Below, in pieces: positions 1-64,000 of a stretch of DNA of 64,000 nucleotides; the stretch's first letter is position 1; the number at the start of each line of letters is the position of its first letter. The stretch covers positions 372,001-436,000 of the forward strand of contig NZ_CP107811.1 in the NCBI RefSeq assembly GCF_036346105.1. Direction: 5' to 3'. Source of the DNA: Streptomyces sp. NBC_00539 (lineage in GTDB: Bacteria > Actinomycetota > Actinomycetes > Streptomycetales > Streptomycetaceae). A model generated the notes under the pieces. That model did not search any database, had not been told where the DNA came from, and worked only from the letters and a program-made list of their open reading frames with translations. A program made the translations under genes and the position numbers.

Positions 1-504
1 GGCCGCCTGCCGGCCGCTGCTGCACAGCGTGCCGCGGATGAAGGTGCGCAGCCGCCGGCCGTCCGGGATCCGGTACTGCGCGCTGAAGGGCACGCTGTTG
101 TCGCGGTTCGGGTACGCGAACGCGTTCGGTGCGGCCGGCAGCCCGCCGCAGTACGAGGTCAGGTCGACGGGCCCGGCACTGTCCCCGACGGCCTTTCGGG
201 CGACGTACACCAGTTCGTGCGCGAGGAGGTGGTCGATGCCGGGGTCGAGTCCCGCTTCGGTCTGGCCGACGAGCCCGCAGCGGCCCGCTTCGGCTCGGCC
301 GGTCAGCCCGAGCCGGTCGAGCAGCGCCACGGCCTTGGACCGCGTACGGCCCCGTACGAAGACCCGTCCGGCCTGCTCGCACAGCAGGCCGAGTCCGCTG
401 CGGCCGACGGACAGGCCGGTACCGATCCAGTGCACGGTGCGCCCGGGGCCGGCCGGGAGAGGGCGGGCGGCATCGCGCAGTGCAGCCGGCAGTGCATCGG
501 GCAT
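1..504 (-). CDS. Saccharopine dehydrogenase-like NAD(P)-binding protein (3-prime end outside window)
   Basis: 168 codons are visible from an ATG at 504; the gene leaves the window on the left. A Rossmann-type start WIGTGLSVGRSGLG lies at residues 26-39, followed by VRGRTRSKA, then GLDPGIDH at residues 85-92 and VDLTSYCGGLPA at 113-124. The last two are hallmark motifs of saccharopine dehydrogenase/reductase proteins, which oxidise or reduce a C-N bond between an amino acid and a keto acid. The GLDPG motif follows the nucleotide-binding motif much sooner than I expect for the family, as if about 45 residues of the Rossmann fold were missing. The gene lies 110 bp downstream of the aminomutase on the same strand, so a role in making an unusual amino acid is a reasonable inference. 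Substrate and activity are unknown. Confidence 0.6.
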   Translation of the reverse strand, partial: MPDALPAALRDAARPLPAGPGRTVHWIGTGLSVGRSGLGLLCEQAGRVFVRGRTRSKAVALLDRLGLTGRAEAGRCGLVGQTEAGLDPGIDHLLAHELVYVARKAVGDSAGPVDLTSYCGGLPAAPNAFAYPNRDNSVPFSAQYRIPDGRRLRTFIRGTLCSSGRQAA

Positions 505-614
505 CGAAGGCCTCCTCGACGTGCTCGGCGGGGGCGGATCCGCTTGCTGCGCCCTCAGGACCGCCCCGTCCGGGGCGAGGGGCGCGGGCCGCTCGGGGTA
601 CCGCGCGGGGCAGG

Positions 615-2018
615 TCAGCGAGCGGCCGGGAAGGGGGTGCCGCCGTCCGGCGCTCCGGCGCCCTGCGCACGCCACCAGGCGCGGCCCTCTTCGGGCAGGG
701 TGTACAGCGGGTCGTAGTACTCGTGGAGCCGGTCGAGGTCGTCCTCGTTCCCGCTGTCCACGGCGGTGCGGTAGCTCTTCGACCAGTACGAGATTCCGCG
801 TACCCCGTCGTAGTGCGTCGGCTGGTGCACCCATCGTTTGCCGACGAACGGTACGTCGCACACGATCCGCGGGGTGGCGAAGCCGGGCAGATAGCCCATG
901 ATCGCGTGCTGGAGGCGCTGGGCCTCGGCGACCGAGGTCCGCCAGTGTTCACTGAACGGGATCATGTCGCACATGTAGAAGTAGTAGGGCATGATCCCGG
1001 CCCGGTCGAGCAGCGCGAAGCACAGGTCCAGCAGGGCCCTCGGAGTGTCGTTGACGGTGCGCAGGAGCACGGCCTGGTTGCGGATGTCGCGCAGTCCCGC
1101 GTCGAGCAGCAGCCGCGCGGCCTCCGCGACGCCGCTGGTAATCTGCTGGGCGGCGTTGGCGTGGGTGTGCAGCGCGATCTGCACCCCGCGGGCCCGCGCG
1201 GTCGCGGTGAGCCGCGAGATGCCGGCGAGCACGGGTTCGGCCGTCCAGTGCTGTGGCAGTCCGATGAGAGCCTTGCTGGCGAGCCGCACGTCCCGGACCG
1301 ACTCGATGTCGAGCAGGGACTCGACGAAGGATTCCACGCGCGGCCAGGGGACGTTCGCGACGTCGCCGCCGGAGACGACCACGTCACGGACGGCCGGGGT
1401 CTTGCGCAGGTAGTCGATCATCGCTTGGAGCCGGGCGCCGGGTTTGAGGGCGAAACTCGCCTTGGTGATCTGGGCGGTGGAGTTGCCGACGAGGTCCATG
1501 CGGGTGCAGTGGCCGCAGTACTGCGGGCAGGTGGCGACCAGTTCGGCGAGGACCTTGGTGGGGTAGCGGTGCGTCAGCCCCTCCGTGGCCCACATGTCGC
1601 GCTCGTGCAGGGAGTCCCGCTCGGCCTTGGGGTGGGAGGGGTAGTCGGTCCGGCGGTCGGAGAACACCGGGAGCATGTAGCGGCGTACCGGATCGGCGTA
1701 GTAGGCGTCGGTGAGGCTGTCGGGGCCGGTAGCCGCGACGTGCGGGGCAATGGTGTTGATCATGTACGGGGTGACGAGCATGGACATCGTGGCCCGCTCG
1801 CACTGGTCGCGGTCCAGGTCGGCCAGGAAGCGGTCGCCGAGCGCCGGTCCGGTCACCTCGCGGAGCTGGCGGAGGTTCTTGACGCAGTGGGCCCGTTGCC
1901 ACTGGGCGGAGCCCCACTCCTCCTGCGTGACATCACGCCAGCCGGGTAATCGGCGGTGGTCCGGCTCCAGGGCCGGGCTGTAGGCATAGGCGTACGGCTG
2001 CGGCAGTCCGTCGAGCAT
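615..2018 (-). CDS. KamA-family radical SAM amino acid 2,3-aminomutase
   Basis: 467 residues. The ATG at 2018 follows a good ribosome binding site (GGAGAGG). The radical SAM cluster motif CPQYCGHC gives C164, C168 and C171 (CxxxCxxC), as in lysine 2,3-aminomutases. These enzymes use a 4Fe-4S cluster, SAM and PLP to move the alpha-amino group to the beta carbon. The Asp pair that holds the side-chain amino group in clostridial lysine aminomutase appears conserved (D351 in YMCDMIP, D388 in VCDVP), and K394 is the likely PLP lysine. However, the usual glycine-rich PLP-lysine loop is replaced by PFVGKRW and the usual EGxxHFRT by PFSEHWRT, so this is a divergent branch and its substrate may be basic but not lysine. 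It sits between the SET gene and the saccharopine dehydrogenase-like gene in a minus-strand run. Confidence 0.85.
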   Translation of the reverse strand: MLDGLPQPYAYAYSPALEPDHRRLPGWRDVTQEEWGSAQWQRAHCVKNLRQLREVTGPALGDRFLADLDRDQCERATMSMLVTPYMINTIAPHVAATGPDSLTDAYYADPVRRYMLPVFSDRRTDYPSHPKAERDSLHERDMWATEGLTHRYPTKVLAELVATCPQYCGHCTRMDLVGNSTAQITKASFALKPGARLQAMIDYLRKTPAVRDVVVSGGDVANVPWPRVESFVESLLDIESVRDVRLASKALIGLPQHWTAEPVLAGISRLTATARARGVQIALHTHANAAQQITSGVAEAARLLLDAGLRDIRNQAVLLRTVNDTPRALLDLCFALLDRAGIMPYYFYMCDMIPFSEHWRTSVAEAQRLQHAIMGYLPGFATPRIVCDVPFVGKRWVHQPTHYDGVRGISYWSKSYRTAVDSGNEDDLDRLHEYYDPLYTLPEEGRAWWRAQGAGAPDGGTPFPAAR

Positions 2019-2127
2019 GGCGGGGTCCTCTCCATCGGTCCCGCGCGGTGCGGGAGGCAGGACGCGCTGTGCTGTGGGGGCACGGTGGCGGCGATCAGCC
2101 GCCACCGCCGTGGGGTGCGGGGCGCGG

Positions 2128-2763
2128 TCAGGCCTTGCCGCCGCCGGGGCCGATGAGGGCGAAGTCCGGAGCGCAGACGGTGGATCCGGTCGAAGCCTGC
2201 GCCAGGGTGTGCGCGCCGCCCAGGGCCCGCCGGTAGGGCTCGCTCAGCTCCGTCAGCACGTCGTCCAGCGGCTGTCGCACCCTCGGTAGCCGAGCGAGCG
2301 CCGCCTCCACCGGGGTGCGCCACCGCTCGCGGATCGCTGCGTCGGCGCCCTGGGCGGTGGTCACGGTCCCCCGGCAGCCGGGGGACGCGCACCGGCACTC
2401 CATGCTCCAGCCGGTGTCCTCCGTGAAGGTGGCGTAGTCGCAGGTCACCTCCTCCCCCGGCGCGATGTCCCGTACTGCCACGCCGAAGTCCAGTCCGAGA
2501 TCGAGGACGTTGGCCTCGCAGGAGTGGTTCATCAGGTACGCGTCGAGGCAGGGCAGCAGCAGACTCCCGTCGGCGAGCAGGTGGCCGTAGGTGTCGAGCC
2601 GTTCGAAGCGGTCCGGGGGCAGGGCGGCGACCTGTTCCCTGGTCCAGCGGGAGCACGTGGTGCAGGGGCACCACACCGCCGTGCCGGCCGGGATCGGCCG
2701 GGTGGCGAACAGCCCCACGTTGTGGGTGCGGCTGGCGCGGATGTCGATTCCACTGGTCAGCAC
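2128..2763 (-). CDS. SET-domain protein (putative lysine N-methyltransferase)
   Basis: 211 residues with a GTG start at 2763, only 4 nt after the ATP-grasp stop, so the two are probably co-translated. SET signatures are clear: HNVGLFATRPIPAGT near residue 14, the SAM-binding MNHSCEANV in the middle, APGEEVTCDYATF after it, and a post-SET cysteine cluster ECRCASPGC. SET enzymes methylate lysine side chains with SAM. Finding one inside a bacterial small-molecule island is unusual. It could methylate a lysine-type building block, a peptide or a host protein; the sequence does not decide. About 40 residues after the post-SET motif match nothing I know. Confidence 0.8.
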   Translation of the reverse strand: MLTSGIDIRASRTHNVGLFATRPIPAGTAVWCPCTTCSRWTREQVAALPPDRFERLDTYGHLLADGSLLLPCLDAYLMNHSCEANVLDLGLDFGVAVRDIAPGEEVTCDYATFTEDTGWSMECRCASPGCRGTVTTAQGADAAIRERWRTPVEAALARLPRVRQPLDDVLTELSEPYRRALGGAHTLAQASTGSTVCAPDFALIGPGGGKA

Positions 2764-2767
2764 GTGA

Positions 2768-4108
2768 TCACGCCAGTTTCAGGGTGTCGGCGAGCCGGGC
2801 CTCCAACTCCTCGGTGCGCTCCCGCGTCCGGCCGAGGACCAGGTAGCGCCACTTGCCGTCGAAGGCCAGCGTGTCGGCGGTGAGGACGACGCCCTCGTCG
2901 GCTCCGGGGGTGAAGTCCAGTCCGGCGGCCCGCACCCGGGCCAGCCCGGCCGCGAACTCGGCTTCGACCCCGCCGGGCCGCGAGTCGGCGATCCATACCG
3001 AGGCGGCTGCGCGCTCCTCGCCGAGCAGTCGGCGTACGAGCAGGTCCAGGTAGGTGCACCCGGTCTTGCGGACGTTGCTCTCCGTGGCATGGAGGGTGTC
3101 GTCGGCGGTGATGCCGCCGTCGATGTCGAACGGGCCGCGGTATCCCGCCTCGTGGAGACGGCGGCCGAGGGCGAGGCCGCCCCTCACCAGTTCGTCGGTC
3201 GCGCCGGAACTCGCCACGAGAGGGGTGACCTGGCCGCTGAAGCTGCCGTTCGGTGTGCGCATCTCGCCGACGTGCAGGACCTGCGGACCGGCGGCGTACA
3301 CCTCCATCTCGACGGTGACCACTCGGGCGAAGTCGAGTCGCTCCTCGACGACCCAGCCGGGCGGCTGTTCGGCGACCGAGTCGAGGTAGACGGCGAGCTC
3401 GGCATCGAGACGGGGCAGGTCGGCGGCTTCCCAGAAGCGGACCCCGTAGCCGTTGGAGCCGCGGACCGGCTTGACGACGGCGGCGCCCTTGGCGTCGAGC
3501 ACCTTGCGCAGGGCGGCCGCGAGGTCCTGGGGCCCGGCACAGGTGTGGCCTTCGGCGACGCGGATACCGAGCTCGGTGGCTGTCCGCCGGAAACCGCTCT
3601 TGGTGTTGATCGCGTACACGGCCTCGACAGCGCCGTCCGGGACGCCGGAATCCCCGTAGCCCTCGACGGGGACGCCCAGTTCGGCCGCCAGGTCGAGGGC
3701 CGGGCGGTCCTGGGCGAATGCCTGGAAGCGGATGCCGGGCCGGTTCCGGGCCTCCTCGCGCAACCGGCCCACGAGTCCGTTCGCGCGGACGGCGGCGGTG
3801 AGGGTGGCGAGACCCTCGGTGGGCGCGTCGAGCAGGGTCACGTCCGAGGGGGCGAAGCCGAGCAGTTCGCAGGCGTAGTCGCACAGGGGCTTCGACATCG
3901 CGCGCGGGGTGACGAGTACGTCGCCGGGGCGGGTGAGCCAGATCTTGCGCGGGGACACGGCGACGAGGGCATCGGCGTGCCGGTGCACGGGGACGGTGAC
4001 CATCAGCTCGTTGACGAAGTTGCCGAACACGAGCAGGGGGTAGTCGCGCCGCGAGGCGGTGCTCGGCACGGCGGTACCCGCGCTGCCGGTGGTAGGTGTG
4101 GTGTCCAT
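2768..4108 (-). CDS. PGM1-type ATP-grasp peptide/amide ligase
   Basis: 446 residues from an ATG at 4108. The first ~150 residues resemble the pre-ATP-grasp region of the PGM1/BesA-type ligases, which join amino acids or peptides without a ribosome or NRPS. The ATP-grasp core shows AAVVKPVRGSNGYGVRFW (ATP-binding lysine about residue 213), VTVEMEV, GPFDIDGG and ESNVRKTGC (about residue 342, metal-binding acid and Asn). The reaction expected is ATP-driven acyl-phosphate formation followed by amide formation. It lies 5 nt after the methyltransferase stop and 4 nt before the SET gene, so it is central to the operon. The actual acyl donor and amine acceptor cannot be read from sequence. Confidence 0.8.
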   Translation of the reverse strand: MDTTPTTGSAGTAVPSTASRRDYPLLVFGNFVNELMVTVPVHRHADALVAVSPRKIWLTRPGDVLVTPRAMSKPLCDYACELLGFAPSDVTLLDAPTEGLATLTAAVRANGLVGRLREEARNRPGIRFQAFAQDRPALDLAAELGVPVEGYGDSGVPDGAVEAVYAINTKSGFRRTATELGIRVAEGHTCAGPQDLAAALRKVLDAKGAAVVKPVRGSNGYGVRFWEAADLPRLDAELAVYLDSVAEQPPGWVVEERLDFARVVTVEMEVYAAGPQVLHVGEMRTPNGSFSGQVTPLVASSGATDELVRGGLALGRRLHEAGYRGPFDIDGGITADDTLHATESNVRKTGCTYLDLLVRRLLGEERAAASVWIADSRPGGVEAEFAAGLARVRAAGLDFTPGADEGVVLTADTLAFDGKWRYLVLGRTRERTEELEARLADTLKLA

Positions 4109-4113
4109 GTCCC

Positions 4114-4842
4114 TCACTCCCCCGCCTTGACGCCGCCGTAGACGGCGTGGCCGGCCTTCATCCAGTACACGTCGACTTCCCGGAAGCCCGCCGCGCTCAG
4201 CCACTGGAGCTGCTGGGAAAGCGGGGACGGCTTGTCGAGTTCGTCCGGGTACTCGAAGCAGCTCCACTCGAGGGCGTGGAACTTCTCGTAGGGGGCGGTG
4301 CCGCCCGTTGCGGCGAGCGCCTGGTCGCGTACGGACTCGTTCCACATGCGGCGGGCCAGTGCCAGGCCCCGGTCGCCGGTGGGCTGGACGAGGTCGGCGA
4401 TGACCAGGGCCCCGCCGGGCCGCAGGAGGGCGTGCACGTCGCGGAAGAGCTCCTGTTTGCCGGGACCGTCGAGGTGGTGGACGGCCAGCGAGGAGACGAC
4501 GGCGGCCGGCGCCACGGCGCGTCGTCGCCATGACCGGTCCGGGAGATCGAACTGCTCGGTGCGGAACCGGGGGCCGTGTCCGGCGAGTTCCTTGGCGGCC
4601 GCGTCCAGCATCGTGGAGCTGAGGTCCATCCCGACGACGGTGGCCAGCGGGAACGCCCGGAGCAGCGTGTCGCTCAGCCGGCCCTGGCCGCAGCACAGGT
4701 CGAGGATCTCGGCCGGTTCGCCGATCGGTGGGATCAGCGAGGCCACGACGTCCATCTGGACGCCGCGCTCCGGAACGAAGTATTCACCCAGCTCGATGAA
4801 CTCACGCGAATCGGTCTCTTCCCAGTCCTCTTGCACGCTCAT
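4114..4842 (-). CDS. Class I SAM-dependent methyltransferase
   Basis: 242 residues. The reading frame extends upstream, but the ATG at 4842 has a strong binding site (GGAAAGG) and begins the conserved part. Motif I is EILDLCCGQGRLSDTLL, then VVGMDLSSTMLD, a hydrophobic strand AAVVSSLAVHHLDG and LLRPGGALVIADL, the standard order for a Rossmann-fold methyltransferase. It is the first gene of the compact methyltransferase, ATP-grasp, SET, aminomutase series and would methylate an intermediate of that pathway. An AT-richer stretch at 4905-4930 in front may contain the promoter. The family is very broad, so the target atom is not predictable. Confidence 0.85.
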   Translation of the reverse strand: MSVQEDWEETDSREFIELGEYFVPERGVQMDVVASLIPPIGEPAEILDLCCGQGRLSDTLLRAFPLATVVGMDLSSTMLDAAAKELAGHGPRFRTEQFDLPDRSWRRRAVAPAAVVSSLAVHHLDGPGKQELFRDVHALLRPGGALVIADLVQPTGDRGLALARRMWNESVRDQALAATGGTAPYEKFHALEWSCFEYPDELDKPSPLSQQLQWLSAAGFREVDVYWMKAGHAVYGGVKAGE

Positions 4843-5014
4843 GTGGTTCCTTTCCCGTTCATCTCGCGACAGCGAAGCCGGCAGAATGGCGCGCGAAAGC
4901 GCACGCACCGTGAATGGAAAATGAAAAATCGTCACATCGTCGGAGCCCGACGACTGTGCAGGTACCACCGTGGCGGAAGAAATCCCCACACGCCGGTATG
5001 ACTATATCCGACTC

Positions 5015-5869
5015 TTAGGATCCGTAGAGGAATTGCCGTACGGATCTCAGAACGTGTTCCGTTGCGTCCGCATGGCACATGTGGCCGGCCCCCGCGATGA
5101 CTTCGCCGGTGCCGAGCACGACCGATTCGGTCAGCAGGGCGACGTGCTCCGGACCTGCCCATCCGTCCAGGTCCCCGGCGAGAGCCAGGGTCGGGCACCT
5201 GACGGCGGGAAGGTGCTCCATCTCCCGGTGGAGGACGGGAAAGACGATTTCGTTGAAGTAACGCAGGGCGTCCACGTTGGCGGACCACCCGGCCAGTCTC
5301 GCCTGCCAGGCGGCGAGGCGGTCCGTCATCGGCCCGACCCACAAGGGGATCACCTCGGCGATGAGCCGGCCGAGGCCCGCGTCGTCCGCGGGATAGGCGT
5401 CGCCCTGCGCCTCCAGCGCGGCGAGGGCCCGCGCGACGGCGGCTTCCGAATGCCGGGCCCGGTGAAACGCGTCCGCTTGCGCCTCCGCCCGGTCCCCTCC
5501 GTACGCCGGAGTGCCCAGCAGCACGAGTCTGCGCACCAGGTCCGGGTACCGGGCGGCGGTCAGCGAGGCCACCGCGCCGCCATGGGAGTGGCCGAGCAGG
5601 TCCACCGGGCCGCCGCCCGCCTCGCGCCGGATCCAGGCCGCGAGGTCGGCGGCGTAGGACTCCAGCGCGTAGTCCCCGTCCGCGGGGCGCGGGCTGGACC
5701 CGGCTCCCCTCGGGTGGACGATCGCCACCGTGCGGCTGTCCGCGAGGCCGTCCAGCGGTTCGAGGTACCGGGGATCCATGCCGGGCCCTCCCGGGTGGCA
5801 CACGACCAGCGGGCCGCTGCCGCGCCAGGTCGTGGCGAGCGGTACGACGGCGGGCGGCGCGGGGGCCAT
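5015..5869 (-). CDS. Proline iminopeptidase-like alpha/beta hydrolase
   Basis: 284 residues. HPGGPG near the N-terminus is the oxyanion-hole motif of the proline iminopeptidase branch, and DLLGHSHGG is the nucleophile elbow with the catalytic Ser. A C-terminal GAGHMCHADA supplies the likely catalytic His. The start overlaps the MFS stop by one base (TGATG), so exporter and hydrolase are co-translated. In biosynthetic islands such hydrolases often trim an N-terminal residue or hydrolyse a product; here it might process the peptide made by the ATP-grasp enzymes or act in resistance. That role is inference. Confidence 0.82.
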   Translation of the reverse strand: MAPAPPAVVPLATTWRGSGPLVVCHPGGPGMDPRYLEPLDGLADSRTVAIVHPRGAGSSPRPADGDYALESYAADLAAWIRREAGGGPVDLLGHSHGGAVASLTAARYPDLVRRLVLLGTPAYGGDRAEAQADAFHRARHSEAAVARALAALEAQGDAYPADDAGLGRLIAEVIPLWVGPMTDRLAAWQARLAGWSANVDALRYFNEIVFPVLHREMEHLPAVRCPTLALAGDLDGWAGPEHVALLTESVVLGTGEVIAGAGHMCHADATEHVLRSVRQFLYGS

Positions 5870-7149
5870 CAGCCCTCCTTCGGGACGAGCAGCCGGGCGC
5901 AGACCGCAGCCGCCAGCGCCAGCGCCGCCGCGATGGCCAGGGCACGGGCCGGGGAGCCGTTGTCGACCACGACGCCGCCGAGGGAGGTGCCCACGGGGAA
6001 GCCGATCAGGTTCACACTGATCGACACCGTCATCACCCGGCCCAGGCGCTCCGGTTCGGTGCGCCGCAGCCGCAGCGACATCAGACTGACGTTGACCGTG
6101 CCCTCCATCACCCCGAACAGGGCGAGGCCCGTACCCAGCGCCACGAGCGAGCCGAGGGCGCTGACGGGATAGACGGCGAGGGCGGACAGGACGAGGGCGC
6201 CGACCATGAAGCGGCGCTCCAGCCCGGCGCGCACGTACTTGCCCGCCAGCAGCGCGCCCGTACCGCCCGCCAGGCCCAGTACGGCCCAGATCACGCCGAC
6301 GTAGCGGCTGGAGGACGCCTCGTCGGCCACGTGGCCGCCCACCGCGACCGGGACGATGATCACGAGCATCCCGTACGCCACCTGGAAGACGGCGTACGAG
6401 GCCGCGAGGCCGCGCAGCGTCGGATTGCGCAGCAGGTAGGTGATGCCTTCCCAGGCCGAGCGCAGCAGGTGCTGCTCGGGCTCCTCCGGATCCCGTGCCA
6501 CGCCCCGGTCAGCGCCGGCCTTGGCCGTGCCGCCGCGCAACAGCGAGAGGCTCAGCGCCGCGAGAGCGTACATGGCGGCGACCGTGAGCAGCGCCGGATT
6601 GGCCCCGGACAGCGCGAAGAGGGCGCCCGCCACGAGCGGCCCGCCGACTTCGATCACCGAATACGTGCTCAGGTCCAGCGCGTTGGCCCGGTCGTAGGCC
6701 GCATCGGGGACGAACTGGGGGAAGAGGGTGCGGATACCGCCGTCGGTGAGCGGACTGGTGATCGAGAAAAGGCCCAGCATGACATAGAGGACGGCCGGGG
6801 TGAGCCGGTCGAGGACGGAGAAGACGGCTACCCCGCCGACGAGCACGGCGCTGGCCGTGGTGTCCATCGCCACGGCCCGCAAGGCCCCGAAGCGGTCGAG
6901 CACGGCGCCGGCGATCGGGCTCACGAGGAACCCGGGAAGCGTCAGGAACGCGCTGCTGAGACCGGCGACCTCGGCCGAGCCGAACTCGGCGATCGCGTAG
7001 AGCACGACGACGAAGAGCAGCATGCCGTGCGCGAGCCGGGACAGGCAGGCGGCCAGCAGCAATTGGGGAACGTTACGGCTCGTCAGCACCTCGCGGTACG
7101 TGACCGATGGAATGCCCGCTTCCTGTAACTCGCTGGGGCGTGGGGTCAT
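5869..7149 (-). CDS. MFS exporter
   Basis: 426 residues with regularly spaced hydrophobic helices typical of a major facilitator, and the conserved GAVLDRFGALRAVA loop between helices 2 and 3. It resembles the actinobacterial MFS subgroup annotated as putative antibiotic exporters. It opens the minus-strand run that also carries the hydrolase and the biosynthetic genes, and is divergent from the second ATP-grasp gene across a 264-bp region that must hold both promoters. Export of the cluster product is the simplest role. The substrate is unknown. Confidence 0.85.
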   Translation of the reverse strand: MTPRPSELQEAGIPSVTYREVLTSRNVPQLLLAACLSRLAHGMLLFVVVLYAIAEFGSAEVAGLSSAFLTLPGFLVSPIAGAVLDRFGALRAVAMDTTASAVLVGGVAVFSVLDRLTPAVLYVMLGLFSITSPLTDGGIRTLFPQFVPDAAYDRANALDLSTYSVIEVGGPLVAGALFALSGANPALLTVAAMYALAALSLSLLRGGTAKAGADRGVARDPEEPEQHLLRSAWEGITYLLRNPTLRGLAASYAVFQVAYGMLVIIVPVAVGGHVADEASSSRYVGVIWAVLGLAGGTGALLAGKYVRAGLERRFMVGALVLSALAVYPVSALGSLVALGTGLALFGVMEGTVNVSLMSLRLRRTEPERLGRVMTVSISVNLIGFPVGTSLGGVVVDNGSPARALAIAAALALAAAVCARLLVPKEG

Positions 7150-7413
7150 GGTGTCGCGATCACCTGCTGCTCATCTCCTGAGGGCGAAGGTGAAATGAAA
7201 AGGTCCCGGACAGCCTGACATGTTGCCACGCGCGGACGCCCTGTGGAAGTCTCCCGGAGATCACCGATATCCGTGAACAAGTCCGAAGTGGCCGGAAATC
7301 ACGCATGGATGGAATGGGAATCCGACCCGGTGGCGATCTTTTTGTCGTCGACTTGTGGCCGACCTGGTTCCGGCCGTCTTTACACCCCTGGAACGCACGA
7401 GGAGAAGACCCCT

Positions 7414-8730
7414 GTGACCACACCCGGACCAGTACCGCCGGATCGCCGTGATCTCGACGTCCTCTATCTCGGATGGCAGCGCGAGGCCGTCGAAGCGCTT
7501 CGGGATCTCGGGGCCGATGTGACCTGCGTGGTCTCTTTCCCTGACCGCTTCAAGCCATCCGAGGAAGGATTCACGGGTGTGGTCGCGGTCGCCCGCGACC
7601 ACACGTCGGTGGAGGAGGTGCTCGGCGCCCTGGCCGATCTGCGTCTTGCGCCGTCCGCCTTCCTGACCGTGTGCACCGAGGACGAGTTCGCGATCGTGAC
7701 AGCCTCCGTTCTCGCGGAGCTCGGCTGCCCGCAAGCCTTCCTCACCCCCGCCGTCGCGCTGGCCCTGCGCGACAAGGGCCTGCAGAAGCAGCGGGTACGG
7801 GACGCCGGGCTGCCGGTGGCGGACAGCATGCGCTTTTGCGGCCTGGACGCACTGGCCGGGGCCGTGGAGAGCGGTTCGGTCGCACTCCCCCTCGTGGTGA
7901 AGCCGCCGGCCGGTGCCGGCTCGGTCCACACCCGGGTCGTCCACGACCCGGCGGGACTCGCCGCCTTCGCCCGGGACGTGGGGGACGCCCCCGGGCCCTG
8001 GCTGGTCGAGTCGTTCGTCCCCGGCGAGGAACTGCACGTCGACGGAGCCGTCCGCGACGGCCGGACGGTGGTCGTGTCGGTGAGCCGGTACCTGCACAAC
8101 GTGGTCGAGGTGCACCGGGGCCGGCTCGTCGCCTCCGCCACCCTGGACGCCTGCTCCGACCATGCCTTGTCGGATGCGGTGGCCGCTTTGACCGAACGTG
8201 CGCTGCGCGCGATCGGACACGCCGACGGGGTGTTCCACCTGGAGGCGTTCCATGACGACGGCGCCCTCGTCTTCGGCGAGTGCGCCGGGCGCATCGGCGG
8301 CGGCATGATCCTGGAGGCGGTACGAGGGAAGTACGGAGTGGACCTCTACCGGGAATGGGCCGCGGCGGCCCTCGGCCTGCCCTCCCCGGCGGCGGGCGGC
8401 GGCGCGCCCGGTACCGGTCCGGAGCCGGAGAAGGACTCCTTCGGATGGGTCAATCTGGCCGCGCCACCGGGCCGGATCCGGCTCCTGCCTTCGCAGACGT
8501 CCATGGAGAACCGGCCGGGGGTGGTCCAGGCGCAGCTCTGGGCCAAGGAGGGCGACCGGATCGGGGACATGCGCGAGGGCTCCCACCTACTGGTGGCGAA
8601 GGCCTTGGTACGAGCGCCCGCCGAAGCGGTGGTACGGGAACGGCTGGCCGAGGTCGGGCAGTGGTTCTCGGCGGCCCTGGAGATGGAGCCCGCGCCCGTC
8701 GCCGACGCAGAGGGCGGTTCGGATGTCTGA
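7414..8730 (+). CDS. ATP-grasp ligase (carboxylate-amine ligase type)
   Basis: 438 residues. The open frame starts earlier at 7243, but the GTG at 7414 has a clear site (GAGGAG at 7400) and is where conserved sequence begins. The fold order is a pre-ATP-grasp Rossmann-like region with LDVLYLGWQREAVEAL, then LRDKGLQKQRVRDAGLPV, the ATP-binding lysine in VVKPPAGAGSVHTRVV (about residue 163), VESFVPGEELHVDG and the metal-binding FGECAGRIGGG (E289). It is distinct from the PGM1-type ligase at 2.8-4.1 kb, so the island has two different ATP-grasp enzymes. The 3-prime end overlaps the next gene by 8 bp. Amide formation between amino acids is inferred. Confidence 0.83.
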   Translation: MTTPGPVPPDRRDLDVLYLGWQREAVEALRDLGADVTCVVSFPDRFKPSEEGFTGVVAVARDHTSVEEVLGALADLRLAPSAFLTVCTEDEFAIVTASVLAELGCPQAFLTPAVALALRDKGLQKQRVRDAGLPVADSMRFCGLDALAGAVESGSVALPLVVKPPAGAGSVHTRVVHDPAGLAAFARDVGDAPGPWLVESFVPGEELHVDGAVRDGRTVVVSVSRYLHNVVEVHRGRLVASATLDACSDHALSDAVAALTERALRAIGHADGVFHLEAFHDDGALVFGECAGRIGGGMILEAVRGKYGVDLYREWAAAALGLPSPAAGGGAPGTGPEPEKDSFGWVNLAAPPGRIRLLPSQTSMENRPGVVQAQLWAKEGDRIGDMREGSHLLVAKALVRAPAEAVVRERLAEVGQWFSAALEMEPAPVADAEGGSDV

Positions 8731-9895
8731 CGCCCGCGAGCCCGAGGTCCGCACGCTCTCGCTCGTCCAGGCCGGGAAACTCGCCCCCTGGGCCGCCCTG
8801 TGCGGCTCCGCGGACCTGTTCTGCACCCCGCGGTGGCTGGCCGTGGAGCAGGCGGCCGTCGGTCCCTGGGTGCCGACGGCGGCCCGGTGCCTGACCGTTC
8901 CGGCACCCGCGTCCGGGGCTGCCCCCGTGGCCGCCGTGGACGGCGAGCGGCTGCTGGCGGGGATCACGGTGCAGCGCTTCGACCGGTCCGTCGACGACGA
9001 CACGGTCCGGCTCGACAAGATGCTGGCCCCCGGGGCGGGCACGAGCGCGCGGGAACTGGCCGGCGTGCTGCAGCCGTCCCTGATGTGCGGCGGATGGTTC
9101 AACTCCCGGGTGCTGACCGCCCCCGGCATGCCGGAGCGGCAGCGCCGGCCGGCACGCCGCTCCCTGATCCGCGCCGCGATCAGCACCGCGAGGTCCTGGG
9201 ACTGCCCGGCCGTCTTCCTCCCCTACGTGGACGCGGCCGACCGAGGGCTGCGCTGCGATCTGCGTGCGGCGGGGTTCACGGAGTTCCCGGCTCCGGCCCG
9301 GCACGTCTTCGACTGCGGCTTTCCCGGGCACGCCGCCTACGTGGAGACCCTGCCCTCGCGGCGCAAGGTCCGGCTGCGCAAGGAGCTGCGGCGGTTCGCC
9401 GAGGCCGGGGTGGTCACTGCGCACTCACCGCTCGACGAATCCAACGTGGAGCGGATCGCGGCCCTGGCGCACGGCCTGGAGCAGAAGTACGAACAGGTCT
9501 CCTCGCAGAAGCAGTTGACGCAATGGTTCGCCGCGATCGCGGTGAACACCGACGCGACCGTGTTCACCGCAGCGCTGGGGGGCCGGCCGTTCGCCATGTC
9601 GATGTGGCTGCGCCACGAGGAGCGGCTCTACGGCTTCCACGCGGGTTTCGACTACGAGGTCGGCGTGGGCCTGCCCGGGTACGCGGTGGTCGGGTACCAC
9701 CTTCCCATCGCGTACGCCTGCGACGAACCGGGCCTGACGACGATGGAGTACGGGATCAGCGCGGACGAGGCGAAGCTGCTGCGCGGCACCGAGGCGATGC
9801 CGCAGGTGCTGGCCGTCAAACCGCTGACCGGGCCGGCCGAGCGGGCGCTCGCCGCTTGCGCACCTGCGGAGCCCGACGGGGACCGGCTTCCCTAG
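8723..9895 (+). CDS. FemAB/BioF2-like GNAT-fold acyltransferase
   Basis: 390 residues, starting at an ATG inside the end of the ATP-grasp gene (8-bp overlap), so co-translated. The central part FDCGFPGHAAYVETLPSR followed by RRKVRLRKELRRF, and later PFAMSMWL, GFHAGFDYEVG and YGISADEAKLLRG, are typical of the peptidoglycan-type FemAB/BioF2-like superfamily. Members transfer amino acids from aminoacyl-tRNA, or other acyl groups, to amines. Together with the two ATP-grasp ligases it is a third candidate amide-bond enzyme in the island. Whether it uses tRNA or acyl-CoA is not visible. Confidence 0.75.
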   Translation: MSDAREPEVRTLSLVQAGKLAPWAALCGSADLFCTPRWLAVEQAAVGPWVPTAARCLTVPAPASGAAPVAAVDGERLLAGITVQRFDRSVDDDTVRLDKMLAPGAGTSARELAGVLQPSLMCGGWFNSRVLTAPGMPERQRRPARRSLIRAAISTARSWDCPAVFLPYVDAADRGLRCDLRAAGFTEFPAPARHVFDCGFPGHAAYVETLPSRRKVRLRKELRRFAEAGVVTAHSPLDESNVERIAALAHGLEQKYEQVSSQKQLTQWFAAIAVNTDATVFTAALGGRPFAMSMWLRHEERLYGFHAGFDYEVGVGLPGYAVVGYHLPIAYACDEPGLTTMEYGISADEAKLLRGTEAMPQVLAVKPLTGPAERALAACAPAEPDGDRLP

Positions 9896-9935
9896 CCCGG
9901 CGGGCACGGGCGGCACCGGCCCCACCGGGACCGCG

Positions 9936-10577
9936 TCACCGCGGCCGGTGGTGTGCTCGGGCCTCGGCGGCGGCCTTCAGGTCGTTGAGCCAACCTTCGA
10001 GTCCCCGGCGCAGGATGGCGGTCGCGGTGGGGACGTCGGCGTCGACCTGGGGGCCGGTGTGGGTCTCCTCCGTGCTCACCCTGACACCTCCCCGGGTCTC
10101 GGTGAAGTTCCACACGTGGACGCCGTCGATGTGCAGTCCCTCGCCGATCGCCGGGCCCGTCCAGCGGATGCAGGAGTGGTGCCCGAGCTGTGCGACGGTC
10201 GAGGTGATCTCCAGACTTGTGGCCGGAGTCGGATTGGGGGGCACCGGAGTTGTCCACCGGAAGGCCGAATCCCGGCGGAGGGGGCCGTGGTCGAGGCGTT
10301 CCGCGGTCGTCACGGGAGCCTGCCAGGACGGCCAGCGCTCGATGTCGGTCTGCAGTTCCCAGACCGTGCGCAGCGGGGCGTCGATGAGGATCTCGGCCCG
10401 GTGCCGGACGCCGGCGGCCGGGTCGACACCGGCCCCGCGGCAGGTGAGGGACGGGGCGGGGTGGGGGCCGTGGGGGACGGCTGCGCCGGCGGGTACCGCG
10501 GTGGTGCCGAGGAGGCCGACGACGAGCGGGATGGTGAACAGGGCGGTGCGGATGCCGGTGCGGCGGATGCCGGTCAT
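9936..10577 (-). CDS. Secreted SRPBCC-family (START-like) protein
   Basis: 213 residues from an ATG at 10577 with binding site GAAGGAG; an upstream in-frame extension is unlikely. A Sec-type signal peptide is visible (TGIRRTGIRT then a hydrophobic core ending AVPAGAA). The mature part has the SRPBCC pattern: AEILIDAPLRTVWELQTDIE, ERWPSWQAPV, HSCIRWTGPA and a C-terminal helix GLEGWLNDLKAAAEA. These domains form a deep cavity for hydrophobic ligands; an exported version is less usual. It is convergent with the acyltransferase gene and has its own control region with a long inverted repeat (10650-10704). Confidence 0.8.
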   Translation of the reverse strand: MTGIRRTGIRTALFTIPLVVGLLGTTAVPAGAAVPHGPHPAPSLTCRGAGVDPAAGVRHRAEILIDAPLRTVWELQTDIERWPSWQAPVTTAERLDHGPLRRDSAFRWTTPVPPNPTPATSLEITSTVAQLGHHSCIRWTGPAIGEGLHIDGVHVWNFTETRGGVRVSTEETHTGPQVDADVPTATAILRRGLEGWLNDLKAAAEARAHHRPR

Positions 10578-10649
10578 GGAACACTCCTTCGGCGTTCGCC
10601 GGGGCACGGACGTGCGGCGTGCGGCGCGGGGCAGAGGCTCAAGCGATGA

Positions 10650-10704
10650 TGAGAAGGTATAACGCGACTTCGTGAGAGGCAATAGACTGCGTGATACCTT
10701 CTCA
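10650..10704. promoter_or_regulatory. Inverted repeat in the control region of the secreted SRPBCC gene
   Basis: Arms at 10650-10665 and 10689-10704 carry the same 16-nt unit TGAGAAGGTATMACGC in opposite orientation (first 11 bases identical, one mismatch overall), separated by 23 bp. It lies about 75-125 bp upstream of the SRPBCC start and 46 bp past the sigma gene end. It looks like a pair of regulator half-sites; no regulator is assigned. Confidence 0.55.
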
Positions 10705-10752
10705 CCAAACGAGCGCGCCACCACGCCGCGATCAGGACAACGGCCGCGCCCT

Positions 10753-11670
10753 TCAGGAGAGTTCGTGCCGCGTGCCGCCCGCGACGGCGTGCAGCTTGTC
10801 GGGGTTTGCCACGTTGTGGATGGCCGAGATGCGGCCCTCCGCGTCGAAGTCGAAGGTCAGCGTCGCGATCACGCGGTCCGGGCCGCGGAAGACCACCCCC
10901 GGGCCGCCGTTGATCCAGGTCAGCTCCGCCCGCATCTGACCGGGCTCGACGCCCTGGTAGGCCACCGTGCCGAGCGCGGCGAACCAACGGGCCACCGTCT
11001 CCAGGCCGACGACCGGCTTGAGTGCCTGGCGGACCTTGCCACCGCCGTCGGTCCACAGCGTCACGTCCGGGGAGAGCACCTCCATGAGGGTGTTGATGTC
11101 ACCGCCCGTCGCCGCCGCGAAGAAACGCTCGCTGGCCGCGCGTTGGCTGGCGCGGTCCGCCGGGAAGCGGGGCCGACGGGCCTGCACGTGCTCGCGGGCG
11201 CGGTGCGCGGCCTGCCGGACCGCCGGCTCGGAGCGTTCCACCGCCTCCGCGATCTCCGCATAACTGAAGGCGAAAGCCTCCTTCAGGACGAACACCGCCC
11301 GCTCCAGCGGGCTCAGCGTCTCCAGGACGACCAGCAGGGCCATGGAGACGGAGTCCGCCGCGGCGACGCCGTCGGCGGTGTCCGGACCGGTGAGGATCGG
11401 CTCGGGCAGCCACGGTCCCACGTAGGTCTCGCGCTGGTGGCGGGTCGAACGCAGCCGCTCCATCGCCAGGTTGGAGATGATCCGGGTCAGGTAGGCCTTG
11501 GGGTCGGCGACCTGGGAGCGGTCGGCCGCCGACCACTTGAGCCAGGCGTCCTGGACGACGTCCTCGGCGTCGGCCGCCGTACCGAGGATGCGGTAGCCGA
11601 CGGAGAAGAGCAGGGTGCGGTACTGCTGGAAGGCGAGCTCGTCGGGGCCGGTCTGCTGCGGCTGGGTCAC
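10753..11670 (-). CDS. ECF41-group RNA polymerase sigma factor with SnoaL-like C-terminal domain
   Basis: 305 residues from a GTG at 11670 that overlaps the upstream stop (GTGA). Sigma-2 (DELAFQQYRTLLFSVGYRIL, then DAEDVVQDAWLKW) and sigma-4 (LSPLERAVFVLKEAF, then SYAEIAEAV) are followed by a SnoaL-like domain. The three signature motifs of the ECF41 group are present: WLPEP in the linker, DGGGK, and NPDKL near the C-terminus. In this group the C-terminal domain replaces an anti-sigma factor and controls activity. ECF41 genes typically sit beside a carboxymuconolactone decarboxylase, oxidoreductase or epimerase; here the partner is the flavin oxidoreductase immediately upstream. Confidence 0.93.
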   Translation of the reverse strand: MTQPQQTGPDELAFQQYRTLLFSVGYRILGTAADAEDVVQDAWLKWSAADRSQVADPKAYLTRIISNLAMERLRSTRHQRETYVGPWLPEPILTGPDTADGVAAADSVSMALLVVLETLSPLERAVFVLKEAFAFSYAEIAEAVERSEPAVRQAAHRAREHVQARRPRFPADRASQRAASERFFAAATGGDINTLMEVLSPDVTLWTDGGGKVRQALKPVVGLETVARWFAALGTVAYQGVEPGQMRAELTWINGGPGVVFRGPDRVIATLTFDFDAEGRISAIHNVANPDKLHAVAGGTRHELS

Positions 11671-12860
11671 TTGGCGCTCCTGATCCGGGTGTAGCGGCCG
11701 CCATGCGGCCAGAGGGCGCCCGAGGCGGGCATCTTCTTCATGCGGGCGAAGGTCGCCCACGGCGCGGCGGTGACCGTCTCCTTGTACTTCGCGGCCCGCT
11801 TGCCGGTCAGCACGATCCGGCGCGGGCTGTCGTCGGGGCGGGTGAACTGTACGACGGCGTCGTTCCTGCCCAGGCTGACAGGTGTGTGGTAGTAGCCGAA
11901 GCGGAAGGGCTTGGGCTCCTTGCCGGCCAGCACCCGCAGGATCGACAGGGCCGCGTGCACGCCGGTGGGCATGCCGCCCTGGCAGGTCCCGTGCATCACG
12001 CCGTAGCCCTGACGGATCGCCGCCGCGTCGCCCACGGCGTAGACGTCCGGGTGGGAGACCGAGCGCAGTGCGCTGTCGGTGACCACGCGGCCGCGCTCGT
12101 CCACGGTCAGGCCGGCGGCGCCGGCCAGCGGTGAGACGCGGGTGCCGCTGGTCCACAGCACCGCGGCCGCCGGGATGCCGGTGCCGTCCGCGAGCTCGAC
12201 GCCGTCCGGCAGCACCTTGGCCACCTCGACGCCGCTGCGGACCCGCACGCCGAGCCGGGCGAGCGCCGCGTCCAGGTGGGCCTTGGCCTTCGGGTGCATG
12301 CTCGCGCCCGGCTCCCCCCGGCCCAGCAGTACCACCTGGAGCTCCGGGTGCTGCTCGGCGATCTCCGCGGCGGCCTCGACGCCGGTGAGGCCGCTGCCGC
12401 CGACGACGACGGTCCCCCCGTCGAGCCGGGTCAGCCTGTCGGCGAGGAGCGCGGCGTCCTCCGGGCTGTTGAGGGTGTAGGCGTGGTCGTCCACCCCGGG
12501 GACGGTGACGGTGTCCGCGACGCTGCCCAGCCCGTAGACCAGGGTGTCGTAGTGCAGGAGCCGGTCGTCGTCGATCCGGACGGTTTTGGCCGCCGTGTCC
12601 ACGGCGGTGACCCAGCCGCGGACGAACTCGGCGCCGGTGCCGGCCAGCAACTCCGGGATGTTCATCTCGGCCGTCTCCTGGCCGGTGGCGGTCATGTGCA
12701 GTCGGAGCCGCTCGGTGAACGTGTCGTAGGGGTTGACCAGCGTCACTCGCAGGTTCCCGCGCTTCCTGGTGCGGGCCGCGAGCTGGATCGCGGCGGAGAG
12801 CCCGGCGTAACCGGCGCCCAGGACCAGGACCTCGTGCTGCTGCGCTGTCGTCGTGTCCAT
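11667..12860 (-). CDS. NAD(P)/FAD-dependent oxidoreductase, ECF41 partner
   Basis: 397 residues; the ATG at 12860 directly precedes the dinucleotide-binding start. FAD site: EVLVLGAGYAGLSAAIQLA. Second Rossmann motif: GGTVVVGGSGLTGVEAAAEI. Third FAD motif: HPDVYAVGDAA. The layout matches type II NADH dehydrogenase-like pyridine nucleotide-disulfide oxidoreductases, without a redox CxxC. A promoter matching the ECF41 consensus lies about 55 bp upstream, so the gene and the coupled sigma factor probably form an autoregulated two-gene operon. The electron acceptor is unknown. Confidence 0.88.
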   Translation of the reverse strand: MDTTTAQQHEVLVLGAGYAGLSAAIQLAARTRKRGNLRVTLVNPYDTFTERLRLHMTATGQETAEMNIPELLAGTGAEFVRGWVTAVDTAAKTVRIDDDRLLHYDTLVYGLGSVADTVTVPGVDDHAYTLNSPEDAALLADRLTRLDGGTVVVGGSGLTGVEAAAEIAEQHPELQVVLLGRGEPGASMHPKAKAHLDAALARLGVRVRSGVEVAKVLPDGVELADGTGIPAAAVLWTSGTRVSPLAGAAGLTVDERGRVVTDSALRSVSHPDVYAVGDAAAIRQGYGVMHGTCQGGMPTGVHAALSILRVLAGKEPKPFRFGYYHTPVSLGRNDAVVQFTRPDDSPRRIVLTGKRAAKYKETVTAAPWATFARMKKMPASGALWPHGGRYTRIRSAK

Positions 12861-12913
12861 CGCTCTGCTGTCTCTTCTCGTGTCGGTGGTTCCCGCCGTG
12901 CGGACGACCACCA

Positions 12914-12941
12914 GACGCAAGCTGCCCTTCCGTTCGTGACA
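12914..12941 (-). promoter_or_regulatory. Putative ECF41 sigma-dependent promoter
   Basis: On the minus strand a -35 element TGTCACG (12941-12935) and a -10 element CGTC (12917-12914) are separated by 17 nt. The consensus known for ECF41 promoters is TGTCACA, about 16 nt, CGTC. The element reads toward the oxidoreductase-sigma operon whose ATG is at 12860. This is strong support for autoregulation. Confidence 0.75.
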
Positions 12942-13061
12942 TGGGGTCGGTGTGAGCTGGGCCACATCATGAAGAGGCGCGGCCGCGCGGCGGCGCGCCG
13001 CCGGAACCGGTGGACCTGGTGTGCGGGACCTTCCCGGTCCTCCCGGCCCGGGCCTGCCGGC

Positions 13062-14267
13062 TCAGTCCTGCCAGTAGAACAGCAGGGTGTCGACGTCGAG
13101 GGGCTCGCGTGCGCCGAAGTGGTACACGCACAGACCGGTGACCCGGATGCCGCCGGTCGTCCCGTCGATCCAGCGGAAACCGGCCTCCTCCAGGGCCTGT
13201 CGGGCGGGATGCCGGTCGTCGTGGCCCGTCACGAAACGTCCGAGGGTGCTGACGTGGATCTCCTCGTCGCCGCACGGGATCACGTGATAGGTGCCGTCGC
13301 CCTGCCGGTGGTGGTCGCCGGCGGAGACCGCCGGTCCAGGGGCGAGCCCGGCCGCAGTCATCGCGGCGGTCGCACGCGCGAGTTGAGCGGGCGGGTCCGG
13401 GTGGGCGGGCGGCTCGGTACACAGGGCTTCCAGGCGCCATCGGGGGTCGCTCTGCCGCTCGCACCAGGGTGCGTACTCGTGGACGATCGCCCGGCGCAGT
13501 TCCTCGTCCAGGCCGTCGACCTCGGTCCGCGGGCTGCCCAGCCGCTCGTCGATCCGACGGGTCTGCGCAGCGTCCTCGGTGAGCTGGTGGAGGGCGCACG
13601 CGGCCCGCACGGCGGCCTCGGGGGCGGGCGCCCCGTCCAGGAAGGAGCGCAGCCGGTCCGGGTCCGCGACGAGCGACTGGGCGAGATGCGCGACGCCGCG
13701 GTCCGGGTCGGCCAGGTACGGCGTCACGTCCCGCCCCGCGCGGTGCCACGTCCGGAGCGCGAAGCGGCGGTCCTCAGGCCGGTCCTCTCCGAGCTCGGCC
13801 AGGACTTCGTCGACGCCGTGACACTCCACCAGACCGTCGAGACCGGCCTCCCCGATCTCCCGCCACCGCTGCCAGGGCGAAGCCGCGAGCGTGGACAGGG
13901 CAGCGGCGGCGGTTCGGTCGCCGAGCAGACCACGCGCCTTCAGTACGGCCTCGGCGACGCCGTACGAACCGTCGCCCCGCTGTTCCTCGCCGCGCAGCCA
14001 GGGCAGGAGCTCGGTGCGGCCCGCGAGGAGGTCGAGGAGCGCGATGCGCACCTCGGCCGTCTCGTCCTCGTCCCGGATCCGGTCGATGAGGCCCGCGACC
14101 CGGGTCTCCGGGACCCGGCCGGCGAGCGCACCCGCGCACGTCCGGCGGCGCCACCAGACGTTGCCGGTGTCCAGGACGTAGCGGGCGAGGGCATCGGGGT
14201 CGTGGGCGTGCAGGGCGGCGCTGTCGGGCCGCCCCCGCTCCGGTATCAGCGTGTTGATCTTCCGCAT
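13062..14267 (-). CDS. HEAT-repeat-like protein of unknown function
   Basis: 401 residues starting at an ATG (MRKINTLIPERG). The first ~270 residues consist of Arg/Ala/Leu-rich helical pairs such as RRTCAGALAGRVPE, RIALLDLLAGR and FALRTWHRAGRDVTPYLADPD, which look like degenerate HEAT/armadillo repeats. The C-terminal ~80 residues (GRFVTGHDDRHPARQALEEAG to the end) look like a separate small domain. No catalytic motif is visible. It stands alone between the ECF41 unit and a small unknown gene. A protein-interaction scaffold is the most one can infer. Confidence 0.65.
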   Translation of the reverse strand: MRKINTLIPERGRPDSAALHAHDPDALARYVLDTGNVWWRRRTCAGALAGRVPETRVAGLIDRIRDEDETAEVRIALLDLLAGRTELLPWLRGEEQRGDGSYGVAEAVLKARGLLGDRTAAAALSTLAASPWQRWREIGEAGLDGLVECHGVDEVLAELGEDRPEDRRFALRTWHRAGRDVTPYLADPDRGVAHLAQSLVADPDRLRSFLDGAPAPEAAVRAACALHQLTEDAAQTRRIDERLGSPRTEVDGLDEELRRAIVHEYAPWCERQSDPRWRLEALCTEPPAHPDPPAQLARATAAMTAAGLAPGPAVSAGDHHRQGDGTYHVIPCGDEEIHVSTLGRFVTGHDDRHPARQALEEAGFRWIDGTTGGIRVTGLCVYHFGAREPLDVDTLLFYWQD

Positions 14268-14413
14268 CGGGCGATGCTACGTCCAGGGGCGGCCGAAGGG
14301 CCCCCCATTTCCTGCCGGGTTCCACCGGCTGCCGCAGCGCCCGGGGCAGAGGGAACCGACTTGGGGCCGACCCGCGCGCCCCGCCCTGACGACGCGCGAC
14401 AACCAGGGGCCGC

Positions 14414-14764
14414 CTACTGGTCCGGGGGCCGCACCCAGGGGGCGAAGCGCTGACCGGGGGCGGCATCCTCGCGCCAGTAGCGCAGGACCGTTTCCCGGAC
14501 GATGTCGAGTCGCTCCGCGGCGATCAGGCACGAGACCGGCTCCTGCCCACCGGCGTCCGCCTCGAAGGCGACCACGACGGGCGTCGTCCCTCCGAGCTGA
14601 CGGGCGACCCGCAGGGGCTCGTCGGGCGTCGGGGCGCGGAAGGCGGGATCGTGGAACGCGGACGGGCAACTGACCATCACCGGGTCACCGAAGACCAGTT
14701 CCAAGCCGTGGTGGTGGGCCAGGTCGTGGCCGGCGGCGCGAGGACACTGCGGTGCCACGCTCAC
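14414..14764 (-). CDS. Hypothetical protein
   Basis: 116 residues with a GTG start at 14764 (a second GTG lies two codons later). I do not recognise the family. The sequence has a His-rich N-terminal patch (GHDLAHHHGLELV), a central alternating hydrophobic stretch TTPVVVAFEADAGG and an acidic/aromatic C-terminus RYWREDAAPGQRF, as in a small soluble alpha/beta protein. Codon usage is typical of the window. Neighbours give no hint. Confidence 0.5.
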   Translation of the reverse strand: MSVAPQCPRAAGHDLAHHHGLELVFGDPVMVSCPSAFHDPAFRAPTPDEPLRVARQLGGTTPVVVAFEADAGGQEPVSCLIAAERLDIVRETVLRYWREDAAPGQRFAPWVRPPDQ

Positions 14765-14938
14765 CGCATCCGCGAACCGGTCAGGGGCCTGTTAGGAGGG
14801 TGCAACTGCTCGTAGCGGACGCCGGCCGGCCCTCGTCCGCAGTGCGGCAGGCCATGCCGGTGCCGGAGCTGTCACCGTGCCGGTGCCGGAGCGGTGACGC
14901 GCCGCCCGGCTCGCGGGCCGGGGGCTGCTGCCGGGGTG

Positions 14939-15412
14939 TCAGTGGAACTCGCTGTCGCGCAGTTGCTCGGCGGCGTCCTGGTAGGCGTCGGCGGCGCGGG
15001 CGAAGTAGTCGAACAGCACGGCGAGTTGCTCGGGGGTGTAGCCGGAGAGGAGTTCACCGATCCGCTGCCGGGCGGGGGCCATCGCCTCGTCGAGCCCGGC
15101 GGGTTTGCCGACCGGTTCGACGATCACCTTGCGCCGGTCGTCGGGGGACGGCGCGCGGCGCACGTACCCGGCGGACTCCAGCCGGTCGATCAGCCGGGTG
15201 GTGGGGCCGGTGGTCAGACCAGTGCGCGTCCCGAGCTCGCCGGGGGTCATGGGACCCGTGAGCCCCAGGATGTTCAGCGCGTACAGGTCGGTGGCGCCGA
15301 GCTCGCACGCCTTGGCGCTGGCGTGGCCGTGCAGCATGACGGCGCTCAGGTACCGGCGGTAGGTCTCACTCGCCCCGGGCGGCATGGCGTGCGTTGACAC
15401 GGGCGTCCCCAC
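14939..15412 (-). CDS. MarR-family transcriptional regulator
   Basis: Up to 157 residues from GTG 15412; GTG 15400 or ATG 15385 are also possible starts, and the conserved part begins soon after. The winged helix is clear: LYALNILGLTGPMTPGEL, then RTGLTTGPTTRLIDRLES, and the wing AGYVRRAPSPDDRRKV with the typical D-R residues. The gene is divergent from a SnoaL-like/SDR operon, and two perfect palindromes (15420-15439, 15449-15481) lie in the 181-bp gap. It probably represses itself and the divergent operon until a small ligand binds. Confidence 0.88.
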   Translation of the reverse strand: MGTPVSTHAMPPGASETYRRYLSAVMLHGHASAKACELGATDLYALNILGLTGPMTPGELGTRTGLTTGPTTRLIDRLESAGYVRRAPSPDDRRKVIVEPVGKPAGLDEAMAPARQRIGELLSGYTPEQLAVLFDYFARAADAYQDAAEQLRDSEFH

Positions 15413-15419
15413 TCCCTAA

Positions 15420-15439
15420 TCTCTTCCTCAGGGAAGAGA
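15420..15439. promoter_or_regulatory. Palindrome 1 in the MarR divergent control region
   Basis: Perfect 8-bp arms TCTCTTCC (15420-15427) and GGAAGAGA (15432-15439) with a 4-nt centre. It lies 8 bp from the GTG start of the MarR gene, where binding would block its transcription or translation. It shares the purine-rich GAAGA core with the second palindrome. Confidence 0.6.
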
Positions 15440-15448
15440 AATCTCCTG

Positions 15449-15481
15449 AGAAGAAGATGCTTAACTGAATCATCTTCTTCT
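15449..15481. promoter_or_regulatory. Palindrome 2 in the MarR divergent control region
   Basis: Perfect 11-bp arms AGAAGAAGATG (15449-15459) and CATCTTCTTCT (15471-15481) flank an AT-rich 11-nt centre. Size and symmetry suit a MarR dimer site. It lies about 110 bp before the SnoaL-like gene and probably covers its promoter. Confidence 0.65.
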
Positions 15482-15593
15482 GGGAAGCTACCACGGAGGG
15501 GAGAGCGTGCGCACCAACACCTCCATACCGGACGCGCCCACACCTCCGACGTCGGCACCCGCTACTCGCACTCACCCTTCGGAGGAAACCGGC

Positions 15594-16058
15594 ATGACGA
15601 TCCAGCAGCCCGCCCGCCCCGAGGAGACCCACGCGGTCCACGCCCTGCTGCGCCGCAGCGCCGCAGCCTGGGCAGCCGGTGATGGAGCCGCGTACGGGGA
15701 CTGCTTCACCGAGGACGCCACCGACGTCACCTACGTGGGCACCCTGTACCGCGGCGGCGCCGAGATCGGCCGCGCGCACCAGGCGCTGTTCGACAGCTTC
15801 CTCAAGGGCACCCGGCTCGACCTCGACGTCGTCGACCTGCGGTTCCACGGCCCGCACACCGCCGTGGCGGTGACGCGCGGCGCGGTGCGCAAGCAGGCGG
15901 CGAAGCCGGGCCGGCTCGGCAAGGTCGCCACGTACGTCATCGTCCGCGGGGCGGCCGGGCGGTGGCGGGTCGCGGCCGTGCAGAAGACCGCCCGCCGACC
16001 ACTGATGGAGGCCTTCTCCTTCCGCGCCCAGCCCGCGACCCGTCCCGCTGCGGGCTGA
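15594..16058 (+). CDS. SgcJ/EcaC-type SnoaL-like protein
   Basis: 154 residues; the ATG at 15594 follows an excellent binding site (GGAGG at 15581), which rules out the longer frame from 15507. The NTF2/SnoaL-like fold pattern is visible: helix VHALLRRSAAAWAAGDGAAY, DCFTEDATDVTYVG, then HTAVAVTRGAVRKQ and WRVAAVQKT. This subgroup is known from natural-product clusters and detoxification operons but has no single reaction. It is followed 4 nt later by an SDR, and both are divergent from the MarR regulator, which suggests a small inducible detoxification operon. Confidence 0.82.
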   Translation: MTIQQPARPEETHAVHALLRRSAAAWAAGDGAAYGDCFTEDATDVTYVGTLYRGGAEIGRAHQALFDSFLKGTRLDLDVVDLRFHGPHTAVAVTRGAVRKQAAKPGRLGKVATYVIVRGAAGRWRVAAVQKTARRPLMEAFSFRAQPATRPAAG

Positions 16059-16062
16059 CCCC

Positions 16063-16869
16063 GTGCCGGACACCACCGCCGCCCACCCGCACCCCGACCC
16101 GCACCCGCCCGTCAGTGCCCGGCCGACGGCGCTGGTCACCGGGGCGAGCGCCGGCATAGGACGGGCGTTCGCCCACCGGCTGGCCGCGGACGGCTACCGC
16201 GTGATCGCCGTCGCCCGCGACGCCGACCGGCTGCGCGCGCTCACGACACGACTCGGCCCCGGGCACGAGTGGCTCGCCGCCGACCTCGCCGCCGACGACG
16301 GACTGCGCCGCACCGCCGAACTGATCGCCGACAGCCGCCCCCGCCTGCTGGTCAACAACGCCGGGACGGCAACGGCCGGCCCGTTCGCCGCCACGCCGCT
16401 GGAGCGGGCGGAGGAGATGCTGCGCCTGAACTGCCGTGCCGTGACCGTCCTGACGCACGCCTTCCTGGCCCGGGCCCGTCCCGGGGACGCGCTGCTGAAC
16501 GTGTCCTCCACCCTCGGCCGGACGCCGAAGCAGGACCTCGCCGTCTACAGCGCCACCAAGGCGTTCACCACCAGCCTCACCGAGGCGCTCTGGGCGGCAC
16601 ACCGCCACAGCGGGGTCCGCGTGCTGGCGCTCTGCCCCGGGATGACGGTGACCGAGTCCCAGCGGCACGAAGACGTGCCCACCGCGTTCGTCCGGACACC
16701 CGACCAGGTCGTCGCGGCCGCACTGCACGCCTTGCGGGCGGGCACCGGACCAACGGTCGTCCCGGGCGCGGCCAACCGCCTCTTCGCCCTGGCCGCCCGG
16801 CTCCTGCCCCGCCGCCTGGCGCTCGCCCTGCTCGCCCGGGAGAAGACCGGCCGGCGGACACGCCGGTGA
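16063..16869 (+). CDS. Short-chain dehydrogenase/reductase
   Basis: 268 residues from a GTG at 16063, 4 nt after the SnoaL-like stop. Cofactor motif TALVTGASAGIGRAFA, NNAG in LLVNNAGTATAG, the catalytic Ser in LLNVSSTLG and YSATKAF (YxxxK) are all present, so it should be an active NAD(P)-dependent oxidoreductase. The R in VIAVARDADRL after strand 2 suggests NADP preference. It belongs to the branch related to DltE/YqjQ-type SDRs. It ends just before a strong terminator and probably acts with the SnoaL-like protein under MarR control. Confidence 0.9.
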   Translation: MPDTTAAHPHPDPHPPVSARPTALVTGASAGIGRAFAHRLAADGYRVIAVARDADRLRALTTRLGPGHEWLAADLAADDGLRRTAELIADSRPRLLVNNAGTATAGPFAATPLERAEEMLRLNCRAVTVLTHAFLARARPGDALLNVSSTLGRTPKQDLAVYSATKAFTTSLTEALWAAHRHSGVRVLALCPGMTVTESQRHEDVPTAFVRTPDQVVAAALHALRAGTGPTVVPGAANRLFALAARLLPRRLALALLAREKTGRRTRR

Positions 16870-16942
16870 CGTCCGACGGGCGCCGCACCGGATGGGCCCG
16901 GCTCGCCGCGGCCCGGCGCCCGGTTCTCCGGCGCAGCGCCTT

Positions 16943-16979
16943 CACCGAACCAGCCGGCGCTGCGCCGGCTGGTTCGGTG
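16943..16979. terminator. Bidirectional hairpin terminator
   Basis: A perfect 17-bp inverted repeat, 16943-16959 and 16963-16979, surrounds a 3-nt loop. It lies between the convergent SDR and racemase-superfamily genes and begins 12 bp before the latter's stop codon. No T run follows, as is usual in streptomycetes. Confidence 0.85.
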
Positions 16980-16991
16980 TAAGCGGTGGCA

Positions 16992-17789
16992 TCACCGGTC
17001 GGCAGCGCGCGAGAACAGTTGCCCGTACCCGTCGATGGCGGCGGCTGAGGTTCCGGCTGCGCGGAGCGCGGCCCACAGCAGTACCTGGTTGGCCGTCAGC
17101 ACAGGGCGCCCCAGCGTCCGTTCCAGGCTCTCCACCGCTCCGACGGCGCGGAATCCGTTGCCGCCGATGACCACGGCCTCGGCTTCGGCCGGTACGTGGG
17201 CCACGACCCAGTCGTGCAGGTCGGCGGGCCGGATCAGTTGCTGCCCGCTGGGGAGCGAGCAGGGAGCGGCGTACGCCACACCGAAGCCCGCGGCTTCGTA
17301 GTAGGCCCGGCCGAGACGGTTCAGTTCTCCGCTGAACCACGGCGGGTCGACCAGGGCGATGCGGTCCGCCCCCACGGCCCGCAGCGCCAGGGTCGTCGCG
17401 GAGCAGGTACCGACGACCGGCAGGCCGTGCGCCCGAGCGGACAGCCGGTCCAGCATCGCCGCGTCGGCTGCGGCCCCGATCACGTACGCCGAGCTGGTGA
17501 AGGCGAACGCGAGCACGTCGACGGGCGCTGCCGCCAGCAGCTCCGCCGCGGCGTCGACATGCGGAGGTTCGGCGAAGGCCCGTACGGGAGCGAGCGCGAT
17601 CGTGGGATCCATGGCGCCGCCTGATCGCATCGCGCCGAAGGGGACCCTGGCCGCGTGGATGCCGATGTCGCCGGGTGTCATGGCCCGCAGTTCCGACTCC
17701 GGCCCTACATCGGCATGCGGGGTCAGCACTCCGATCCGCACCCGCGTGTCCCAGCCGTCGGGTCGGTACACCCTGTTCGCCCTCCGCAT
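16992..17789 (-). CDS. Asp/Glu racemase-superfamily protein (maleate isomerase/arylmalonate decarboxylase-like)
   Basis: 265 residues from ATG 17789 (MRRANRVYRPDG); the frame is open further upstream but that part is low in conservation. VRIGVLTPHADVGPESELRA, DVLAFAFTSSAYVIG, TTLALRAVGADRIALV and RPVLTANQVLLWAAL match the maleate cis-trans isomerase/arylmalonate decarboxylase branch. These enzymes use one or two cysteines at the positions here occupied by FTSS and by GGNGFRAVG, so both usual catalytic cysteines seem absent; a lone Cys lies in VVGTCSATT. It may be a non-racemising member or decarboxylase variant. It stands alone, downstream of a 489-bp gap. Confidence 0.75.
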   Translation of the reverse strand: MRRANRVYRPDGWDTRVRIGVLTPHADVGPESELRAMTPGDIGIHAARVPFGAMRSGGAMDPTIALAPVRAFAEPPHVDAAAELLAAAPVDVLAFAFTSSAYVIGAAADAAMLDRLSARAHGLPVVGTCSATTLALRAVGADRIALVDPPWFSGELNRLGRAYYEAAGFGVAYAAPCSLPSGQQLIRPADLHDWVVAHVPAEAEAVVIGGNGFRAVGAVESLERTLGRPVLTANQVLLWAALRAAGTSAAAIDGYGQLFSRAADR

Positions 17790-18278
17790 CCGCAGCAGCA
17801 CGCGTCCTGAGGCCCCATCATGTCCCCGCCACCCGCCGGCAACGCGGAATCGCCACGCCGACGGGCCCACCGGCCGCCCGGCCGCAAGGGCACCCGCCTC
17901 GCCGGGCCACCGCGTCACCACCCGGCCCGCACGGCCGGCCTTGTCGACCAACGGCGTCCGTGCCCGAGGAGCTCACGGCTCGGCGTCGGCGGGTCGTACC
18001 GTCCGGGTGCGCAGCCACGAGAGCAGGAGGGAGATCCGTACGTCATCCTCGGGCGGCCGGCGGCCGAGGAGGTACGCACGGGGCCGACCGGACCGCCCCC
18101 AGGGCCGTCGGCGCTCACGAAGGCGCAGTGACTTTGCACATGCGTAGAGCAATGACGCCGACGAGCGGACACGCACGCGGCCTCCCCCCATGATCGGCTC
18201 CTGCCTGGCTGCGCGAGGTCGATCAGGAGCACGATGGGAGGGAGGCCCTCGTCTGCAGGTTTGCCCGGAGGTGGCGTG
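17790..18278. other. 489-bp intergenic region without a supported gene
   Basis: Open frames exist on both strands but have no binding site, no conserved pattern and Arg/Pro/Ser-rich shadow composition. The AT-richer stretch 18127-18155 may contain the promoter of the YihY-type gene at 18279. No repeat or hairpin of note was seen. Confidence 0.4.
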
Positions 18279-19625
18279 ATGAACCGCGCGGAGGTTGTGG
18301 TACGGCGCGTCGATCAGTTCCAACAGCGCCACGCCGTGCTGGGGCTGCCGTTCGCGGTCATGCAGAAGTTCGGCAATGACCAGGCCGGCGGCAAGGCCAC
18401 GCTCATCGCCTGGTACGGGATGTTCGCGATCTTTCCTCTGCTGCTGCTGTTCTCGACGATCCTCGGCTTCGTGCTCGGTGGGCACCCTGCTCTCGAGCAT
18501 CGGCTGGTGACCTCGGCGCTGGCCAACTTTCCCGTCCTCGGCAGCCAGTTGCGCAGCTCCGCACACCCCCTGCGCGGCAGCGGCCTGGCGCTGGTACTGG
18601 GTCTGCTCGGCGCGGTGTACGGCACCCAGGGGCTCGGTCAGGCGTCCCTGAACGCGATGAACACCATGTGGAACGTTCCGTTCAAGCTTTGGCCGGGGTA
18701 CGTCGGCCGGCAGCTGCGGGGCTTCACGGTCCTGGTGCTGCTGGGACTGGCGATCTTGATGTCCACCACACTGGCCGGCCTCGGTTCCGGGCTCGGAGCG
18801 CTCGCCGGGCCGTGGACGTGGGCGGTGGCGGCACTGGTCAACTTCGGGGTCTTCCTCGTCGCCTTCACCGTTCTGACCGCGGCCACGGTGCGCGTACGCG
18901 ACGTCCTGGTGGGCGCGGCGCTCGCCACCGCCTTCTGGCAGGTGCTACAGGCAGCGGGCACGTTCTACGTCCGCCATGCCATATCCCACGCCAGCGACAT
19001 CTACGGTTTCTTCGCGATCGTGATCGGGTTGCTGTCCTGGCTGTACATCGGTGCCCGGCTGACGCTGCTCGCAGCGGAGATCAACGTGGTCCTGCGCTAC
19101 CGCTTGTGGCCGCGCTCGATGACCCAGCCCCCCTTCACCGCGCAGGACAAAGCCGCGTTCGTCCTGTTGGCGAAGATGGAGGAACGCCGACCGGAGCAGA
19201 CGGTGGCGGTGAGGTTCAGCGCCGAGGCGGACCGGCAGCCGCTGACCGATCCGCCACCGTCGGACGCGGCGTCCGCTCCCAACCCGGTATCCGGCTCCGG
19301 CGAGACCGACGGGCCGCAGGAAGACCGGTCCGCCCTCGACCCGACGCTGGCCCGCGAACGGCTGCGGTCCACGATGCGACACCTGGCCGCCGAAGCCTGC
19401 ATGCTGGTCACGGCTCCCGAGGTGGCGCGTGAGCACGGGCTGGCGGGCCGGATCGCCGACCTGCAGCGGGCCGCGCGAGCAGCCCACCGCGCCGGTGTCC
19501 CCGCTGAGCTGATCACTGCGGAGACCGGATTGGACGCCGCGTGCGTGCGGCAGTGGACCACCGCCGACCCACGGGACGAGGCCGCCCGCACGGTACCGGA
19601 GAGCGGCGGGCCGAGTCGTCCGTGA
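18279..19625 (+). CDS. YihY/virulence-factor BrkB-family membrane protein with long C-terminal extension
   Basis: 448 residues; the ATG at 18279 has the site CGGAGG. Residues ~20-290 hold the six-helix YihY/BrkB core, with the conserved FGNDQAGGKATLIAWYGMFA, HPLRGSGLALVLGLLGAVY, ASDIYGFFAIVIGLLSWLYI and LLAAEINVVLRYR. The function of the family is unsettled (envelope integrity or transport). After the core come ~160 cytoplasmic residues: a Pro/Ser/Asp-rich linker, a helix LARERLRSTMRHLAAEACML and a segment RAGVPAELITAETGLDAACV resembling a small helix-turn-helix. The extension is longer than in many YihY proteins. Confidence 0.85.
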   Translation: MNRAEVVVRRVDQFQQRHAVLGLPFAVMQKFGNDQAGGKATLIAWYGMFAIFPLLLLFSTILGFVLGGHPALEHRLVTSALANFPVLGSQLRSSAHPLRGSGLALVLGLLGAVYGTQGLGQASLNAMNTMWNVPFKLWPGYVGRQLRGFTVLVLLGLAILMSTTLAGLGSGLGALAGPWTWAVAALVNFGVFLVAFTVLTAATVRVRDVLVGAALATAFWQVLQAAGTFYVRHAISHASDIYGFFAIVIGLLSWLYIGARLTLLAAEINVVLRYRLWPRSMTQPPFTAQDKAAFVLLAKMEERRPEQTVAVRFSAEADRQPLTDPPPSDAASAPNPVSGSGETDGPQEDRSALDPTLARERLRSTMRHLAAEACMLVTAPEVAREHGLAGRIADLQRAARAAHRAGVPAELITAETGLDAACVRQWTTADPRDEAARTVPESGGPSRP

Positions 19626-19880
19626 CGGGGCGCTCCGTGCTACGGCGGTCCGCCGGCGACGTGATCCGGAAGAAGCGGCAGACCCGACGCAGGAGGGGCT
19701 GTGACGCCCCCGGTGCGGCACCGAGGTGCGACACGCCACGCCTGGGGGACGTGCGTGTCCGCCGACCGGACCCGGCCGCGCGCGGCGCGTGTCCGGCACG
19801 CACGCACGGCTGCTAAGCACGCGGTACCGCAAGGCCCGCACCACCCGCCGGCCGACACCGCTCCACACCGGGAGACACCC

Positions 19881-21074
19881 GTGCCCACCCGCGTTCGCCG
19901 CTTCCGCACCGGCCTGTCCGCCGCCGCCCTCACCGCCGCCGCGCTCGGCGCGCTCCTCCCGCCCGCGCAGGCGGCGAGCGCGGGTCCGGGCGCCGCAGGA
20001 GGACGCCCGGACCACGACGAGCGCCTCCAGCAGCGACTCGAACGGCTCGTCGCCCAGGACGACGGCCCGCCCGGGGCGATCGCCGTACTCACCAGGAGCG
20101 GCCGGACGCAGGTGTACACCGCCGGTGTCGGGGACGTCGCCACGGGACGGCGGCCGGACCTCGACGACCACATGCGCATCGCCAGCATCGCGAAGGCGCT
20201 CAGCGGGGCCGTGGCCCTCCGGCTCGTCGACGAGAACGTCCTCTCCCTCGACGACACCATCGGGGAGCGGCTGCCCGCTCTGCCCGCCGACTGGCACGCG
20301 GTGACCCTGCGCCAGCTCCTCCAGCACACCAGCGGCCTGCCCGACTACACGACCGACCCCGAGTTCCTGAGCATCCTCCAGGCCGACCCCCGCCACCTGT
20401 TCGACCCGCGCACCCTCCTCGACTTCGTCGCGGACGAGCCGCTGCAGTTCCGACCGGGCACCCTGTACGAGTACTCCAACTCCGACAACATCGCCGTGGC
20501 GCTCATGGCCGAGGCGGCCACCGGCCGTCGCTACGAGGACCTGCTCAAGGACCTCGTGTACCGCCCCCTCGGCCTGCGGCAGACCAGCCTGCCCCTGGGC
20601 TACCGGCTCCCCCGGCCGTACCTGCACGGCTACGACGTCACCCCGGGCGCCGCACCCGAGGACGTCAGCGAGGCCCTCAGCGCCTCCGGGGTATGGGCCT
20701 CCGGCGGCATCGTCTCCACCCCGAGGGAACTGGGCGTCTTCATCCGCGCGTACGGGGGCCCCGCCCTGCTGTCGGAGAAGACCCGCAAGGAGCAGCTCAC
20801 CTTCCGCCCGGGCGACTCCTCGGAACCGGCGGGTCCCGGCACCAACGCCGCAGGGCTCGCGATCTACCAGTACACCACCCGCTGCGGCGTCCTCTACGGT
20901 CACACCGGCAACTTCCCCGGCTACACCCAGCTCGCGGCCACCACCCCGGACGGCACCCGCTCCCTCACGTTCTCCATCAACACCCAGACCAGCAAGAGCA
21001 ACAAGCCCGCACTGCTCGCCCGACTCCGCACGGTCCAGGAGGACTTCGCCTGCGCACTCCTCAAGGACCACTGA
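19881..21074 (+). CDS. Secreted serine hydrolase (class C beta-lactamase/DD-peptidase fold)
   Basis: 397 residues from GTG 19881 (GGGAGA eight bases before); upstream in-frame sequence lacks a site. A signal peptide is evident (TRVRRFRTGLSAAALTAAAL then AQAASA). Catalytic motifs: SIAKA with S102 and K105 (SxxK), YSN at 198-200 (YxN), and near the C-terminus YGHTGNFPGY, an HxG equivalent of the third motif. This is the pattern of D-alanyl-D-alanine carboxypeptidase/esterase-type members, acting outside the membrane on peptidoglycan or small esters/peptides. It is monocistronic. Confidence 0.88.
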   Translation: MPTRVRRFRTGLSAAALTAAALGALLPPAQAASAGPGAAGGRPDHDERLQQRLERLVAQDDGPPGAIAVLTRSGRTQVYTAGVGDVATGRRPDLDDHMRIASIAKALSGAVALRLVDENVLSLDDTIGERLPALPADWHAVTLRQLLQHTSGLPDYTTDPEFLSILQADPRHLFDPRTLLDFVADEPLQFRPGTLYEYSNSDNIAVALMAEAATGRRYEDLLKDLVYRPLGLRQTSLPLGYRLPRPYLHGYDVTPGAAPEDVSEALSASGVWASGGIVSTPRELGVFIRAYGGPALLSEKTRKEQLTFRPGDSSEPAGPGTNAAGLAIYQYTTRCGVLYGHTGNFPGYTQLAATTPDGTRSLTFSINTQTSKSNKPALLARLRTVQEDFACALLKDH

Positions 21075-21290
21075 ACCGGCCCGGCCCCGATCCGAACGGC
21101 CCGCCCCGGCAGTGCCGTGGATCACCGCGGCGACGGGAACGGCCGACGGCCGTCGTTCTCCCCCGCCGCTGCCCCGGAACGTCCAGTGGCCGCTGAAACG
21201 GCTCGCTCGGACGGCCCTTGCCCTTCCGCTGCCCGCGCCCCTCCCCCCGAAGCGCACCGATGGCCGGCGCTCACCCGACTGGCTTCACAT

Positions 21291-21325
21291 TGCTTAATGA
21301 CATAAACTATCCATATCATTAAGCA
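21291..21325. promoter_or_regulatory. 35-bp palindrome upstream of the mycothiol-isomerase-like gene
   Basis: Perfect 10-bp arms TGCTTAATGA (21291-21300) and TCATTAAGCA (21316-21325), with two more complementary pairs further in. It is strikingly AT-rich for this genome and ends 40 bp before the ATG at 21366. It looks like the operator of a MarR- or TetR-type dimer, but no regulator gene is adjacent. Confidence 0.65.
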
Positions 21326-21365
21326 TTGACGCCCGCCGGGGCAGCACCACCAGAGGAAGGCGCAC

Positions 21366-22127
21366 ATGAACCCCGCCCAGCACGCAGCGGCCGTCGCGGC
21401 CGAGACCGCCGAGTTCGTCGCCACGGTCACCGCGGCCGACCTCTCCACCCCTGTGCCGACCTGCCCCGGCTGGACCGTCGGGGACCTCACGCAACACGTC
21501 GGCAGCGTGCACCGCTGGTTCACCGAGCTGCTCCGCCGCCGCGTCCAGCAGCCGCCGACCAGCCGCGAAGTGGACCTCCGCCTGCCGGAGCAACCGGACG
21601 GCCTCCCCGGCTGGCTGGCCGCGAGTGCGCGCGAGGCCGCCGAGGTGTTCGCCGCCACCGACCTTGACGCACCGATGTGGGCCTGGGGAGTCGACCAGCA
21701 CGCCCGGTTCTGGGTGCGGCGCATGCTGTTCGAGACCCTGGTCCACCGAGCCGACGCCCAGCTCGCACTCGGACTCTCCCCGCACATCGACCGTGCGCTG
21801 GCGGTCGACGGCATCGACGAGTTCCTCACCAACCTGCCGTTCGCGTCTCCTTTCGCGCCGCTGACCGCCCAACTCCGCGCCCCTCACCGGGCGGTTCGCT
21901 TCACCTGCACGGACGGCGACGGCGACTGGCTGGTCGGCCTGCGCCCCGACGGCTTCGCCCTGGTGGCCGAAGGCGACGGGCCCGGCACTGCGGACGCCGC
22001 GGTCCAGGGAACGGCCGCCGACCTGCTGCTGCTCCTCTACGGCCGCCTGGACCGCCAGGACGACGCCTTCCACCTGCTCGGCGACCCGGACCTGCTCGCC
22101 CACTGGTTCACCCACTCCGCCTTCTAG
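21366..22127 (+). CDS. Maleylpyruvate isomerase-like mycothiol-dependent protein
   Basis: 253 residues. N-terminal DinB-like helical bundle (MDMPI_N pattern): TPVPTCPGWTVGDLTQHVGS with the first metal-ligand His, and RRMLFETLVHRADAQLAL with the second His region. The C-terminal ~90 residues (VRFTCTDGDGDWLVGLRPDG onward) match the MDMPI C-terminal domain. Such proteins use zinc and mycothiol, the actinobacterial thiol, for isomerisation or conjugation; the actual substrate is unknown. It is a single gene under a palindromic AT-rich operator and is followed by the thiol-redox island. Confidence 0.88.
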   Translation: MNPAQHAAAVAAETAEFVATVTAADLSTPVPTCPGWTVGDLTQHVGSVHRWFTELLRRRVQQPPTSREVDLRLPEQPDGLPGWLAASAREAAEVFAATDLDAPMWAWGVDQHARFWVRRMLFETLVHRADAQLALGLSPHIDRALAVDGIDEFLTNLPFASPFAPLTAQLRAPHRAVRFTCTDGDGDWLVGLRPDGFALVAEGDGPGTADAAVQGTAADLLLLLYGRLDRQDDAFHLLGDPDLLAHWFTHSAF

Positions 22128-22257
22128 GCCCGGACCACCTGAAGAGCACCATCGGCAGGCACGTGTCGGCGCGCCCGGACCGCGAGGGACGGATGACGTG
22201 CGGACGGTACGGCGTCCCGGGGATGGTCCGGCTCGTCCCTGAGGTGGGCCTGCGGGC

Positions 22258-22320
22258 TTCCTTAAGGGAGTCTGAAGAACGCCTCCACGGCGCGGTCTGC
22301 GCTGGTCACGGGCCTAGGCT
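22258..22320 (+). promoter_or_regulatory. Direct-repeat response-regulator box A and -10 of the CAP-domain gene
   Basis: Two hexamers CTTAAG (22261-22266) and CTGAAG (22272-22277) are spaced exactly 11 bp, the arrangement bound by OmpR/PhoB-type regulators. A -10 TAGGCT lies at 22315-22320. The 23-bp box starting TTCCTTAAGGG at 22258 is nearly repeated at 24094 with the same distance to its -10. The probable regulator is the OmpR-type protein encoded at 26534. Confidence 0.65.
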
Positions 22321-22365
22321 CGGGTGAACTCCCCTGCTTTCCCAGCCTTGTGAGGTGTGACCGGC

Positions 22366-23217
22366 ATGAGCCGTAGCCGAACTCCCGTCGTCCCGTCCCG
22401 CGTCGAGTCACGGCGGAGGAAGACCGTGCGTACGCGCATCGTGCTGTCGGTCACCGCCGCGGCCGCTGCGGTGGCGGTCGGGGTCGCGGTGGCCGACTCC
22501 GACGGTGCTGGCCACCCGGACGCGCGGGCCGACGGAGCCGCGGGCGCGGTGTCGAAGACGGCGGGAGCGGGCACCGGCGCCCCCGCGGCCACGCAGACTC
22601 CTGCCCCGGCCTCCCCCAGCCCCTCGACCTCGGCCACGGGATCCCCCACTCCCGCGACGCCGTCGGCCGCGCAGAGCAGCGCCCCCGCCGAGTCGCAGAC
22701 CCCCGAGCCCGAGAAGGCCACGCCCACACCCAAGCCCAAGCCTGCCCGGACCACGGGCAGCGGGTCCGGCGGAACTGGTGGATCGGGCGGATCGGGCGGA
22801 TCGGGCGGGTCCGGGGGCTCCGGCACCGCCGACAAGGGCACCGAATCCGCGGTCCTGGCCCTCGTCAACAAGGAGCGGGCCGCCGCCGGATGCGGCCCGC
22901 TCGCCACGGACTCCGCCCTGACCGCCGCCGCGCGGGCGTACAGCGACACGATGGCCCGCAGCGGCGTCATGTCCCACACCGGTCCCGACGGGTCGACCAT
23001 GACCAGCCGGGTGGAGGCCGCCGGGTACGGCTGGTCCCGGCTCGGCGAGAACATAGCCCGCGGCCAAGCCGACGCCGACGCGGTCATGAACGCCTGGATG
23101 AACAGCCCCGGGCACCGGGCCAACATCCTCAACTGCGCCTTCACCGAGATCGGTATAGGCGTCCACAAGGGCGACGGCGGTCCGTGGTGGACGCAGGACT
23201 TCGGCACCCCGAGGTAG
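22366..23217 (+). CDS. Secreted CAP-domain (SCP/PR1-like) protein
   Basis: 283 residues from ATG 22366 (GAGGTG 10 nt before; a GTG at 22357 is the alternative). Basic N-terminus RRRKTVRTRI and a hydrophobic segment VLSVTAAAAAVAVGVAVA form a signal peptide or anchor. A ~110-residue Pro/Thr/Ser linker ends in a Gly-Ser repeat. The CAP domain begins at VLALVNKERAAAGCGPL and shows GVMSHTGPDG, GYGWSRLGENIARG and the signature WMNSPGHRANIL, FTEIGIGVH, with the conserved His and Glu residues. CAP proteins bind lipids or act on the cell surface. A repeat box shared with the thioredoxin-like lipoprotein ties it to the redox island. Confidence 0.88.
   Translation: MSRSRTPVVPSRVESRRRKTVRTRIVLSVTAAAAAVAVGVAVADSDGAGHPDARADGAAGAVSKTAGAGTGAPAATQTPAPASPSPSTSATGSPTPATPSAAQSSAPAESQTPEPEKATPTPKPKPARTTGSGSGGTGGSGGSGGSGGSGGSGTADKGTESAVLALVNKERAAAGCGPLATDSALTAAARAYSDTMARSGVMSHTGPDGSTMTSRVEAAGYGWSRLGENIARGQADADAVMNAWMNSPGHRANILNCAFTEIGIGVHKGDGGPWWTQDFGTPR
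22780..22806 (+). repeat. 9-bp tandem repeat in the CAP protein linker
   Basis: Three exact copies of GGATCGGGC followed by degenerate copies encode the Gly-Ser-Gly linker before the CAP domain. Copy number could vary between strains and change linker length. Confidence 0.8.
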
Positions 23218-23325
23218 GCGGCCCTCGGCCCCCCGATCCCGGTACGGCCCTGTCCTGCGGCCCGTCCGCGGGTCGGGGACGTCGGCGTTCACCGGCCTCG
23301 ATGACGGCGCGGCCCGCGCGTCGTT

Positions 23326-23331
23326 CACTAT
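23326..23331 (+). promoter_or_regulatory. Putative -10 giving a leaderless transcript
   Basis: CACTAT sits exactly at -12 to -7 if transcription starts at the GTG at 23338. No ribosome binding site precedes that GTG, which fits leaderless initiation. Confidence 0.4.
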
Positions 23332-23337
23332 GGGGCC

Positions 23338-23898
23338 GTGCCCCGGATTCCGCGTTACCTGCTCATATGGCTGTCGTGCACGGCCGCCAGCGTGGCCGCC
23401 GTGCTCGGCACGGTCCGGTTCGTGGTCGGCACGACCCGCCACACACCCCCGGTGGCCCGGTCCGCCCCGGTGGTCATCGAGACGCCGCCCGCGTGGCAGG
23501 CCGGCACGAGCCCCGCACCGAGCGAGCCGTCGCCGTCCCCGTCCGCCGTGGCCCCGCCCACGGTGTCGGCGCAGCCGTCCTCCCCGGCGGCTCCTACCCC
23601 GGCCAAGAGCTCCTCGGCGTTGCCCCGGACCGCGGCATCCAAGACCTCCGTGGACTGCGAGGACGGCGGAGCGGGCCTGCACACCGTCCCCTCGCAGGGC
23701 GGCAAGGCCACGGTCCGGTACGGCAGTCGGGGCGTGTGCCTGATCTCCGCGATCCCGAGCCGCGGTTTCCGTGCCACCACCTCGCAGACATCGGACGACA
23801 CCCTCACGGTCACGTTCACCAGCGACGACCACCGCTCGGTCATCACCGCGACCATCGAGCCTGCGGCGAAGGCCGGCGTCCGCGAAACGTCGTTCTGA
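23338..23898 (+). CDS. Membrane-anchored exported protein of unknown function
   Basis: 186 residues from GTG 23338. One N-terminal membrane segment (RYLLIWLSCTAASVAAVLGT) is followed by a Pro/Ser/Ala-rich linker of ~80 residues and a compact C-terminal domain of ~75 residues with two cysteines (SVDCEDGG and YGSRGVCLIS) that could form a disulfide, ending in a beta-rich stretch TLTVTFTSDD and VITATIEP. I do not recognise the family. It lies between the CAP-domain gene and the DsbD-type genes and might be a client of that thiol system; this is inference. Confidence 0.7.
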   Translation: MPRIPRYLLIWLSCTAASVAAVLGTVRFVVGTTRHTPPVARSAPVVIETPPAWQAGTSPAPSEPSPSPSAVAPPTVSAQPSSPAAPTPAKSSSALPRTAASKTSVDCEDGGAGLHTVPSQGGKATVRYGSRGVCLISAIPSRGFRATTSQTSDDTLTVTFTSDDHRSVITATIEPAAKAGVRETSF

Positions 23899-24285
23899 GA
23901 CCCATAGGTCGCGATGACCGAGGTGCCGAGGGCGCGAACCCCGAGATCTCCACGGGTCGAGGTCTCGAAGTCCGCAAGAGCCGCCCGACGTCGGCCGGTT
24001 CGTGCCGCTCTCTCACCCATCAGCCCCTTCCGCCGGGTTCACCGCCCTCTGTCCCCCCGTGGACCGGGTTCCGGCGAAGCGGAAGGTGAGCTGTTCCTTA
24101 GGGCAACCTCAAGATCACGCCGAGGCCGTTCCCTCGGCCCCGCGCCGCCCTATGCTCGCGTCACCGAGCGGCCACGGCGCCGGGGTGCGACATCCCCGGC
24201 GAACCGCCCCGCCGCCGGTTCCCACCGTGCCGGGCGACGTCTTCGCCGCTCCACAGACCGAACCATGCCTTGGGGTGTCTTCGCC
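23899..24285 (+). other. 387-bp control region before the thioredoxin-like lipoprotein
   Basis: It contains response-regulator box B and a -10 (24094-24156) followed by a leader of about 120 nt. Open frames here are low-complexity Arg/Pro sequence without a binding site, so I see no gene. Confidence 0.5.
24094..24156 (+). promoter_or_regulatory. Direct-repeat response-regulator box B and -10 of the thioredoxin-like lipoprotein
   Basis: Hexamers CTTAGG (24097-24102) and CTCAAG (24108-24113) are spaced 11 bp inside TTCCTTAGGGCAACCTCAAG, matching box A at 22258. The -10 TATGCT (24151-24156) starts 38 bp after the end of the second hexamer, identical to the spacing at box A. This points to shared control by the adjacent OmpR-type regulator. 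Confidence 0.65.
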
Positions 24286-25071
24286 ATGAGTTCTCGCATG
24301 CTCCGACCCGTCCGCACCGAACGCCGTACGGCAGCGTCCCGCTCCGCCGCGCCCGCCGGAACGCGGCTGCCGCTGGTCGCCGCGGCGGTGGTCGCGGCCG
24401 GGCTGACCGCCGCCTGCGGACCCGCCACGCCGCCCGTCGGAGCCGGCGCCCCGTCCACCGCCGCATCGTCCGTGCAGTCCCCGCCCTCCGCGACGGCCTC
24501 CGCCACCGCGTCCCCCGAGGCGTCGCCGACCGCGTCGGCGTCCCCCTCGGCCTCCGCCACCGTCCGGGCCGCTTCACCGACGGCCAGGGCCGGGTCCGCC
24601 GCCGCCGCCGGCGGCGCGGCGTCCGCCAAGCCGTCCCGCGACGCCACTGCGGCCGCCCCGGCGGCTCCGGCCGCCCCCGTACCCGGTCCGGGCTACGACA
24701 GTTCGGCCGACGCGCAGAAGCAGATCGACGCGGCGCTGCGCGCGGCCAAGGCCGACGGCCGGACGGTGCTGCTCGACTTCGGCGCGAACTGGTGCGGCAA
24801 CTGCAAGGCCGCCGACAAGGTGTTCGGCCAGTCGCAGACCGCCGCGATCCTCGGGGCCTCGTACCACCTGGTCAAGGTCGACATCGGCGGCAACAGCTCG
24901 GCCAACTCCGCGCTGCTGCGCAAGTACAGCCCCTCGGGCGGCACGTACACCATGCCCGTGCTGGTCGTCGTCTCCCCCTCCGGCACGGTGCGCACCGACA
25001 CCCACGTCACGGGCAATCCGTCCCTCACCTCCGACGGCATCAACTCCTTCCTGCGCAAGTGGGCGCCGTGA
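24286..25071 (+). CDS. Thioredoxin-fold lipoprotein (DsbD gamma-domain-like)
   Basis: 261 residues from ATG 24286; ATG 24265 and 24298 are in-frame alternatives. N-terminal signal with hydrophobic core LPLVAAAVVAAGLTAAC, whose Cys is the likely lipid anchor. A ~100-residue Ala/Ser/Thr/Pro linker follows. The domain starts at SSADAQKQIDAALRAAKADG and has LLDFGANWCGNCKAADKVF, where the CGNC redox motif sits in a context typical of the C-terminal domain of DsbD rather than of thioredoxin itself, then TYTMPVLVVVSPSG with the cis-proline. It should carry reducing equivalents outside the membrane. Its stop overlaps the next start (GTGA). Confidence 0.88.
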   Translation: MSSRMLRPVRTERRTAASRSAAPAGTRLPLVAAAVVAAGLTAACGPATPPVGAGAPSTAASSVQSPPSATASATASPEASPTASASPSASATVRAASPTARAGSAAAAGGAASAKPSRDATAAAPAAPAAPVPGPGYDSSADAQKQIDAALRAAKADGRTVLLDFGANWCGNCKAADKVFGQSQTAAILGASYHLVKVDIGGNSSANSALLRKYSPSGGTYTMPVLVVVSPSGTVRTDTHVTGNPSLTSDGINSFLRKWAP

Positions 25072-25187
25072 GACCACCGGCGCCGGGGCGGCCTGCCGCT
25101 ACGTGGGCGTACGCCGTCGCCCTGGCCGGCGCCGGGGCGGTGGCCGTGGCCGGCTGCCTCATCGCCGCCGGTGGGGGCCCCGCGTGA
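25068..25187 (+). pseudogene. Signal-peptide fragment of the frameshifted TlpA-like lipoprotein
   Basis: 39 codons from a GTG overlapping the previous stop. It encodes a basic start, a hydrophobic helix AVALAGAGAVAVAGC with a perfect lipobox (VAGC), then ends at a TGA. The redoxin domain continues in the +1 frame from about 25171. Removing one G from the GGGGG run at 25168-25175 joins the two into a continuous lipoprotein of about 214 residues. Either a sequence error, a mutation or a programmed frameshift explains this. Confidence 0.65.
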
Positions 25188-25713
25188 GGATCCCGGCACC
25201 GGTTCTGCGCAAGGCGGCACCGCCGTCGTCCGGACCGCGGCCGGGGCCGGGGCCGAGGCCCTGGACCCCGGCATCCGCCCCGACGCACCCGAGCTGGCCG
25301 GTGACGACCTGGACGGGCAGCCGGTGAGCCTGGCCGGGCTGCGGGGTCAGGTCGTCGTGCTCAACGTCTGGGGCTCCTGGTGCGGTCCCTGCCGCGCGGA
25401 GGCCGACGAGCTGGCGCGGCTCGGCGTCGAGACCCGTTCCGCGGGAGTGCGGTTCCTCGGCATCGACGTCCGGGACCGGGACAGGGCGGCCGCCCGGTCC
25501 TTCGTCCGTGAACACGCGCTGGACTTCCCGAGCATCCACGACCCCGACGGGCAGTTGCTGCTGCGCTTCCCTCCGGCGCTGCTCGACCCGCAGTCCGTTC
25601 CCTCGACGCTCGTGATCGACCGGCGCGGACGTGTCGCCGTCGCCATCGGGGGCGCCGTCACCGATGACCAGCTGCGGCCGCTGCTCGCGCGCCTGGCCCG
25701 GGAGGCGGCATGA
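25171..25713 (+). CDS. TlpA/ResA-like redoxin domain (5-prime part in another frame)
   Basis: 180 codons from a GTG at 25171, but without any export signal of its own. LAGLRGQVVVLNVWGSWCGPC is the TlpA/ResA-type start with WCGPC, followed by FLGIDVRDRDRAAARSFVRE and PSTLVIDRRGRV with the cis-proline. Such proteins reduce disulfides outside the membrane, typically taking electrons from CcdA. The missing signal sequence and lipobox lie in the overlapping fragment at 25068-25187, so the natural product is very likely one lipoprotein. The 3-prime end overlaps the next ATG by 4 bases, the usual coupling of tlpA and ccdA. Confidence 0.8.
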   Translation: MGAPREDPGTGSAQGGTAVVRTAAGAGAEALDPGIRPDAPELAGDDLDGQPVSLAGLRGQVVVLNVWGSWCGPCRAEADELARLGVETRSAGVRFLGIDVRDRDRAAARSFVREHALDFPSIHDPDGQLLLRFPPALLDPQSVPSTLVIDRRGRVAVAIGGAVTDDQLRPLLARLAREAA

Positions 25714-26456
25714 CGACGGCCGCGCAGTGGGCGAGCGCCGCCGTACTGGCGCGGGCCCGCGGCGGGCACCGGGGCCGGACGGCGGCCGGCGCGCTGCTGC
25801 GGGCCGGTGGTGGGCTGCTCGTACTCGCCGGTGTGCTCCTGGCCGCCGGTGTGTGGCGGGACCTGGGGTACCGGCTGCAGTCGCATGCGCCGAACCCTTC
25901 CGCGGACCCGAGGCGCGCCCGGACGGTTCGAACCGTCGCGGCGCTCGTGTGCCTGGCCGCCCTCGCGGCATGCGGACCCCAGCCCGCGGGAACCTCCGGT
26001 GCCCCCGCCCCCACGGCGCGGTTCACCGAGAACGGGGTCACCGTCACCCTCACGGTGTCCGAGTGGCACGCCTCGTCGGGCACCCTCACCGCGGTGTTCG
26101 CCCCCGAAGGCAAGGGCTTCCACCTCTACAGCACCGACCTGCCGCCCACCGGCGTGGAGGGGGTGGGCAGACCGACCTCGGTGGCCGTCTCCGGGGCCCT
26201 GGTGGCGACGGGCAGGCTGACGGCCGCCGCGCAGGTACGGTCGATCGCCGTGGCCGGGGTCGACGCCGCGGTGCCGGTCTACCCGGACGGCCCCGTCACG
26301 ACCGCGCTGCCCGTGCGCGCCGCTGGAGACGGCTCCGCGACGGTACTGCTCGGCTACGCCAGCTGCAGCACGCAGGAGGGCTGCACCATCCCCGTCTCCG
26401 ACCGTCCCGTACGCCTGCACGTCACCGGCGACGGTGCGGTCTTCGACGCCTCCTAG
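25710..26456 (+). CDS. DsbD alpha-domain-like lipoprotein fused to a CcdA-like remnant
   Basis: 248 residues. Residues ~27-57 (GALLRAGGGLLVLAGVLLAA then GVWRDLGYRLQ) look like the last membrane helix of a CcdA/DsbD transmembrane protein; the rest of such a protein is missing. A second signal-like segment TVAALVCLAALAAC supplies a lipobox. The C-terminal ~150 residues resemble the N-terminal alpha domain of DsbD: GVTVTLTVSEW, FAPEGKGFHLYSTDLPPTG and CSTQEGC, a CX5C pair like the active pair of E. coli DsbD alpha. Internal loss of most of ccdA would give this architecture. It could still present a redox-active alpha domain at the surface. Confidence 0.7.
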   Translation: MTTAAQWASAAVLARARGGHRGRTAAGALLRAGGGLLVLAGVLLAAGVWRDLGYRLQSHAPNPSADPRRARTVRTVAALVCLAALAACGPQPAGTSGAPAPTARFTENGVTVTLTVSEWHASSGTLTAVFAPEGKGFHLYSTDLPPTGVEGVGRPTSVAVSGALVATGRLTAAAQVRSIAVAGVDAAVPVYPDGPVTTALPVRAAGDGSATVLLGYASCSTQEGCTIPVSDRPVRLHVTGDGAVFDAS

Positions 26457-26521
26457 CCTGCGGGCGTGACGGCGCACCGGCTTCCGGGTCCGCCGCCCGC
26501 GGGGCCTTCCGACCGAGCCCC

Positions 26522-26534
26522 TAAGGTGTCCCCA
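26522..26534 (+). promoter_or_regulatory. Leaderless promoter of the two-component operon
   Basis: TAAGGT at 26522-26527 lies exactly at -12 to -7 relative to the ATG at 26534, and no ribosome binding site fits between them. The regulator mRNA probably starts at its own AUG. Confidence 0.55.
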
Positions 26535-27256
26535 TGCCGAGCGTCCTGGTCGTGGAAGACGACCCCAGCATCCGCCAGTCACTCATCGAGGTCCTGGCGG
26601 AGCACGGGTACGCCGTCCGCAGCACGGCCGACGGGTTCGGCGCCCTGCGGGAGGTCACCCAGTCGCGCGTCGACGCCGTGGTGCTCGACCTGGGCCTGCC
26701 CGATCTGGACGGGGCGGACGCGCTGCGCATGATCCGGGGCATATCCTCCGTCCCCGTGCTGGTGGCCACCGCCCGGGACGACGAGACCGAGATCATCGCC
26801 CTCCTCAACGCGGGCGCCGACGACTACCTCGTCAAGCCCTTCTCCGGGGGGCAGCTCATCGCACGCCTGTCCGCCGTGCTGCGGCGGACCGGGCAGCTTC
26901 CCGCCGCCGCCGGTGCGGCGGGCGCCCCCGTGGCCCCCGCGGCCGGTCCGCTGGGCCCCGTCCTCGTGGGCGAGCTGGCGGTGGACCCGGGCGCCCGCAC
27001 CGCGCACCTGGCCGGCCGGGAGCTGCGCCTCACCCGCCGGGAGTTCGACCTGCTGGCGTTCCTCGCCCACCACCGCGGTCAGGTCGTCTCCAAACGCCGG
27101 CTGCTGAACGAGGTCTGGCGCGAGCCGTACGTGGACGACCAGACGGTCGACGTGCACCTGTCGTCCTTGCGGCGCAAGCTGGGCGAGCGCGCGGTGGCTC
27201 CGCGCTACCTGCTGACCGTCCGCGGTGTCGGCATCAAACTGGTGGCACCGCGGTGA
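26534..27256 (+). CDS. OmpR-family response regulator
   Basis: 240 residues. Receiver domain: acidic pair in VLVVEDDPSIRQS, phosphoacceptor D52 in VVLDLGLPDLDG, T in LVATARDD, K in DYLVKPFSGG. An Ala/Pro linker leads to a winged-helix effector with LRLTRREFDLLAFLAHHRGQ and TVDVHLSSLRRKLGE. Its stop overlaps the kinase start (GTGA). It is encoded just after the thiol-redox lipoproteins, and 11-bp-spaced direct repeats typical of its family stand before two genes of the island, so it is the likely controller. Confidence 0.95.
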   Translation: MPSVLVVEDDPSIRQSLIEVLAEHGYAVRSTADGFGALREVTQSRVDAVVLDLGLPDLDGADALRMIRGISSVPVLVATARDDETEIIALLNAGADDYLVKPFSGGQLIARLSAVLRRTGQLPAAAGAAGAPVAPAAGPLGPVLVGELAVDPGARTAHLAGRELRLTRREFDLLAFLAHHRGQVVSKRRLLNEVWREPYVDDQTVDVHLSSLRRKLGERAVAPRYLLTVRGVGIKLVAPR

Positions 27257-28671
27257 GACGCTCACTGGCCGGAGTGGCGCTCGCGGTGACCTCCATGGTC
27301 GCCCTCTCCTTCCTCATACCGCTTGCCGCCCTGGTGCTGTCACTGGTCAAGGAACAGGCCGTCACCGCGGCCGAACAGCGCGCCGCCGCCCTGGCGCCGG
27401 TCCTGACCCTGACCTCGGACCCGACCGCGCTGCGGGAGTCCACCGCAAGCCTGGACGCCGCGGACCGCCTCGTCGTCCATCTGCCGGGTTCCGGTCCCCT
27501 CGGCAGCTCGAGGGCCCCCAGGGCCCTGCTCGAACGGGCCCAGCGCGGGCGGGAGTCCATCTCCCAGGAGATCCCGGGCGGCTGGATATGCCTGCAGCCC
27601 GTGGTGCTGCCCGGCGACCAGGTCGCCGTGGTCGAGAACTTCGTACCCGAGGCGGAACTGACCCACGGGGTCAAGGAGTCCTGGGCGGTCATGCTGTTCC
27701 TGGCCGTGGGACTGATCGGCGGTTCCGTGCTGGTCGCCGACCGCCTCGGCGCGAAGGTCGTCACCTCGTCGAAGCGGCTCGCGCAGGCGTCGCGCGCACT
27801 CGGCCAGGGCGACCTGGACAGCCGGGTGGAGCCGATGGGCCCCGCGGAGCTGCGCGACGCAGGCGTCGCCTTCAACGCGATGGCCCACCGCATGACCGAA
27901 CTGCTCGCTGTGGAACGCGAACTCGTCGCCGACCTGTCCCACCGGCTGCGCACCCCGCTGACCGCCCTGCACCTGGCGTCGGAACGCATGGTCGGCTCGC
28001 CGGAGTCGGCGAGGGTCGAGGCGGCGGTCGGCGAGCTGGAGACCGAACTCCAGGCCATCATCGCCGCTGCGCGCACCCCGCTCGCCGTGGGACCGATGGG
28101 CCAGGGCATGCTCGCGGGGGATCCGCCCTCCGCCTCCCCCGCGGCCGCCGGCGTGTCCGGTCCCCGCTGCGAGGCGGCCGAAGTGGTGCGCCGGCGCACT
28201 GCCTTCTGGTCCGTCCTGGCAGAGCAGCAGAACCGGTCCTGCTCCCTGGACGTGACCCAGGAACCCACGGCCGTCAGCCTGTCCGACGACGACCTCGCCG
28301 CCGTCGTGGACGCGCTCATCGGGAACGTCTTCCGCCACACGGCCCCGGGCACGCCGTTCGCCGTCCACGTCGTACGCACGGTCCATGCCGTGCGCCTGGT
28401 CGTGGAGGACGGCGGACCGGGCATACCGGAACCGGACCGCGCCCTGGCCCGCGGGAGCAGCAGCGGTTCCAGCGGACTGGGACTCGACATCGCGCAGCGG
28501 GCCGCAACCGTCACGGGCGGCTCGATGCACATCTCCCGCGGTGGGCTGGGAGGCGCGCACATCGCCGTGACGTTCGCGCTGGCCCCCTCGGCCCCGGCCG
28601 GACGTCCCTCCCGCGCGTCCCGGCGGCGGCCGCGCTGGCCGCGCGCCCGCCGGGGCTTGCGCCGGAGCTGA
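27253..28671 (+). CDS. Sensor histidine kinase
   Basis: 472 residues from a GTG overlapping the regulator stop. Two membrane helices (VALAVTSMVALSFLIPLAAL and WAVMLFLAVGLIGGSVLVA) enclose a ~115-residue extracytoplasmic sensor with one Cys (GGWICLQP). Then HAMP, HisKA with H230 in DLSHRLRTPLTAL, and an HATPase domain showing an N-box NVFRHTAPG and G-box VEDGGPGIPEPD. The tail is strongly basic. Given the neighbouring genes, it may sense envelope thiol or folding state; a lone sensor cysteine would suit that but does not prove it. Confidence 0.93.
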   Translation: MRRSLAGVALAVTSMVALSFLIPLAALVLSLVKEQAVTAAEQRAAALAPVLTLTSDPTALRESTASLDAADRLVVHLPGSGPLGSSRAPRALLERAQRGRESISQEIPGGWICLQPVVLPGDQVAVVENFVPEAELTHGVKESWAVMLFLAVGLIGGSVLVADRLGAKVVTSSKRLAQASRALGQGDLDSRVEPMGPAELRDAGVAFNAMAHRMTELLAVERELVADLSHRLRTPLTALHLASERMVGSPESARVEAAVGELETELQAIIAAARTPLAVGPMGQGMLAGDPPSASPAAAGVSGPRCEAAEVVRRRTAFWSVLAEQQNRSCSLDVTQEPTAVSLSDDDLAAVVDALIGNVFRHTAPGTPFAVHVVRTVHAVRLVVEDGGPGIPEPDRALARGSSSGSSGLGLDIAQRAATVTGGSMHISRGGLGGAHIAVTFALAPSAPAGRPSRASRRRPRWPRARRGLRRS

Positions 28672-28816
28672 TCTGCGGGCGGTCAGACCGCCGGGAGTGC
28701 CGGGTCGAGGACGGGCGGCCTGCGGGTGGCCCCGGCTCGGGCCGGCCGGGACGTCCGCCGTCAGCAAGGGCTCTGCGGAGGCGCAGCGGCATCCCGGCGA
28801 ATGGCAAGCTACGCCC

Positions 28817-29602
28817 ATGACTTCGACGACCGGGCCCGAGCCGAGGCGTGCAGCGACGACCGTGGCCGGGCGTCGCCTGTCCTTCCTCGATTTCGGCGGC
28901 CCGGGACAGCCCCTGCTCGCCTTGCACGGGCACTTCGCAGAGGGCCGCACCTTCACGCGGCTGGCCCACGAACTGGGCGACCACTGGCGCATCATCGCTC
29001 TCGACCAGCGAGGGCACGGATACTCCGACCACCCCGCCGACTACTCCCGCAACGGCTACGTCCAGGACGCGGCGAGCACCCTGGAGAACCTGGGCATCAG
29101 CAATGCCGTCGTGCTCGGACACTCGCTCGGAGGCGTCAATGCCTACCAGCTCGCCGCCCGGCATCCCCGACTCGTCCGCGCCCTGGTCATCGAAGACATC
29201 GGCGCCGAGGTCGAGGGCGACCTGTCCTTCTGCCTGCCCTGGCCGGACCGGGCGCCGACCCGGACCGCGCTGTTGGAAGCACTCGGCCCCTCGGCCGGCT
29301 ACCTCACCGACTCCGTCCGCGAGTACCCCGACGGGTGGGGCCTCGCCTTCGACCCGCAGGGCATGAACGCCTCCCAGCGGCAGCTCAACGGTGACCACTG
29401 GCACGACTGGCTCGCCGGCAGCTGCCCCGCGCTGCTCGTCCGCGGCAGCCGCAGCCGGGTCCTCAGCGCCGGGCACGCACGGAGCATGGCGGCGCGACGC
29501 CCCGGCACTCACCGGGCTGACCTTCCCACAGGACACACCGTGCACGAAACCGACCCGGCCGGCTTCGCCTCGGCGGTCCGAGGATTCCTCGGCTCGTTGT
29601 GA
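28817..29602 (+). CDS. Alpha/beta hydrolase
   Basis: 261 residues from ATG 28817. LLALHGHFAEG carries the oxyanion region, ALDQRGHGYSDHPADYSRNG follows, and VVLGHSLGGVNAYQLA is the nucleophile elbow (Ser in GHSLGG). The acid and His are likely in SCPALLVRGSRSR and DLPTGHTVHETD. It belongs to the broad esterase/haloperoxidase-like group acting on small esters. A possible leaderless -10 (CAAGCT at 28805) lies before the ATG. It is monocistronic, between the two-component genes and the TetR gene it converges with. Confidence 0.87.
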   Translation: MTSTTGPEPRRAATTVAGRRLSFLDFGGPGQPLLALHGHFAEGRTFTRLAHELGDHWRIIALDQRGHGYSDHPADYSRNGYVQDAASTLENLGISNAVVLGHSLGGVNAYQLAARHPRLVRALVIEDIGAEVEGDLSFCLPWPDRAPTRTALLEALGPSAGYLTDSVREYPDGWGLAFDPQGMNASQRQLNGDHWHDWLAGSCPALLVRGSRSRVLSAGHARSMAARRPGTHRADLPTGHTVHETDPAGFASAVRGFLGSL

Positions 29603-29662
29603 CCACGGCGGCCTGCCGGCGGCCGCGTGGGCAGGGGCCGGCGTGTCGGCGGCGCGTCCTCG

Positions 29663-30328
29663 CTACCGGGTGGTGAGGCCGTCCACCAGGGCCCGGAGCC
29701 CTTCCACGTAGGTGTCCTGGGCGGTCAACGCCTCCCACCGGTCTGCGACTTGAGCCAACCGGGGAACCTCGTCCGGGACGAGGTCCGCGAAGACCGCCGA
29801 CCTGTAGGTGGGGCGGTCGTCCTCCGCGCGTCGCCGGGCGGACGCCGCGCGGACCATGATCTCTCCGGCTGTGTAGTGCCAGATCGCACGGTACCCGTGC
29901 ACGGCCTGGTCGAGGGTCAGTCCGCACTCGACCAGGCCGTCGACGATCTGATCGACGAACCACAGAGCGCTCTTGGAGAAGAGGTCGTCGGCGGTCAGGA
30001 CCGTCACGATCCAAGGGCAGGCGGCCAGGACCCCGTGGATCGCGTCCGCGGCGACGATGACCCGATCGCGGGGCCGGGCGGGCAATTCGGGGCGGTGCAG
30101 CGTCCGCGTCGCGTAGTCGTCCAGCAGCAGGACGAGCAGTTCGTCCTTGTCGCGGACGTGATGGTAGAGCGCCATCGGTGTACTGCCGATCTCCGTGGCC
30201 AACCGCCGCATCGTCAGCCGGTCCACGCCTTGCTCGTCCAGGATCCGCAAGGCCGTCCGGATGATCTCCTCGCGGGAGATGCGGGGAGGTCGGCCGGGGG
30301 TCTTGCGCGGTGCGGTCGGTTGCGGCAT
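29663..30328 (-). CDS. TetR-family repressor
   Basis: 221 residues from ATG 30328. The DNA-binding helix-turn-helix is RISREEIIRTALRILDEQG, VDRLTMRRLATEIGSTPMAL and YHHVRDKDELL. The C-terminal part fits the TetR_C_2 (TetR-class effector) domain. It is divergent from an MFS exporter whose promoter and start codon lie under a palindrome with a TACATGTA core, so it most likely represses that exporter until a drug-like ligand binds. Confidence 0.92.
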   Translation of the reverse strand: MPQPTAPRKTPGRPPRISREEIIRTALRILDEQGVDRLTMRRLATEIGSTPMALYHHVRDKDELLVLLLDDYATRTLHRPELPARPRDRVIVAADAIHGVLAACPWIVTVLTADDLFSKSALWFVDQIVDGLVECGLTLDQAVHGYRAIWHYTAGEIMVRAASARRRAEDDRPTYRSAVFADLVPDEVPRLAQVADRWEALTAQDTYVEGLRALVDGLTTR

Positions 30329-30349
30329 GCCCCCATCATCCCCCGGGGG

Positions 30350-30395
30350 TCGACAGCGAGGCACCTCTCCCCTATTTTTCTTACATGTATAGAAA
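30350..30395 (+). promoter_or_regulatory. Promoter and TetR operator of the MFS exporter
   Basis: A -35 TCGACA (30350-30355), a 17-nt spacer and a -10 TATTTT (30373-30378) place the transcript start at the ATG at 30385. The near-palindrome TTTCTTACATGTATAGAAA (30377-30395) covers the -10 end and the start codon, whose ATG is inside the TACATGTA core. A bound repressor would block transcription completely. Confidence 0.7.
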
Positions 30396-31839
30396 CTTAG
30401 GCAGGCACTCATCAGGGGTTGTGCTGGCGGCGGTTGCCGTCGCGCAGTGCGTCATGGCCCTGGACATGTCGGTGGTCAACGTGGCGCTGCCCGCGATCCG
30501 AGTGGCGCTGGGGTTCGCCCCGCTCGACCTGTCCTGGGTCGTGCACGTGTACGCGCTGACGTTCGGCGGACTCCTGCTGCTGGGCGGCCGCGCCTGCGAC
30601 CTGTTCGGCCGGCGTCGGCTCTTCGTACTGGGACTGGCGGTCTTCGGGCTGTGTTCCCTGGCGGGCGGGCTGGCCCAGGCGCCCTGGCAACTGATAGCCG
30701 CCCGCGCCGGCCAGGGCCTGGGTGCCGCCACGGCCGCTCCGGCCGCCCTGGCCATGCTGACCACGACCTTCCCCGAGGGCCCCCAGCGCACCCGCGCACT
30801 CGGGGTGTGGAGCGCGGTCAACGCTGCGGGCGGTGCACTGGGCGTGCTCGTGGGAGGACTCTTGACGCAGTACGCAGGCTGGCGGTGGATCATGCTCATC
30901 AACCTGCCCGTCGTCGCGGCCGCCCTCGCCCTGGTCCCCCCGGGCGCTGCCGCCGAAACGCCTCCGGCCAGGCGGGAGGGGCCAGATGTGCTGGGCGCGG
31001 TCCTGGCCACCGGCGGAACCGGCCTGTTGGTGTTCGCCGTCGTGCGCAGCGAGGCACGGGGATGGGCCTCCCCGGCCACCTTGGTGACCCTCGCCGCCGC
31101 GGTCGTCGTGCTGACCGCCTTCCTCATCACCGAATCCAGGACCTCCGCGCCGCTCCTGCGCCTCGGGCTCCTGCGCAGTCACCGGATCGCCGGTGCCAAC
31201 GTGCTGGTGTTCCTCGCGGCGGCCGGGCAGTTCGCCGCCTTCTACTTCGTGTCCCTGTACATGCAGCAGGTCCTGGGCCTGGGCGCCGCCGCGACCGGCG
31301 CCGCATTCCTGCCCTTCTCCGCAGGCCTGATCGCAGGCACCGTCGTCGCTACTCGGATCGCCTCCTCCCGCTCCCCGCGCGCATCCCTGGTGCCCGGCGC
31401 TCTGCTGGCCGCCGCGGGACTCTTCTGGTTCGCCTCCATCAGACCGGACGGCAGCTTCCTCGCCGACGTGCTCGGACCCTCCCTCCTCACCAGCGTCGGG
31501 ACCGGACTGGTCCTGGCCCCGGTCGCCGCCGCCGCGACCACCGGCGTCACCCGCCGCGAGGCCGGTACGGCCTCCGGTGTCTTCAACAGCTCCCGCCAAC
31601 TCGGCGGCTGCATCGGCCTGGCTGCCCTCGCGACCCTCGCGGCACACCACACCGGCGCTGCCACCAGCCCCGCCGCGCTGAGCGACGGCTACGCCCTGGG
31701 CCTGGCGGTCGCCGCCGCGCTCTTCCTGCTCGCCGCAGCCGTCGCCCTCGCCGTACTCCCCCGCCGCCGGACGGCGACGACCGCTCCGCGATCCGCCCTC
31801 ACCACAGAGACCCAGCCGGAAGGGACACCGTCACGATGA
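30385..31839 (+). CDS. MFS multidrug exporter (DHA2, 14-helix type)
   Basis: 484 residues from ATG 30385; there is no ribosome binding site and the transcript appears leaderless. Fourteen-helix pattern with VAQCVMALDMSVVNVALPAI (the D-M-S-x-V-N-V-A-L-P motif of the EmrB/QacA group), GGRACDLFGRRRLFVLGLAV between helices 2 and 3, and GQGLGAATAAPAALAM. Acts as a proton-driven drug exporter in the membrane. Controlled by the divergent TetR and coupled to a cupin gene by a 4-base overlap. Confidence 0.93.
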   Translation: MYRNLGRHSSGVVLAAVAVAQCVMALDMSVVNVALPAIRVALGFAPLDLSWVVHVYALTFGGLLLLGGRACDLFGRRRLFVLGLAVFGLCSLAGGLAQAPWQLIAARAGQGLGAATAAPAALAMLTTTFPEGPQRTRALGVWSAVNAAGGALGVLVGGLLTQYAGWRWIMLINLPVVAAALALVPPGAAAETPPARREGPDVLGAVLATGGTGLLVFAVVRSEARGWASPATLVTLAAAVVVLTAFLITESRTSAPLLRLGLLRSHRIAGANVLVFLAAAGQFAAFYFVSLYMQQVLGLGAAATGAAFLPFSAGLIAGTVVATRIASSRSPRASLVPGALLAAAGLFWFASIRPDGSFLADVLGPSLLTSVGTGLVLAPVAAAATTGVTRREAGTASGVFNSSRQLGGCIGLAALATLAAHHTGAATSPAALSDGYALGLAVAAALFLLAAAVALAVLPRRRTATTAPRSALTTETQPEGTPSR

Positions 31840-32228
31840 CCGCACCCGTCAACCTGTTCGACTCGGCACTCCACTTCTCCCCTGACGGCCACGTCCGGGC
31901 AACCGGACGGCAGATGACGGCCAGCGACGCCGGCGCCTGGCACGTCGCAGCGTTCCGTGCGGAGACCGACGCCGACGTACACGCCGACCACTGGGAAATG
32001 CACCCGGAGGCAGAGGAAGCAGTCTGCTGCCTCACCGGGGGCGTGCGCCTCTACCTCCGTGCCGCCGGACCCGATGAACCCCCGGAGGCGGTACAACTGC
32101 CCGCGGGTACGGCCGTGATCGTTCCCCGCGGCCGCTGGCACCGCCTGGAACTGGACGCACCGAGCGACCTCATGTCGATCACCCTTCGCCACGGCACCCG
32201 CCTCGAAGAGCGCACCGACACCCGCTGA
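31836..32228 (+). CDS. Cupin-domain protein
   Basis: 130 residues from ATG 31836, overlapping the exporter stop (ATGA). A single cupin barrel with HADHWEMHPEAEEAVCCLTG (first motif, with His and Glu ligands) and AGTAVIVPRGRWHRLEL (second motif with His), so metal binding is likely. Small cupins next to efflux pumps may modify or bind the exported compound. No signal peptide. Confidence 0.82.
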   Translation: MTAPVNLFDSALHFSPDGHVRATGRQMTASDAGAWHVAAFRAETDADVHADHWEMHPEAEEAVCCLTGGVRLYLRAAGPDEPPEAVQLPAGTAVIVPRGRWHRLELDAPSDLMSITLRHGTRLEERTDTR

Positions 32229-32306
32229 CCGGCATCCGGCACGGAGAAAGGGCGAACCCGGGGCCGGCACGACCGCCGCCCGCGCGACCGCTCGCTCCGG
32301 AGCCGC

Positions 32307-33158
32307 TCAACGGCGGTACACGGCGGTCGCGATCTCGATGAACGAGTGGAGCAACGGATTGGCGTCACCGTCGTTGCACACCGCGACCACGCGGCTCGGA
32401 GCCATGTCGGTCAACGGAACCACGGCGAGGTTTTCGGGCAGGCCGTGCCCGAGCGGGGCCAGGCCGACCGTGCTGTTCCACAGCACGGCTTGCAGACACT
32501 CCTGGACGACGCGCACCACCGGGCCCTCGCGCGGCTCGCCGCCGTTCCAGTACGACTGCCAAGCCGGGTCGGTCCCCTGCGGGAACCGGAACCAACGGCG
32601 GCCGGCCAGGTCGGCCAGGCTCAGGTGGTCGCGACCGGCCAGCGGATCGTCGGCGCGCAGTACCGCGCCGACCGGGTCGGTGCGCAGCTGACGCACGGTC
32701 AGTGCGGTGTCGTCGAACGGGGCACGGGTCAGGGCGACATCGACCAGTCCGGCGCGCAGCCCGCAGGTCGGGTCGGTCAGGTCCGCGTCGCGGATGCGGA
32801 TGTCGACGCCGGGGTGCCGTTGCCGGAAGACGGCCGCCAGCCTGGTGAGGGCGGGGTCGGCGCTGTCGCCCAGGATGCCGAGGGCGAGGGTCGCGGCGCC
32901 GGCCGCCGCGGTCACGCGGGCGCGGACACGGTCGGCCTGGGCGAGCAGGGCTCGCGCTTCGTCGCGCAGCACTGTCCCAACGGGCGTGAGCGTGACGCCG
33001 GCCGGGGAGCGGACGAGCAGCAGGGCGCCGGTCTCGGCCTCCAACTGCTTGATCGCCCGGCTCAGCGGCGGCTGGCTCATGTGCAGCCTGGCGGCGGCCC
33101 GGCCGAAGTGGAGTTCCTCGGCGACCGCCAGGAAGTAGCGCAGGGTACGTAGCTCCAC
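32307..33158 (-). CDS. LysR-family transcriptional regulator
   Basis: 283 residues. N-terminal winged helix: LRTLRYFLAVAEELHFGRAA, RLHMSQPPLSRAIKQLEAE, with the typical RSPAGVTLTPVG that follows. The C-terminal effector domain has LALGILGDSADP and DVALTRAPFDDTAL. It is divergent from a cupin gene with an 80-bp gap and most probably controls it. No clear T-N11-A box could be fixed. Confidence 0.9.
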   Translation of the reverse strand: MELRTLRYFLAVAEELHFGRAAARLHMSQPPLSRAIKQLEAETGALLLVRSPAGVTLTPVGTVLRDEARALLAQADRVRARVTAAAGAATLALGILGDSADPALTRLAAVFRQRHPGVDIRIRDADLTDPTCGLRAGLVDVALTRAPFDDTALTVRQLRTDPVGAVLRADDPLAGRDHLSLADLAGRRWFRFPQGTDPAWQSYWNGGEPREGPVVRVVQECLQAVLWNSTVGLAPLGHGLPENLAVVPLTDMAPSRVVAVCNDGDANPLLHSFIEIATAVYRR

Positions 33159-33238
33159 GCTGCGACGATACCGTCAAGGCATCCGCTCGGCGGAACAGGT
33201 CTTGGACACCCGCAGGGCTGCGGCGCTGCACTGGGAGC

Positions 33239-33733
33239 ATGACCGACGAAGCGAAGACCAGTGAGCCGCAGGCCGCCCCCGCCGTATCGGTGGTCGGCCC
33301 CGACGACGGCGAGATGATCGTCCTGGGCACCACGCGCATCCGCGTCCTCGAAGACGGCAGCCACACCGGTCACCGTCTGGGAATGACGGAGTCCGTGCTC
33401 GCACCGCACACCGCCGGACCCCCGCAGCACCGCCATGCCCTCCACGACGAGGGTTTCTACGTCGTCTCCGGCAGGGTGCGGTTCACCGTCGGGGGTGAGG
33501 ACCACGACGCGACCGCGGGCACGCTGGTGATGGTCCCGCCCGGCGCCCCGCACACCTTCACGAACATGACCGACCAGCCCGCGGTCATGCTCAGCACGTT
33601 CACCCCGGCCCTGTACGTGCAGTACTTCCGTGACCTCCAGAGCCTGACCGCCGACGGCACGCCGCTGACGCCCCGGGCCGGCATGGAGGTCATGAGCCGC
33701 TATGCCACCGGGCCCGCCACCGACTTCGCCTGA
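33239..33733 (+). CDS. Cupin-domain protein
   Basis: 164 residues from ATG 33239. Cupin motif 1 GPPQHRHALHDEGFYVVSGR carries three His and a Glu, the full set of metal ligands, and motif 2 is GTLVMVPPGAPHTFTN. The C-terminal ~35 residues (VQYFRDLQSLTADG and on) form a helical tail seen in quercetinase/pirin-like small cupins. A dioxygenase or sugar/metabolite-binding role is possible. The LysR gene next to it is the likely regulator. Confidence 0.85.
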   Translation: MTDEAKTSEPQAAPAVSVVGPDDGEMIVLGTTRIRVLEDGSHTGHRLGMTESVLAPHTAGPPQHRHALHDEGFYVVSGRVRFTVGGEDHDATAGTLVMVPPGAPHTFTNMTDQPAVMLSTFTPALYVQYFRDLQSLTADGTPLTPRAGMEVMSRYATGPATDFA

Positions 33734-33868
33734 CCGGCGAGGACCGCCGGGTCGTGCTCAACGTCGCCCTCATCGCCACCGCGGTCGTGACCCTGTGGCT
33801 GGCCACCGGCCGGCCGTGATGGCGAAACGGACCGGGGCCGGCCGGGCACGGCATGCACCCGGAGGCGG

Positions 33869-34705
33869 TCACGCGGTGAGCACTCCGGTGCCCAGGAGTG
33901 CGAACAGCAGGACACCGACGACGATCCGGTACAGCACGAACGCGTTGAAGGAGTGCCTGGCGACGAACTTCAGCAGCCAGGCGATCGAGGCATACGCGAC
34001 GACGAAGGAGACGGCGGTGCCCACGACGAGCGGCAGGGGATCGACTCCGGCGCCGACGGCGTCCTTGAGTTCGTACAGACCCGCGCCGGTCAGGGCCGGG
34101 ATGCCGAGGAAGAAGGAGAGGCGGGTGGCCGCCACGCGGTCCAGGTCGAGGATGAGGGCGGTGGACATGGTGGCGCCGGAACGGGAGAAGCCCGGGAAGA
34201 GCAGGGCGAGGATCTGGGAGCAGCCGACCAGCATGGCGTCCTTGAGACCGGTGTCGTCCTCGCCGCGCTTGTGGCGGCCCATCTGGTCGGCCGCCCACAT
34301 CAGGCCGGATCCGAGGAGGAGCGACCCGGCAACGACCCACAGGGAGGCGAGGGGGCCCTCGATCAGCGGCTTGGCCGCCAGGCCGACGACGACGATCGGG
34401 ATGGTGGCGTAGATGACCCACCAGGCGAACTTGTAGTCGTGGTGGTAGCGCTCCTCGCGGTCGACCAGGCCGCGACCCCAGGCGGAGACGATCCGCACGA
34501 TGTCCTTGAAGAAGTAGACGAGGACCGCGGCGATCGCGCCGACCTGGATCACCGCGGTGAAGCCGACCACGGAGGCCTCACCGACGGGAATGCCCATCAG
34601 CCCCTCGGTGATCTTGAGGTGGCCGGTCGAGGAGACGGGCAGGAACTCGGTCACTCCCTCCACGACGCCGAGGACGGCTGCCTGTCCGACGCTGATAGCA
34701 CTCAT
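33869..34705 (-). CDS. uppP: Undecaprenyl-diphosphate phosphatase
   Basis: 278 residues from ATG 34705. The two catalytic regions are intact: EGVTEFLPVSSTGHL near residue 15 and FPGFSRSGATMS in the middle, with the membrane helices and length of the BacA/UppP family. It recycles undecaprenyl pyrophosphate to the monophosphate carrier for peptidoglycan and other polymers; extra copies give bacitracin resistance. It is divergent from blaI/M56 genes. An 18-bp palindrome matching the two boxes before blaI lies 61 bp upstream of its start, so BlaI probably controls it. Confidence 0.96.
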   Translation of the reverse strand: MSAISVGQAAVLGVVEGVTEFLPVSSTGHLKITEGLMGIPVGEASVVGFTAVIQVGAIAAVLVYFFKDIVRIVSAWGRGLVDREERYHHDYKFAWWVIYATIPIVVVGLAAKPLIEGPLASLWVVAGSLLLGSGLMWAADQMGRHKRGEDDTGLKDAMLVGCSQILALLFPGFSRSGATMSTALILDLDRVAATRLSFFLGIPALTGAGLYELKDAVGAGVDPLPLVVGTAVSFVVAYASIAWLLKFVARHSFNAFVLYRIVVGVLLFALLGTGVLTA

Positions 34706-34765
34706 AGGGGTCCATCGCTTTCGTGGTGGTAGCGGCAAGCAGTTCCTCGGCCGGACCCGCAGAAG

Positions 34766-34783
34766 TTCTACAGGACTGTAGAA
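34766..34783. promoter_or_regulatory. BlaI-type operator 1 (uppP side)
   Basis: Perfect palindrome TTCTACAG-GA-CTGTAGAA, 18 bp. It fits the TACA/TGTA dyad known for BlaI/MecI operators and matches the two boxes before the blaI-like gene. Confidence 0.75.
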
Positions 34784-34881
34784 GATGAGCGGGGGAACGC
34801 AAAACCCGGGTGTGCGGACGTCCCGGACCCGCACCCGGCCCTGCACGGTGGCTGCCGGGCATGACAGACTCCGGGATGAGC

Positions 34882-34899
34882 TTCTACGGCAACGTAGAA
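34882..34899. promoter_or_regulatory. BlaI-type operator 2
   Basis: Perfect dyad TTCTACG-GCAA-CGTAGAA, 18 bp, 40 bp before the GTG of the blaI-like gene. Confidence 0.75.
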
Positions 34900-34900
34900 C

Positions 34901-34918
34901 ATCTACGTGAACGCAGAA
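34901..34918. promoter_or_regulatory. BlaI-type operator 3
   Basis: Imperfect dyad ATCTACG-TGAA-CGCAGAA, one base after operator 2, so two dimers could bind side by side before the blaI-like gene. Confidence 0.65.
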
Positions 34919-34939
34919 GACGGCGCAGGAGGAGAGACC

Positions 34940-35323
34940 GTGTCCGTGCACGAACCCACCCCGCCCAAGCGCGGCCGGGGCAAAGGCGAGCTGGAGGCCG
35001 AAGTCCTCGACACGCTTCACCGCGCCGCGCCCGAGGCCCTGAGCCCGGGCGAGGTCAAGGACGCGCTCGGCGGCGAACTCTCGTACAGCACCGTCGTCAC
35101 CGCCCTGTCCCGGCTCTACGCCAAGGGACTGCTGAGGCGCAGCCCTCGGGGGCGCGCCTTCGCGTACGCCCCCATCGCCGACGCATCCGGCCTCGCCGCC
35201 CACGAGATGCGCAAGGTGCTGGAGGGCCGCCCGGACCGCGAGGCCGTACTGGCCCGGTTCGTCGACGACCTCTCCGACGACGACGAGCAGCTGCTGCGCA
35301 AGCTCCTGGACCTCGGTGACTGA
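34940..35323 (+). CDS. BlaI/MecI/CopY-family repressor
   Basis: 127 residues; the GTG at 34940 has AGGAGGAGAG just before it, so the upstream GTG at 34907 (inside operator 3) is rejected. Winged helix: LEAEVLDTLHRAAPEALSPG, LSYSTVVTALSRLYAKGLL, RRSPRGRAFAYAPI. C-terminal dimerisation helices with LARFVDDLSDDDEQLLRKLL. Coupled (9 nt) to an M56 metalloprotease, the BlaR-type partner. In such pairs proteolysis of the repressor releases the operators. Confidence 0.93.
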   Translation: MSVHEPTPPKRGRGKGELEAEVLDTLHRAAPEALSPGEVKDALGGELSYSTVVTALSRLYAKGLLRRSPRGRAFAYAPIADASGLAAHEMRKVLEGRPDREAVLARFVDDLSDDDEQLLRKLLDLGD

Positions 35324-35332
35324 GGCTCCCTG

Positions 35333-36364
35333 ATGCGTCTCGCCGTGTACCTGCTCCTGCTCTTCCCGGTGTCGGCCGCCCTGGCCGCTCGGCCACTGGG
35401 TGAGCGACTGCCGCCCCGACTGGCCACCTGGCTGCTGACGCTCGGCGCGGTGGTGCTGGCCGCGGCGAGCAGCCTCGCCCTCGGCGTGCTCGCGATCACC
35501 GCGCTGATCCGATTCCCCCTGCTCGCACGGCTGGCCGACGGGCGCTGGTCGGCGCAAGTGGCCCAGCGCCACGATCCGGCTTCGCTGTCCGTCGGTCTCC
35601 TCGCCTGCGCCGTGCTGGCCGCCACTGCCACGGCCGCGGCCGTGATGCTCTGGCGCCGGGTACGCACGCTGGCCGCCTCCGCGGCGGAAGCCGCCTGCAT
35701 GCCGGGCCACGACCAGCTGGTGGTAGTCGAAGACCCGGCGGCCGAGGCGTACGCCCTCCCCGGGATGCCTGGCCGCATCGTGGTCTCCACCGGCATGCTG
35801 GACGCCCTCGACACCGCCGAGCACGAGGTGCTCCTCGCCCACGAGCGGGCTCACCTCACCCACCACCACTACGTGTTCGTCGCGTTCACCCAGCTCGCGG
35901 CGGCCGCCAACCCCTTCCTGCGGCCACTCGTCCCCACCGTGTCCTACACGGTCGAACGCTGGGCCGACGAGAGCGCCGCCACCACTGTCGGCGACCGCCG
36001 GCAGGTGGCCCGCACCGTGGGCAAGGCGGCCCTGGCCGCCAAGCGCACCCGCGCCCGCGGCTGGATCCCCGCCGCCGCGCTCGGCGTCCTGGGCCGGTTC
36101 ACCCCCGCTGAACCCGGCCCGGTACCGCGTCGGGTCGCCGCCCTGCTGACGCCGCCCCTGCGCGGCCGCACCGTGCTGATCGCCGCGATCGTCGCACTGC
36201 TCCTGGCGACGGCCCTGTGCGCCTTCGAGGCGACGCGCGACCTGGACACCCTCCTGGACCTGGCCCGGCACGGCGCCGCGCGCCACCCCGCGGGGACCTC
36301 TCCCCCACACCGTCCGCCGGCCGGCGGCGCCGCCGGTGCGGTGGTGCGGCCTGCGGGCTCGTGA
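35333..36364 (+). CDS. M56-family (BlaR1-like) membrane metalloprotease
   Basis: 343 residues. Hydrophobic helices at the N-terminus and near residues 285-300 flank the protease domain with the zinc motif HERAH (H170-H174) in EVLLAHERAHLTHHHYVF. YALPGMPGRIVVSTGMLDAL precedes it as usual. There is no penicillin-binding sensor domain, so it is the short M56 type rather than true BlaR1; what it senses is unknown. The C-terminus is a Pro/His/Ala-rich tail. It forms an operon with the BlaI-type repressor and probably cleaves it, relieving both this operon and uppP. Confidence 0.92.
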   Translation: MRLAVYLLLLFPVSAALAARPLGERLPPRLATWLLTLGAVVLAAASSLALGVLAITALIRFPLLARLADGRWSAQVAQRHDPASLSVGLLACAVLAATATAAAVMLWRRVRTLAASAAEAACMPGHDQLVVVEDPAAEAYALPGMPGRIVVSTGMLDALDTAEHEVLLAHERAHLTHHHYVFVAFTQLAAAANPFLRPLVPTVSYTVERWADESAATTVGDRRQVARTVGKAALAAKRTRARGWIPAAALGVLGRFTPAEPGPVPRRVAALLTPPLRGRTVLIAAIVALLLATALCAFEATRDLDTLLDLARHGAARHPAGTSPPHRPPAGGAAGAVVRPAGS

Positions 36365-36412
36365 CGCAGCCACGCGTCCGGTACGGCGGGCACCCGGGGA
36401 CGCGGGGACGCC

Positions 36413-37072
36413 CTACTGGAGGCGGGCCAGCAAGTGGGCGTCGAGGAAGCCCCGTTCGGAGGCCGGGTCGTGGAGCAGCCGCGCGGAAGTCGCGAGCCCG
36501 GCCCCGGCGAGCAACTCGGCGAACCGGTCCACCGGCCAGCTGTAGGCGGGAGCCACCCTGTGGTCGAAGCGGACCGGCTCCGGTCCTTCCGTCGCGAAGA
36601 ACGAGACCAGCAGCAGTCCTCCGGGTGCCAGGACGCGCGCCTGCTCGGCGAGCAGCGCCGGCAGTTCCCCGGGCGGGGTGTGGATCATCGAGTAGTGGGC
36701 CAGCACACCGCCGAGCGTGCGGTCCTCGACCGGCAACGCCTCCATCCGCGCCTCGTCGAACCGTAGCCCCGGATGGGTCCGCCGGGCGTGGCCGACCATG
36801 CCCGGGGAGAGGTCGAGTCCGAAGGCGTCCAGCCCCAAGTCGTGGAGCATCGCCGTCAGATGTCCCGGACCGCACCCGACGTCGGCTGTCCGCAGGTTCC
36901 CCGAGCCGCGGACCAGTTCGGCGAAGGTGCCCACCATGGCCCGGGCGAACGGCCGCGTCTCCAGCCGGTCGGCGAACAGCGACGCGTAGAGGTCGACGAC
37001 CCCGTCGTAGGCCGCCCTGGTCACGTCCCGGTGTTCCGCCACGGGGACGAAGCTAACATCCGCGCCGTTCAT
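36413..37072 (-). CDS. Class I SAM-dependent methyltransferase
   Basis: 219 residues. Motif I TADVGCGPGHLTAMLHDLG, motif II FGLDLSPGMVGHAR, MEALPVEDRTLGGVLAHYSM and VLAPGGLLLVSFF follow the order of methyltransferase 11-type enzymes. The start at 37072 lies 12 bp after the stop of the LysR gene on the same strand, so the two may be cotranscribed. Substrate unknown. Confidence 0.88.
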   Translation of the reverse strand: MNGADVSFVPVAEHRDVTRAAYDGVVDLYASLFADRLETRPFARAMVGTFAELVRGSGNLRTADVGCGPGHLTAMLHDLGLDAFGLDLSPGMVGHARRTHPGLRFDEARMEALPVEDRTLGGVLAHYSMIHTPPGELPALLAEQARVLAPGGLLLVSFFATEGPEPVRFDHRVAPAYSWPVDRFAELLAGAGLATSARLLHDPASERGFLDAHLLARLQ

Positions 37073-37084
37073 GCCGTCACGTGA

Positions 37085-38026
37085 TCACGGGACGGGCGGC
37101 GGAAGGTGTGCGGCCCGCCGCCCCTGATGCTGCCGCACCGCCTCCTCACGGAGGGCTTGGATGAGGGTCGTGACGTGGGGCCGGTCGCCACGGCCGATCG
37201 CGGCGACACCGATGTGCCGGACCGGCCCCGGCGGCTTGACCGGAACGGTGCGCAGGCCCGGGATCTCCGGGTCGAGTGCGATGGAGGGGATCAGCGAGAT
37301 CCCCAAGCCGGCGGCGACCAGCGTGCGGGCGAAGAAGTAGTCGGTGGTCGTGCCGCGCACCTCGGGGTCGAAGCCGGCTCGCTCGGCGTAACGGCGCAGG
37401 TACGCCTCGGTTTTCAGACAGCCGAGCACCCAGGGCTCCGCTGCCAGCTCGGCGAGGTCGAGCACCTCGCTGCCGGCGAGTCGGTGCTCCTGCGGCAGGA
37501 CGACGTGCAACGGGTCTTCCACGATGTGGGTCCACTCCAGGCCGGAGCTGGGACCCGGCCCGACGGGCAACGGGCCGTCGAAGTGATAGGCGAGGGCGAG
37601 GTCCACGGCGCCCTGCCGGACGAGCGGCAGGGTGGTCTCGGGCTCACCTTCCCTTATGTGGAGCACGGCGCCGGGATGGGCTGCGGTGAGCCGGGCGAGA
37701 GCGCCGGGGAGCAGGAGCCTGCCGCCGCTGGTGAAAGTGGCGACGGTGAGCCGGGTGCGGCCGGTGGTGAGCTGGTCGACCCGCTGTTGTGCGTGTTCCA
37801 GCTCTGCGGCGACCGATTCGGCGGCGCCGACCATGATCTGGCCGGCTGGGGTGAGGGTGACCCCGCGGGTGCTCCGGGCGACGACCCGGGCGCCGAGGCT
37901 GCGCTCCAGGGCGGCAACGTGCTGGGAGACGGCCGAGGGGGTGAGACGGAGGGCGGTGGCCGCCCGGTTGAAGCTACCGTGCTGGGCCACCGCCCGCAGG
38001 ACGCGCAGCCGCTGCACATCGATCAA
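37085..38026 (-). CDS. LysR-family transcriptional regulator
   Basis: 313 residues. HTH: LRVLRAVAQHGSFNRAATAL, RLTPSAVSQHVAALERSLGA and VARSTRGVTLTPAG. Effector domain RLTVATFTSGGRLLLPGALA to the end is complete. It is divergent from an NAD-dependent epimerase/reductase and an aldo/keto reductase, 70 bp apart, and most probably regulates them. Confidence 0.92.
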   Translation of the reverse strand: MIDVQRLRVLRAVAQHGSFNRAATALRLTPSAVSQHVAALERSLGARVVARSTRGVTLTPAGQIMVGAAESVAAELEHAQQRVDQLTTGRTRLTVATFTSGGRLLLPGALARLTAAHPGAVLHIREGEPETTLPLVRQGAVDLALAYHFDGPLPVGPGPSSGLEWTHIVEDPLHVVLPQEHRLAGSEVLDLAELAAEPWVLGCLKTEAYLRRYAERAGFDPEVRGTTTDYFFARTLVAAGLGISLIPSIALDPEIPGLRTVPVKPPGPVRHIGVAAIGRGDRPHVTTLIQALREEAVRQHQGRRAAHLPPPVP

Positions 38027-38096
38027 CAGTTTTCCTTCATGCGTCCTCAGTAGATCGGCACTTCTGCTGATGACGGTAGACGTTCAGGATGGCGGC

Positions 38097-39035
38097 ATGC
38101 AAAAGATCTGCGTCATCGGCGGAAGCCGGTACTTCGGCAAGCTCCTGATACAACGTCTGCAGGCCGCGGGCCACCGGGTCACCGTGATCAACCGGGGTTC
38201 CAGCCGGCCGCCCGCCGGTGTCGAGCACCTCGTCGTCGACCGCAACGACGAGGTCGCGCTCACCGCCGCGCTGGGCTCCCGCACCTTCGACGTGGTCGTC
38301 GACCAGGTCTGCTACACCCCCGTGCAGGCCGAGATCGCCGTCCGCGCCTTCGCCGGCCGCGCCCGGCGCTACGTCATGACCTCCACGATCGAGGTCTACG
38401 ACCCGGGGACCGCCGAACTGCCGGCGGTCCCGGCGGGCACGCCGGTGGCGGAGGAGACCGTGGACCCGGCCACCTGGCCCGTGGCCGTGGACCTGCCCTG
38501 GCAGGACGACGCATACCTCGAGGCGCACTACGCCGAGGGCAAGCGCCAGGCGGAGGCCGTCTTCACCCGTGACGGCAGCTTCGCGTTCGCCAGTGTGCGC
38601 AGCGCCCACGTCCTCGGCGGCGGTGGGCGGGAGTTCACCGGCCGGCTGGCTCATTACGTCGAACGCATCACCCGGGGCGAAGAGGTCACCGTGCATGCGC
38701 ACGCGCTGCCCACGGTCTTCATCCACTACCAGGAGCTGGCGGATCTGCTGCTGTGGGCGACCGCGGCCGACTTCACCGGTGCGGTGAACGCCTGCTCGGA
38801 CGGGCCGCTCGACGCACGAGGCCTCGCCGAGGTCGTCGCTGCGCAGGCCGGCCGGGGACCGGTCTTCCGGAGCGTGCCGGCGGGCGAGGAGGCGTCGCCG
38901 TTCTCCGTCGACCGCCACTACGCCATGAGCAACGCCAGGGCCAAGGCACTGGGTTTCTCCTTCTCCCACACCTGTGACTGGCTTCCAGGCGCCGTCGCGG
39001 AAGCCCTCACCACCGAACCGTCCCCCACCACCTGA
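38097..39035 (+). CDS. NAD-dependent epimerase/dehydratase family protein
   Basis: 312 residues; ATG 38097 has AGGATGG before it and starts the Rossmann strand KICVIGGSRYFGKLLIQRLQ. VINRGSSRPPAGVEHLVVDR and DVVVDQVCYTP follow, as in extended SDRs of the atypical kind. The usual YxxxK is represented by HYAEGKRQAE, so Tyr and Lys are spaced as in extended SDRs. The product is probably a reductase or epimerase acting on a sugar or small carbonyl compound. It is followed after 14 nt by an aldo/keto reductase. Confidence 0.87.
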   Translation: MQKICVIGGSRYFGKLLIQRLQAAGHRVTVINRGSSRPPAGVEHLVVDRNDEVALTAALGSRTFDVVVDQVCYTPVQAEIAVRAFAGRARRYVMTSTIEVYDPGTAELPAVPAGTPVAEETVDPATWPVAVDLPWQDDAYLEAHYAEGKRQAEAVFTRDGSFAFASVRSAHVLGGGGREFTGRLAHYVERITRGEEVTVHAHALPTVFIHYQELADLLLWATAADFTGAVNACSDGPLDARGLAEVVAAQAGRGPVFRSVPAGEEASPFSVDRHYAMSNARAKALGFSFSHTCDWLPGAVAEALTTEPSPTT

Positions 39036-39049
39036 GGAACACAACCGCC

Positions 39050-39973
39050 ATGCAGTACCGCACCCTCGCAGGCACCACCGTCAGCGCCGTCGGACTGGGC
39101 GCCATGCCGTTGTCCATCGAGGACCGCCCGGACGAGACGCGGGCCGTCGCCACCGTCCACGCCGCGCTCGACGCGGGCGTCACGCTCATCGACACCGCCG
39201 ACAGCTACCACTGGCACGCCGGGGAGGTGGGCCACAACGAACTGCTCGTCGCCCGCGCCCTGGCCCGCTACGGCGGCGACACCTCCGGCGTCCTGGTCGC
39301 CACCAAGGGCGGCCGTGGCCGCCCCGGGGACGGCAGCTGGACCGTCACCGCGGACCCCGCCCATCTCAAGCGCGCCGCCGAAGCCTCCGCCAAGCGCCTG
39401 GGCGTCGAGGCCATCGGCCTGTACCAGTTGCACAAGCCGGATCCGTCCGTGCCCTGGGCGGAGTCCGTCGGCGCCCTGCGGGAGTTGCTGGACGCCGGCA
39501 CGATCCGCGCCGCCGGCATATCCAACGTCACCACCGTCCAGATCCGCGAAGCGCACGGGATCCTCGGCGACGGACTCGTCTCCGTGCAGAACCAGTACTC
39601 GCCCGCCGTGCGCGACAGCGAGGCGGAGCTGCGACTGAGCACCCGGCTGGGCCTGGCCTTCCTGCCGTGGAGCCCGCTGGGTGGCATCTCGCGCAGCTCC
39701 CTCGACGGCCCCTCCGGCAGCACCTCCGCCGGCACTGCCTTCCACCGCGTCGCGGCCGAGCACGGCGTCAGCCCGCAGCAGATCGCCTTGGCGTGGCTGC
39801 TCGCGCGTTCCCCGGTGGTGATCCCGGTACCGGGGGCCAGCCGCCCGGCCTCCATCACCGACTCGGCCCGGGCCGCGGACCTCGAGCTGAGCGCGGAAGA
39901 GCTGACGCAACTGGAGGACGCGTTCTCCAGCGGTTCGTCCGTCTCTCGCGGCAGCAGCTCGCCGGGTGCATGA
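39050..39973 (+). CDS. Aldo/keto reductase
   Basis: 307 residues. Catalytic tetrad context is present: LIDTADSYHWHAGEVGHNEL (Asp, Tyr), LVATKGGRG (Lys) and IGLYQLHKPDPSVPW (His). NADP-binding end is IPVPGASRPASITDSARA. It reduces aldehydes or ketones with NADPH. The C-terminus is a Ser/Gly-rich tail. It forms an operon with the epimerase-like gene under the divergent LysR, and its end is only 6 bp from the convergent ligase-dioxygenase gene. Confidence 0.92.
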   Translation: MQYRTLAGTTVSAVGLGAMPLSIEDRPDETRAVATVHAALDAGVTLIDTADSYHWHAGEVGHNELLVARALARYGGDTSGVLVATKGGRGRPGDGSWTVTADPAHLKRAAEASAKRLGVEAIGLYQLHKPDPSVPWAESVGALRELLDAGTIRAAGISNVTTVQIREAHGILGDGLVSVQNQYSPAVRDSEAELRLSTRLGLAFLPWSPLGGISRSSLDGPSGSTSAGTAFHRVAAEHGVSPQQIALAWLLARSPVVIPVPGASRPASITDSARAADLELSAEELTQLEDAFSSGSSVSRGSSSPGA

Positions 39974-39979
39974 GCCGCC

Positions 39980-42112
39980 TTACAGACGGGGCCCGTACGG
40001 GGCGAGGCCGATGATGAGGATGCGGCGCTCGCCCGGGCCGGTGCCGTCGCCCAGGCTCACCGGTCCGACGTAGTGGCTCACCCTGTGGTCGTGGACGGCG
40101 TACCCGTCGAGGGGTTCGTTGAGGGTGAAGCGTGCGTGCACCGCGGTCTCAGGGAGGTCATCGGGCTGGCGGCCGGCGGACTCGGGCGTGGCGATGACGT
40201 TCTCGCCGCCGCGGATGTTGGTGGAGCCGATGAAGTGGGCGAAGGTGAACGTGGCCGGTGAGCCGCCGTCCTGGTGGAGGCTGTTGGGTGAGGAGACGGC
40301 GGTGTCGGCGCTGGCGTGGACGGCCAGTTTGAGCAGGTGGACGCCGACGTAGACGGGGGTGCGCTGGAGGTCCTCCAGCCACAGGGCGTGGTGGAGGTCG
40401 GTGTCGATGAGGCGCTGCAGGAGCGCGTTGCCGTGCAGCGTGGTGGGGAGGTCGGGCAGACGGCGCCGTACGTCCGGGAATTCCGGGTTGTGGTCGTCCT
40501 GCCAGTATTCGGTCACCATGCCGTACGTGGGGTCGGGGGCGCCGGGTGTGAAGGACAGCTGCCCGGTCCACGGCAGGTACACGGCGTGGGAGTAGCGGCG
40601 GAACCGGTTGGTGTGCGGGGCGTAGGGGTCGGGCGGAAGAGTGGCGAAGACGCTCTCGATCTCGGCCAGGTCCCTACGGCGCGCGTCCGTGTCCGGTTCC
40701 AGGTCCGCGGCGCGGTAGCGGGCGTAGCCGTCCCGGCGCAGGGCGTCGGTGACAGCGTCGTTGGCGTGCGGGCGGTCGTGCAGGGTCGGGGCTTGCTTCA
40801 CGGGGCCCTCCTGAGCCACGGGGCACAGCTCGGCCCCGGCCGGTCGTGCGGACACCAGTGGCGGCGTGTCGTGGGGATCCCAGGCTGACACGGGCGGGGG
40901 CCCGGCGCCGTCGCACACCCGCCGGTCAGGTGACGTACGGTTTCGCGGCCCGGTCGGTGTCGTTTCCGGCGGCGGTTGCGGGGGCGCGGCGGTCAGGTCG
41001 TCCACCACCGCGGCCAGACCGCCTGGCAGACGGGACGCGGCGCGCTGGCGGTGCGCCCCCGACCCGCGGCTCTCCAGCCGGCGCAAGAGGGCCGTGACCG
41101 GCTCGGTGTCGCCGTGTTCCTCCAGCGCGGGGCGGACGTGCTCCAGCAGCCGGGCGCCGCGCACCGGTGCCGGCAGGACCTGCCCGGTCAGGGCATCGGG
41201 GCCGTGGCCGCTCCAGCCGTCACGCGTGGCATTCCAGTAGGCGCAGCGCAGCCATTCGGCCGACGGGTGCGGGGCTCCCTCGCCGCGGCTCGCCGCGTCG
41301 GCGGCGGTGACCACCAGGGCCCGCGTGATCGCGGCCAGCGCCGCGGAGTCCGCGGGATCTGCCGGGACGTCCATGCAGCGCACTTCCACGGTCGGCAGCT
41401 GCGGGTGGGGGCGGACGTCCCAGAACGGCAGGTCCGCGAACGACATGCCGCCGGCCTCCGCCATGGCCTCGGCGTGCCGGCCGTACTCCTCGAAAGATCG
41501 CGCGTAGGGCGGCGGCCCGAGGGCGGGGAACCGCAGCCTGATGACCGAGCGCCAACTCGCGTAGCCGGTATCACGGCCCTCGCAGAAGGGCGAGTTCGCA
41601 CTCATTTCCACCAGGAGCGGCAGCCAGGGCCGCAGATGGTTGGAGACCTGCACGGCCAGGTCCCGGTCGGGCAGGTGGACGTGGACGTGGAGGGCGTTGA
41701 TGACGTAGTCGTCCATCATGGACCTGAACAGGTCGGCGCCGGCCCGGTAGCGCGGATGGGTGCCGATCGGCGCCGGCCCGGGCGGGCGCAGCACCGGTGT
41801 GCCCGAAGGGCACACCTTGAGCCCTTCTGCCGCGGCCGCTCGGGCAATGCCGGCACGCAGGCGCAGCAGTTCCCGGTGCAGCTGCGATACCGACGTGCAG
41901 GGCGGTGTCCTGGTCTCGATCTGGAAATCGGTGAACTCACCGGAGACGTCGTCGCCCAGTGTTGCGGCGGCGCGCGCCACTACGCGTGCCGCGGCCGGCT
42001 GCACGATCCGGGAGCCGGCCCCGACGAGGAAGAACTCCTCTTCCACCCCCACCGTCGGCGCCAAGGGGTCGCTCTGCCCGTGACGCAGGTCCTTGGCTTC
42101 GCTGGCGTCCAT
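39980..42112 (-). CDS. Fusion of YbdK-type carboxylate-amine ligase and 2-oxoglutarate/Fe(II) dioxygenase
   Basis: 710 residues in one uninterrupted frame from ATG 42112. Residues ~18-370 are a GCS2/YbdK-type glutamate-cysteine ligase-like domain: PTVGVEEEFFLVGAGSRIVQ, DFQIETRTPPC, ALHVHVHLPDRDLAVQVSNH, SANSPFCEGRDTGYASWRS and PTVEVRCMDVPAD. A ~65-residue Pro/Thr-rich linker follows. Residues ~440-710 match the 2OG-Fe dioxygenase group containing the isoleucine dioxygenases: HQDGG (HxD iron ligands), NIRGGENVIATPE, and distal HDHRVSHYVGPV. A strong internal start (GTG 40801, AGGAGG 5 nt before) could give the 273-residue dioxygenase alone. Together they could hydroxylate an amino acid and form an amide. 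Confidence 0.85.
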   Translation of the reverse strand: MDASEAKDLRHGQSDPLAPTVGVEEEFFLVGAGSRIVQPAAARVVARAAATLGDDVSGEFTDFQIETRTPPCTSVSQLHRELLRLRAGIARAAAAEGLKVCPSGTPVLRPPGPAPIGTHPRYRAGADLFRSMMDDYVINALHVHVHLPDRDLAVQVSNHLRPWLPLLVEMSANSPFCEGRDTGYASWRSVIRLRFPALGPPPYARSFEEYGRHAEAMAEAGGMSFADLPFWDVRPHPQLPTVEVRCMDVPADPADSAALAAITRALVVTAADAASRGEGAPHPSAEWLRCAYWNATRDGWSGHGPDALTGQVLPAPVRGARLLEHVRPALEEHGDTEPVTALLRRLESRGSGAHRQRAASRLPGGLAAVVDDLTAAPPQPPPETTPTGPRNRTSPDRRVCDGAGPPPVSAWDPHDTPPLVSARPAGAELCPVAQEGPVKQAPTLHDRPHANDAVTDALRRDGYARYRAADLEPDTDARRRDLAEIESVFATLPPDPYAPHTNRFRRYSHAVYLPWTGQLSFTPGAPDPTYGMVTEYWQDDHNPEFPDVRRRLPDLPTTLHGNALLQRLIDTDLHHALWLEDLQRTPVYVGVHLLKLAVHASADTAVSSPNSLHQDGGSPATFTFAHFIGSTNIRGGENVIATPESAGRQPDDLPETAVHARFTLNEPLDGYAVHDHRVSHYVGPVSLGDGTGPGERRILIIGLAPYGPRL
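40799..40812 (-). promoter_or_regulatory. Internal ribosome binding site and GTG start of the dioxygenase half
   Basis: On the minus strand AGGAGG (40812-40807) stands 5 nt before GTG (40801-40799), in frame with the dioxygenase domain. It is much better than the site before the full-length start at 42112, so two products are likely. Confidence 0.6.
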
Positions 42113-42282
42113 CCGTCCAGCATCGTCCGCTCCGCCTGCCGTGTCGCCTCCGACACGGGTCTCTCCTCCGACGGGGCCCCCGCGGACCGGTCACCCGCGG
42201 GCGCCCTCCTCACCCGGAACCTCTGCAGCGGCAGCCTGCCGGATGACGCAGAACACCGTCTCGCGCGCAGGGACGGCGGGCT

Positions 42283-43104
42283 TCAGAGGAGGTTCTTCTC
42301 CATCGCGTTCAGGTACTGCTTGACGGGGTGGTCGCGCAGGGCGTCGCTGGTGGGTGCGAGCAGGTCGGCGGTCGCGCCCTTGACCCGGTCACCGAGAGCG
42401 CTCAGCAGGGGCATCGAGCTGCGGATGCGTCCCGTGGAGTCGATGTAGTGGAGGGTGTCGACGTGGGTGTAGGCCGGTTCTGGCGGCAGCTGGGGGACGA
42501 TGTCGTTGTTGTTGACGTAGCGGTGCAGGCGGTCCTTGAAGCCCTTGTTGCAGGAGGCGGCCAAGATCCGTTCGCAGGTGCGGGGCTGGCCGTAGGTGTA
42601 GATGCCGTCGGCCTGCAGGCGCGGCGCCTCCAGGTACATGCGGCAGCCGGCCAGCATCGCCAGGGCGCCGCCCAGGCTGTGGCCGGTGAACCAGACGCTC
42701 TGGCCGTTGTCGCGGAACTCGGCCAGCGATTGCCGGACGGTGGGGAAGACGCAGTCTAGGGCCTCGCCGAAGCCGTAGTGCACGAATCCGGTGCCCGCCG
42801 GGCCCGGCACGGGCGGGGTCGTGGCGTCCGAGAGCCAGTCGCGGATCTGGGCCGGCTCGGTCCCCCGGAACCCGGTGATGATCATCTTGTCGCTGGCGAC
42901 CGTGTACGCCTGCGTGTCCTGCAGCGGGAACGGCGGCGTGAACCGGGTGTGGTGGTGGCGCACCCGGTCGAACCCCCATTCCCGGGCCGTGGCCTCCACG
43001 GTCGCCTCGTCCTTGTAGGCCAGCGCCGCGGCCTTGACCATCCAGTAGGCCAGCTGGGGGCAGTGCTTGGTCACGCTGTGGTCGATCGTCGTCGGAACGG
43101 ACAC
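42283..43104 (-). CDS. Class 3 lipase-family protein
   Basis: 273 residues; the GTG at 43104 follows AAGGAGG, which excludes the longer Arg-rich frame upstream. Typical lipase_3 features: KMIITGFRGTEPAQIRDWLS (oxyanion), FVHYGFGEAL, VWFTGHSLGGALAMLAGCR (nucleophile Ser), YTYGQPRTCERILA and NNNDIVPQLPPEP (acid Asp) with a later His. No signal peptide is seen, so the protein is either cytoplasmic or exported by another route. It is monocistronic with its promoter in a 430-bp region. Confidence 0.9.
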   Translation of the reverse strand: MSVPTTIDHSVTKHCPQLAYWMVKAAALAYKDEATVEATAREWGFDRVRHHHTRFTPPFPLQDTQAYTVASDKMIITGFRGTEPAQIRDWLSDATTPPVPGPAGTGFVHYGFGEALDCVFPTVRQSLAEFRDNGQSVWFTGHSLGGALAMLAGCRMYLEAPRLQADGIYTYGQPRTCERILAASCNKGFKDRLHRYVNNNDIVPQLPPEPAYTHVDTLHYIDSTGRIRSSMPLLSALGDRVKGATADLLAPTSDALRDHPVKQYLNAMEKNLL

Positions 43105-43534
43105 CAGGTGCCTCCTTGGTACGCGAGTCCCCTTTGACCCGCCGCCCACCGCGGCCCGCCGCCCACCGCGGCCTGCCGGCCGCCGCCACGCCGAAGAACC
43201 GGCCGGCCGACAACTGCCGCGTCCCGCAGGGGCGGTGGTGGGCAGCAACGCCCGGCGCCGCGGAGGACGGGGGTCACTTCACCGGCGACCGTAGAAGGAC
43301 GGGGGACCCCGGCGGCGGGGACATCGCGAGCGGCGGAGGCAGGAACGATCCCCCCTCACCCGAGCGGCTGAGCAGACGCTGCTCCGCCGGCCGGCCGGAT
43401 TCTGTCCGGCGGGTCGGCTACGAGGCAGGGCTCCCGGTCACAGTTCTCGTCGCAGGGAGCGGCTTCCCGGGCAGGCCTTGTCTCATCTATCGATTTTCGA
43501 TAGATTTTCATCGTTACTCGATGGAAGGATGGTC
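43105..43534. other. 430-bp intergenic region between lipase and DUF2975 genes
   Basis: It holds a 17-bp-period tandem repeat (two copies, 43138-43173) close to the lipase start and the 43485-43505 palindrome before the DUF2975 gene. Arg/Pro-rich open frames here lack coding character. Confidence 0.45.
43485..43505. promoter_or_regulatory. Operator palindrome of the DUF2975/HTH pair
   Basis: Perfect 9-bp arms ATCTATCGA (43485-43493) and TCGATAGAT (43497-43505) around TTT. It lies 30 bp before the DUF2975 gene and is the likely autoregulatory site of the HTH protein encoded second in the operon. Confidence 0.75.
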
Positions 43535-44020
43535 ATGGGCAAGCTGACAGTGGCTGCGCTGCGCGCCGTACTCGTGGTGGTGCTCGTCGGCACCGTGTTC
43601 GTACAGGCCTTGATGGTGTGGGCGTTGGCCACCGACCCGGAGGACGGGTCGCTCCCGCTGACCCCGCTGCGCTTGGTCACGATCCTGGGCATGGTGTCGG
43701 CCCAGGTGGCCCTGGTGTGCGTGTGGCGGCTGGTGACGATGGTGCGACGCGGAACCGTGTTCTCCCACGCCGCCTTCCGGTACGTGGACGGCGTGATCGG
43801 CGCGATCGTGGCGGCCGCCCTCGTGTGGTTCACGGTCACGGCCCTCAATGCGCCGGGTCAGCGGGACGACCCGGGCGTCACCGTCATCATGGGCGGGGTC
43901 GGCCTGGCCATCCTGGGGGTCTCGCTCATCGTGCTCGTGCTGCGGATGCTGCTCGCCCAGGCCGTCGCGCGCGACGTCGAAGCGGCGCAGATGCAGGCCG
44001 AGTTGGACGAGGTGATCTGA
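43535..44020 (+). CDS. DUF2975 membrane protein
   Basis: 161 residues from ATG 43535 (GGAAGG before it; ATG 43529 is possible but overlaps the site). Four hydrophobic helices: AALRAVLVVVLVGTVFVQAL, LRLVTILGMVSAQVALVCV, VIGAIVAAALVWFTV and VTVIMGGVGLAILGVSLIVL, the DUF2975 pattern. In many bacteria it is paired with a small Xre-type regulator like the one that overlaps its stop here. The function of the pair is unknown; a membrane sensor for the repressor is a possibility. Confidence 0.88.
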   Translation: MGKLTVAALRAVLVVVLVGTVFVQALMVWALATDPEDGSLPLTPLRLVTILGMVSAQVALVCVWRLVTMVRRGTVFSHAAFRYVDGVIGAIVAAALVWFTVTALNAPGQRDDPGVTVIMGGVGLAILGVSLIVLVLRMLLAQAVARDVEAAQMQAELDEVI

Positions 44021-44241
44021 TGCCGATCGTCGTCGACATCGACGTGATGCTCGCCAGGCGGAAGATGTCCGTGGGCGACCTCGCGGACCGCGTGGGGATC
44101 ACGCCCGCGAACCTGGCGGTACTCAAGAACGGCCGCGCCAAGGCGGTGCGTTTCGCGACGCTCGCCGCGCTCTGCGAGGTACTCGAGTGCCAGCCGGGCG
44201 ACCTGCTGCGCTGGGAGGCCGAGGCCGCAGCAGGCGGATGA
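44020..44241 (+). CDS. Small Xre/YozG-type HTH regulator
   Basis: 73 residues; its ATG overlaps the DUF2975 stop (TGATG). Nearly the entire protein is one helix-turn-helix: IDVMLARRKMSVGDLADRVG, ITPANLAVLKNGRAKAVRF and TLAALCEVLECQPGDLLRW. This is the common partner of DUF2975 proteins. It probably binds the TATCGA palindrome at 43485-43505 and represses its own operon. Confidence 0.92.
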   Translation: MPIVVDIDVMLARRKMSVGDLADRVGITPANLAVLKNGRAKAVRFATLAALCEVLECQPGDLLRWEAEAAAGG

Positions 44242-44294
44242 CGTGCTCCGGAGCGGGGCGGGCAAGGCCCGGCACAGGTAACGCCGACGGGGCG

Positions 44295-44939
44295 TCAGTC
44301 GCCCCGGCGGGCGCCCCGGTCGGGTGCGCTCATGTCCCCCGTGGCCGGGGTGCCGTCGGCCAGCCCGTAGCGCAGGTACACGGTGCCCTTCGGGCCGGCT
44401 GCCGGGGGTGCGAGGAGCGAGACGTTGGTGGGCACCGCGCCCTCGTCGAACACCTTCTTCCCGACGCCGAGCACGATGGGGTGCAGCCAGAGGTCGAGGC
44501 GGTCGAAGAGCTTCTCGCGCAGGAGGGTCTGCACGAGGTTCAGGCTCCCGACGACCTTCACGTGCTCGTGGCGGTCACGGAGCTCGCGCACCGCGCCGGC
44601 GAGGTCCGGCCCGAGGTGTGTGGATCCGGCCCACGAGAGGTCGGGCCGGCCGCGGGACGCCACGTACTTCGGGACGCTGTTGAAGAGCGTGGCGATCTCG
44701 TTGTCCTGACCGCCCTCCTGGCGGGGCCAGTAGGCGGCGAAGAGGTCGTACGTCCGGCGGCCGAGCAGGAGGGCGTCCGTACCTTCGTACGCGGCACCGA
44801 TCTGCGCCCCGGCAACCTCGTCCAGCAGGGGCGCCTGCCAGCCGCCGAACGGGAACCCCGCCGGGTCCTCGTCGGGGCCGCCGGGCGCCTGCCCGACGAG
44901 GTCGAGGGTCGCGAACATCGCGATGTGGACGAGGCCCAT
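44295..44939 (-). CDS. Dihydrofolate reductase-family (RibD C-terminal-like) protein
   Basis: 214 residues. HIAMFATLDLVGQAPGGPDE at the start, GTDALLLGRRTYDLFAAYWP, FNSVPKYVASR, HVKVVGSLNLVQTLLRE and DLWLHPIVLGVGKKVF match the standalone RibD_C/DHFR-like proteins common in actinobacteria. They bind NADPH; the reductase substrate is usually unknown. Monocistronic, promoter probably in the AT-richer bases just upstream of 44940. Confidence 0.9.
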   Translation of the reverse strand: MGLVHIAMFATLDLVGQAPGGPDEDPAGFPFGGWQAPLLDEVAGAQIGAAYEGTDALLLGRRTYDLFAAYWPRQEGGQDNEIATLFNSVPKYVASRGRPDLSWAGSTHLGPDLAGAVRELRDRHEHVKVVGSLNLVQTLLREKLFDRLDLWLHPIVLGVGKKVFDEGAVPTNVSLLAPPAAGPKGTVYLRYGLADGTPATGDMSAPDRGARRGD

Positions 44940-45090
44940 GGCTCACTCCCGATGAGGTCGGCTGTCTCCGTCAAGAGATAGACCTCCGGCTGCCCGCGGA
45001 CTCATCGCCGCGCCGGAACACGGTTTCACCTCACCTCACGACGAGTCCCGTGCCCGCCGGCCAGACCGGCGGTGGCGAGGGCCGATCCCG

Positions 45091-45423
45091 TCAGGGGCTG
45101 TCTTCGACAGCCATCTCGCCCAGCAAGGACCAGTCGTCCTGCGGCAGCTTCATGTTCACGATGCGGGGCGTCGCGGCCAAGTGGCGCGGCAGGGTCCGCT
45201 GCGCCTCCTTGAAGTGGTCGGACTGGACGTGGGCCGCTCCGGCATCGTCGTCGCGGAACGCTTCGACCAGGACGTACTCGGTCGGATCGTCGACGCTCCG
45301 CGACCACTCGAAGGTCAGGCAGCCGGGTTCGGCGCGGGTCGCGGCGGTGAAGTCCGCTGCGATCTGGGGCCAGCGGTCCGCGAACTCGGGCCGGACCGGG
45401 AACTTTGCGGTGATGAAGATCAT
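45091..45423 (-). CDS. ABM-domain quinol monooxygenase-like protein
   Basis: 110 residues from ATG 45423, which has AAGGAGG before it; the longer frame is rejected. A single antibiotic-biosynthesis-monooxygenase domain: IFITAKFPVRPEFADRWPQI, EPGCLTFEWSRSVDDPTEYV, VEAFRDDDAGAAHVQSDHF. Such dimeric ferredoxin-fold proteins oxidise quinols or act in polyketide/quinone chemistry, often cofactor-free. It is divergent from an exported RidA protein. Confidence 0.88.
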   Translation of the reverse strand: MIFITAKFPVRPEFADRWPQIAADFTAATRAEPGCLTFEWSRSVDDPTEYVLVEAFRDDDAGAAHVQSDHFKEAQRTLPRHLAATPRIVNMKLPQDDWSLLGEMAVEDSP

Positions 45424-45648
45424 GACGCCTCCTTGGGTTCTGTTCCGATTCTCCGTCGTCGGCGCCACCGGACGGCGAGGCACGACGATCAGCCTCCCCT
45501 TCTGTCCTCTTGTACGGGCTCGGGTCGGGCGTCGCGGAATCCGGGCAGGCAATTCGATCGCCGATCCGTTCCCGTTCGAGGAGTTCTCCTTCGCCCCGTG
45601 AAAACGTCGTCGCGCCAGGCTCCACTGGGGAACGAAAGGACGAAGGAA

Positions 45649-46158
45649 ATGACCAAGTCAGGGCGCAGGTTCGGCATCGCCGCCGTGGTGGCCGCGTTCG
45701 TGGCCGTGATGATCGCCGTTGCTGGACCGCAGGGAGCCAGCGCGCAGGACCAGGCGCGCCGCGGCTGGGACCACTTCGGGTTCGGGGTGCCGTGGGAGGA
45801 GTCCTACGGGTACTCGCAGGCCGTCAGAGCCGGGGACACGGTCTACATCTCGGGGCAGCTGTCGCACGACGCGGCCGGGAACCTCGTGGGCGTCGGCGAC
45901 TTCGAGACGCAGGTGCGCACGTCGTTCGCCAACCTGGACAAGGTGCTCGCGCACTACCGGATCCCGCGCAGCCAGATCGTCAGCATGAAGATCTACACCA
46001 AGGACCTGCGCAAGAACTTCGACACGGCCGCCCGGCTGCACAAGGAGTACGTCGGCAACCACCGCACCACCGACACCATCCTGGGTGTCACCGACCTCGC
46101 GTTCCCCGATCAGTTGGTGGAGATCGAGGCCGTCGCGCTGGTGTCGCCGCGCTCCTGA
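45649..46158 (+). CDS. Exported RidA-family protein
   Basis: 169 residues from ATG 45649 with site GAAGGA. A signal peptide is clear: KSGRRFGIAAVVAAFVAVMI, then AGPQGASA before Q. The mature domain is a YjgF/RidA fold: GYSQAVRAGDTVYISGQLSH, DFETQVRTSFANLDKVLAHY, RKNFDTAARLHKEYVG and LAFPDQLVEIEAVALV. Cytoplasmic RidA deaminates reactive enamines, using an Arg near the ... region before the final strand; here that region reads HRTTDTILGVTDLAFP and no matching Arg is obvious. Secretion of RidA is unusual. Confidence 0.87.
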   Translation: MTKSGRRFGIAAVVAAFVAVMIAVAGPQGASAQDQARRGWDHFGFGVPWEESYGYSQAVRAGDTVYISGQLSHDAAGNLVGVGDFETQVRTSFANLDKVLAHYRIPRSQIVSMKIYTKDLRKNFDTAARLHKEYVGNHRTTDTILGVTDLAFPDQLVEIEAVALVSPRS

Positions 46159-46165
46159 ACCGAGT

Positions 46166-46193
46166 CGGCCGCGCGGCTACCGCCGCGCGGCCG
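46166..46193. terminator. Hairpin terminator after the RidA gene
   Basis: 11-bp GC arms at 46166-46176 and 46183-46193 around a 6-nt loop, starting 8 bp after the stop codon. Confidence 0.7.
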
Positions 46194-46384
46194 CTCGGCG
46201 CACCGCGGCGGTGACCGCTCGTGGTGCTTCACAGCGGTCCACCGGCGCGGCCCGCTCAGGCTCTCGGCCAGGTGACCGCGCTCGGGGACCGTGTGGCCCA
46301 TGGGGGTTTCCCCCGCCTACTACCGTCCGGGCTGCCCGGCACTCATGGGGATCCCTCGCGCCCTCTCGTGCACGGCGCGGTGCT

Positions 46385-46828
46385 TCACTTGGCGCCCATT
46401 GCGAACCGGTACGACAGCTGGATGATCTTCCAGACCGTCTCCAGCTCCTCCGCGGTCCTGGGCCCGTAGACGAGCGTCACGTCCTGGACCGGGTGGTGCA
46501 CTCCCCAACCCGCGGCGATGACGTCCTCCTCGGCCTCCGGCGGGAGCGTGAGGTGGAGCGAGCCGTCGTGGTGGGGGTGGATGTGGGCCCATTCCCTGCC
46601 GCGCTGGAAGGCCTCGGCGGGGCCCGAGCCGACGCCCTCGGGCAGGAAGAGGGCACGGGCGTGCGGCACGGAGACGAGCGTGGGGGACATGTACACGTAG
46701 GGCAGTGCGCGCATCCGCTCCCACAGCTCTTCCTGCAGCATGATCGGGGCGATCTGCGAGCCCTGGCCGTGCGGGGCCGGGCCGAAGACCCTCGGGGCCG
46801 GGCCGTTGCGGGGAGTCAGAGTGATCAA
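46385..46828 (-). CDS. Luciferase-family (DUF5519-like) protein
   Basis: 147 residues from a TTG at 46828 that has GGAGAGG eight nt upstream; no ATG lies close. The open frame to 46969 has no conserved sequence. APHGQGSQIAPIMLQEELWE, REWAHIHPHHDGSLHLTLPP and AAGWGVHHPVQD fit the small proteins annotated as luciferase-domain or DUF5519, rich in His. I know no reaction for them. The second half (DVTLVYGPRTAEELETVW) is a typical end. Neighbours are an exported RidA and a beta-lactamase. Confidence 0.7.
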   Translation of the reverse strand: MITLTPRNGPAPRVFGPAPHGQGSQIAPIMLQEELWERMRALPYVYMSPTLVSVPHARALFLPEGVGSGPAEAFQRGREWAHIHPHHDGSLHLTLPPEAEEDVIAAGWGVHHPVQDVTLVYGPRTAEELETVWKIIQLSYRFAMGAK

Positions 46829-46981
46829 GGCGGTGTTCCTCTCCGGCCGGTGAGCCGGCCGTGCGTGAATGGTCAACGACGTTGCAGCATGTGCGCAGCA
46901 GGCTCTTGCCCCGGTGGAGAACCGGTCGAGGACGTGACCGAGCCCGGTGACGACCCGTGGGTCAGGCATCCGGGGAGGAGG

Positions 46982-47890
46982 TCACGTCAGCGCCGCGGCC
47001 ACCAGTGCGGCCGTAGCGGCGAGCAGGGGCTCGTCGGCCGGCGCCGTCGGGTCGTGCTTGGTGGAGAGGACCGCGACCGCGACCGGTCCTCGGCCGGGCG
47101 GCCGGGCGATGCCCACGTCGTTGGTGGTGCCGTAGCTGCCCGTGCCGGTCTTCTCGGCGACCGTCCAGTCCTTCGGCAGTCCGGCGCGCAGGCGGTTGCC
47201 GCCGGTGGTGTTGCCCTGCAGCCACCCGGTCAGCCGTTCCCGGTCGGGCCTGCCGAGCGCGTCCCCGACGGTGAGCCGGGCATAGGTGCTGCCGAGGGCG
47301 CGCGGGCTGGAGGTGTCGCTCGCCCTTCCCGGTTCCGCGGAGTTCAGCGCGGGCTCCCACCTGTCGAGCCGGGTCACTCGGTCGCCGATGGACCGGCAGA
47401 AGCGGGTGACGGCGTCCGGACCGCCGAGTTCACGCAGCAGGAGGTTGCCGGCGGTGTTGTCGCTGTGGTCGATGGCTGCCGCGCACAGGTCCGCGACGGT
47501 CATGCCGTGTGCGAGGTTCTCGGGCAAGCCCGTGACCGGTGCGTAGCCGGACTCCGTGACGTCCTTCTTCGTGTACCGGATGCGATGGGCGAGGAACGTG
47601 CCGTCGCGGTCGAGGTCCCTGAGCACCGCGGCCACGGCGAGCGTCTTGAAGGTCGAGCACATGGGGAACAGCTCGTCCGCGCGGTACAGCACCGCCTTGC
47701 CGGTGACGGTGTCTCGCCCGAAGACCCCCAGTCGTGCCGAATGCGCCCGCTCCAGCGCACGCAGCCGGCCGGTGATCCCCTCTCCCTCCGCGCCCTTCGC
47801 GAAGGCGCGTCCCCCCGCGGGGAGGACGACAGCCATAGCGGTGGCGGCAACCGCACCGAGAACCCGACGCCGACTGGAGCGCAGAACCAT
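46982..47890 (-). CDS. Class A beta-lactamase
   Basis: 302 residues from ATG 47890 (site GGGGAAG). N-terminal SSRRRVLGAVAATAMAVVLP has twin arginines and a hydrophobic core, so Tat export is likely. All catalytic motifs are present: STFK with S79 and K82, SDN in DHSDNTAGNLLL, the omega-loop Glu in WEPALN and KTG in EKTGTGSYGT. It should hydrolyse beta-lactams; streptomycetes commonly carry such genes. No BlaI-type dyad like those at 34.8 kb was seen before it. Confidence 0.95.
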   Translation of the reverse strand: MVLRSSRRRVLGAVAATAMAVVLPAGGRAFAKGAEGEGITGRLRALERAHSARLGVFGRDTVTGKAVLYRADELFPMCSTFKTLAVAAVLRDLDRDGTFLAHRIRYTKKDVTESGYAPVTGLPENLAHGMTVADLCAAAIDHSDNTAGNLLLRELGGPDAVTRFCRSIGDRVTRLDRWEPALNSAEPGRASDTSSPRALGSTYARLTVGDALGRPDRERLTGWLQGNTTGGNRLRAGLPKDWTVAEKTGTGSYGTTNDVGIARPPGRGPVAVAVLSTKHDPTAPADEPLLAATAALVAAALT

Positions 47891-48069
47891 GAGCACTTCC
47901 CCTGCTGTCCGTGTGACCGCCCGAAAACCGATCTGCCGTCTCGTTCCGGGCAGTTCATCCCATTGATCACCCATCAGGACGCGGCTCCGCACGGAATCGT
48001 TCCGACCCGTACGTGATGCGCGACACTCCAAGGAAAAGGTGACGTGTTCTGTCAGTTTTGGCCTGAACG

Positions 48070-49050
48070 ATGGATGACATGAGCAACGAGGACATGAGCA
48101 ACGAGAACACCCGTCAGGATGACTCCCGGCGCCCGCTCGCCGGGCGGATCGCGCTCGTGGCCGGTGCCACCCGCGGGGCCGGACGCGCTCAGGCGGTCGA
48201 GCTGGGCCGGGCCGGTGCGACCGTGTACGTCACCGGCCGCACCACCCGGACCCGGGCCAGCGAGGTCGGCCGGAGCACCGAGACCATCGAGGAGACCGCC
48301 GAGCTGGTCGACGCGGCCGGCGGAACCGGGATCGCGGTCCCCACCGACCACCTCGACGAAGCCCAGGTACGCGCCCTCGCCGAACTGATCGACCGGGAGC
48401 AGGGCCGTCTCGACATCCTCGTCAACGACCTGTGGGGCGGCGAGCACCTCCTCGCCACCTCCGTGTTCGGGAAGAAGAGCTGGGAGACGCCACTGGCCGA
48501 CGGCCTGCGCATCCTGGAACTCGGCGCCCGCTCGCACGTGATCACGGCTGCGCTGCTGCTGCCGCTGCTGATCCGTTCGGACGCGCCGCTGCACGTGGAG
48601 GTCACCGACGGCACCGCGCACTCCAACCGGCGGTACCGCGAGAACATGTACTACGACCTGGCGAAGAACGCTCCGATCCGTCTTGCGTTCGGGCTGGGCC
48701 AAGAACTGGCGGAGTACGGGGGTACGGCGGTCGCGGTTTCGCCGGGCTTCCTGCGCTCGGAGCAGATGCTCACCTTCTTCGGCGTCAGCGAGGAGAACTG
48801 GCGCGACGCGATCGCCCAGGAGCCGTCATTCGCGATCGCCGAGTCCCCGCAGTACCTGGCCCGGACGGTGGCGGCGCTGGCCGCCGACCCGGACCGCGCC
48901 GAGCGGTGGAACGGCAAGTCCACCTCCAGCGGGGAGCTCGCCAAGGTGTACGGGGTGACCGACGTGGACGGCAGCCGGCCGGACGCCTGGGCGTACTTCG
49001 AGGACGTCGTCTACGGCGGGAAGGAAGGCTCCCCCGAGGACTACCGCTGA
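48070..49050 (+). CDS. Short-chain dehydrogenase/reductase
   Basis: 326 residues; ATG 48070 is the first of three in-frame ATGs (48079 and 48094 also possible), none with a strong site. RIALVAGATRGAGRAQAVEL is the cofactor motif and VYVTGRTTRTR indicates NADP. LDILVNDLWGGEH is a variant NNAG, and the active-site Tyr/Lys appears in NMYYDLAKNAPIR. This atypical SDR group is longer than classical members, with a C-terminal helix-rich part. The stop codon overlaps that of the convergent WYL gene by about 10 bp. Confidence 0.88.
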   Translation: MDDMSNEDMSNENTRQDDSRRPLAGRIALVAGATRGAGRAQAVELGRAGATVYVTGRTTRTRASEVGRSTETIEETAELVDAAGGTGIAVPTDHLDEAQVRALAELIDREQGRLDILVNDLWGGEHLLATSVFGKKSWETPLADGLRILELGARSHVITAALLLPLLIRSDAPLHVEVTDGTAHSNRRYRENMYYDLAKNAPIRLAFGLGQELAEYGGTAVAVSPGFLRSEQMLTFFGVSEENWRDAIAQEPSFAIAESPQYLARTVAALAADPDRAERWNGKSTSSGELAKVYGVTDVDGSRPDAWAYFEDVVYGGKEGSPEDYR

Positions 49051-50103
49051 CCCTCGGCTTCCCCGGGTTCCGCCACCGGCGGGTCGGCCTGGTAGAGGGC
49101 CGCCAGCCGCCGCACGCGCGCGGAAGCGGGTGCGCAGGGAGTGCGGGGCCAGTACCTCGGCGTCCGCGCCGAGCCGGGCCAGCTGGTCGAAGGCGACGTC
49201 CTCGGACTCGACGGGCAGGCCGAGCGTGACCCGCCCGTCGGAGTCCGGGGCGCTCGCGGCGGCCAGTGCCTCCTCGACGGCGGCCCCGTCCACGACCGCG
49301 GGCAGGCGGCGCAGCCCCCGCCCGGTCAGCCGGACCGTGACGGTGGTGCGCAGCAGCGCGCGGGCGAAGGCGGCCGAGCGGGCCTCCCAGTGCGCGGCCA
49401 GGTCGAAGGCCGCGTCGCGCACGAACGGTTCCTGCGCGCCGGGAGCGGGCGCGAGGGCCGTGAGGCGGTCGACGCGGTAGGTACGCCAGGTCGCGTCCTC
49501 GCCTGGCCGCCCGCCCGGGACGCGGACCCGGGCCACGACGTACCACGTGCCGGCCTTCAGTACGAGCCCGTACGGCTCCACCACCCGGGTCGCCGTGGAG
49601 GGCGGTGAGCCGTCCCGGCCAGGCCGCGCATAGGCCAGCTCGACAGCCCGGTCGGCCCACACGGCGCGGGCCAGGTCCGGCAGCAGCTCGGGCGCGGACG
49701 GCTCCCGGAACCAGGCCGGGGCGTCGAGGTGGAAACGGCGCGCCGCCGACTCGGCTGCCTCGCGCACCGACGGGAGCAGGGTCGCGGTCAGCTTCAGCCG
49801 GGCAGTGTGCGCCGCACCGGACAGCCCCAGGTCCTGCAAGGCCGTCGGCAGTCCCGACAGGAACAGGGTCTCCGCCTCGCTCGGGTGGAGCGTGGTGAGC
49901 CGGGTCCGGTGACCCGGGGCCAGGAAGTAGCCACCGACGCGGCCCCGCTCCGACCGGACGGGGACCCCGGCCTCCTGCAACGCCTGGGCATCGCGGATCA
50001 CGGTCCGCTCGGATATCTCCAGTTCGCGGGCGAGTGCGGCGGCGGTCAGGCCGGGGTTCGACTGGATCAGGAGGGCCATTCGGATCAGGCGGGCGGCACG
50101 CAT
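49041..50103 (-). CDS. WYL-domain transcriptional regulator (3-prime end frameshifted)
   Basis: ATG 50103. N-terminal HTH LIRMALLIQSNPGLTAAALA, ELEISERTVIRDAQALQEAG; WYL core RAVELAYARPGRDG, VVEPYGLVLKAGTWYVVARV and TYRVDRLTAL; C-terminal WCX part to LAPHSLRTRFRARA. As sequenced the frame then runs on to 48826, antisense across the SDR, with no family character. The expected end, VRRLAALYQADPPVAEPG to a TAG at 49041, lies in the next frame, so one extra base in the CGCGCGCG run near 49112-49120 is likely. WYL regulators sense oligonucleotides or other ligands. Confidence 0.85.
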
Positions 50104-50145
50104 GCTCCCAGGATCGCCGTTCCGGCGGACGAACGGGGCGTCGGC

Positions 50146-50790
50146 CTAGCGGCGCAGGTACGCGAGGACGGCCAGGACCCGGCGGTTGTCCTCGGTGGAC
50201 GGGGCGATGCCGAGTTTGGCGAAGATGCTCGCGGTGTGCTTGGCGACCGCGCTCTCGCTGAAGTGGAGGGCCGCGGCGACGGCGGTGTTCGAGCGGCCCT
50301 CCGCCATCAGTTCCAGGACGTCGCGTTCCCGTGGGGTGAGGGCGGAGATGGTGCCCCGGGCGTCGCCGCGCGACAGGAGCCGGCCGATCACCTTCGGGTC
50401 CAGGACGGTGCCGCCCGCGGCGACGCGCCGCACGGCGTCGACGAACTGGCCCGTGTCGGTGACCCGGTCCTTGAGGAGGTAGCCCACGCCCCCGTCGTCG
50501 CTCGCCAGGAGCTCGTTCGCGTAGAGCTGCTCGACGTACTGGGACAGGACGAGGACGGGCAGCCCGCGATGGTGGCGGCGGGCTTCGAGGGCGGCCTGGA
50601 GGCCCTCGTCGGTGAAGGACGGCGGCAGGCGCACGTCGACGACCGCGACGTCCGGCTTCTCCTCCAGCAGGGCGCGCAGCAGCGAGGGGCCGTTGTCGAC
50701 GGCGGCGACGACGTCGAAGCCGTGCTCCCGGAGCGTGCGGACCAGGCCGTCCCTCAGGAGGAAGAGGTCTTCGGCAAGGACGACGCGCAC
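50146..50790 (-). CDS. NarL/LuxR-type response regulator
   Basis: 214 residues from GTG 50790. Receiver VRVVLAEDLFLLRDGLVRTL with phosphoacceptor Asp in VAVVDVRLPPSFTDEG, Lys in GYLLKDRVTD. LuxR HTH: ALTPRERDVLELMAEGRSNT, AVAAALHFSESAVAKHTASI. The start lies 37 bp inside the end of the kinase gene, so the two are tightly coupled. Together with the CPBP protease gene upstream they form one operon. Confidence 0.94.
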   Translation of the reverse strand: MRVVLAEDLFLLRDGLVRTLREHGFDVVAAVDNGPSLLRALLEEKPDVAVVDVRLPPSFTDEGLQAALEARRHHRGLPVLVLSQYVEQLYANELLASDDGGVGYLLKDRVTDTGQFVDAVRRVAAGGTVLDPKVIGRLLSRGDARGTISALTPRERDVLELMAEGRSNTAVAAALHFSESAVAKHTASIFAKLGIAPSTEDNRRVLAVLAYLRR

Positions 50791-52019
50791 GGGATCTCCA
50801 GGGTCACTGTGGTCGGTCCGCCCTGCGGGCTGTGCAGGGCGAGGCTCCCGTCGAAGGTAGCCAATCGGGCCCGGACACCGAGCAGTCCGGTCCCCCGGGC
50901 GGGATCCGCCCCGCCGCGCCCGTCGTCGGTGACGGTGACGCGCAGCCGCCCCTCGCCGTGGGCGAGGACGATGTCGACGCGGTCGCCGCCGGAGTGTTTC
51001 GCCGCGTTGGCCAGCAGCTCGTTGACCGCGAAGTAGGCGGCTGATTCGACCGCGGCCGGCAGCCGTCCCGCCAGGCGGACCTCGACGTGCACGTCGAGGA
51101 AGCTGTCGAGGGCCAGGGAGCGCACGGCATCGCCCAGGCCCCGGTCGGTGAGGACCGGCGGCTGGATGCCCCGGACCAGGTCGCGCAGGTCCTCCAGGGC
51201 CCGTGCGGACAGTTCGCGCGCCTCCAGCAGCGCCGCGCGGGCGGCCGGCGGATCGTGCAGCAGGCGCGTCGCGCCGTCGAGGCGCATCCCGAGCGCGACG
51301 AGCCGGGCCTGGGCCCCGTCGTGCAGGTCCCGTTCGATGCGCCGGAGCTCGTCCGCCCGGCCGTCCAGCGCGACGGCCCGGGAGTCCGTCAACTGCTCGA
51401 TGCGGCGGACGAGTTCGGTCGTACGGGGCGCGGCGAGGAGCAGCCGGCTCCAGCGCGCGTGCAGGCGCAGCACGGCGGGGGCCAGGAGGAGAGCGGCAGC
51501 CGTGAGGGCGACGCCCAGGAGCAGCGCCGCGAGCATGCCGGCGGTGCTGCGCACGGGGACGAACGCGTACCAGTTGCCGTCGCCCAGCAGCCGCCACACG
51601 AACGGCTGGACGAACGCCCCGAACGCCCCGTACACGAGGAGCGACGGCGGCACGGCGAGCAGCGGGCCGCCGGCCAGGGGCTCCAGCCAGGCCCAGCCCA
51701 GGTCGCGCCAGAACCCGGCGTCGGCCAGCACCGCGCGGGCCCCCGCCGTCCGCGGGAGCGGGGCGGGCGGGCTGACCGGCACCCCCGACCAGCGCGCGGC
51801 CCGCTCCCGGGCCCGGTCGGCGCACCGGCGCAGCAGGGCCGCAGCGGGTGGCAGCAGCCGGTGGCCGATGCCGACGGGCAGCAACAGCAGCGCTCCGACG
51901 ACGGCCGGTCCCGCGCAGGCCGCCACCACCAGGCCGAGCAGTCCGGCCAGGTGGCAGCGGCCGACGGCGGTCAGGGCGTGGAGGGTCCCCGCGCGGGAGC
52001 GGGCGGCGATCGAACTCAT
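50754..52019 (-). CDS. Sensor histidine kinase (HisKA_3/DesK type)
   Basis: 421 residues from ATG 52019. N-terminal half has membrane helices (HLAGLLGLVVAACAGPAVV, LLVYGAFGAFVQPFVW, GMLAALLLGVALTAAALLLA). The dimerisation motif RRIERDLHDGAQARLVALGM holds the phospho-His, and the ATPase has NELLANAAKHSGG and VTDDGRGGADPARGTGLLGV. Partner of the overlapping LuxR-type regulator. ATGA overlap with the CPBP gene. Signal unknown. Confidence 0.94.
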   Translation of the reverse strand: MSSIAARSRAGTLHALTAVGRCHLAGLLGLVVAACAGPAVVGALLLLPVGIGHRLLPPAAALLRRCADRARERAARWSGVPVSPPAPLPRTAGARAVLADAGFWRDLGWAWLEPLAGGPLLAVPPSLLVYGAFGAFVQPFVWRLLGDGNWYAFVPVRSTAGMLAALLLGVALTAAALLLAPAVLRLHARWSRLLLAAPRTTELVRRIEQLTDSRAVALDGRADELRRIERDLHDGAQARLVALGMRLDGATRLLHDPPAARAALLEARELSARALEDLRDLVRGIQPPVLTDRGLGDAVRSLALDSFLDVHVEVRLAGRLPAAVESAAYFAVNELLANAAKHSGGDRVDIVLAHGEGRLRVTVTDDGRGGADPARGTGLLGVRARLATFDGSLALHSPQGGPTTVTLEIPCASSLPKTSSS

Positions 52020-52849
52020 GTCCCGTGCAGGGTAGTCGGCGCGGGCGCGGTCTCCGACGCGGGCGCCGGGGCCACCGCCGACGCGCGCCGCCGCCCCCGC
52101 ACCCATGCCAGGGCCACCACGAGGCAGGAGAGCCCGAAGCAGAGCATCGGCGTGACCGCCCCCGACTCCTCGTCCAGGAAGAGGAGCAGTCCGAGGTTGA
52201 CGAGCGTGTGGAAGCCGCCCGCGAGCAGCAGCCGGTACGGACCGCCCGTACGGTCGAGGGCCACGCCCAGGACGACCGACATGGCCACGGTGGCGACGAG
52301 GAAGCCCGCGGCGTAGGCCGGGGCCTGGGCGAAGACCGGTACGTGCCAGGCACCCCACACCACGCCCACCGTCACCGACGAGGCGAGGGTCCCGAACCGG
52401 GTCCGCAGCAGCGGCTGGAGGAAGCAGCGCCAGCCGATCTCCTCTCCGCACGCCCCCGCCAGTTGCGCCATCGCGATCAGGGCGAAGGGGTGGTGCAGGG
52501 CCCCCGGCGGAGTGGAGCCGACGCCCCCGCGGAGCGTCCCGTACGCACCCACGGTGAGCGCGACGATCAAGGCGGCCGACCCGAGGAGTGCCACCGCCCG
52601 CCCGCCGCCCCCGCGCCGGCCCCCGCCCCGCAGCAGTTCGCGGGTCCGCCTCCACCGGTACAGGGCGATCGCGCCCACCCCCGCGGCCGGCCCGAACTGG
52701 GTCAGCTGCACCACCTCGGTGGGCACGCCGGTGGCCGGCTGTACCGCCCCCAGCACCCCGGCCGCCAGGAAGGCCACCGCGGTGAACACCCCCGCCGCAC
52801 CCCACGTCCCGCCGCGCCCCACCCGTTCCACGCCGTGCGCCCTCGCCAT
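52016..52849 (-). CDS. CPBP-family intramembrane metalloprotease
   Basis: 277 residues from ATG 52849 (a longer start at 52933 is less likely). Multi-helix membrane protein with the CPBP/CAAX motifs: GACGEEIGWRCFLQPLL (EExxxR), VVWGAWHVPVFAQAP (second motif with His) and GGFHTLVNLGLLLF (third motif). First gene of the operon with the two-component system, so it may take part in the sensing or response. Bacterial CPBP proteins include self-protection and peptide maturation enzymes. Confidence 0.88.
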   Translation of the reverse strand: MARAHGVERVGRGGTWGAAGVFTAVAFLAAGVLGAVQPATGVPTEVVQLTQFGPAAGVGAIALYRWRRTRELLRGGGRRGGGGRAVALLGSAALIVALTVGAYGTLRGGVGSTPPGALHHPFALIAMAQLAGACGEEIGWRCFLQPLLRTRFGTLASSVTVGVVWGAWHVPVFAQAPAYAAGFLVATVAMSVVLGVALDRTGGPYRLLLAGGFHTLVNLGLLLFLDEESGAVTPMLCFGLSCLVVALAWVRGRRRASAVAPAPASETAPAPTTLHGT

Positions 52850-53099
52850 GACCGTCCCGCCCGTCCGTCCGTCCGTTTTCCCGACGGGTACGACGATGCC
52901 GGGCACGGCGGCCCCGGACACTGCACCCGGCACCCGGGCGGGGGTGCACCCAGGTCCAACCCGGACCGGGTCCGTTCGGCGGCGCCGCCGACACCATCAC
53001 CCACCTGCGGGAGAGCCTTGGAGTGCCCAACATCGTGCGGGTGCACGGCCGGGGCGCCCCGTCTTCCGTGACGACCCGCGCTTGAGGGCACTGTTCGCC

Positions 53100-55712
53100 C
53101 TAGCGGCGGGTGTCCACCACCGCCAGGAGTTTGCCGCTGGTCGGGCTGCGGTCCAGCGAGGCGCCGTCGACCGTCTCGACCACCAGGTCCAGCAGTCGTT
53201 CGGTCACCGCTGCGCGCAGTTCCGGGTAGCCGGTCAGGAGGACCTCCCGGAGCCGCTCCGGGTCCGTCGTCCCGCCGCGCTCCACCCGCACGGTGAGCCG
53301 CTCGCGCGCGTCCGCCGCCTCCAGCCGTATCTGCAACTCGCCCCGGTGGCCTCCCCGTTCCTCGGCCAGGGTCAGGATGCGGCGGTGGTTGAGGAAGTAC
53401 GTCGCCACCCGCATCACGTCGCCGGTGCGCCCCATCAACTCGAAGCGCGGTGCGTGCCGCCCGCAGGCGCACCGGCCCGGGACCTCCCGACCGAGGTCGC
53501 CTATCAGGTACCGGCCCAGTTGCTGGCCGCGCCGGGCGTGCGTGGTGAAGACCAGCCGGCCCGTTTCGCCCGGGGCCACCGGCCGGTCCTCGGTCAGGTC
53601 GACGATCTCCATCGTGTGCAGGTCGGCATGCAGGTGGTGGACGCCACCGGAGCTCTCGGTGCACTGGTACCCGAGCGGGCCGAGGTCGGTGCTGCCGTAG
53701 GTGATCGAGTGGACGACCTCGATGCCGAACCTCTCCTCAAGGGCACTGCGCTGCTCGCGCGTGAAGTGCTCGCCACCGTAGAAGATCTTGCGCAGTCCGC
53801 CGTACGCGCGCAGCGCGTCCTCCTCCGCGTGCAGGAGCTGCCAGAGGTAGGAGGGCATTCCGAACAGCGTGTCGGCGCCGTGGTCGATGACGGCCTGCGC
53901 GGTGGCCCTGTGGTCGGGCCCGGCCGAGAGCGGCAGTTGGACTCCGCCCAGGCGTTCCAGTACGGAGAAGAAGCTGATGAAGCTGCCGTACATGGCGCCG
54001 CAGTAGAAGAGGTTGGCGGTGCGGTCCCCGACCGGGTCGTAGCCCGCGGCGAGCAGGCCGCGGGCGGCGGCGTGCATCTGGGTGTCGTAGTCGTCGTAGC
54101 TGAAGACCGACAACGCCGGGGCGCCGGTGCTGCCGCCGCTGCGGAAGAACAGCTCGGCGTCGGCCCGCGCCAGCTGCCGGCCCTGCTCCTGTACGTCCTC
54201 CTTGCCCCGGAGCGGGCCCGTGGGCCGCGGCAGGACGACGGGGCGGGCCAGGTCGTCGAGACAGGCGGTGGTCGCGAAGCGGGCCGGGTCGGCCTGGACC
54301 GCGACGCGGCGGCTGTAGCGCTGCAGGGCGTACACGCCGTCGTGGGGTTCGCCCGCGTAGCTGTCCAGCATGGAGCCGACCGGCGTCACCCGGGTGACGC
54401 CGGCGGCCAGGGCAGTACGGGCGAGCTCGGCGATGTCGGTGGGGCTGCCCGCGAGGCCGGCCGTCTGCAGGTAGCGGCGCATCGGGCGCAGGGTGGCGAT
54501 CATCCGCTTGCGGGGCAGCGGTTTGACCCACACGCTGCGGTGCAGGGGTGAGGCGGCCAGCGGCGAGCGGGTGTCGGCCATCACCCGCCACGAGCCGTCC
54601 GGCGCGGCGAACACCCGCGTCAGCCCCAGGTGCTCCTCCAGCCGGGCCACCAGTTCGGTGGTGGTCAGCTCGGCCTCCTCGGCGGGGTCCGGGCCGTCCG
54701 CCCCGGCGGCGGCCGCGGCCGGCGGCCGGGACGCGAGGACCGGGGCGAAGCGCTCGGCGAAGGCGAACACCTCGGCCTCGTCCTCGGTGTCGAGGTAGAC
54801 GACCTGGGGGCTGGAGCACGCCTGCTGCTCGTGCAGGCACACATCGGCCGCGAGGGCGTCGAGCATGTCGGCGTCGGACCAGGCGTCGGCCGTGAGGTAG
54901 GCGAAGGAGATGCGGTGTCCCCACTCCACCAGCCGGCAGCCGGGCGGGACATGGGCCGCCACCCCTTCGACGGCGCCTTCGCCGCCCCAAACGGCCACGG
55001 CGTCCGCGGGCGCGCACATCAGGCGCAGCCACTCCTGCCTGGAGGACGCGAAGCGCAGGACGACGATCCGCGCGGCCAGTGCGCCGCTGGGGTCCAGGGC
55101 GGCGAGTTCGGCCATCAGGTGCTGGGTCAGCAGGGTGTCGGCGCTGCTGGTCTTGAGGATGTTGACGTTTCCGGCGAGCAGGCCTTCGACGATGCTGAGC
55201 GGTGCGACCGTCGCGCTGTTGCCCGGCGCGATGTGGGCGACCAGGCCGACGGGGGCCCAGGCCTCGTAGACCGTTTCGCGCGGATCGGCCCGGTCCAGCC
55301 GGCCGGGAGTCGCGCTGCCGAGCTCCCGGCGGAGCTTGCGGGTGAGCTCGCGACGGCCGAGGGCGCCACCGAGCTCCGCCAGGACGGCCGGGTCCTCCCC
55401 GTCGGGCAGGTGGGGGGCGAGCCGGGCGTGTACGGGGTGGGCCGGGTCGCACAGGGCGGTGGCGAGGGCGTCGCAGGCGGCCAGGACCGTCTCGGTCTCC
55501 AGCACAGAGGCGAGCGCCGCCTCCACGGCGGCCGGCAGGTCGACCAGGCGGCGCCCGGCCTCCTCGTCGCCGATGAAGGCGCCCTGCCAGTAGTGGTGCG
55601 CGACGGCGGAGTCGCGCTGCTCATCCTGGGACGCGGCCACGCTCCGGCGGCCGGTCGCGGTGTCTGTCGCGTTGTCGGTCGCGGTGTCGGTCACCGTCGG
55701 GGTCTCGCTCAC
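53100..55712 (-). CDS. LuxC-type acyl reductase fused to a CapK/PaaK-type adenylating ligase
   Basis: 870 residues from GTG 55712 (GTGA overlap with the LuxE gene). After a Thr/Asp-rich start, residues ~45-440 match LuxC: VGLVAHIAPGNSATVAPLSI, GLLAGNVNILKTSSADTL, and the catalytic Cys C299 in QQACSSPQVVYLD. Residues ~480-870 are an AMP-forming domain of the CapK/LuxE/PaaK group: FFRSGGSTGAPALSVFSYDD near 525, YGSTDLGPLGYQC and YLIGDLGREV, plus CACGRHAPRFELMGRTGDV. One chain could thus activate a carboxylic acid and reduce it to an aldehyde with NADPH. It is the last gene of the five-gene operon and fuses roles carried by separate proteins in LuxC/LuxE systems. Confidence 0.88.
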   Translation of the reverse strand: MSETPTVTDTATDNATDTATGRRSVAASQDEQRDSAVAHHYWQGAFIGDEEAGRRLVDLPAAVEAALASVLETETVLAACDALATALCDPAHPVHARLAPHLPDGEDPAVLAELGGALGRRELTRKLRRELGSATPGRLDRADPRETVYEAWAPVGLVAHIAPGNSATVAPLSIVEGLLAGNVNILKTSSADTLLTQHLMAELAALDPSGALAARIVVLRFASSRQEWLRLMCAPADAVAVWGGEGAVEGVAAHVPPGCRLVEWGHRISFAYLTADAWSDADMLDALAADVCLHEQQACSSPQVVYLDTEDEAEVFAFAERFAPVLASRPPAAAAAGADGPDPAEEAELTTTELVARLEEHLGLTRVFAAPDGSWRVMADTRSPLAASPLHRSVWVKPLPRKRMIATLRPMRRYLQTAGLAGSPTDIAELARTALAAGVTRVTPVGSMLDSYAGEPHDGVYALQRYSRRVAVQADPARFATTACLDDLARPVVLPRPTGPLRGKEDVQEQGRQLARADAELFFRSGGSTGAPALSVFSYDDYDTQMHAAARGLLAAGYDPVGDRTANLFYCGAMYGSFISFFSVLERLGGVQLPLSAGPDHRATAQAVIDHGADTLFGMPSYLWQLLHAEEDALRAYGGLRKIFYGGEHFTREQRSALEERFGIEVVHSITYGSTDLGPLGYQCTESSGGVHHLHADLHTMEIVDLTEDRPVAPGETGRLVFTTHARRGQQLGRYLIGDLGREVPGRCACGRHAPRFELMGRTGDVMRVATYFLNHRRILTLAEERGGHRGELQIRLEAADARERLTVRVERGGTTDPERLREVLLTGYPELRAAVTERLLDLVVETVDGASLDRSPTSGKLLAVVDTRR

Positions 55713-56857
55713 GCCATGCCCTTCATCAGTTCTGCTGCGGCCACCGCGCAGCTGCGGTTGCGGCTCACCCCGGCGCGGCCGTGGACGGTGAACCAGGGGG
55801 TCTCCAGCTCGCACCCGCAGGCGTCCCCCGGCCGGAGGGAGGCGAGGTCGCCCATGACCACGCTCTGGGCCGGCACGGAGGTGATGTACGGCGACACGAG
55901 GTGCAGGTAACCCGGCTCCCCGTAGGGGACGGGTTCGAGCGTGTGGGTGGAAAGGATCGTCACCCGGGACCAGACGGGCGCGTGCAGCCGGTGGTGGTCG
56001 CACTCGATGTACGGGATGCAGTGCTCCACCGACCCGAAGGTGTCGCGGATGCGCTCACCGGGGATGCCGAGCTGCTCGGTGACGCGCGCGTACAACTCCT
56101 CCTTGCCGATGCGCCGGTCGGCGTGTCCCTTCCAGCCGCCGCCGAGGACGACGAGGGAACCCTCGGGCAGGCGCAGCGGGGGCAGTCCCATGGCCCGCAT
56201 CCGCTCCAGGGTGAAGAAGAGGAAGGCGGGGAAGCCCAGGATGCGGACCGGGGCGTCCTCCCGCTCGAAGCGGCGCAGCGCGGCGATGCAGCCGAAGGGG
56301 TCGAACTCGTGGTCGCCGCCGGTGTTGCGCAGGGCGTACTCGACGCTGCGTGCCGGGGCGAAGTCACACAGGTAGTTGTCGGTGAAGGCCGTCCCGAGGT
56401 TCAGGGAAGGGGCCGGTTCGTAGCTGTACAGGAGGTAGTTGACCTCCTGGTCCGGGGTGATCCACCCGTTGCGCTCGAAGATCCGGGCGACCATGCGCTG
56501 CGCGGAGCGGATGGTCCAGTGGTCGAAGAACATCTGCGACTTCTGGCCGGTGGTCCCGGAGGAGGTCAGGTGCAGCTCGACCTCCTCGCGCGGGATGGAG
56601 AGCACCTCGTGCCGCTTGAAGAAGTTCGCGTGGACGAGCGGCGCCCGGTACGGGTGCGCCTCGGGGGTGGCCTCGTACAGGGAGCGGAAGAACGGGGAGC
56701 GTTCGGTGTGCCAGGCGTTGGTCTCCGCCATGGCGGCGGCGAACAGTTCGTCCTGCTCGGGGCCGTGGGCATAGGGGTCGGTCAGGTCGCACAGCTGTTG
56801 CACGTGCGGCAGGAGGGCCGGGTCGGGTACGGCGACCGGCGCGAGATGGGGGTTCAT
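55709..56857 (-). CDS. LuxE-type acyl-protein synthetase/adenylating ligase
   Basis: 382 residues from ATG 56857. LTSSGTTGQKSQMFFDHWTI (about residues 98-118) is the adenylation loop, followed by NYLLYSYEPAPSLNLGTAF, GGGWKGHADRRIGKEE and DTFGSVEHCIPYIECDHHRL. The size and these motifs fit LuxE, which activates an acid as acyl-AMP and may hold it as a thioester for reduction by LuxC. Overlaps both neighbours by 4 bases. It would supply acyl groups to the downstream LuxC domain. Substrate may be fatty, aryl or amino acid; not visible. Confidence 0.9.
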   Translation of the reverse strand: MNPHLAPVAVPDPALLPHVQQLCDLTDPYAHGPEQDELFAAAMAETNAWHTERSPFFRSLYEATPEAHPYRAPLVHANFFKRHEVLSIPREEVELHLTSSGTTGQKSQMFFDHWTIRSAQRMVARIFERNGWITPDQEVNYLLYSYEPAPSLNLGTAFTDNYLCDFAPARSVEYALRNTGGDHEFDPFGCIAALRRFEREDAPVRILGFPAFLFFTLERMRAMGLPPLRLPEGSLVVLGGGWKGHADRRIGKEELYARVTEQLGIPGERIRDTFGSVEHCIPYIECDHHRLHAPVWSRVTILSTHTLEPVPYGEPGYLHLVSPYITSVPAQSVVMGDLASLRPGDACGCELETPWFTVHGRAGVSRNRSCAVAAAELMKGMA

Positions 56858-57999
56858 GGGGCAACCTCGGATGGTGTGGGCAGGTGCGTCGACGCCCAGG
56901 CCGACACGTAGCAGTCCAGGTACGGCTGGAGGGGCGGCTCGACGGCGACTCCGCGGAAGTCGATCCGTTCGCTGGAGCGGGAGAGGACGGCGTAGTCGTG
57001 GAAGCCGTCGCCGTCCGCGCGCATCGCCGGGTAGAGGGCTCCGGCGACGAAGCCCTGGGCCAGGAAGGCGCTGAGGGCTTCGGTGTGTGCGAGGGGGACC
57101 AGGGCCTCCACGTAGCCGGCTCCGGCCCTGGCCAGGGCCCGGGTGACGGGTGCGAGGTGGGCGGCGGCCGCCGCGGGGTCGGGGTGGGCGGTCAGCAGCG
57201 AGCAGTACCCGCCGGCGCGGTTGAGATAGGCGTACACCTCGAAGCGGCCGTCTTCGGGGGTGAGCAGTACGTTCGGCGTGTGCAGGGGGTAGAACCAGCC
57301 CTCGGCCCCGGGGAACCGCTCGCGGAAGCGGCGTCGTACGAAGGCCGGTGCCTCGATCATCTCCAGCCGTTCCGCGGCCCCTTGGGGAGCGGGTTCCCCG
57401 AGCGGGCCGGAAACGGCCCTGACCCCGGGGTAGGTGATGCCCAGCGCGTCCTCGCTGGTGCGCAGCAACGGCATGACCGGGGCGGGGACTTCGGCTACCG
57501 GGATCCGGCGGTCGAGCACCCCGGCGGAATGACGCGCGTAGAGTGCGAGGCTTTCGCGGCTGCTGAGGTCCACCGCGTTGGGCAGGATGCCGAGCGGGCG
57601 GAAGCCGTTGCGGGCGACGACGCGCTGCGGCCCGGCGCTGACGGTGCGCACGGTCGCGTAGACCGAGTCCAGCCGCCCGGTGTCCAGCATCTCGCCGCAC
57701 AGGGCTCCGGTCAGTGCGCCGGCCACGCCCCCCGAGCGGTGCCCGGGGTGGACGGCGATGCCTTCCAGGCGGCCGATGCGGCTGCCCGCGTCGCCGCGGA
57801 TGACGGCGGACGCCGTCAGGGCCCCGGTGCCGGGGCAACGGCCGACGAGCCAGAGGGAGTGCGGGTCGGCGATGAGGCGGGCCATCTCGGCCGGGTCGGT
57901 GCCGAGGGCCACGGGGTAGTGCGGCCCGTAGACGGCGTAGTAGAGCTGGCGCAGTTCGGCGATGTCCTCGCGGGTGGCCGGGGTGATGACGGGGTTCAC
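56854..57999 (-). CDS. GNAT-family N-acyltransferase, two-domain
   Basis: 381 residues from GTG 57999. The first ~150 residues are a GNAT domain with ITPATREDIAELRQLYYAVY and the acyl-CoA loop GIAVHPGHRSGGVAGALTGA. The second half (about 200-381), with VEVYAYLNRAGG-like FEVYAYLNRAGGYCSLLTAH and VEALVPLAHTEALSAFLAQG, is a second GNAT-like fold lacking the canonical loop. It may transfer an acyl group to an amine of the aldehyde or acid intermediate. In the LuxC/LuxE operon it overlaps genes on both sides. Confidence 0.82.
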   Translation of the reverse strand: MNPVITPATREDIAELRQLYYAVYGPHYPVALGTDPAEMARLIADPHSLWLVGRCPGTGALTASAVIRGDAGSRIGRLEGIAVHPGHRSGGVAGALTGALCGEMLDTGRLDSVYATVRTVSAGPQRVVARNGFRPLGILPNAVDLSSRESLALYARHSAGVLDRRIPVAEVPAPVMPLLRTSEDALGITYPGVRAVSGPLGEPAPQGAAERLEMIEAPAFVRRRFRERFPGAEGWFYPLHTPNVLLTPEDGRFEVYAYLNRAGGYCSLLTAHPDPAAAAAHLAPVTRALARAGAGYVEALVPLAHTEALSAFLAQGFVAGALYPAMRADGDGFHDYAVLSRSSERIDFRGVAVEPPLQPYLDCYVSAWASTHLPTPSEVAP

Positions 58000-59369
58000 C
58001 GCTCACCCCCCACGGGTTCCGCGTCCCGGTCCGCGGCCGCCCCGGGCGGCGGCGCGGGGGTGTGGGGGCCCAGGAGGGCCAGCGCGAGGGCGGCGGGGAG
58101 CAGGCCGGCGCCCTGCACGAGGCACAGGGTGCGGGGTGAGAGGAAGTCACCCGCGGCGCCGAAGAGCAGGGACGCCACCGGTAGTGAGGAGCCCAGGACC
58201 GCCTGCATCACGGCGAAGAAGCCGGGCTTGTCCGCCGTCGGCACCAGACGCTGGAAGAGGGCGACGAAGCGGACGCTGACGGCCCCCGCGCACCAGCCGG
58301 ACACGGCCAGGCAGCCCGCGATGACCATCCGGTGGGCGACCAGCCCGGGCAGCGCCAGGGCGAGGGCCATGAGACCCAGGCAGTACGCGCCCGCGACAGT
58401 GGGGCGTCCCGGTACCCGGGCGCCGGTGAAGGCGCCGATGAGCGCGCCGGTGCCGAGGGAGGCCTCCAGCAGGGCCACGGTGGCGCCGCCCCCGGAGAGG
58501 ACCGAGCGGGTGTAGAGGGGGATGACGACGAAGACGGCGGTCGTGAAGAGGTTCGCGGCGGTGAAGCAGACCAGGATCCGCCGCACGTACGGCAGTTCGC
58601 GCAGGATGTGGAGCAGCCCGCGGCGCCGGGGTGCGCCTGACGGGTCGGCCGGGCCTTCCGCGGCGGGCGACGGCTCGGGTGCCGTGGTGCGGAAACGGGC
58701 GCTCGCGACGAACAGGGCGGCGCCGAGGTAGGCAGCCGCACAGCCCACGGCCAGCCCGGCCACTCCTGCCCGGTCGACGGTCAGGGCGCCGAGCAGCGCT
58801 CCCCCGAGGCCGGCCAGGGACTGGGTCGACAGCTCGAAGCCGGTGGCCGCCTCGATGTCGGCGTCGTCGACGAGTTCGGGCACCGAGGTGGTCAGGCAGG
58901 GGTCGAAGAACGCCTGGCAGGTGGCCAGGGCGACGGCGGCGGCGTAAACGGCCGTGAGGGGCAGGACGCCGTCGTACGCCCACAGTGCGAGGGCGCCCGA
59001 GGCGGCTCCGGCGAGGACGGCGGCGGTCCGCAGCACCGAGCGGTGGGCGAAGCGAGCGATGACCCCGGCCACGACGGGCGCCAGCGCTACGGCGGGCAGT
59101 GTGCAGGCCGCCATGAACAGCCCCGAGGCAAGGCCCCGGGCGTCGTTGACGGCGTAGGCGACGATCCACCAGGACACACCGACCTGGAACATGCGCACGG
59201 CGGCCTGGGTGAGGACCTGCCCGAGCCACACGGCGGCGAAGGCGCGGTTGCGCAGGACCAGCGGGGCGCGGCGGCCGGTGGTCCGGGCACCCCCCTCGGT
59301 ACCGGTCTCCTCGACACCGGTCTCGTCGGTACCGGCGGTCGCGGGCGGGCGCGCGGGCGCGGCGGTCAT
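57996..59369 (-). CDS. MFS transporter
   Basis: 457 residues from ATG 59369. Twelve-helix pattern after a Thr/Gly-rich N-terminus: FAAVWLGQVLTQAAVRMFQV, GLASGLFMAACTLPAVALAP, and LRTAAVLAGAASGALALWAY. It belongs to the MFS branch with efflux/enterobactin-exporter-like members. Overlaps the CapK stop (ATGA) and the GNAT start (GTGA). Probably exports the operon product. Confidence 0.9.
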   Translation of the reverse strand: MTAAPARPPATAGTDETGVEETGTEGGARTTGRRAPLVLRNRAFAAVWLGQVLTQAAVRMFQVGVSWWIVAYAVNDARGLASGLFMAACTLPAVALAPVVAGVIARFAHRSVLRTAAVLAGAASGALALWAYDGVLPLTAVYAAAVALATCQAFFDPCLTTSVPELVDDADIEAATGFELSTQSLAGLGGALLGALTVDRAGVAGLAVGCAAAYLGAALFVASARFRTTAPEPSPAAEGPADPSGAPRRRGLLHILRELPYVRRILVCFTAANLFTTAVFVVIPLYTRSVLSGGGATVALLEASLGTGALIGAFTGARVPGRPTVAGAYCLGLMALALALPGLVAHRMVIAGCLAVSGWCAGAVSVRFVALFQRLVPTADKPGFFAVMQAVLGSSLPVASLLFGAAGDFLSPRTLCLVQGAGLLPAALALALLGPHTPAPPPGAAADRDAEPVGGER

Positions 59370-60664
59370 GCGGTCGGCCTCTCGTCGAGGACCCGTACGA
59401 GCTTGCCCGTGCGGGGGTTCACGGCGAGGTCGCGGTGGCGTGCCCATTCCACGGTCGGCGGGTGCACGAACCCGGCGCGCACGCTGTCGGGGTAGAGCGG
59501 TCGTGCGGTTTCCAGCTCGGCGAGGACGGCTTGCGCCAGGGTCCGCAGGCCGTCTGCGGGCTCACCGCACGCCCCGCTCGAAGCGCCGTCGTCGCCCGGT
59601 GCCGTCGCCAGCCGCAGGACGAGCCCGTCACGGCCGTCCCAGCGCCGCACCACGAGTTGCAGGCCGACCACGCGCCCGGCGGTGTCCGCGGCGGCGACGG
59701 CGTTCTGGACGTCCTGGGTGTAGAGGGAGACCGGCCCGACGCGTACGCCCTCCTCCGCACGACCGAGGATCCGGAAGTGTCCGGGGCCGGTGCCCGTCCA
59801 TTCGGCCCGGTCTCCGGCGGGGAACCGGATGATCGGCATCAGGCGGCGGAAGAGGCTGGTGACGACGACCCGGCCGGGCCGGCCCGGCTCGGTGACGGGC
59901 TCGCCGGTGGCGTCGTCCAGGATCTCCACGACGGTGTACGGCGAGAAGGGCCGGTGCACCCGGGTGTCGGAGCCGGGTACCGGACGGCCGAGCAGCCCGG
60001 CATCAACGCTCGCGTATCCGATGGAACGTGCCTCGGCACGGGGGAACGCGGCGGCCAGCAGGCGCCGCTGGTCCTCGAACAGGGCTTCGCCGCCGAAGAG
60101 GAGCAGTTCCACCGAGTCGAGCCGGACACCTCCGGAGACGACCTGCTCGGCGAGCCGGCACAGGGTGGTGGGCGTGCCGGCCAGGACCTGTGCGGAGAGT
60201 TCGCGCAGTGTGGGGATCGTCGATTCCAGAGGCGCTCCGCCGCCGATGGGCAGGCGGACGTTGTCCACCGGCGCGTGGGCGAGCGAGTCGAGGACGAAGA
60301 GGAAGCTGGCGTACAGCTCCCCGGCGTAGAAGAGGTCGGCCACGCGGTGCCCCGGGCGCAGACCCGCGTCCACGAGCCCCTGTCCGAATGAGGTGACGAA
60401 GGTGCGCCACTCGTCCCGCGTGTAGACGGAGAACTTGGGGGACCCCGTGGTGCCGCCGGTCTTGTAGACGGTGGCCTCGCTGAGCGGGCCGGTCAGGACG
60501 CGGTTGTCGCGCAGGGTGTTGGCCGCCCAGAAGTCCTGCTGGTCGATCACCGGCAGGTCGGTGAGGCGGTCGGCGTGCGGCGGCAGGGACGCGTACAGAT
60601 CACGGTAATAGGGCGAGTTGTGACGGGCGAAACGTATGAGGTCCGGGAGTTGCTGGGCGGACAT
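59366..60664 (-). CDS. CapK/PaaK-type adenylate-forming ligase
   Basis: 432 residues from ATG 60664 (AGGCAAAGG before it); an in-frame extension to 60763 has no conserved sequence. N-terminal LPDLIRFARHNSPYYRDLYA is the family hallmark, followed by the adenylation loop VYKTGGTTGSPKFSVYTRDE (about residues 65-84), VELLLFGGEALFEDQ, and the C-terminal NPRTGKLVRVLDE with the catalytic Lys. It activates a carboxylic acid as AMP ester, possibly transferring it to CoA or a protein. First gene of the operon with LuxE and the LuxC fusion, so the cluster has three adenylating domains. Confidence 0.9.
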   Translation of the reverse strand: MSAQQLPDLIRFARHNSPYYRDLYASLPPHADRLTDLPVIDQQDFWAANTLRDNRVLTGPLSEATVYKTGGTTGSPKFSVYTRDEWRTFVTSFGQGLVDAGLRPGHRVADLFYAGELYASFLFVLDSLAHAPVDNVRLPIGGGAPLESTIPTLRELSAQVLAGTPTTLCRLAEQVVSGGVRLDSVELLLFGGEALFEDQRRLLAAAFPRAEARSIGYASVDAGLLGRPVPGSDTRVHRPFSPYTVVEILDDATGEPVTEPGRPGRVVVTSLFRRLMPIIRFPAGDRAEWTGTGPGHFRILGRAEEGVRVGPVSLYTQDVQNAVAAADTAGRVVGLQLVVRRWDGRDGLVLRLATAPGDDGASSGACGEPADGLRTLAQAVLAELETARPLYPDSVRAGFVHPPTVEWARHRDLAVNPRTGKLVRVLDERPTA

Positions 60665-60973
60665 GGGCCTTTGCCTAGGTGACGGGAGCGGGAGCGGAAG
60701 GAGGAACGGGGCTTGGGCGCCCCCGCCTTCTCGCATGCACGCCCGAAGCTGACGTGCGGTCATGATGATGAAACATCAATGCGGTTGTCACCAAATCGAC
60801 CAAGTTTTCCGGCCAATTGGGCCAGATTCAACAATATTTTCTGCCCTGCGGGCCCAAGGGCCCCCGTCTCCGGTAAGTCGGCGGTCGCTCGTCGAAGCCG
60901 CCCCAACCGGCCCAAGTGAGGTCAATAGGATGACCGATGCGCCATACAGACGGCTCCCCACCAGGAAGGCACC
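60665..60973. other. 309-bp divergent control region of the CapK operon and the RDD gene
   Basis: An AT-rich island at 60765-60845 is exceptional for this GC-rich DNA and probably holds the operon promoter(s). It contains a GGCCAATTGGGCC near-palindrome (about 60812-60825). TAGGAT at 60926-60931 fits a -10 for the RDD gene. No open frame with coding character was seen. Confidence 0.5.
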
Positions 60974-61558
60974 ATGTCGATCCCCCCGCAGCACCCGCAG
61001 TACCCGCAGCACCCCCAGTCCTCCCCCGCCGGACCGCACCGGTCCGCCCCCCTGCCGCAGTTCCAGCCGTCCCACGGCCAGGCGTACGGGTATCCGGCGC
61101 CCGGCTCGGTGCCCGCGGGCCCCGCCTACGGAGTGCCGGCCGGCCTGGCGCACATCGGTGCCCGGTTCGGTGCCCGGGTGCTCGACGTGATCTTCTGGTA
61201 CATCGGGTACTTCGTCCTGGCCATCCCCGTGATGATGTGGATCGACGCGGACGGCGGCGCCCCCGCGGTGGCCCTGCTCATAGCCTGGCTCGCCATCTCC
61301 TTCGTCCTGTACTTCGCCCTGCCGGTGTGGAAGTTCGGGTCCACGCTGGGCAAGCGCATCTGCGGGATCCGCGTCGTGCGCCGGGAGACCGCGGCCCCGG
61401 TGGGGTTCTGGCGCGCCGCCGGGCGTGAGGCGTTCTGGCTGGTGGCCGTCTTCGTACCCGTGCTCGGATTCCTCAACCCGCTGTGGTGCTGCTGGGACAG
61501 GCCCTACCAGCAGTGCCTGCACGACAAGGTCGCCGACACCATGGCCGTCGTACGCTGA
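60974..61558 (+). CDS. RDD-family membrane protein
   Basis: 194 residues from ATG 60974 with site AGGAAGG. A Pro/Gln/Ser-rich cytoplasmic N-terminus (~55 residues) precedes the RDD domain: ARFGARVLDVIFWYIGYFVL (R and D of the motif), a second helix VALLIAWLAISFVLYFALP, WKFGSTLGKRICGIRVV, and the third helix with DRPYQQCLHDKVADTMAV. Function unclear; some RDD proteins are thought to be transporters or antiporters. It is divergent from the CapK operon. Confidence 0.9.
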   Translation: MSIPPQHPQYPQHPQSSPAGPHRSAPLPQFQPSHGQAYGYPAPGSVPAGPAYGVPAGLAHIGARFGARVLDVIFWYIGYFVLAIPVMMWIDADGGAPAVALLIAWLAISFVLYFALPVWKFGSTLGKRICGIRVVRRETAAPVGFWRAAGREAFWLVAVFVPVLGFLNPLWCCWDRPYQQCLHDKVADTMAVVR

Positions 61559-61741
61559 GCGGCGCCCGGACTGACGGCGCAGGCCGCCCCCCGGGGGTGG
61601 CGCTCTGTTCCGGCCCCCCTTCGCGGGGTGAGCCGCCCGCCCGACGGCGTTGCGCAGCCGGTGTGCTTCGCCGACGATGCTCCAAGGCCCGACGGTCCGG
61701 ATTCCACCGGGCCGGATCAGGGTCGGCGAACAGGGGAAACT

Positions 61742-62110
61742 GTGACAAAGAACAGCAATCGGCACAAGCATCCCGTAGCGGCGGCACTCATACCGCTCTT
61801 CGTAGTGGCAGGGCTGCTGCTGGGCCCCGCGGCAGTGGCCACGGCGGCCGTGCCGACCGCCCGGCAGGCTCCGGCCGCGGCGGCACTCGCGCAGCGCGGC
61901 CTCCCCGCGGGCGCCAACGTGGCGACCGCTCTCCACGCGGCGCCGACGTCCACCCAGGCCAAGGCCGTCACGGGGAACAAGAAGAGCAAGAAGAGCAAGA
62001 AGAAGAAGGGCGGGCTCTTCAAGAAGCTCCTGATCGTCGTGGTCATCGTCGTCGTGCTGCTCGTCGTCCTGTACGGGGTCCGCCGGGCCCTGCGCCGCAG
62101 GTCGGCCTAG
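61742..62110 (+). CDS. Lysine-rich membrane-anchored exported protein
   Basis: 122 residues from GTG 61742; upstream in-frame codons are without a site. Signal peptide with HPVAAALIPLFVVAGLLLG and cleavage near ATAAVP, an Ala-rich middle with QRGLPAGANVATALHAAP, then KKSKKSKKKKGG directly before a membrane helix LLIVVVIVVVLLVVLYGV and a cytoplasmic tail RRALRRRSA. Positive charge on both sides of the helix is odd. It resembles wall or surface anchors in layout, but no sortase motif is definite. Function unknown. Confidence 0.75.
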   Translation: MTKNSNRHKHPVAAALIPLFVVAGLLLGPAAVATAAVPTARQAPAAAALAQRGLPAGANVATALHAAPTSTQAKAVTGNKKSKKSKKKKGGLFKKLLIVVVIVVVLLVVLYGVRRALRRRSA

Positions 62111-62116
62111 GGCGCC

Positions 62117-62142
62117 TGTCCGGGCGATCCATCGCCCGGACA
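62117..62142. terminator. Hairpin terminator
   Basis: Perfect 12-bp arms 62117-62128 and 62131-62142, loop of 2 nt, 7 bp after the stop of the Lys-rich protein gene and in front of the convergent hydrolase gene end. Confidence 0.8.
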
Positions 62143-62201
62143 TCGCCCGGGAGCGTTCGTCAGCGCCCGGCCGCGCCCTCGTGCCGGTCTCCGCCGGCCG
62201 T

Positions 62202-63599
62202 TCAGCTTCCCGACAAGGTGTGCTGGAGCCAGTCGAAGACGACTTCGCAGTGCAGTTGCGGAGCCATCGGGGAGCAGTGGAGCTGTGCGCCCTCGGCCGC
62301 CGTCAGCTTCACGTAGTCCTTGGGCCCGGTGAGCATGTCGTACAGCCGGCGCGGCTGGCCGGGGTAGAACTGCTCGTCGTCGTAGTCCAGTACGAGGGTG
62401 GGTGCCTTGATGCGGCCGACGACATCGGTGATCGCCAGGGCACGGATGCGGGTGGCCGGGGTGTAGAAGTCCGTGAACAGCTTGCCCTGACGGGCTTCCA
62501 GCATGGCCGGCACGGAGAAGGGTTCGAAGCGCTTCTTCATGACCGCGGCCGCGGCCGGAGGCAGTTCGGGCACGACCTCCTTGTTCCAGATGTCGTTCGT
62601 CTGCTCCTTGCCCGGAGTGAGGATCTTGCGGATCTCGGCAGGGAAGCCGAGCCAGGGCTCGATGCAGCCCGGCATGGCCACCAGCGCCGCGATCCGCTCC
62701 TCGAAGGCCGCCGCGCGAGGGGCCAGATCACCCGCCATGCTCAGACCGGTCAGGGCGATCTTGCGGGGGTCCACGTCCGGGCGGGCCGACAACCAGTCGA
62801 CGAGGGGGCTGACGACCTTCTCCCAGGTGGGGGTGAACACCACGCGGTCGACGAAGAGCAACTGCCCCTGGCCCGGACCGTCGTAGACGAGCGCGTTCCA
62901 GCCGCGTGCGAGCGCCGCCGGCACGCCGTAGGTCCACATGTCCACGTTCTGGCCGTCGCTGCCGTTCGTCAGGATGACGGTGGGACGGGGGGTCTTCGCC
63001 TCGTCGGGCCGGAAGAACCACACCGGCAGCGGCGTGCTGCCGTAGGGGACGGTCGCCTTGACCGCGGCCGGCTCACACAGGTCGCAGAAGGTGTCCCAGG
63101 CGTCGCGCCCGGACTTGTAGAGCTGTTCCTCGCTGCCCGGGGCGTCGGAGCCGAGGACGAAGAACAGCGCCTGGCCGTAGTACTGGGCGGCACGCAGTGC
63201 CCTGAACCGTTTGGTCTGACCGTCGGCCGGTGCTCCCGGGGGCGCCTTGAGGAGCTGGTCGCCGAGCTTGCGGAAGGTGTCGACGTACGTCTGCGCGGAC
63301 AGGCCGGCCCCGTTGATCGCGTTCACGGCGGTGAGCACCTCGCCCACCTCGCTGCTGCCGGCGCCGGCACCACCGAGGGCCAAGAGGCCGTTGAAGTTGT
63401 ACGCCGGGTCCTGGAAGAGCGTCATCACGCCGGGGGTGGGGCCGCCGGTTGGCCGGCCGGGTGACGCCGGGCCGCTGGGGCTGGGGCCCGGCGCGGCGGG
63501 TGCGCCGGCGGGGGCGCATCCCGCGGCCAGCACCGCCCCGGTTCCGACGGTGAGCAGGGCGCGCCGCGTGGGCCCGGGGTCGTTCGGTACGCGCTTCAT
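62202..63599 (-). CDS. Tat/lipoprotein alpha/beta hydrolase
   Basis: 465 residues from ATG 63599. N-terminal TRRALLTVGTGAVLAAGC combines twin arginines with a lipobox (AAGC), so export by Tat and lipid anchoring are likely. A Pro/Ser/Gly linker follows. The hydrolase part: LPVWFFRPDEAKTPRPTVIL, NALVYDGPGQGQ and the nucleophile elbow IALTGLSMAGDLAPRAAAFE, then PTLVLDYDDEQFYP (acid) and GAQLHCSP (His). It resembles the FrsA/dipeptidyl-peptidase-like cutinase-type proteins. Substrate unknown; a peptidase or esterase at the cell surface. Confidence 0.88.
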   Translation of the reverse strand: MKRVPNDPGPTRRALLTVGTGAVLAAGCAPAGAPAAPGPSPSGPASPGRPTGGPTPGVMTLFQDPAYNFNGLLALGGAGAGSSEVGEVLTAVNAINGAGLSAQTYVDTFRKLGDQLLKAPPGAPADGQTKRFRALRAAQYYGQALFFVLGSDAPGSEEQLYKSGRDAWDTFCDLCEPAAVKATVPYGSTPLPVWFFRPDEAKTPRPTVILTNGSDGQNVDMWTYGVPAALARGWNALVYDGPGQGQLLFVDRVVFTPTWEKVVSPLVDWLSARPDVDPRKIALTGLSMAGDLAPRAAAFEERIAALVAMPGCIEPWLGFPAEIRKILTPGKEQTNDIWNKEVVPELPPAAAAVMKKRFEPFSVPAMLEARQGKLFTDFYTPATRIRALAITDVVGRIKAPTLVLDYDDEQFYPGQPRRLYDMLTGPKDYVKLTAAEGAQLHCSPMAPQLHCEVVFDWLQHTLSGS

Positions 63600-63775
63600 A
63601 CCGTCCGAACCTAGCGACGATCCGCAGCGCCGACCTCCCGCCTGGTCCGAACGGCGGATGCGCCGCCCGCGGTGGGGGTGCGCGCCGGCGGCCGGGGGGT
63701 GCCGCCGGGACGCGCATGTCCGTCCCCCGTCGGGGCACCCGCTCGACAGGCTCTTCGACGCTGGAGGTGCTGGAC

Positions 63776-63958
63776 ATGACGAGCGCTAGGGTGGTCGACC
63801 ATTTCCCCGCAGGCGGGCCGCGGGGCAGCTGGCCCGCCGAGGAGGCCGCTGCCGAGCGGTGCGCGCGGGGTGAGCCGGCGCGGGTGGTGATGGACCTGGA
63901 ACGGGACGCGTTCCTCGTCGTCATCGGCGAGCAGCCCGGAGCCTCCTCCGGGCTCTGA
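63776..63958 (+). CDS. Small hypothetical protein
   Basis: 60 residues from ATG 63776 with GGAGGTG ten nt before it. The sequence TSARVVDHFPAGGPRGSWP and RVVMDLERDAFLVVIGEQPG looks like a compact small protein: an acidic/basic alpha segment and a beta strand DAFLVVIGE. I do not recognise a named family but the good site and non-random composition favour a real gene. It lies at the right end, divergent from the hydrolase. Confidence 0.6.
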   Translation: MTSARVVDHFPAGGPRGSWPAEEAAAERCARGEPARVVMDLERDAFLVVIGEQPGASSGL

Positions 63959-64000
63959 TACGACACCACGCGAGCCGGACCGGCCGGAACGCGGCCCCGT

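Follow-up and report, generated by a model that had tools for sequence, protein, structure and literature searches.

Proteins of the LuxC, LuxE and CapK families act on aryl or fatty acids. In fatty acid reductase the acyl group is relayed through cysteines of LuxE and LuxC, and in grixazone biosynthesis an aryl acid is reduced by a LuxC-like and a CapK-like protein, GriC and GriD. The closest described system is that of leupABCD, the characterised leupeptin cluster of Klebsiella michiganensis, Xenorhabdus and Photorhabdus (Li et al. 2020, as cited in the accessible parts of PMC8283571 and PMC11480411). In these Gammaproteobacteria, the amide bonds are made by separate AMP-dependent ligases and the aldehyde by a reductase (accessible text of PMC11212599, citing Li et al. 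2020).

Leupeptins are widely used protease inhibitors and standard laboratory reagents, described from actinomycetes in 1969, judging from titles cited in later papers, and said to come from numerous Streptomyces (PMC11865988, accessible part). Yet in Streptomyces they are assigned to nonribosomal peptide synthetases (NRPSs). PMC10548850 has Streptomyces leupeptin in its list of NRPS products and describes its likeness to the gammaproteobacterial pathway as convergent, and PMC11212599, in its accessible text, attributes leupeptin made by strain LN699 to an antipain NRPS cluster, citing work that traces such aldehydes to a shared NRPS origin. Among the matches listed in the searchable literature, which leaves most subscription journals outside, none was found that assigns Streptomyces genes to the leup pathway.

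A five-gene cassette and its conservation

The operon lies on the minus strand, from position 60664 to 53100 of the window, as we call the whole 64,000-nucleotide stretch of Streptomyces sp. NBC_00539 that was analysed, in the order CapK1, MFS, GNAT, LuxE, LuxC-CapK2. CapK1 (59366..60664), a stand-alone PaaK/CapK-like ligase and the counterpart of LeupC, has an AMP-binding match of 35 bits in Pfam. It is followed by the proposed MFS exporter (57996..59369; MFS_1 66 bits, MFS_3 52 bits) and by the GNAT acyltransferase (56854..57999), the LeupD counterpart, for which Acetyltransf_1 scores only 23 bits, over residues 24-133 of 381. LuxE (55709..56857; Pfam LuxE, 87 bits) is the LeupA counterpart. 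The last gene (53100..55712), the LeupB counterpart, is a LuxC-CapK2 fusion, made of a LuxC reductase at about residues 73-480 (LuxC 294 bits, 73-468) and a second ligase at about 490-870 (AMP-binding 40 bits, 513-723). The earlier note had described these five genes, from the letters, as overlapping by 4 bases and as holding three adenylating domains. Both points are borne out by open reading frames, sequence and Pfam: each of the four junctions is an overlap of 4 bases (ATGA, GTGA, ATGA, GTGA), and the adenylate-forming domains of CapK1, CapK2 and LuxE make three, the first two being AMP-binding domains.

The catalytic residues are conserved. Cysteine C299 of LuxC (codon TGC, 54816..54818, minus strand) is where the same note had placed it; its loss in most homologues, which the note had taken as the outcome that would speak against its reading, was not seen, as every aligned row keeps it (Streptomyces-type 49/49, proteobacterial 79/79). 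It aligns to the QQAC cysteine of LuxC in PDB 7xc6. The C-terminal cysteine of LuxE, C370 (TGC, 55748..55750, minus strand), the proposed acyl carrier, is present in all rows aligned (49/49 Streptomyces-type, 81/81 proteobacterial) and aligns to C364 of the 7xc6 LuxE, a protein matched with E 8.6e-29 by profile A1, which contains the window LuxE. The A10-type lysines of the two ligases, K421 of CapK1 (AAG, 59402..59404) and K861 of CapK2 (AAA, 53130..53132), both on the minus strand, are at least 95% conserved in both groups.

Looked for in other genomes, as had been suggested, the complete cassette (CapK1-MFS-GNAT-LuxE-LuxC.CapK2) was found in 42 of 49 Streptomyces-type loci, the window included, with gene starts taken from a GC-frame gene caller made for this analysis. 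Two of the seven incomplete loci are cut at a contig start (L077, L105), three are without CapK1 (L107, L108, L109) and two hold LuxE-LuxC alone (L040, L110). In genome G286, a carrier of the four-gene form, no CapK1 match elsewhere was obtained at E 1e-15. Most flanking gene clusters, by comparison, are present in just one to three of the 49 loci. The order of the cassette is thus not due to chance, and a larger gene cluster was rejected on the same count: the cassette is self-contained. Among sampled genomes of the same genus, 42 of 393 have the whole operon, and two further copies are cut at contig starts; weak places in this survey (G353, and short fragments in G039, G206 and G207) were left out as loci of their own. 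On a plasmid of S. europaeiscabiei, a LuxE/LuxC pair adjoins YcaO/MNIO genes and an open reading frame with four (D/E)FPFR repeats.

Relatedness to leupABCD

The published primers leupA_f and leupB_r (accessible text of PMC8283571) match a locus of K. michiganensis DSM 25444 exactly, 1,235 bp apart as published, and their sites fall in its LuxE and LuxC-CapK open reading frames. This locus, ordered MFS, LuxE, LuxC-CapK, CapK, GNAT, is the leupeptin cluster leupABCD, with leupC and leupD assigned from gene order and span. Window LuxE is 52.5% identical to LeupA, and the LuxC and CapK2 parts of the fusion are 37.8% and 43.9% identical to LeupB. CapK1 has 40.4% identity with the Klebsiella CapK1/LeupC, to which window CapK2 is 30.6% identical, so that like-for-like ligase identities (40.4 and 43.9%) exceed those of the cross-pairs (28.0 and 30.6%). 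The earlier note knew of no product for this gene set and named a match to a characterised cluster as what would overturn it; by primers and identities, leupABCD is such a match.

A CapK tree was built from 87 rows: 15 of 42 CapK1 and 18 of 47 CapK2 of Streptomyces type, 20 of 77 CapK1 and 20 of 76 CapK2 of proteobacteria, and 14 of 21 PaaK-like outgroups. Across phyla, CapK1 pairs with CapK1 and CapK2 with CapK2 (100/99 each), in a tree carrying the treekit warning that long branches join and that such joins may be false whatever their support; the outgroup is weak (86/28) and no root is claimed. Pure convergence with the Gammaproteobacteria was set aside, each ligase being closest to its Klebsiella counterpart by identity and tree.

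The GNAT is more distant, with 29% identity to the Klebsiella GNAT over 164 aa of the N-terminal half (E 1e-5). Profile-profile comparison gave a probability of 98.0 (E 2.2e-13) over 176 columns of that half, and of 98.6 over 291 columns in global mode, the one alignment that extends the likeness to LeupD into the C-terminal half. Since no significant BLASTP match was obtained between the two MFS proteins, the window and Klebsiella exporters are probably related remotely at most. A Klebsiella-type MFS is itself not universal, as it lies within the examined stretch of 42 of 76 complete proteobacterial loci. In these 76 loci, out of 81, all four proteins reach at least 85% of the Klebsiella query length; they include X. 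bovienii (L144) and Photorhabdus, and the five others lie at contig ends (L137, L139, L149) or have shortened or broken ligases (L117, L175). When genome contigs were scanned with LuxE profile A1, all of the best 80, out of 547 relatives, came from proteobacteria; the leupA primer had no match in the 113 loci searched. The occurrence of the whole operon in 42 of the 393 sampled genomes of the genus suggests one old NRPS-free pathway common to two phyla.

Proposed product and its alternatives

The reading that we favour, with a probability of about 0.85, is that the five genes form a leup-type operon making and exporting an N-acyl tripeptide argininal without an NRPS; leupeptin (acetyl-Leu-Leu-argininal), together with its near congeners, is the likeliest candidate. 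Leupeptin itself as the product, the substrate of each step and the bond made by each ligase are our inferences, as follows. The GNAT would transfer acetyl (or propionyl) from CoA onto Leu, giving N-acyl-Leu, which CapK1 would adenylate and couple to Leu. The CapK2 domain would then adenylate acyl-Leu-Leu and couple it to Arg, yielding leupeptin acid; this would be adenylated by LuxE, carried as acyl on C370 and handed over to C299 of LuxC, for reduction by NADPH to the argininal. Fusion of CapK2 to LuxC may channel leupeptin acid directly into the reductase, and the MFS protein would export the peptide aldehyde. The three activations probably serve a single molecule as it grows, two of them for amide bonds and one for the reduction, rather than up to three different acids, as the earlier note had suggested; its broader picture, an operon that makes, acylates and exports an aldehyde through a LuxC/LuxE reductase pair, fits the gene set and stands in outline.

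Within the leup-type reading, the main product could have other residues or another acyl cap, for instance a strepin P-1-like, Val-containing or lysinal compound, a sub-case that we consider doubtful, if worth keeping in view. Because the GNAT identity is low, the GNAT longer, the gene order different and the exporters not recognisably related, the substrates could differ from those of leupABCD. The LuxE tree (49 of 49 Streptomyces-type rows, L194, L195 and 16 of 81 proteobacterial rows) has two supported 5-gene clades, of 19 rows (100/98) and 26 rows (100/96), and for Klebsiella a lysine analogue of leupeptin has been described. Strepin P1 and LVR/VLR analogues are among the reported products of S. 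cattleya RLe1, besides leupeptin and Pr-LL leupeptin (metabolites annotated by MS; PMC5511137, accessible text). However, both ligases and the reductase have conserved residues in common with the leupeptin enzymes, and one promiscuous pathway could give many congeners. For the favoured reading there is a phenotype link at species level: the entire five-gene operon is found on megaplasmid pSCAT of S. cattleya NRRL 8057. The link is indirect, between the genes of one strain and the metabolites of another, RLe1.

It is improbable that antipain-type NRPSs account for Streptomyces leupeptin while the operon has another role. The two papers cited above credit NRPSs, and since LN699 makes antipain, a relaxed NRPS could explain leupeptin in that strain. 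However, Pfam found no NRPS domain (condensation, carrier or terminal reductase) in the five genes, and identities, CapK tree and residues indicate homology of the leup enzymes rather than convergence; moreover, both routes may occur, in different strains. The operon offers another source of Streptomyces leupeptin besides NRPSs. A GriC/GriD-like or lux-like route that would activate three different acids and end in an aryl or fatty aldehyde is very improbable and was rejected: the one structure entry with LuxC and LuxE that sequence searching turned up, 7xc6, names both as long-chain acyl enzymes, but the whole set matches leupABCD, no luxAB, luxD or other aryl-acid gene was found among the five genes with Pfam, and scores against the NCBIfam models for LuxC, LuxE and BagE/FevW stay far below their cut-offs.

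With the leup-type reading, a tentative extension is that LuxE/LuxC acts as a portable reductase of peptide C-termini on a variable front end, the number of ligases setting the number of peptide bonds. Loci with two CapK ligases, across Streptomycetaceae, would then make tripeptide argininals (leupeptin), those with one (three Streptomyces-type loci) dipeptide argininals such as acetyl-Leu-argininal, and those with none but a ribosomal precursor of Arg-ended repeats (the S. europaeiscabiei plasmid) ribosomal peptide argininals. If two phyla do share one old NRPS-free pathway, the five genes would serve as a marker for genome mining, and its naturally occurring versions with one, two or possibly no ligase as starting points for peptide aldehyde production.

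Comparison with known systems

The GriC/GriD aryl-acid reductase has 3,4-AHBA synthesis genes beside its LuxC/CapK pair, and to our knowledge it has no LuxE, GNAT or second ligase. With the LuxC/LuxE fatty acid reductase of luminous bacteria (PDB 7xc6) the operon shares the LuxE and LuxC families and aligned cysteines; it differs by having neither luciferase nor LuxD in its five genes, by the fusion of LuxC to a ligase, and by its proposed substrate, a peptide acid. The antipain/livipeptin systems of Streptomyces are alike in their peptide argininal products, as proposed for the window, whereas they use NRPS or NRPS/tRNA-dependent enzymes, neither of which is found in the five genes (PMC10548850 and PMC11212599, accessible text). 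As for leupABCD, it shares LuxE, the LuxC-CapK fusion, CapK and GNAT in a compact operon, and the conserved catalytic cysteines and lysines; an MFS gene adjoins the enzymes in K. michiganensis too, with no significant BLASTP similarity to that of the window. The window differs from it in gene order (C-MFS-D-A-B versus MFS-A-B-C-D in Klebsiella), in a GNAT 76 aa longer, and in its host, an actinobacterium. The product class is already known from leupABCD, and the host is new.

The five-gene operon and its distribution

ORF and domain analysis of the window places five genes on the minus strand, from 60664 to 53100, encoding in order CapK1 (432 aa), an MFS transporter (457 aa), a GNAT acyltransferase (381 aa), LuxE (382 aa) and a LuxC-CapK2 fusion (870 aa). 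All four junctions are 4-base overlaps (ATGA, GTGA, ATGA, GTGA). The earlier note had described the same genes at these coordinates, and the ORFs, domains and junction sequences bear it out. The window covers bases 372,001-436,000 of a 7.07 Mb contig, in a genome of 7.5 Mb whose one strong LuxC match is the operon's own; a second match reached only the family cut-off (21.2 bits). Near the operon, a class A beta-lactamase-like ORF (46982-47836) and a CAAX-protease-like ORF (52016-52921) were recognized by eye from their translations.

Full-length relatives of the fusion, 73-91% identical, were found in 7 of 60 other genomes of the genus searched, and in none of 39 searched outside it. In a plasmid collection, its nearest named full-length match was in Streptomyces sp. 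NBC_00158 (87%). LuxE matched in 47 of 393 genus genomes, the source genome counted and one of the matches being merely weak. At order level, 48 of 392 genomes had a match at E 1e-60; they belong to a single family and to 3 of 10 genera. At class level, 3 of 296 genomes had one at E 1e-40, all of them from the window's own genus.

The 48 regions retrieved cover all strong LuxE places among the 393 genus genomes and, with the window, make 49 loci. All five genes are present in identical order in 42 of them, and the complete cassette occurs in 42 of the 393 genomes. Two incomplete loci (L077, L105) are truncated by a contig start, three (L107, L108, L109) lack CapK1, and two (L040, L110) consist of LuxE and LuxC only. 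With gene starts taken from our own gene caller, 47 of 49 loci show the 4-base overlap of LuxE and LuxC. Most flanking gene clusters are present in one to three loci only, so that the unit seems to consist of these five genes alone. Operon copies in three genomes (G365, G294, G038) lie close to the end of a large contig; other copies do not.

Correspondence with the proteobacterial leup genes

In Gammaproteobacteria, leupeptin synthesis is NRPS-independent. When genome contigs were scanned with the LuxE alignment, the best 80 of 547 relatives were all proteobacterial, and included Klebsiella michiganensis DSM 25444, Photorhabdus, Xenorhabdus, Chromobacterium and Pseudomonas. PMC8283571 describes leupABCD plus a transporter in K. 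oxytoca CAV1374, and gives a primer pair that amplifies 1,235 bp across leupA and leupB. Both primers have exact matches in the K. michiganensis locus, one in the LuxE ORF and one in the LuxC-CapK ORF, and span 10053 to 11287, or 1,235 bp as published. Thus leupA encodes LuxE and leupB the LuxC-CapK fusion; since a CapK then a GNAT gene follow downstream and fill the published span, we infer that these are leupC and leupD. An MFS gene lies upstream.

All four leup enzymes are found in 76 of 81 proteobacterial loci, one Salmonella plasmid counted. Two Salmonella enterica IncF plasmids typed as conjugative (L112, L113) carry leup-like LuxE, LuxC-CapK and CapK genes, with a shortened MFS-like ORF upstream; a GNAT is annotated on L112 and none on L113. 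In Rosenbergiella gaditana (L117) and Xenorhabdus koppenhoeferi (L175), the ligase genes are shortened or broken, possibly by decay, and the rest of the locus is leup-like.

Identity between window and Klebsiella enzymes was 52.5% for LuxE, 43.9% for CapK2, 40.4% for CapK1 and 37.8% for LuxC, and 28.0 and 30.6% only for the crossed ligase pairs. The GNATs share 29% across 164 aa (E 1e-5); profile comparison gave a probability of 98.0 (E 2.2e-13) over the N-terminal half, and 98.6 over 291 columns in global mode. No significant similarity was detected between the two MFS proteins. In a single-build tree of 87 CapK domains, Streptomyces-type CapK1 and CapK2 each grouped with their proteobacterial counterpart (branch supports 100/99 in both cases), treekit warning of long branches meeting, where joins are possibly false. 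The BLAST identities are consistent with this pairing. Together they suggest that the ligase pair probably predates the Streptomyces-type/proteobacterial split, which counts against convergence.

LuxC C299 is kept in 49/49 Streptomyces-type and 79/79 proteobacterial rows, and LuxE C370 in 49/49 and 81/81. In PDB 7xc6, C299 aligns to the QQAC cysteine of LuxC, and C370 to C364 of LuxE, which we take to be the acyl site. In CapK1 and CapK2, the A10-type lysines (K421 and K861, respectively) reach at least 95% conservation among Streptomyces-type and among proteobacterial rows.

Variants with fewer ligases

One genome with the four-gene form (G286) has, as its sole CapK1 match at E 1e-15, the operon's own CapK2. 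The predicted product of this form is a dipeptide argininal; PMC10548850 names acetyl-leu-arginal as one of the small peptide aldehydes already known. Two genomes (G339, G207) contain both five-gene and four-gene forms, and G339 has a further orphan CapK1 relative (43%) elsewhere, so that some genomes could make up for the absent ligase in trans.

In the LuxE tree, four-gene and LuxE-LuxC-only forms fall outside the five-gene clade (99/95), with the proteobacteria on the other side. The LuxE-LuxC pairs of L040 (G003) and L110 (G366), found without any ligase, cluster with an S. europaeiscabiei pair (100/100). In L040, a large region on the opposite strand was judged NRPS/PKS-like by eye. Another genome, G642, has two equal-scoring LuxE copies far apart on opposite strands of one contig (C1:606711-607871 and 7665054-7666214), possibly in a terminal inverted repeat.

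On the S. europaeiscabiei plasmid NZ_CP109155.1 (locus L195, region 1559-10259), the LuxE/LuxC pair (7439-10017) neighbours an MBL-fold gene and an MNIO gene (MbnB_TglH_ChrH, 88 bits), with a YcaO gene (68 bits) on the opposite strand. Directly downstream, a 53-aa ORF (10098-10259) has four (D/E)FPFR repeats, every one Arg-ended. The arrangement resembles a ribosomal pathway for peptide argininals; LuxC, LuxE and aldehyde are absent from the main text of an MNIO landscape paper (PMC12452194).

Proposed product and published leupeptin routes

For the gammaproteobacterial pathway, PMC11212599, citing Li et al. 2020, attributes the amide bonds to separate AMP-dependent ligases and the aldehyde to a reductase. 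The structure of leupeptin, with its acetyl cap, two peptide bonds and single reduced carboxyl, agrees in number with the enzymes of the operon: an acyltransferase, two CapK ligases and a LuxE/LuxC pair. GNAT would cap Leu, CapK1 and CapK2 would form the two peptide bonds, LuxE/LuxC would reduce leupeptin acid, and the MFS protein would export the product. We infer the assignment of each ligase to a given bond; its fusion to LuxC points to CapK2 for the last. We read the operon, with a probability of about 0.85, as a leup-type operon for a peptide argininal, leupeptin being the likeliest product.

A producer is consistent with this reading. PMC5511137 reports leupeptin, an LVR/VLR analogue, Pr-LL leupeptin and strepin P1, identified by MS, from S. 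cattleya RLe1. The complete five-gene operon, with its gene order unchanged, is present in strain NRRL 8057 of this species, now named Streptantibioticus cattleyicolor, on the 1.8 Mb plasmid pSCAT (identity to the window: CapK1 63%, MFS 59%, GNAT 54%, LuxE 75%, LuxC 66%, CapK2 63%), the link joining the product of RLe1 to the operon of NRRL 8057.

Among the matches listed, no paper assigning Streptomyces leup genes was found, though a mention in Li et al. 2020 is possible. In two papers, Streptomyces leupeptin is grouped with NRPS products and its likeness to the gammaproteobacterial route called convergent (PMC10548850), and the leupeptin of one strain is attributed to an antipain NRPS (PMC11212599). 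Both accounts may hold for some strains. The window operon is homologous to leup and not convergent with it. It is real, well conserved and of a known kind, in a genus famous for its likely product.
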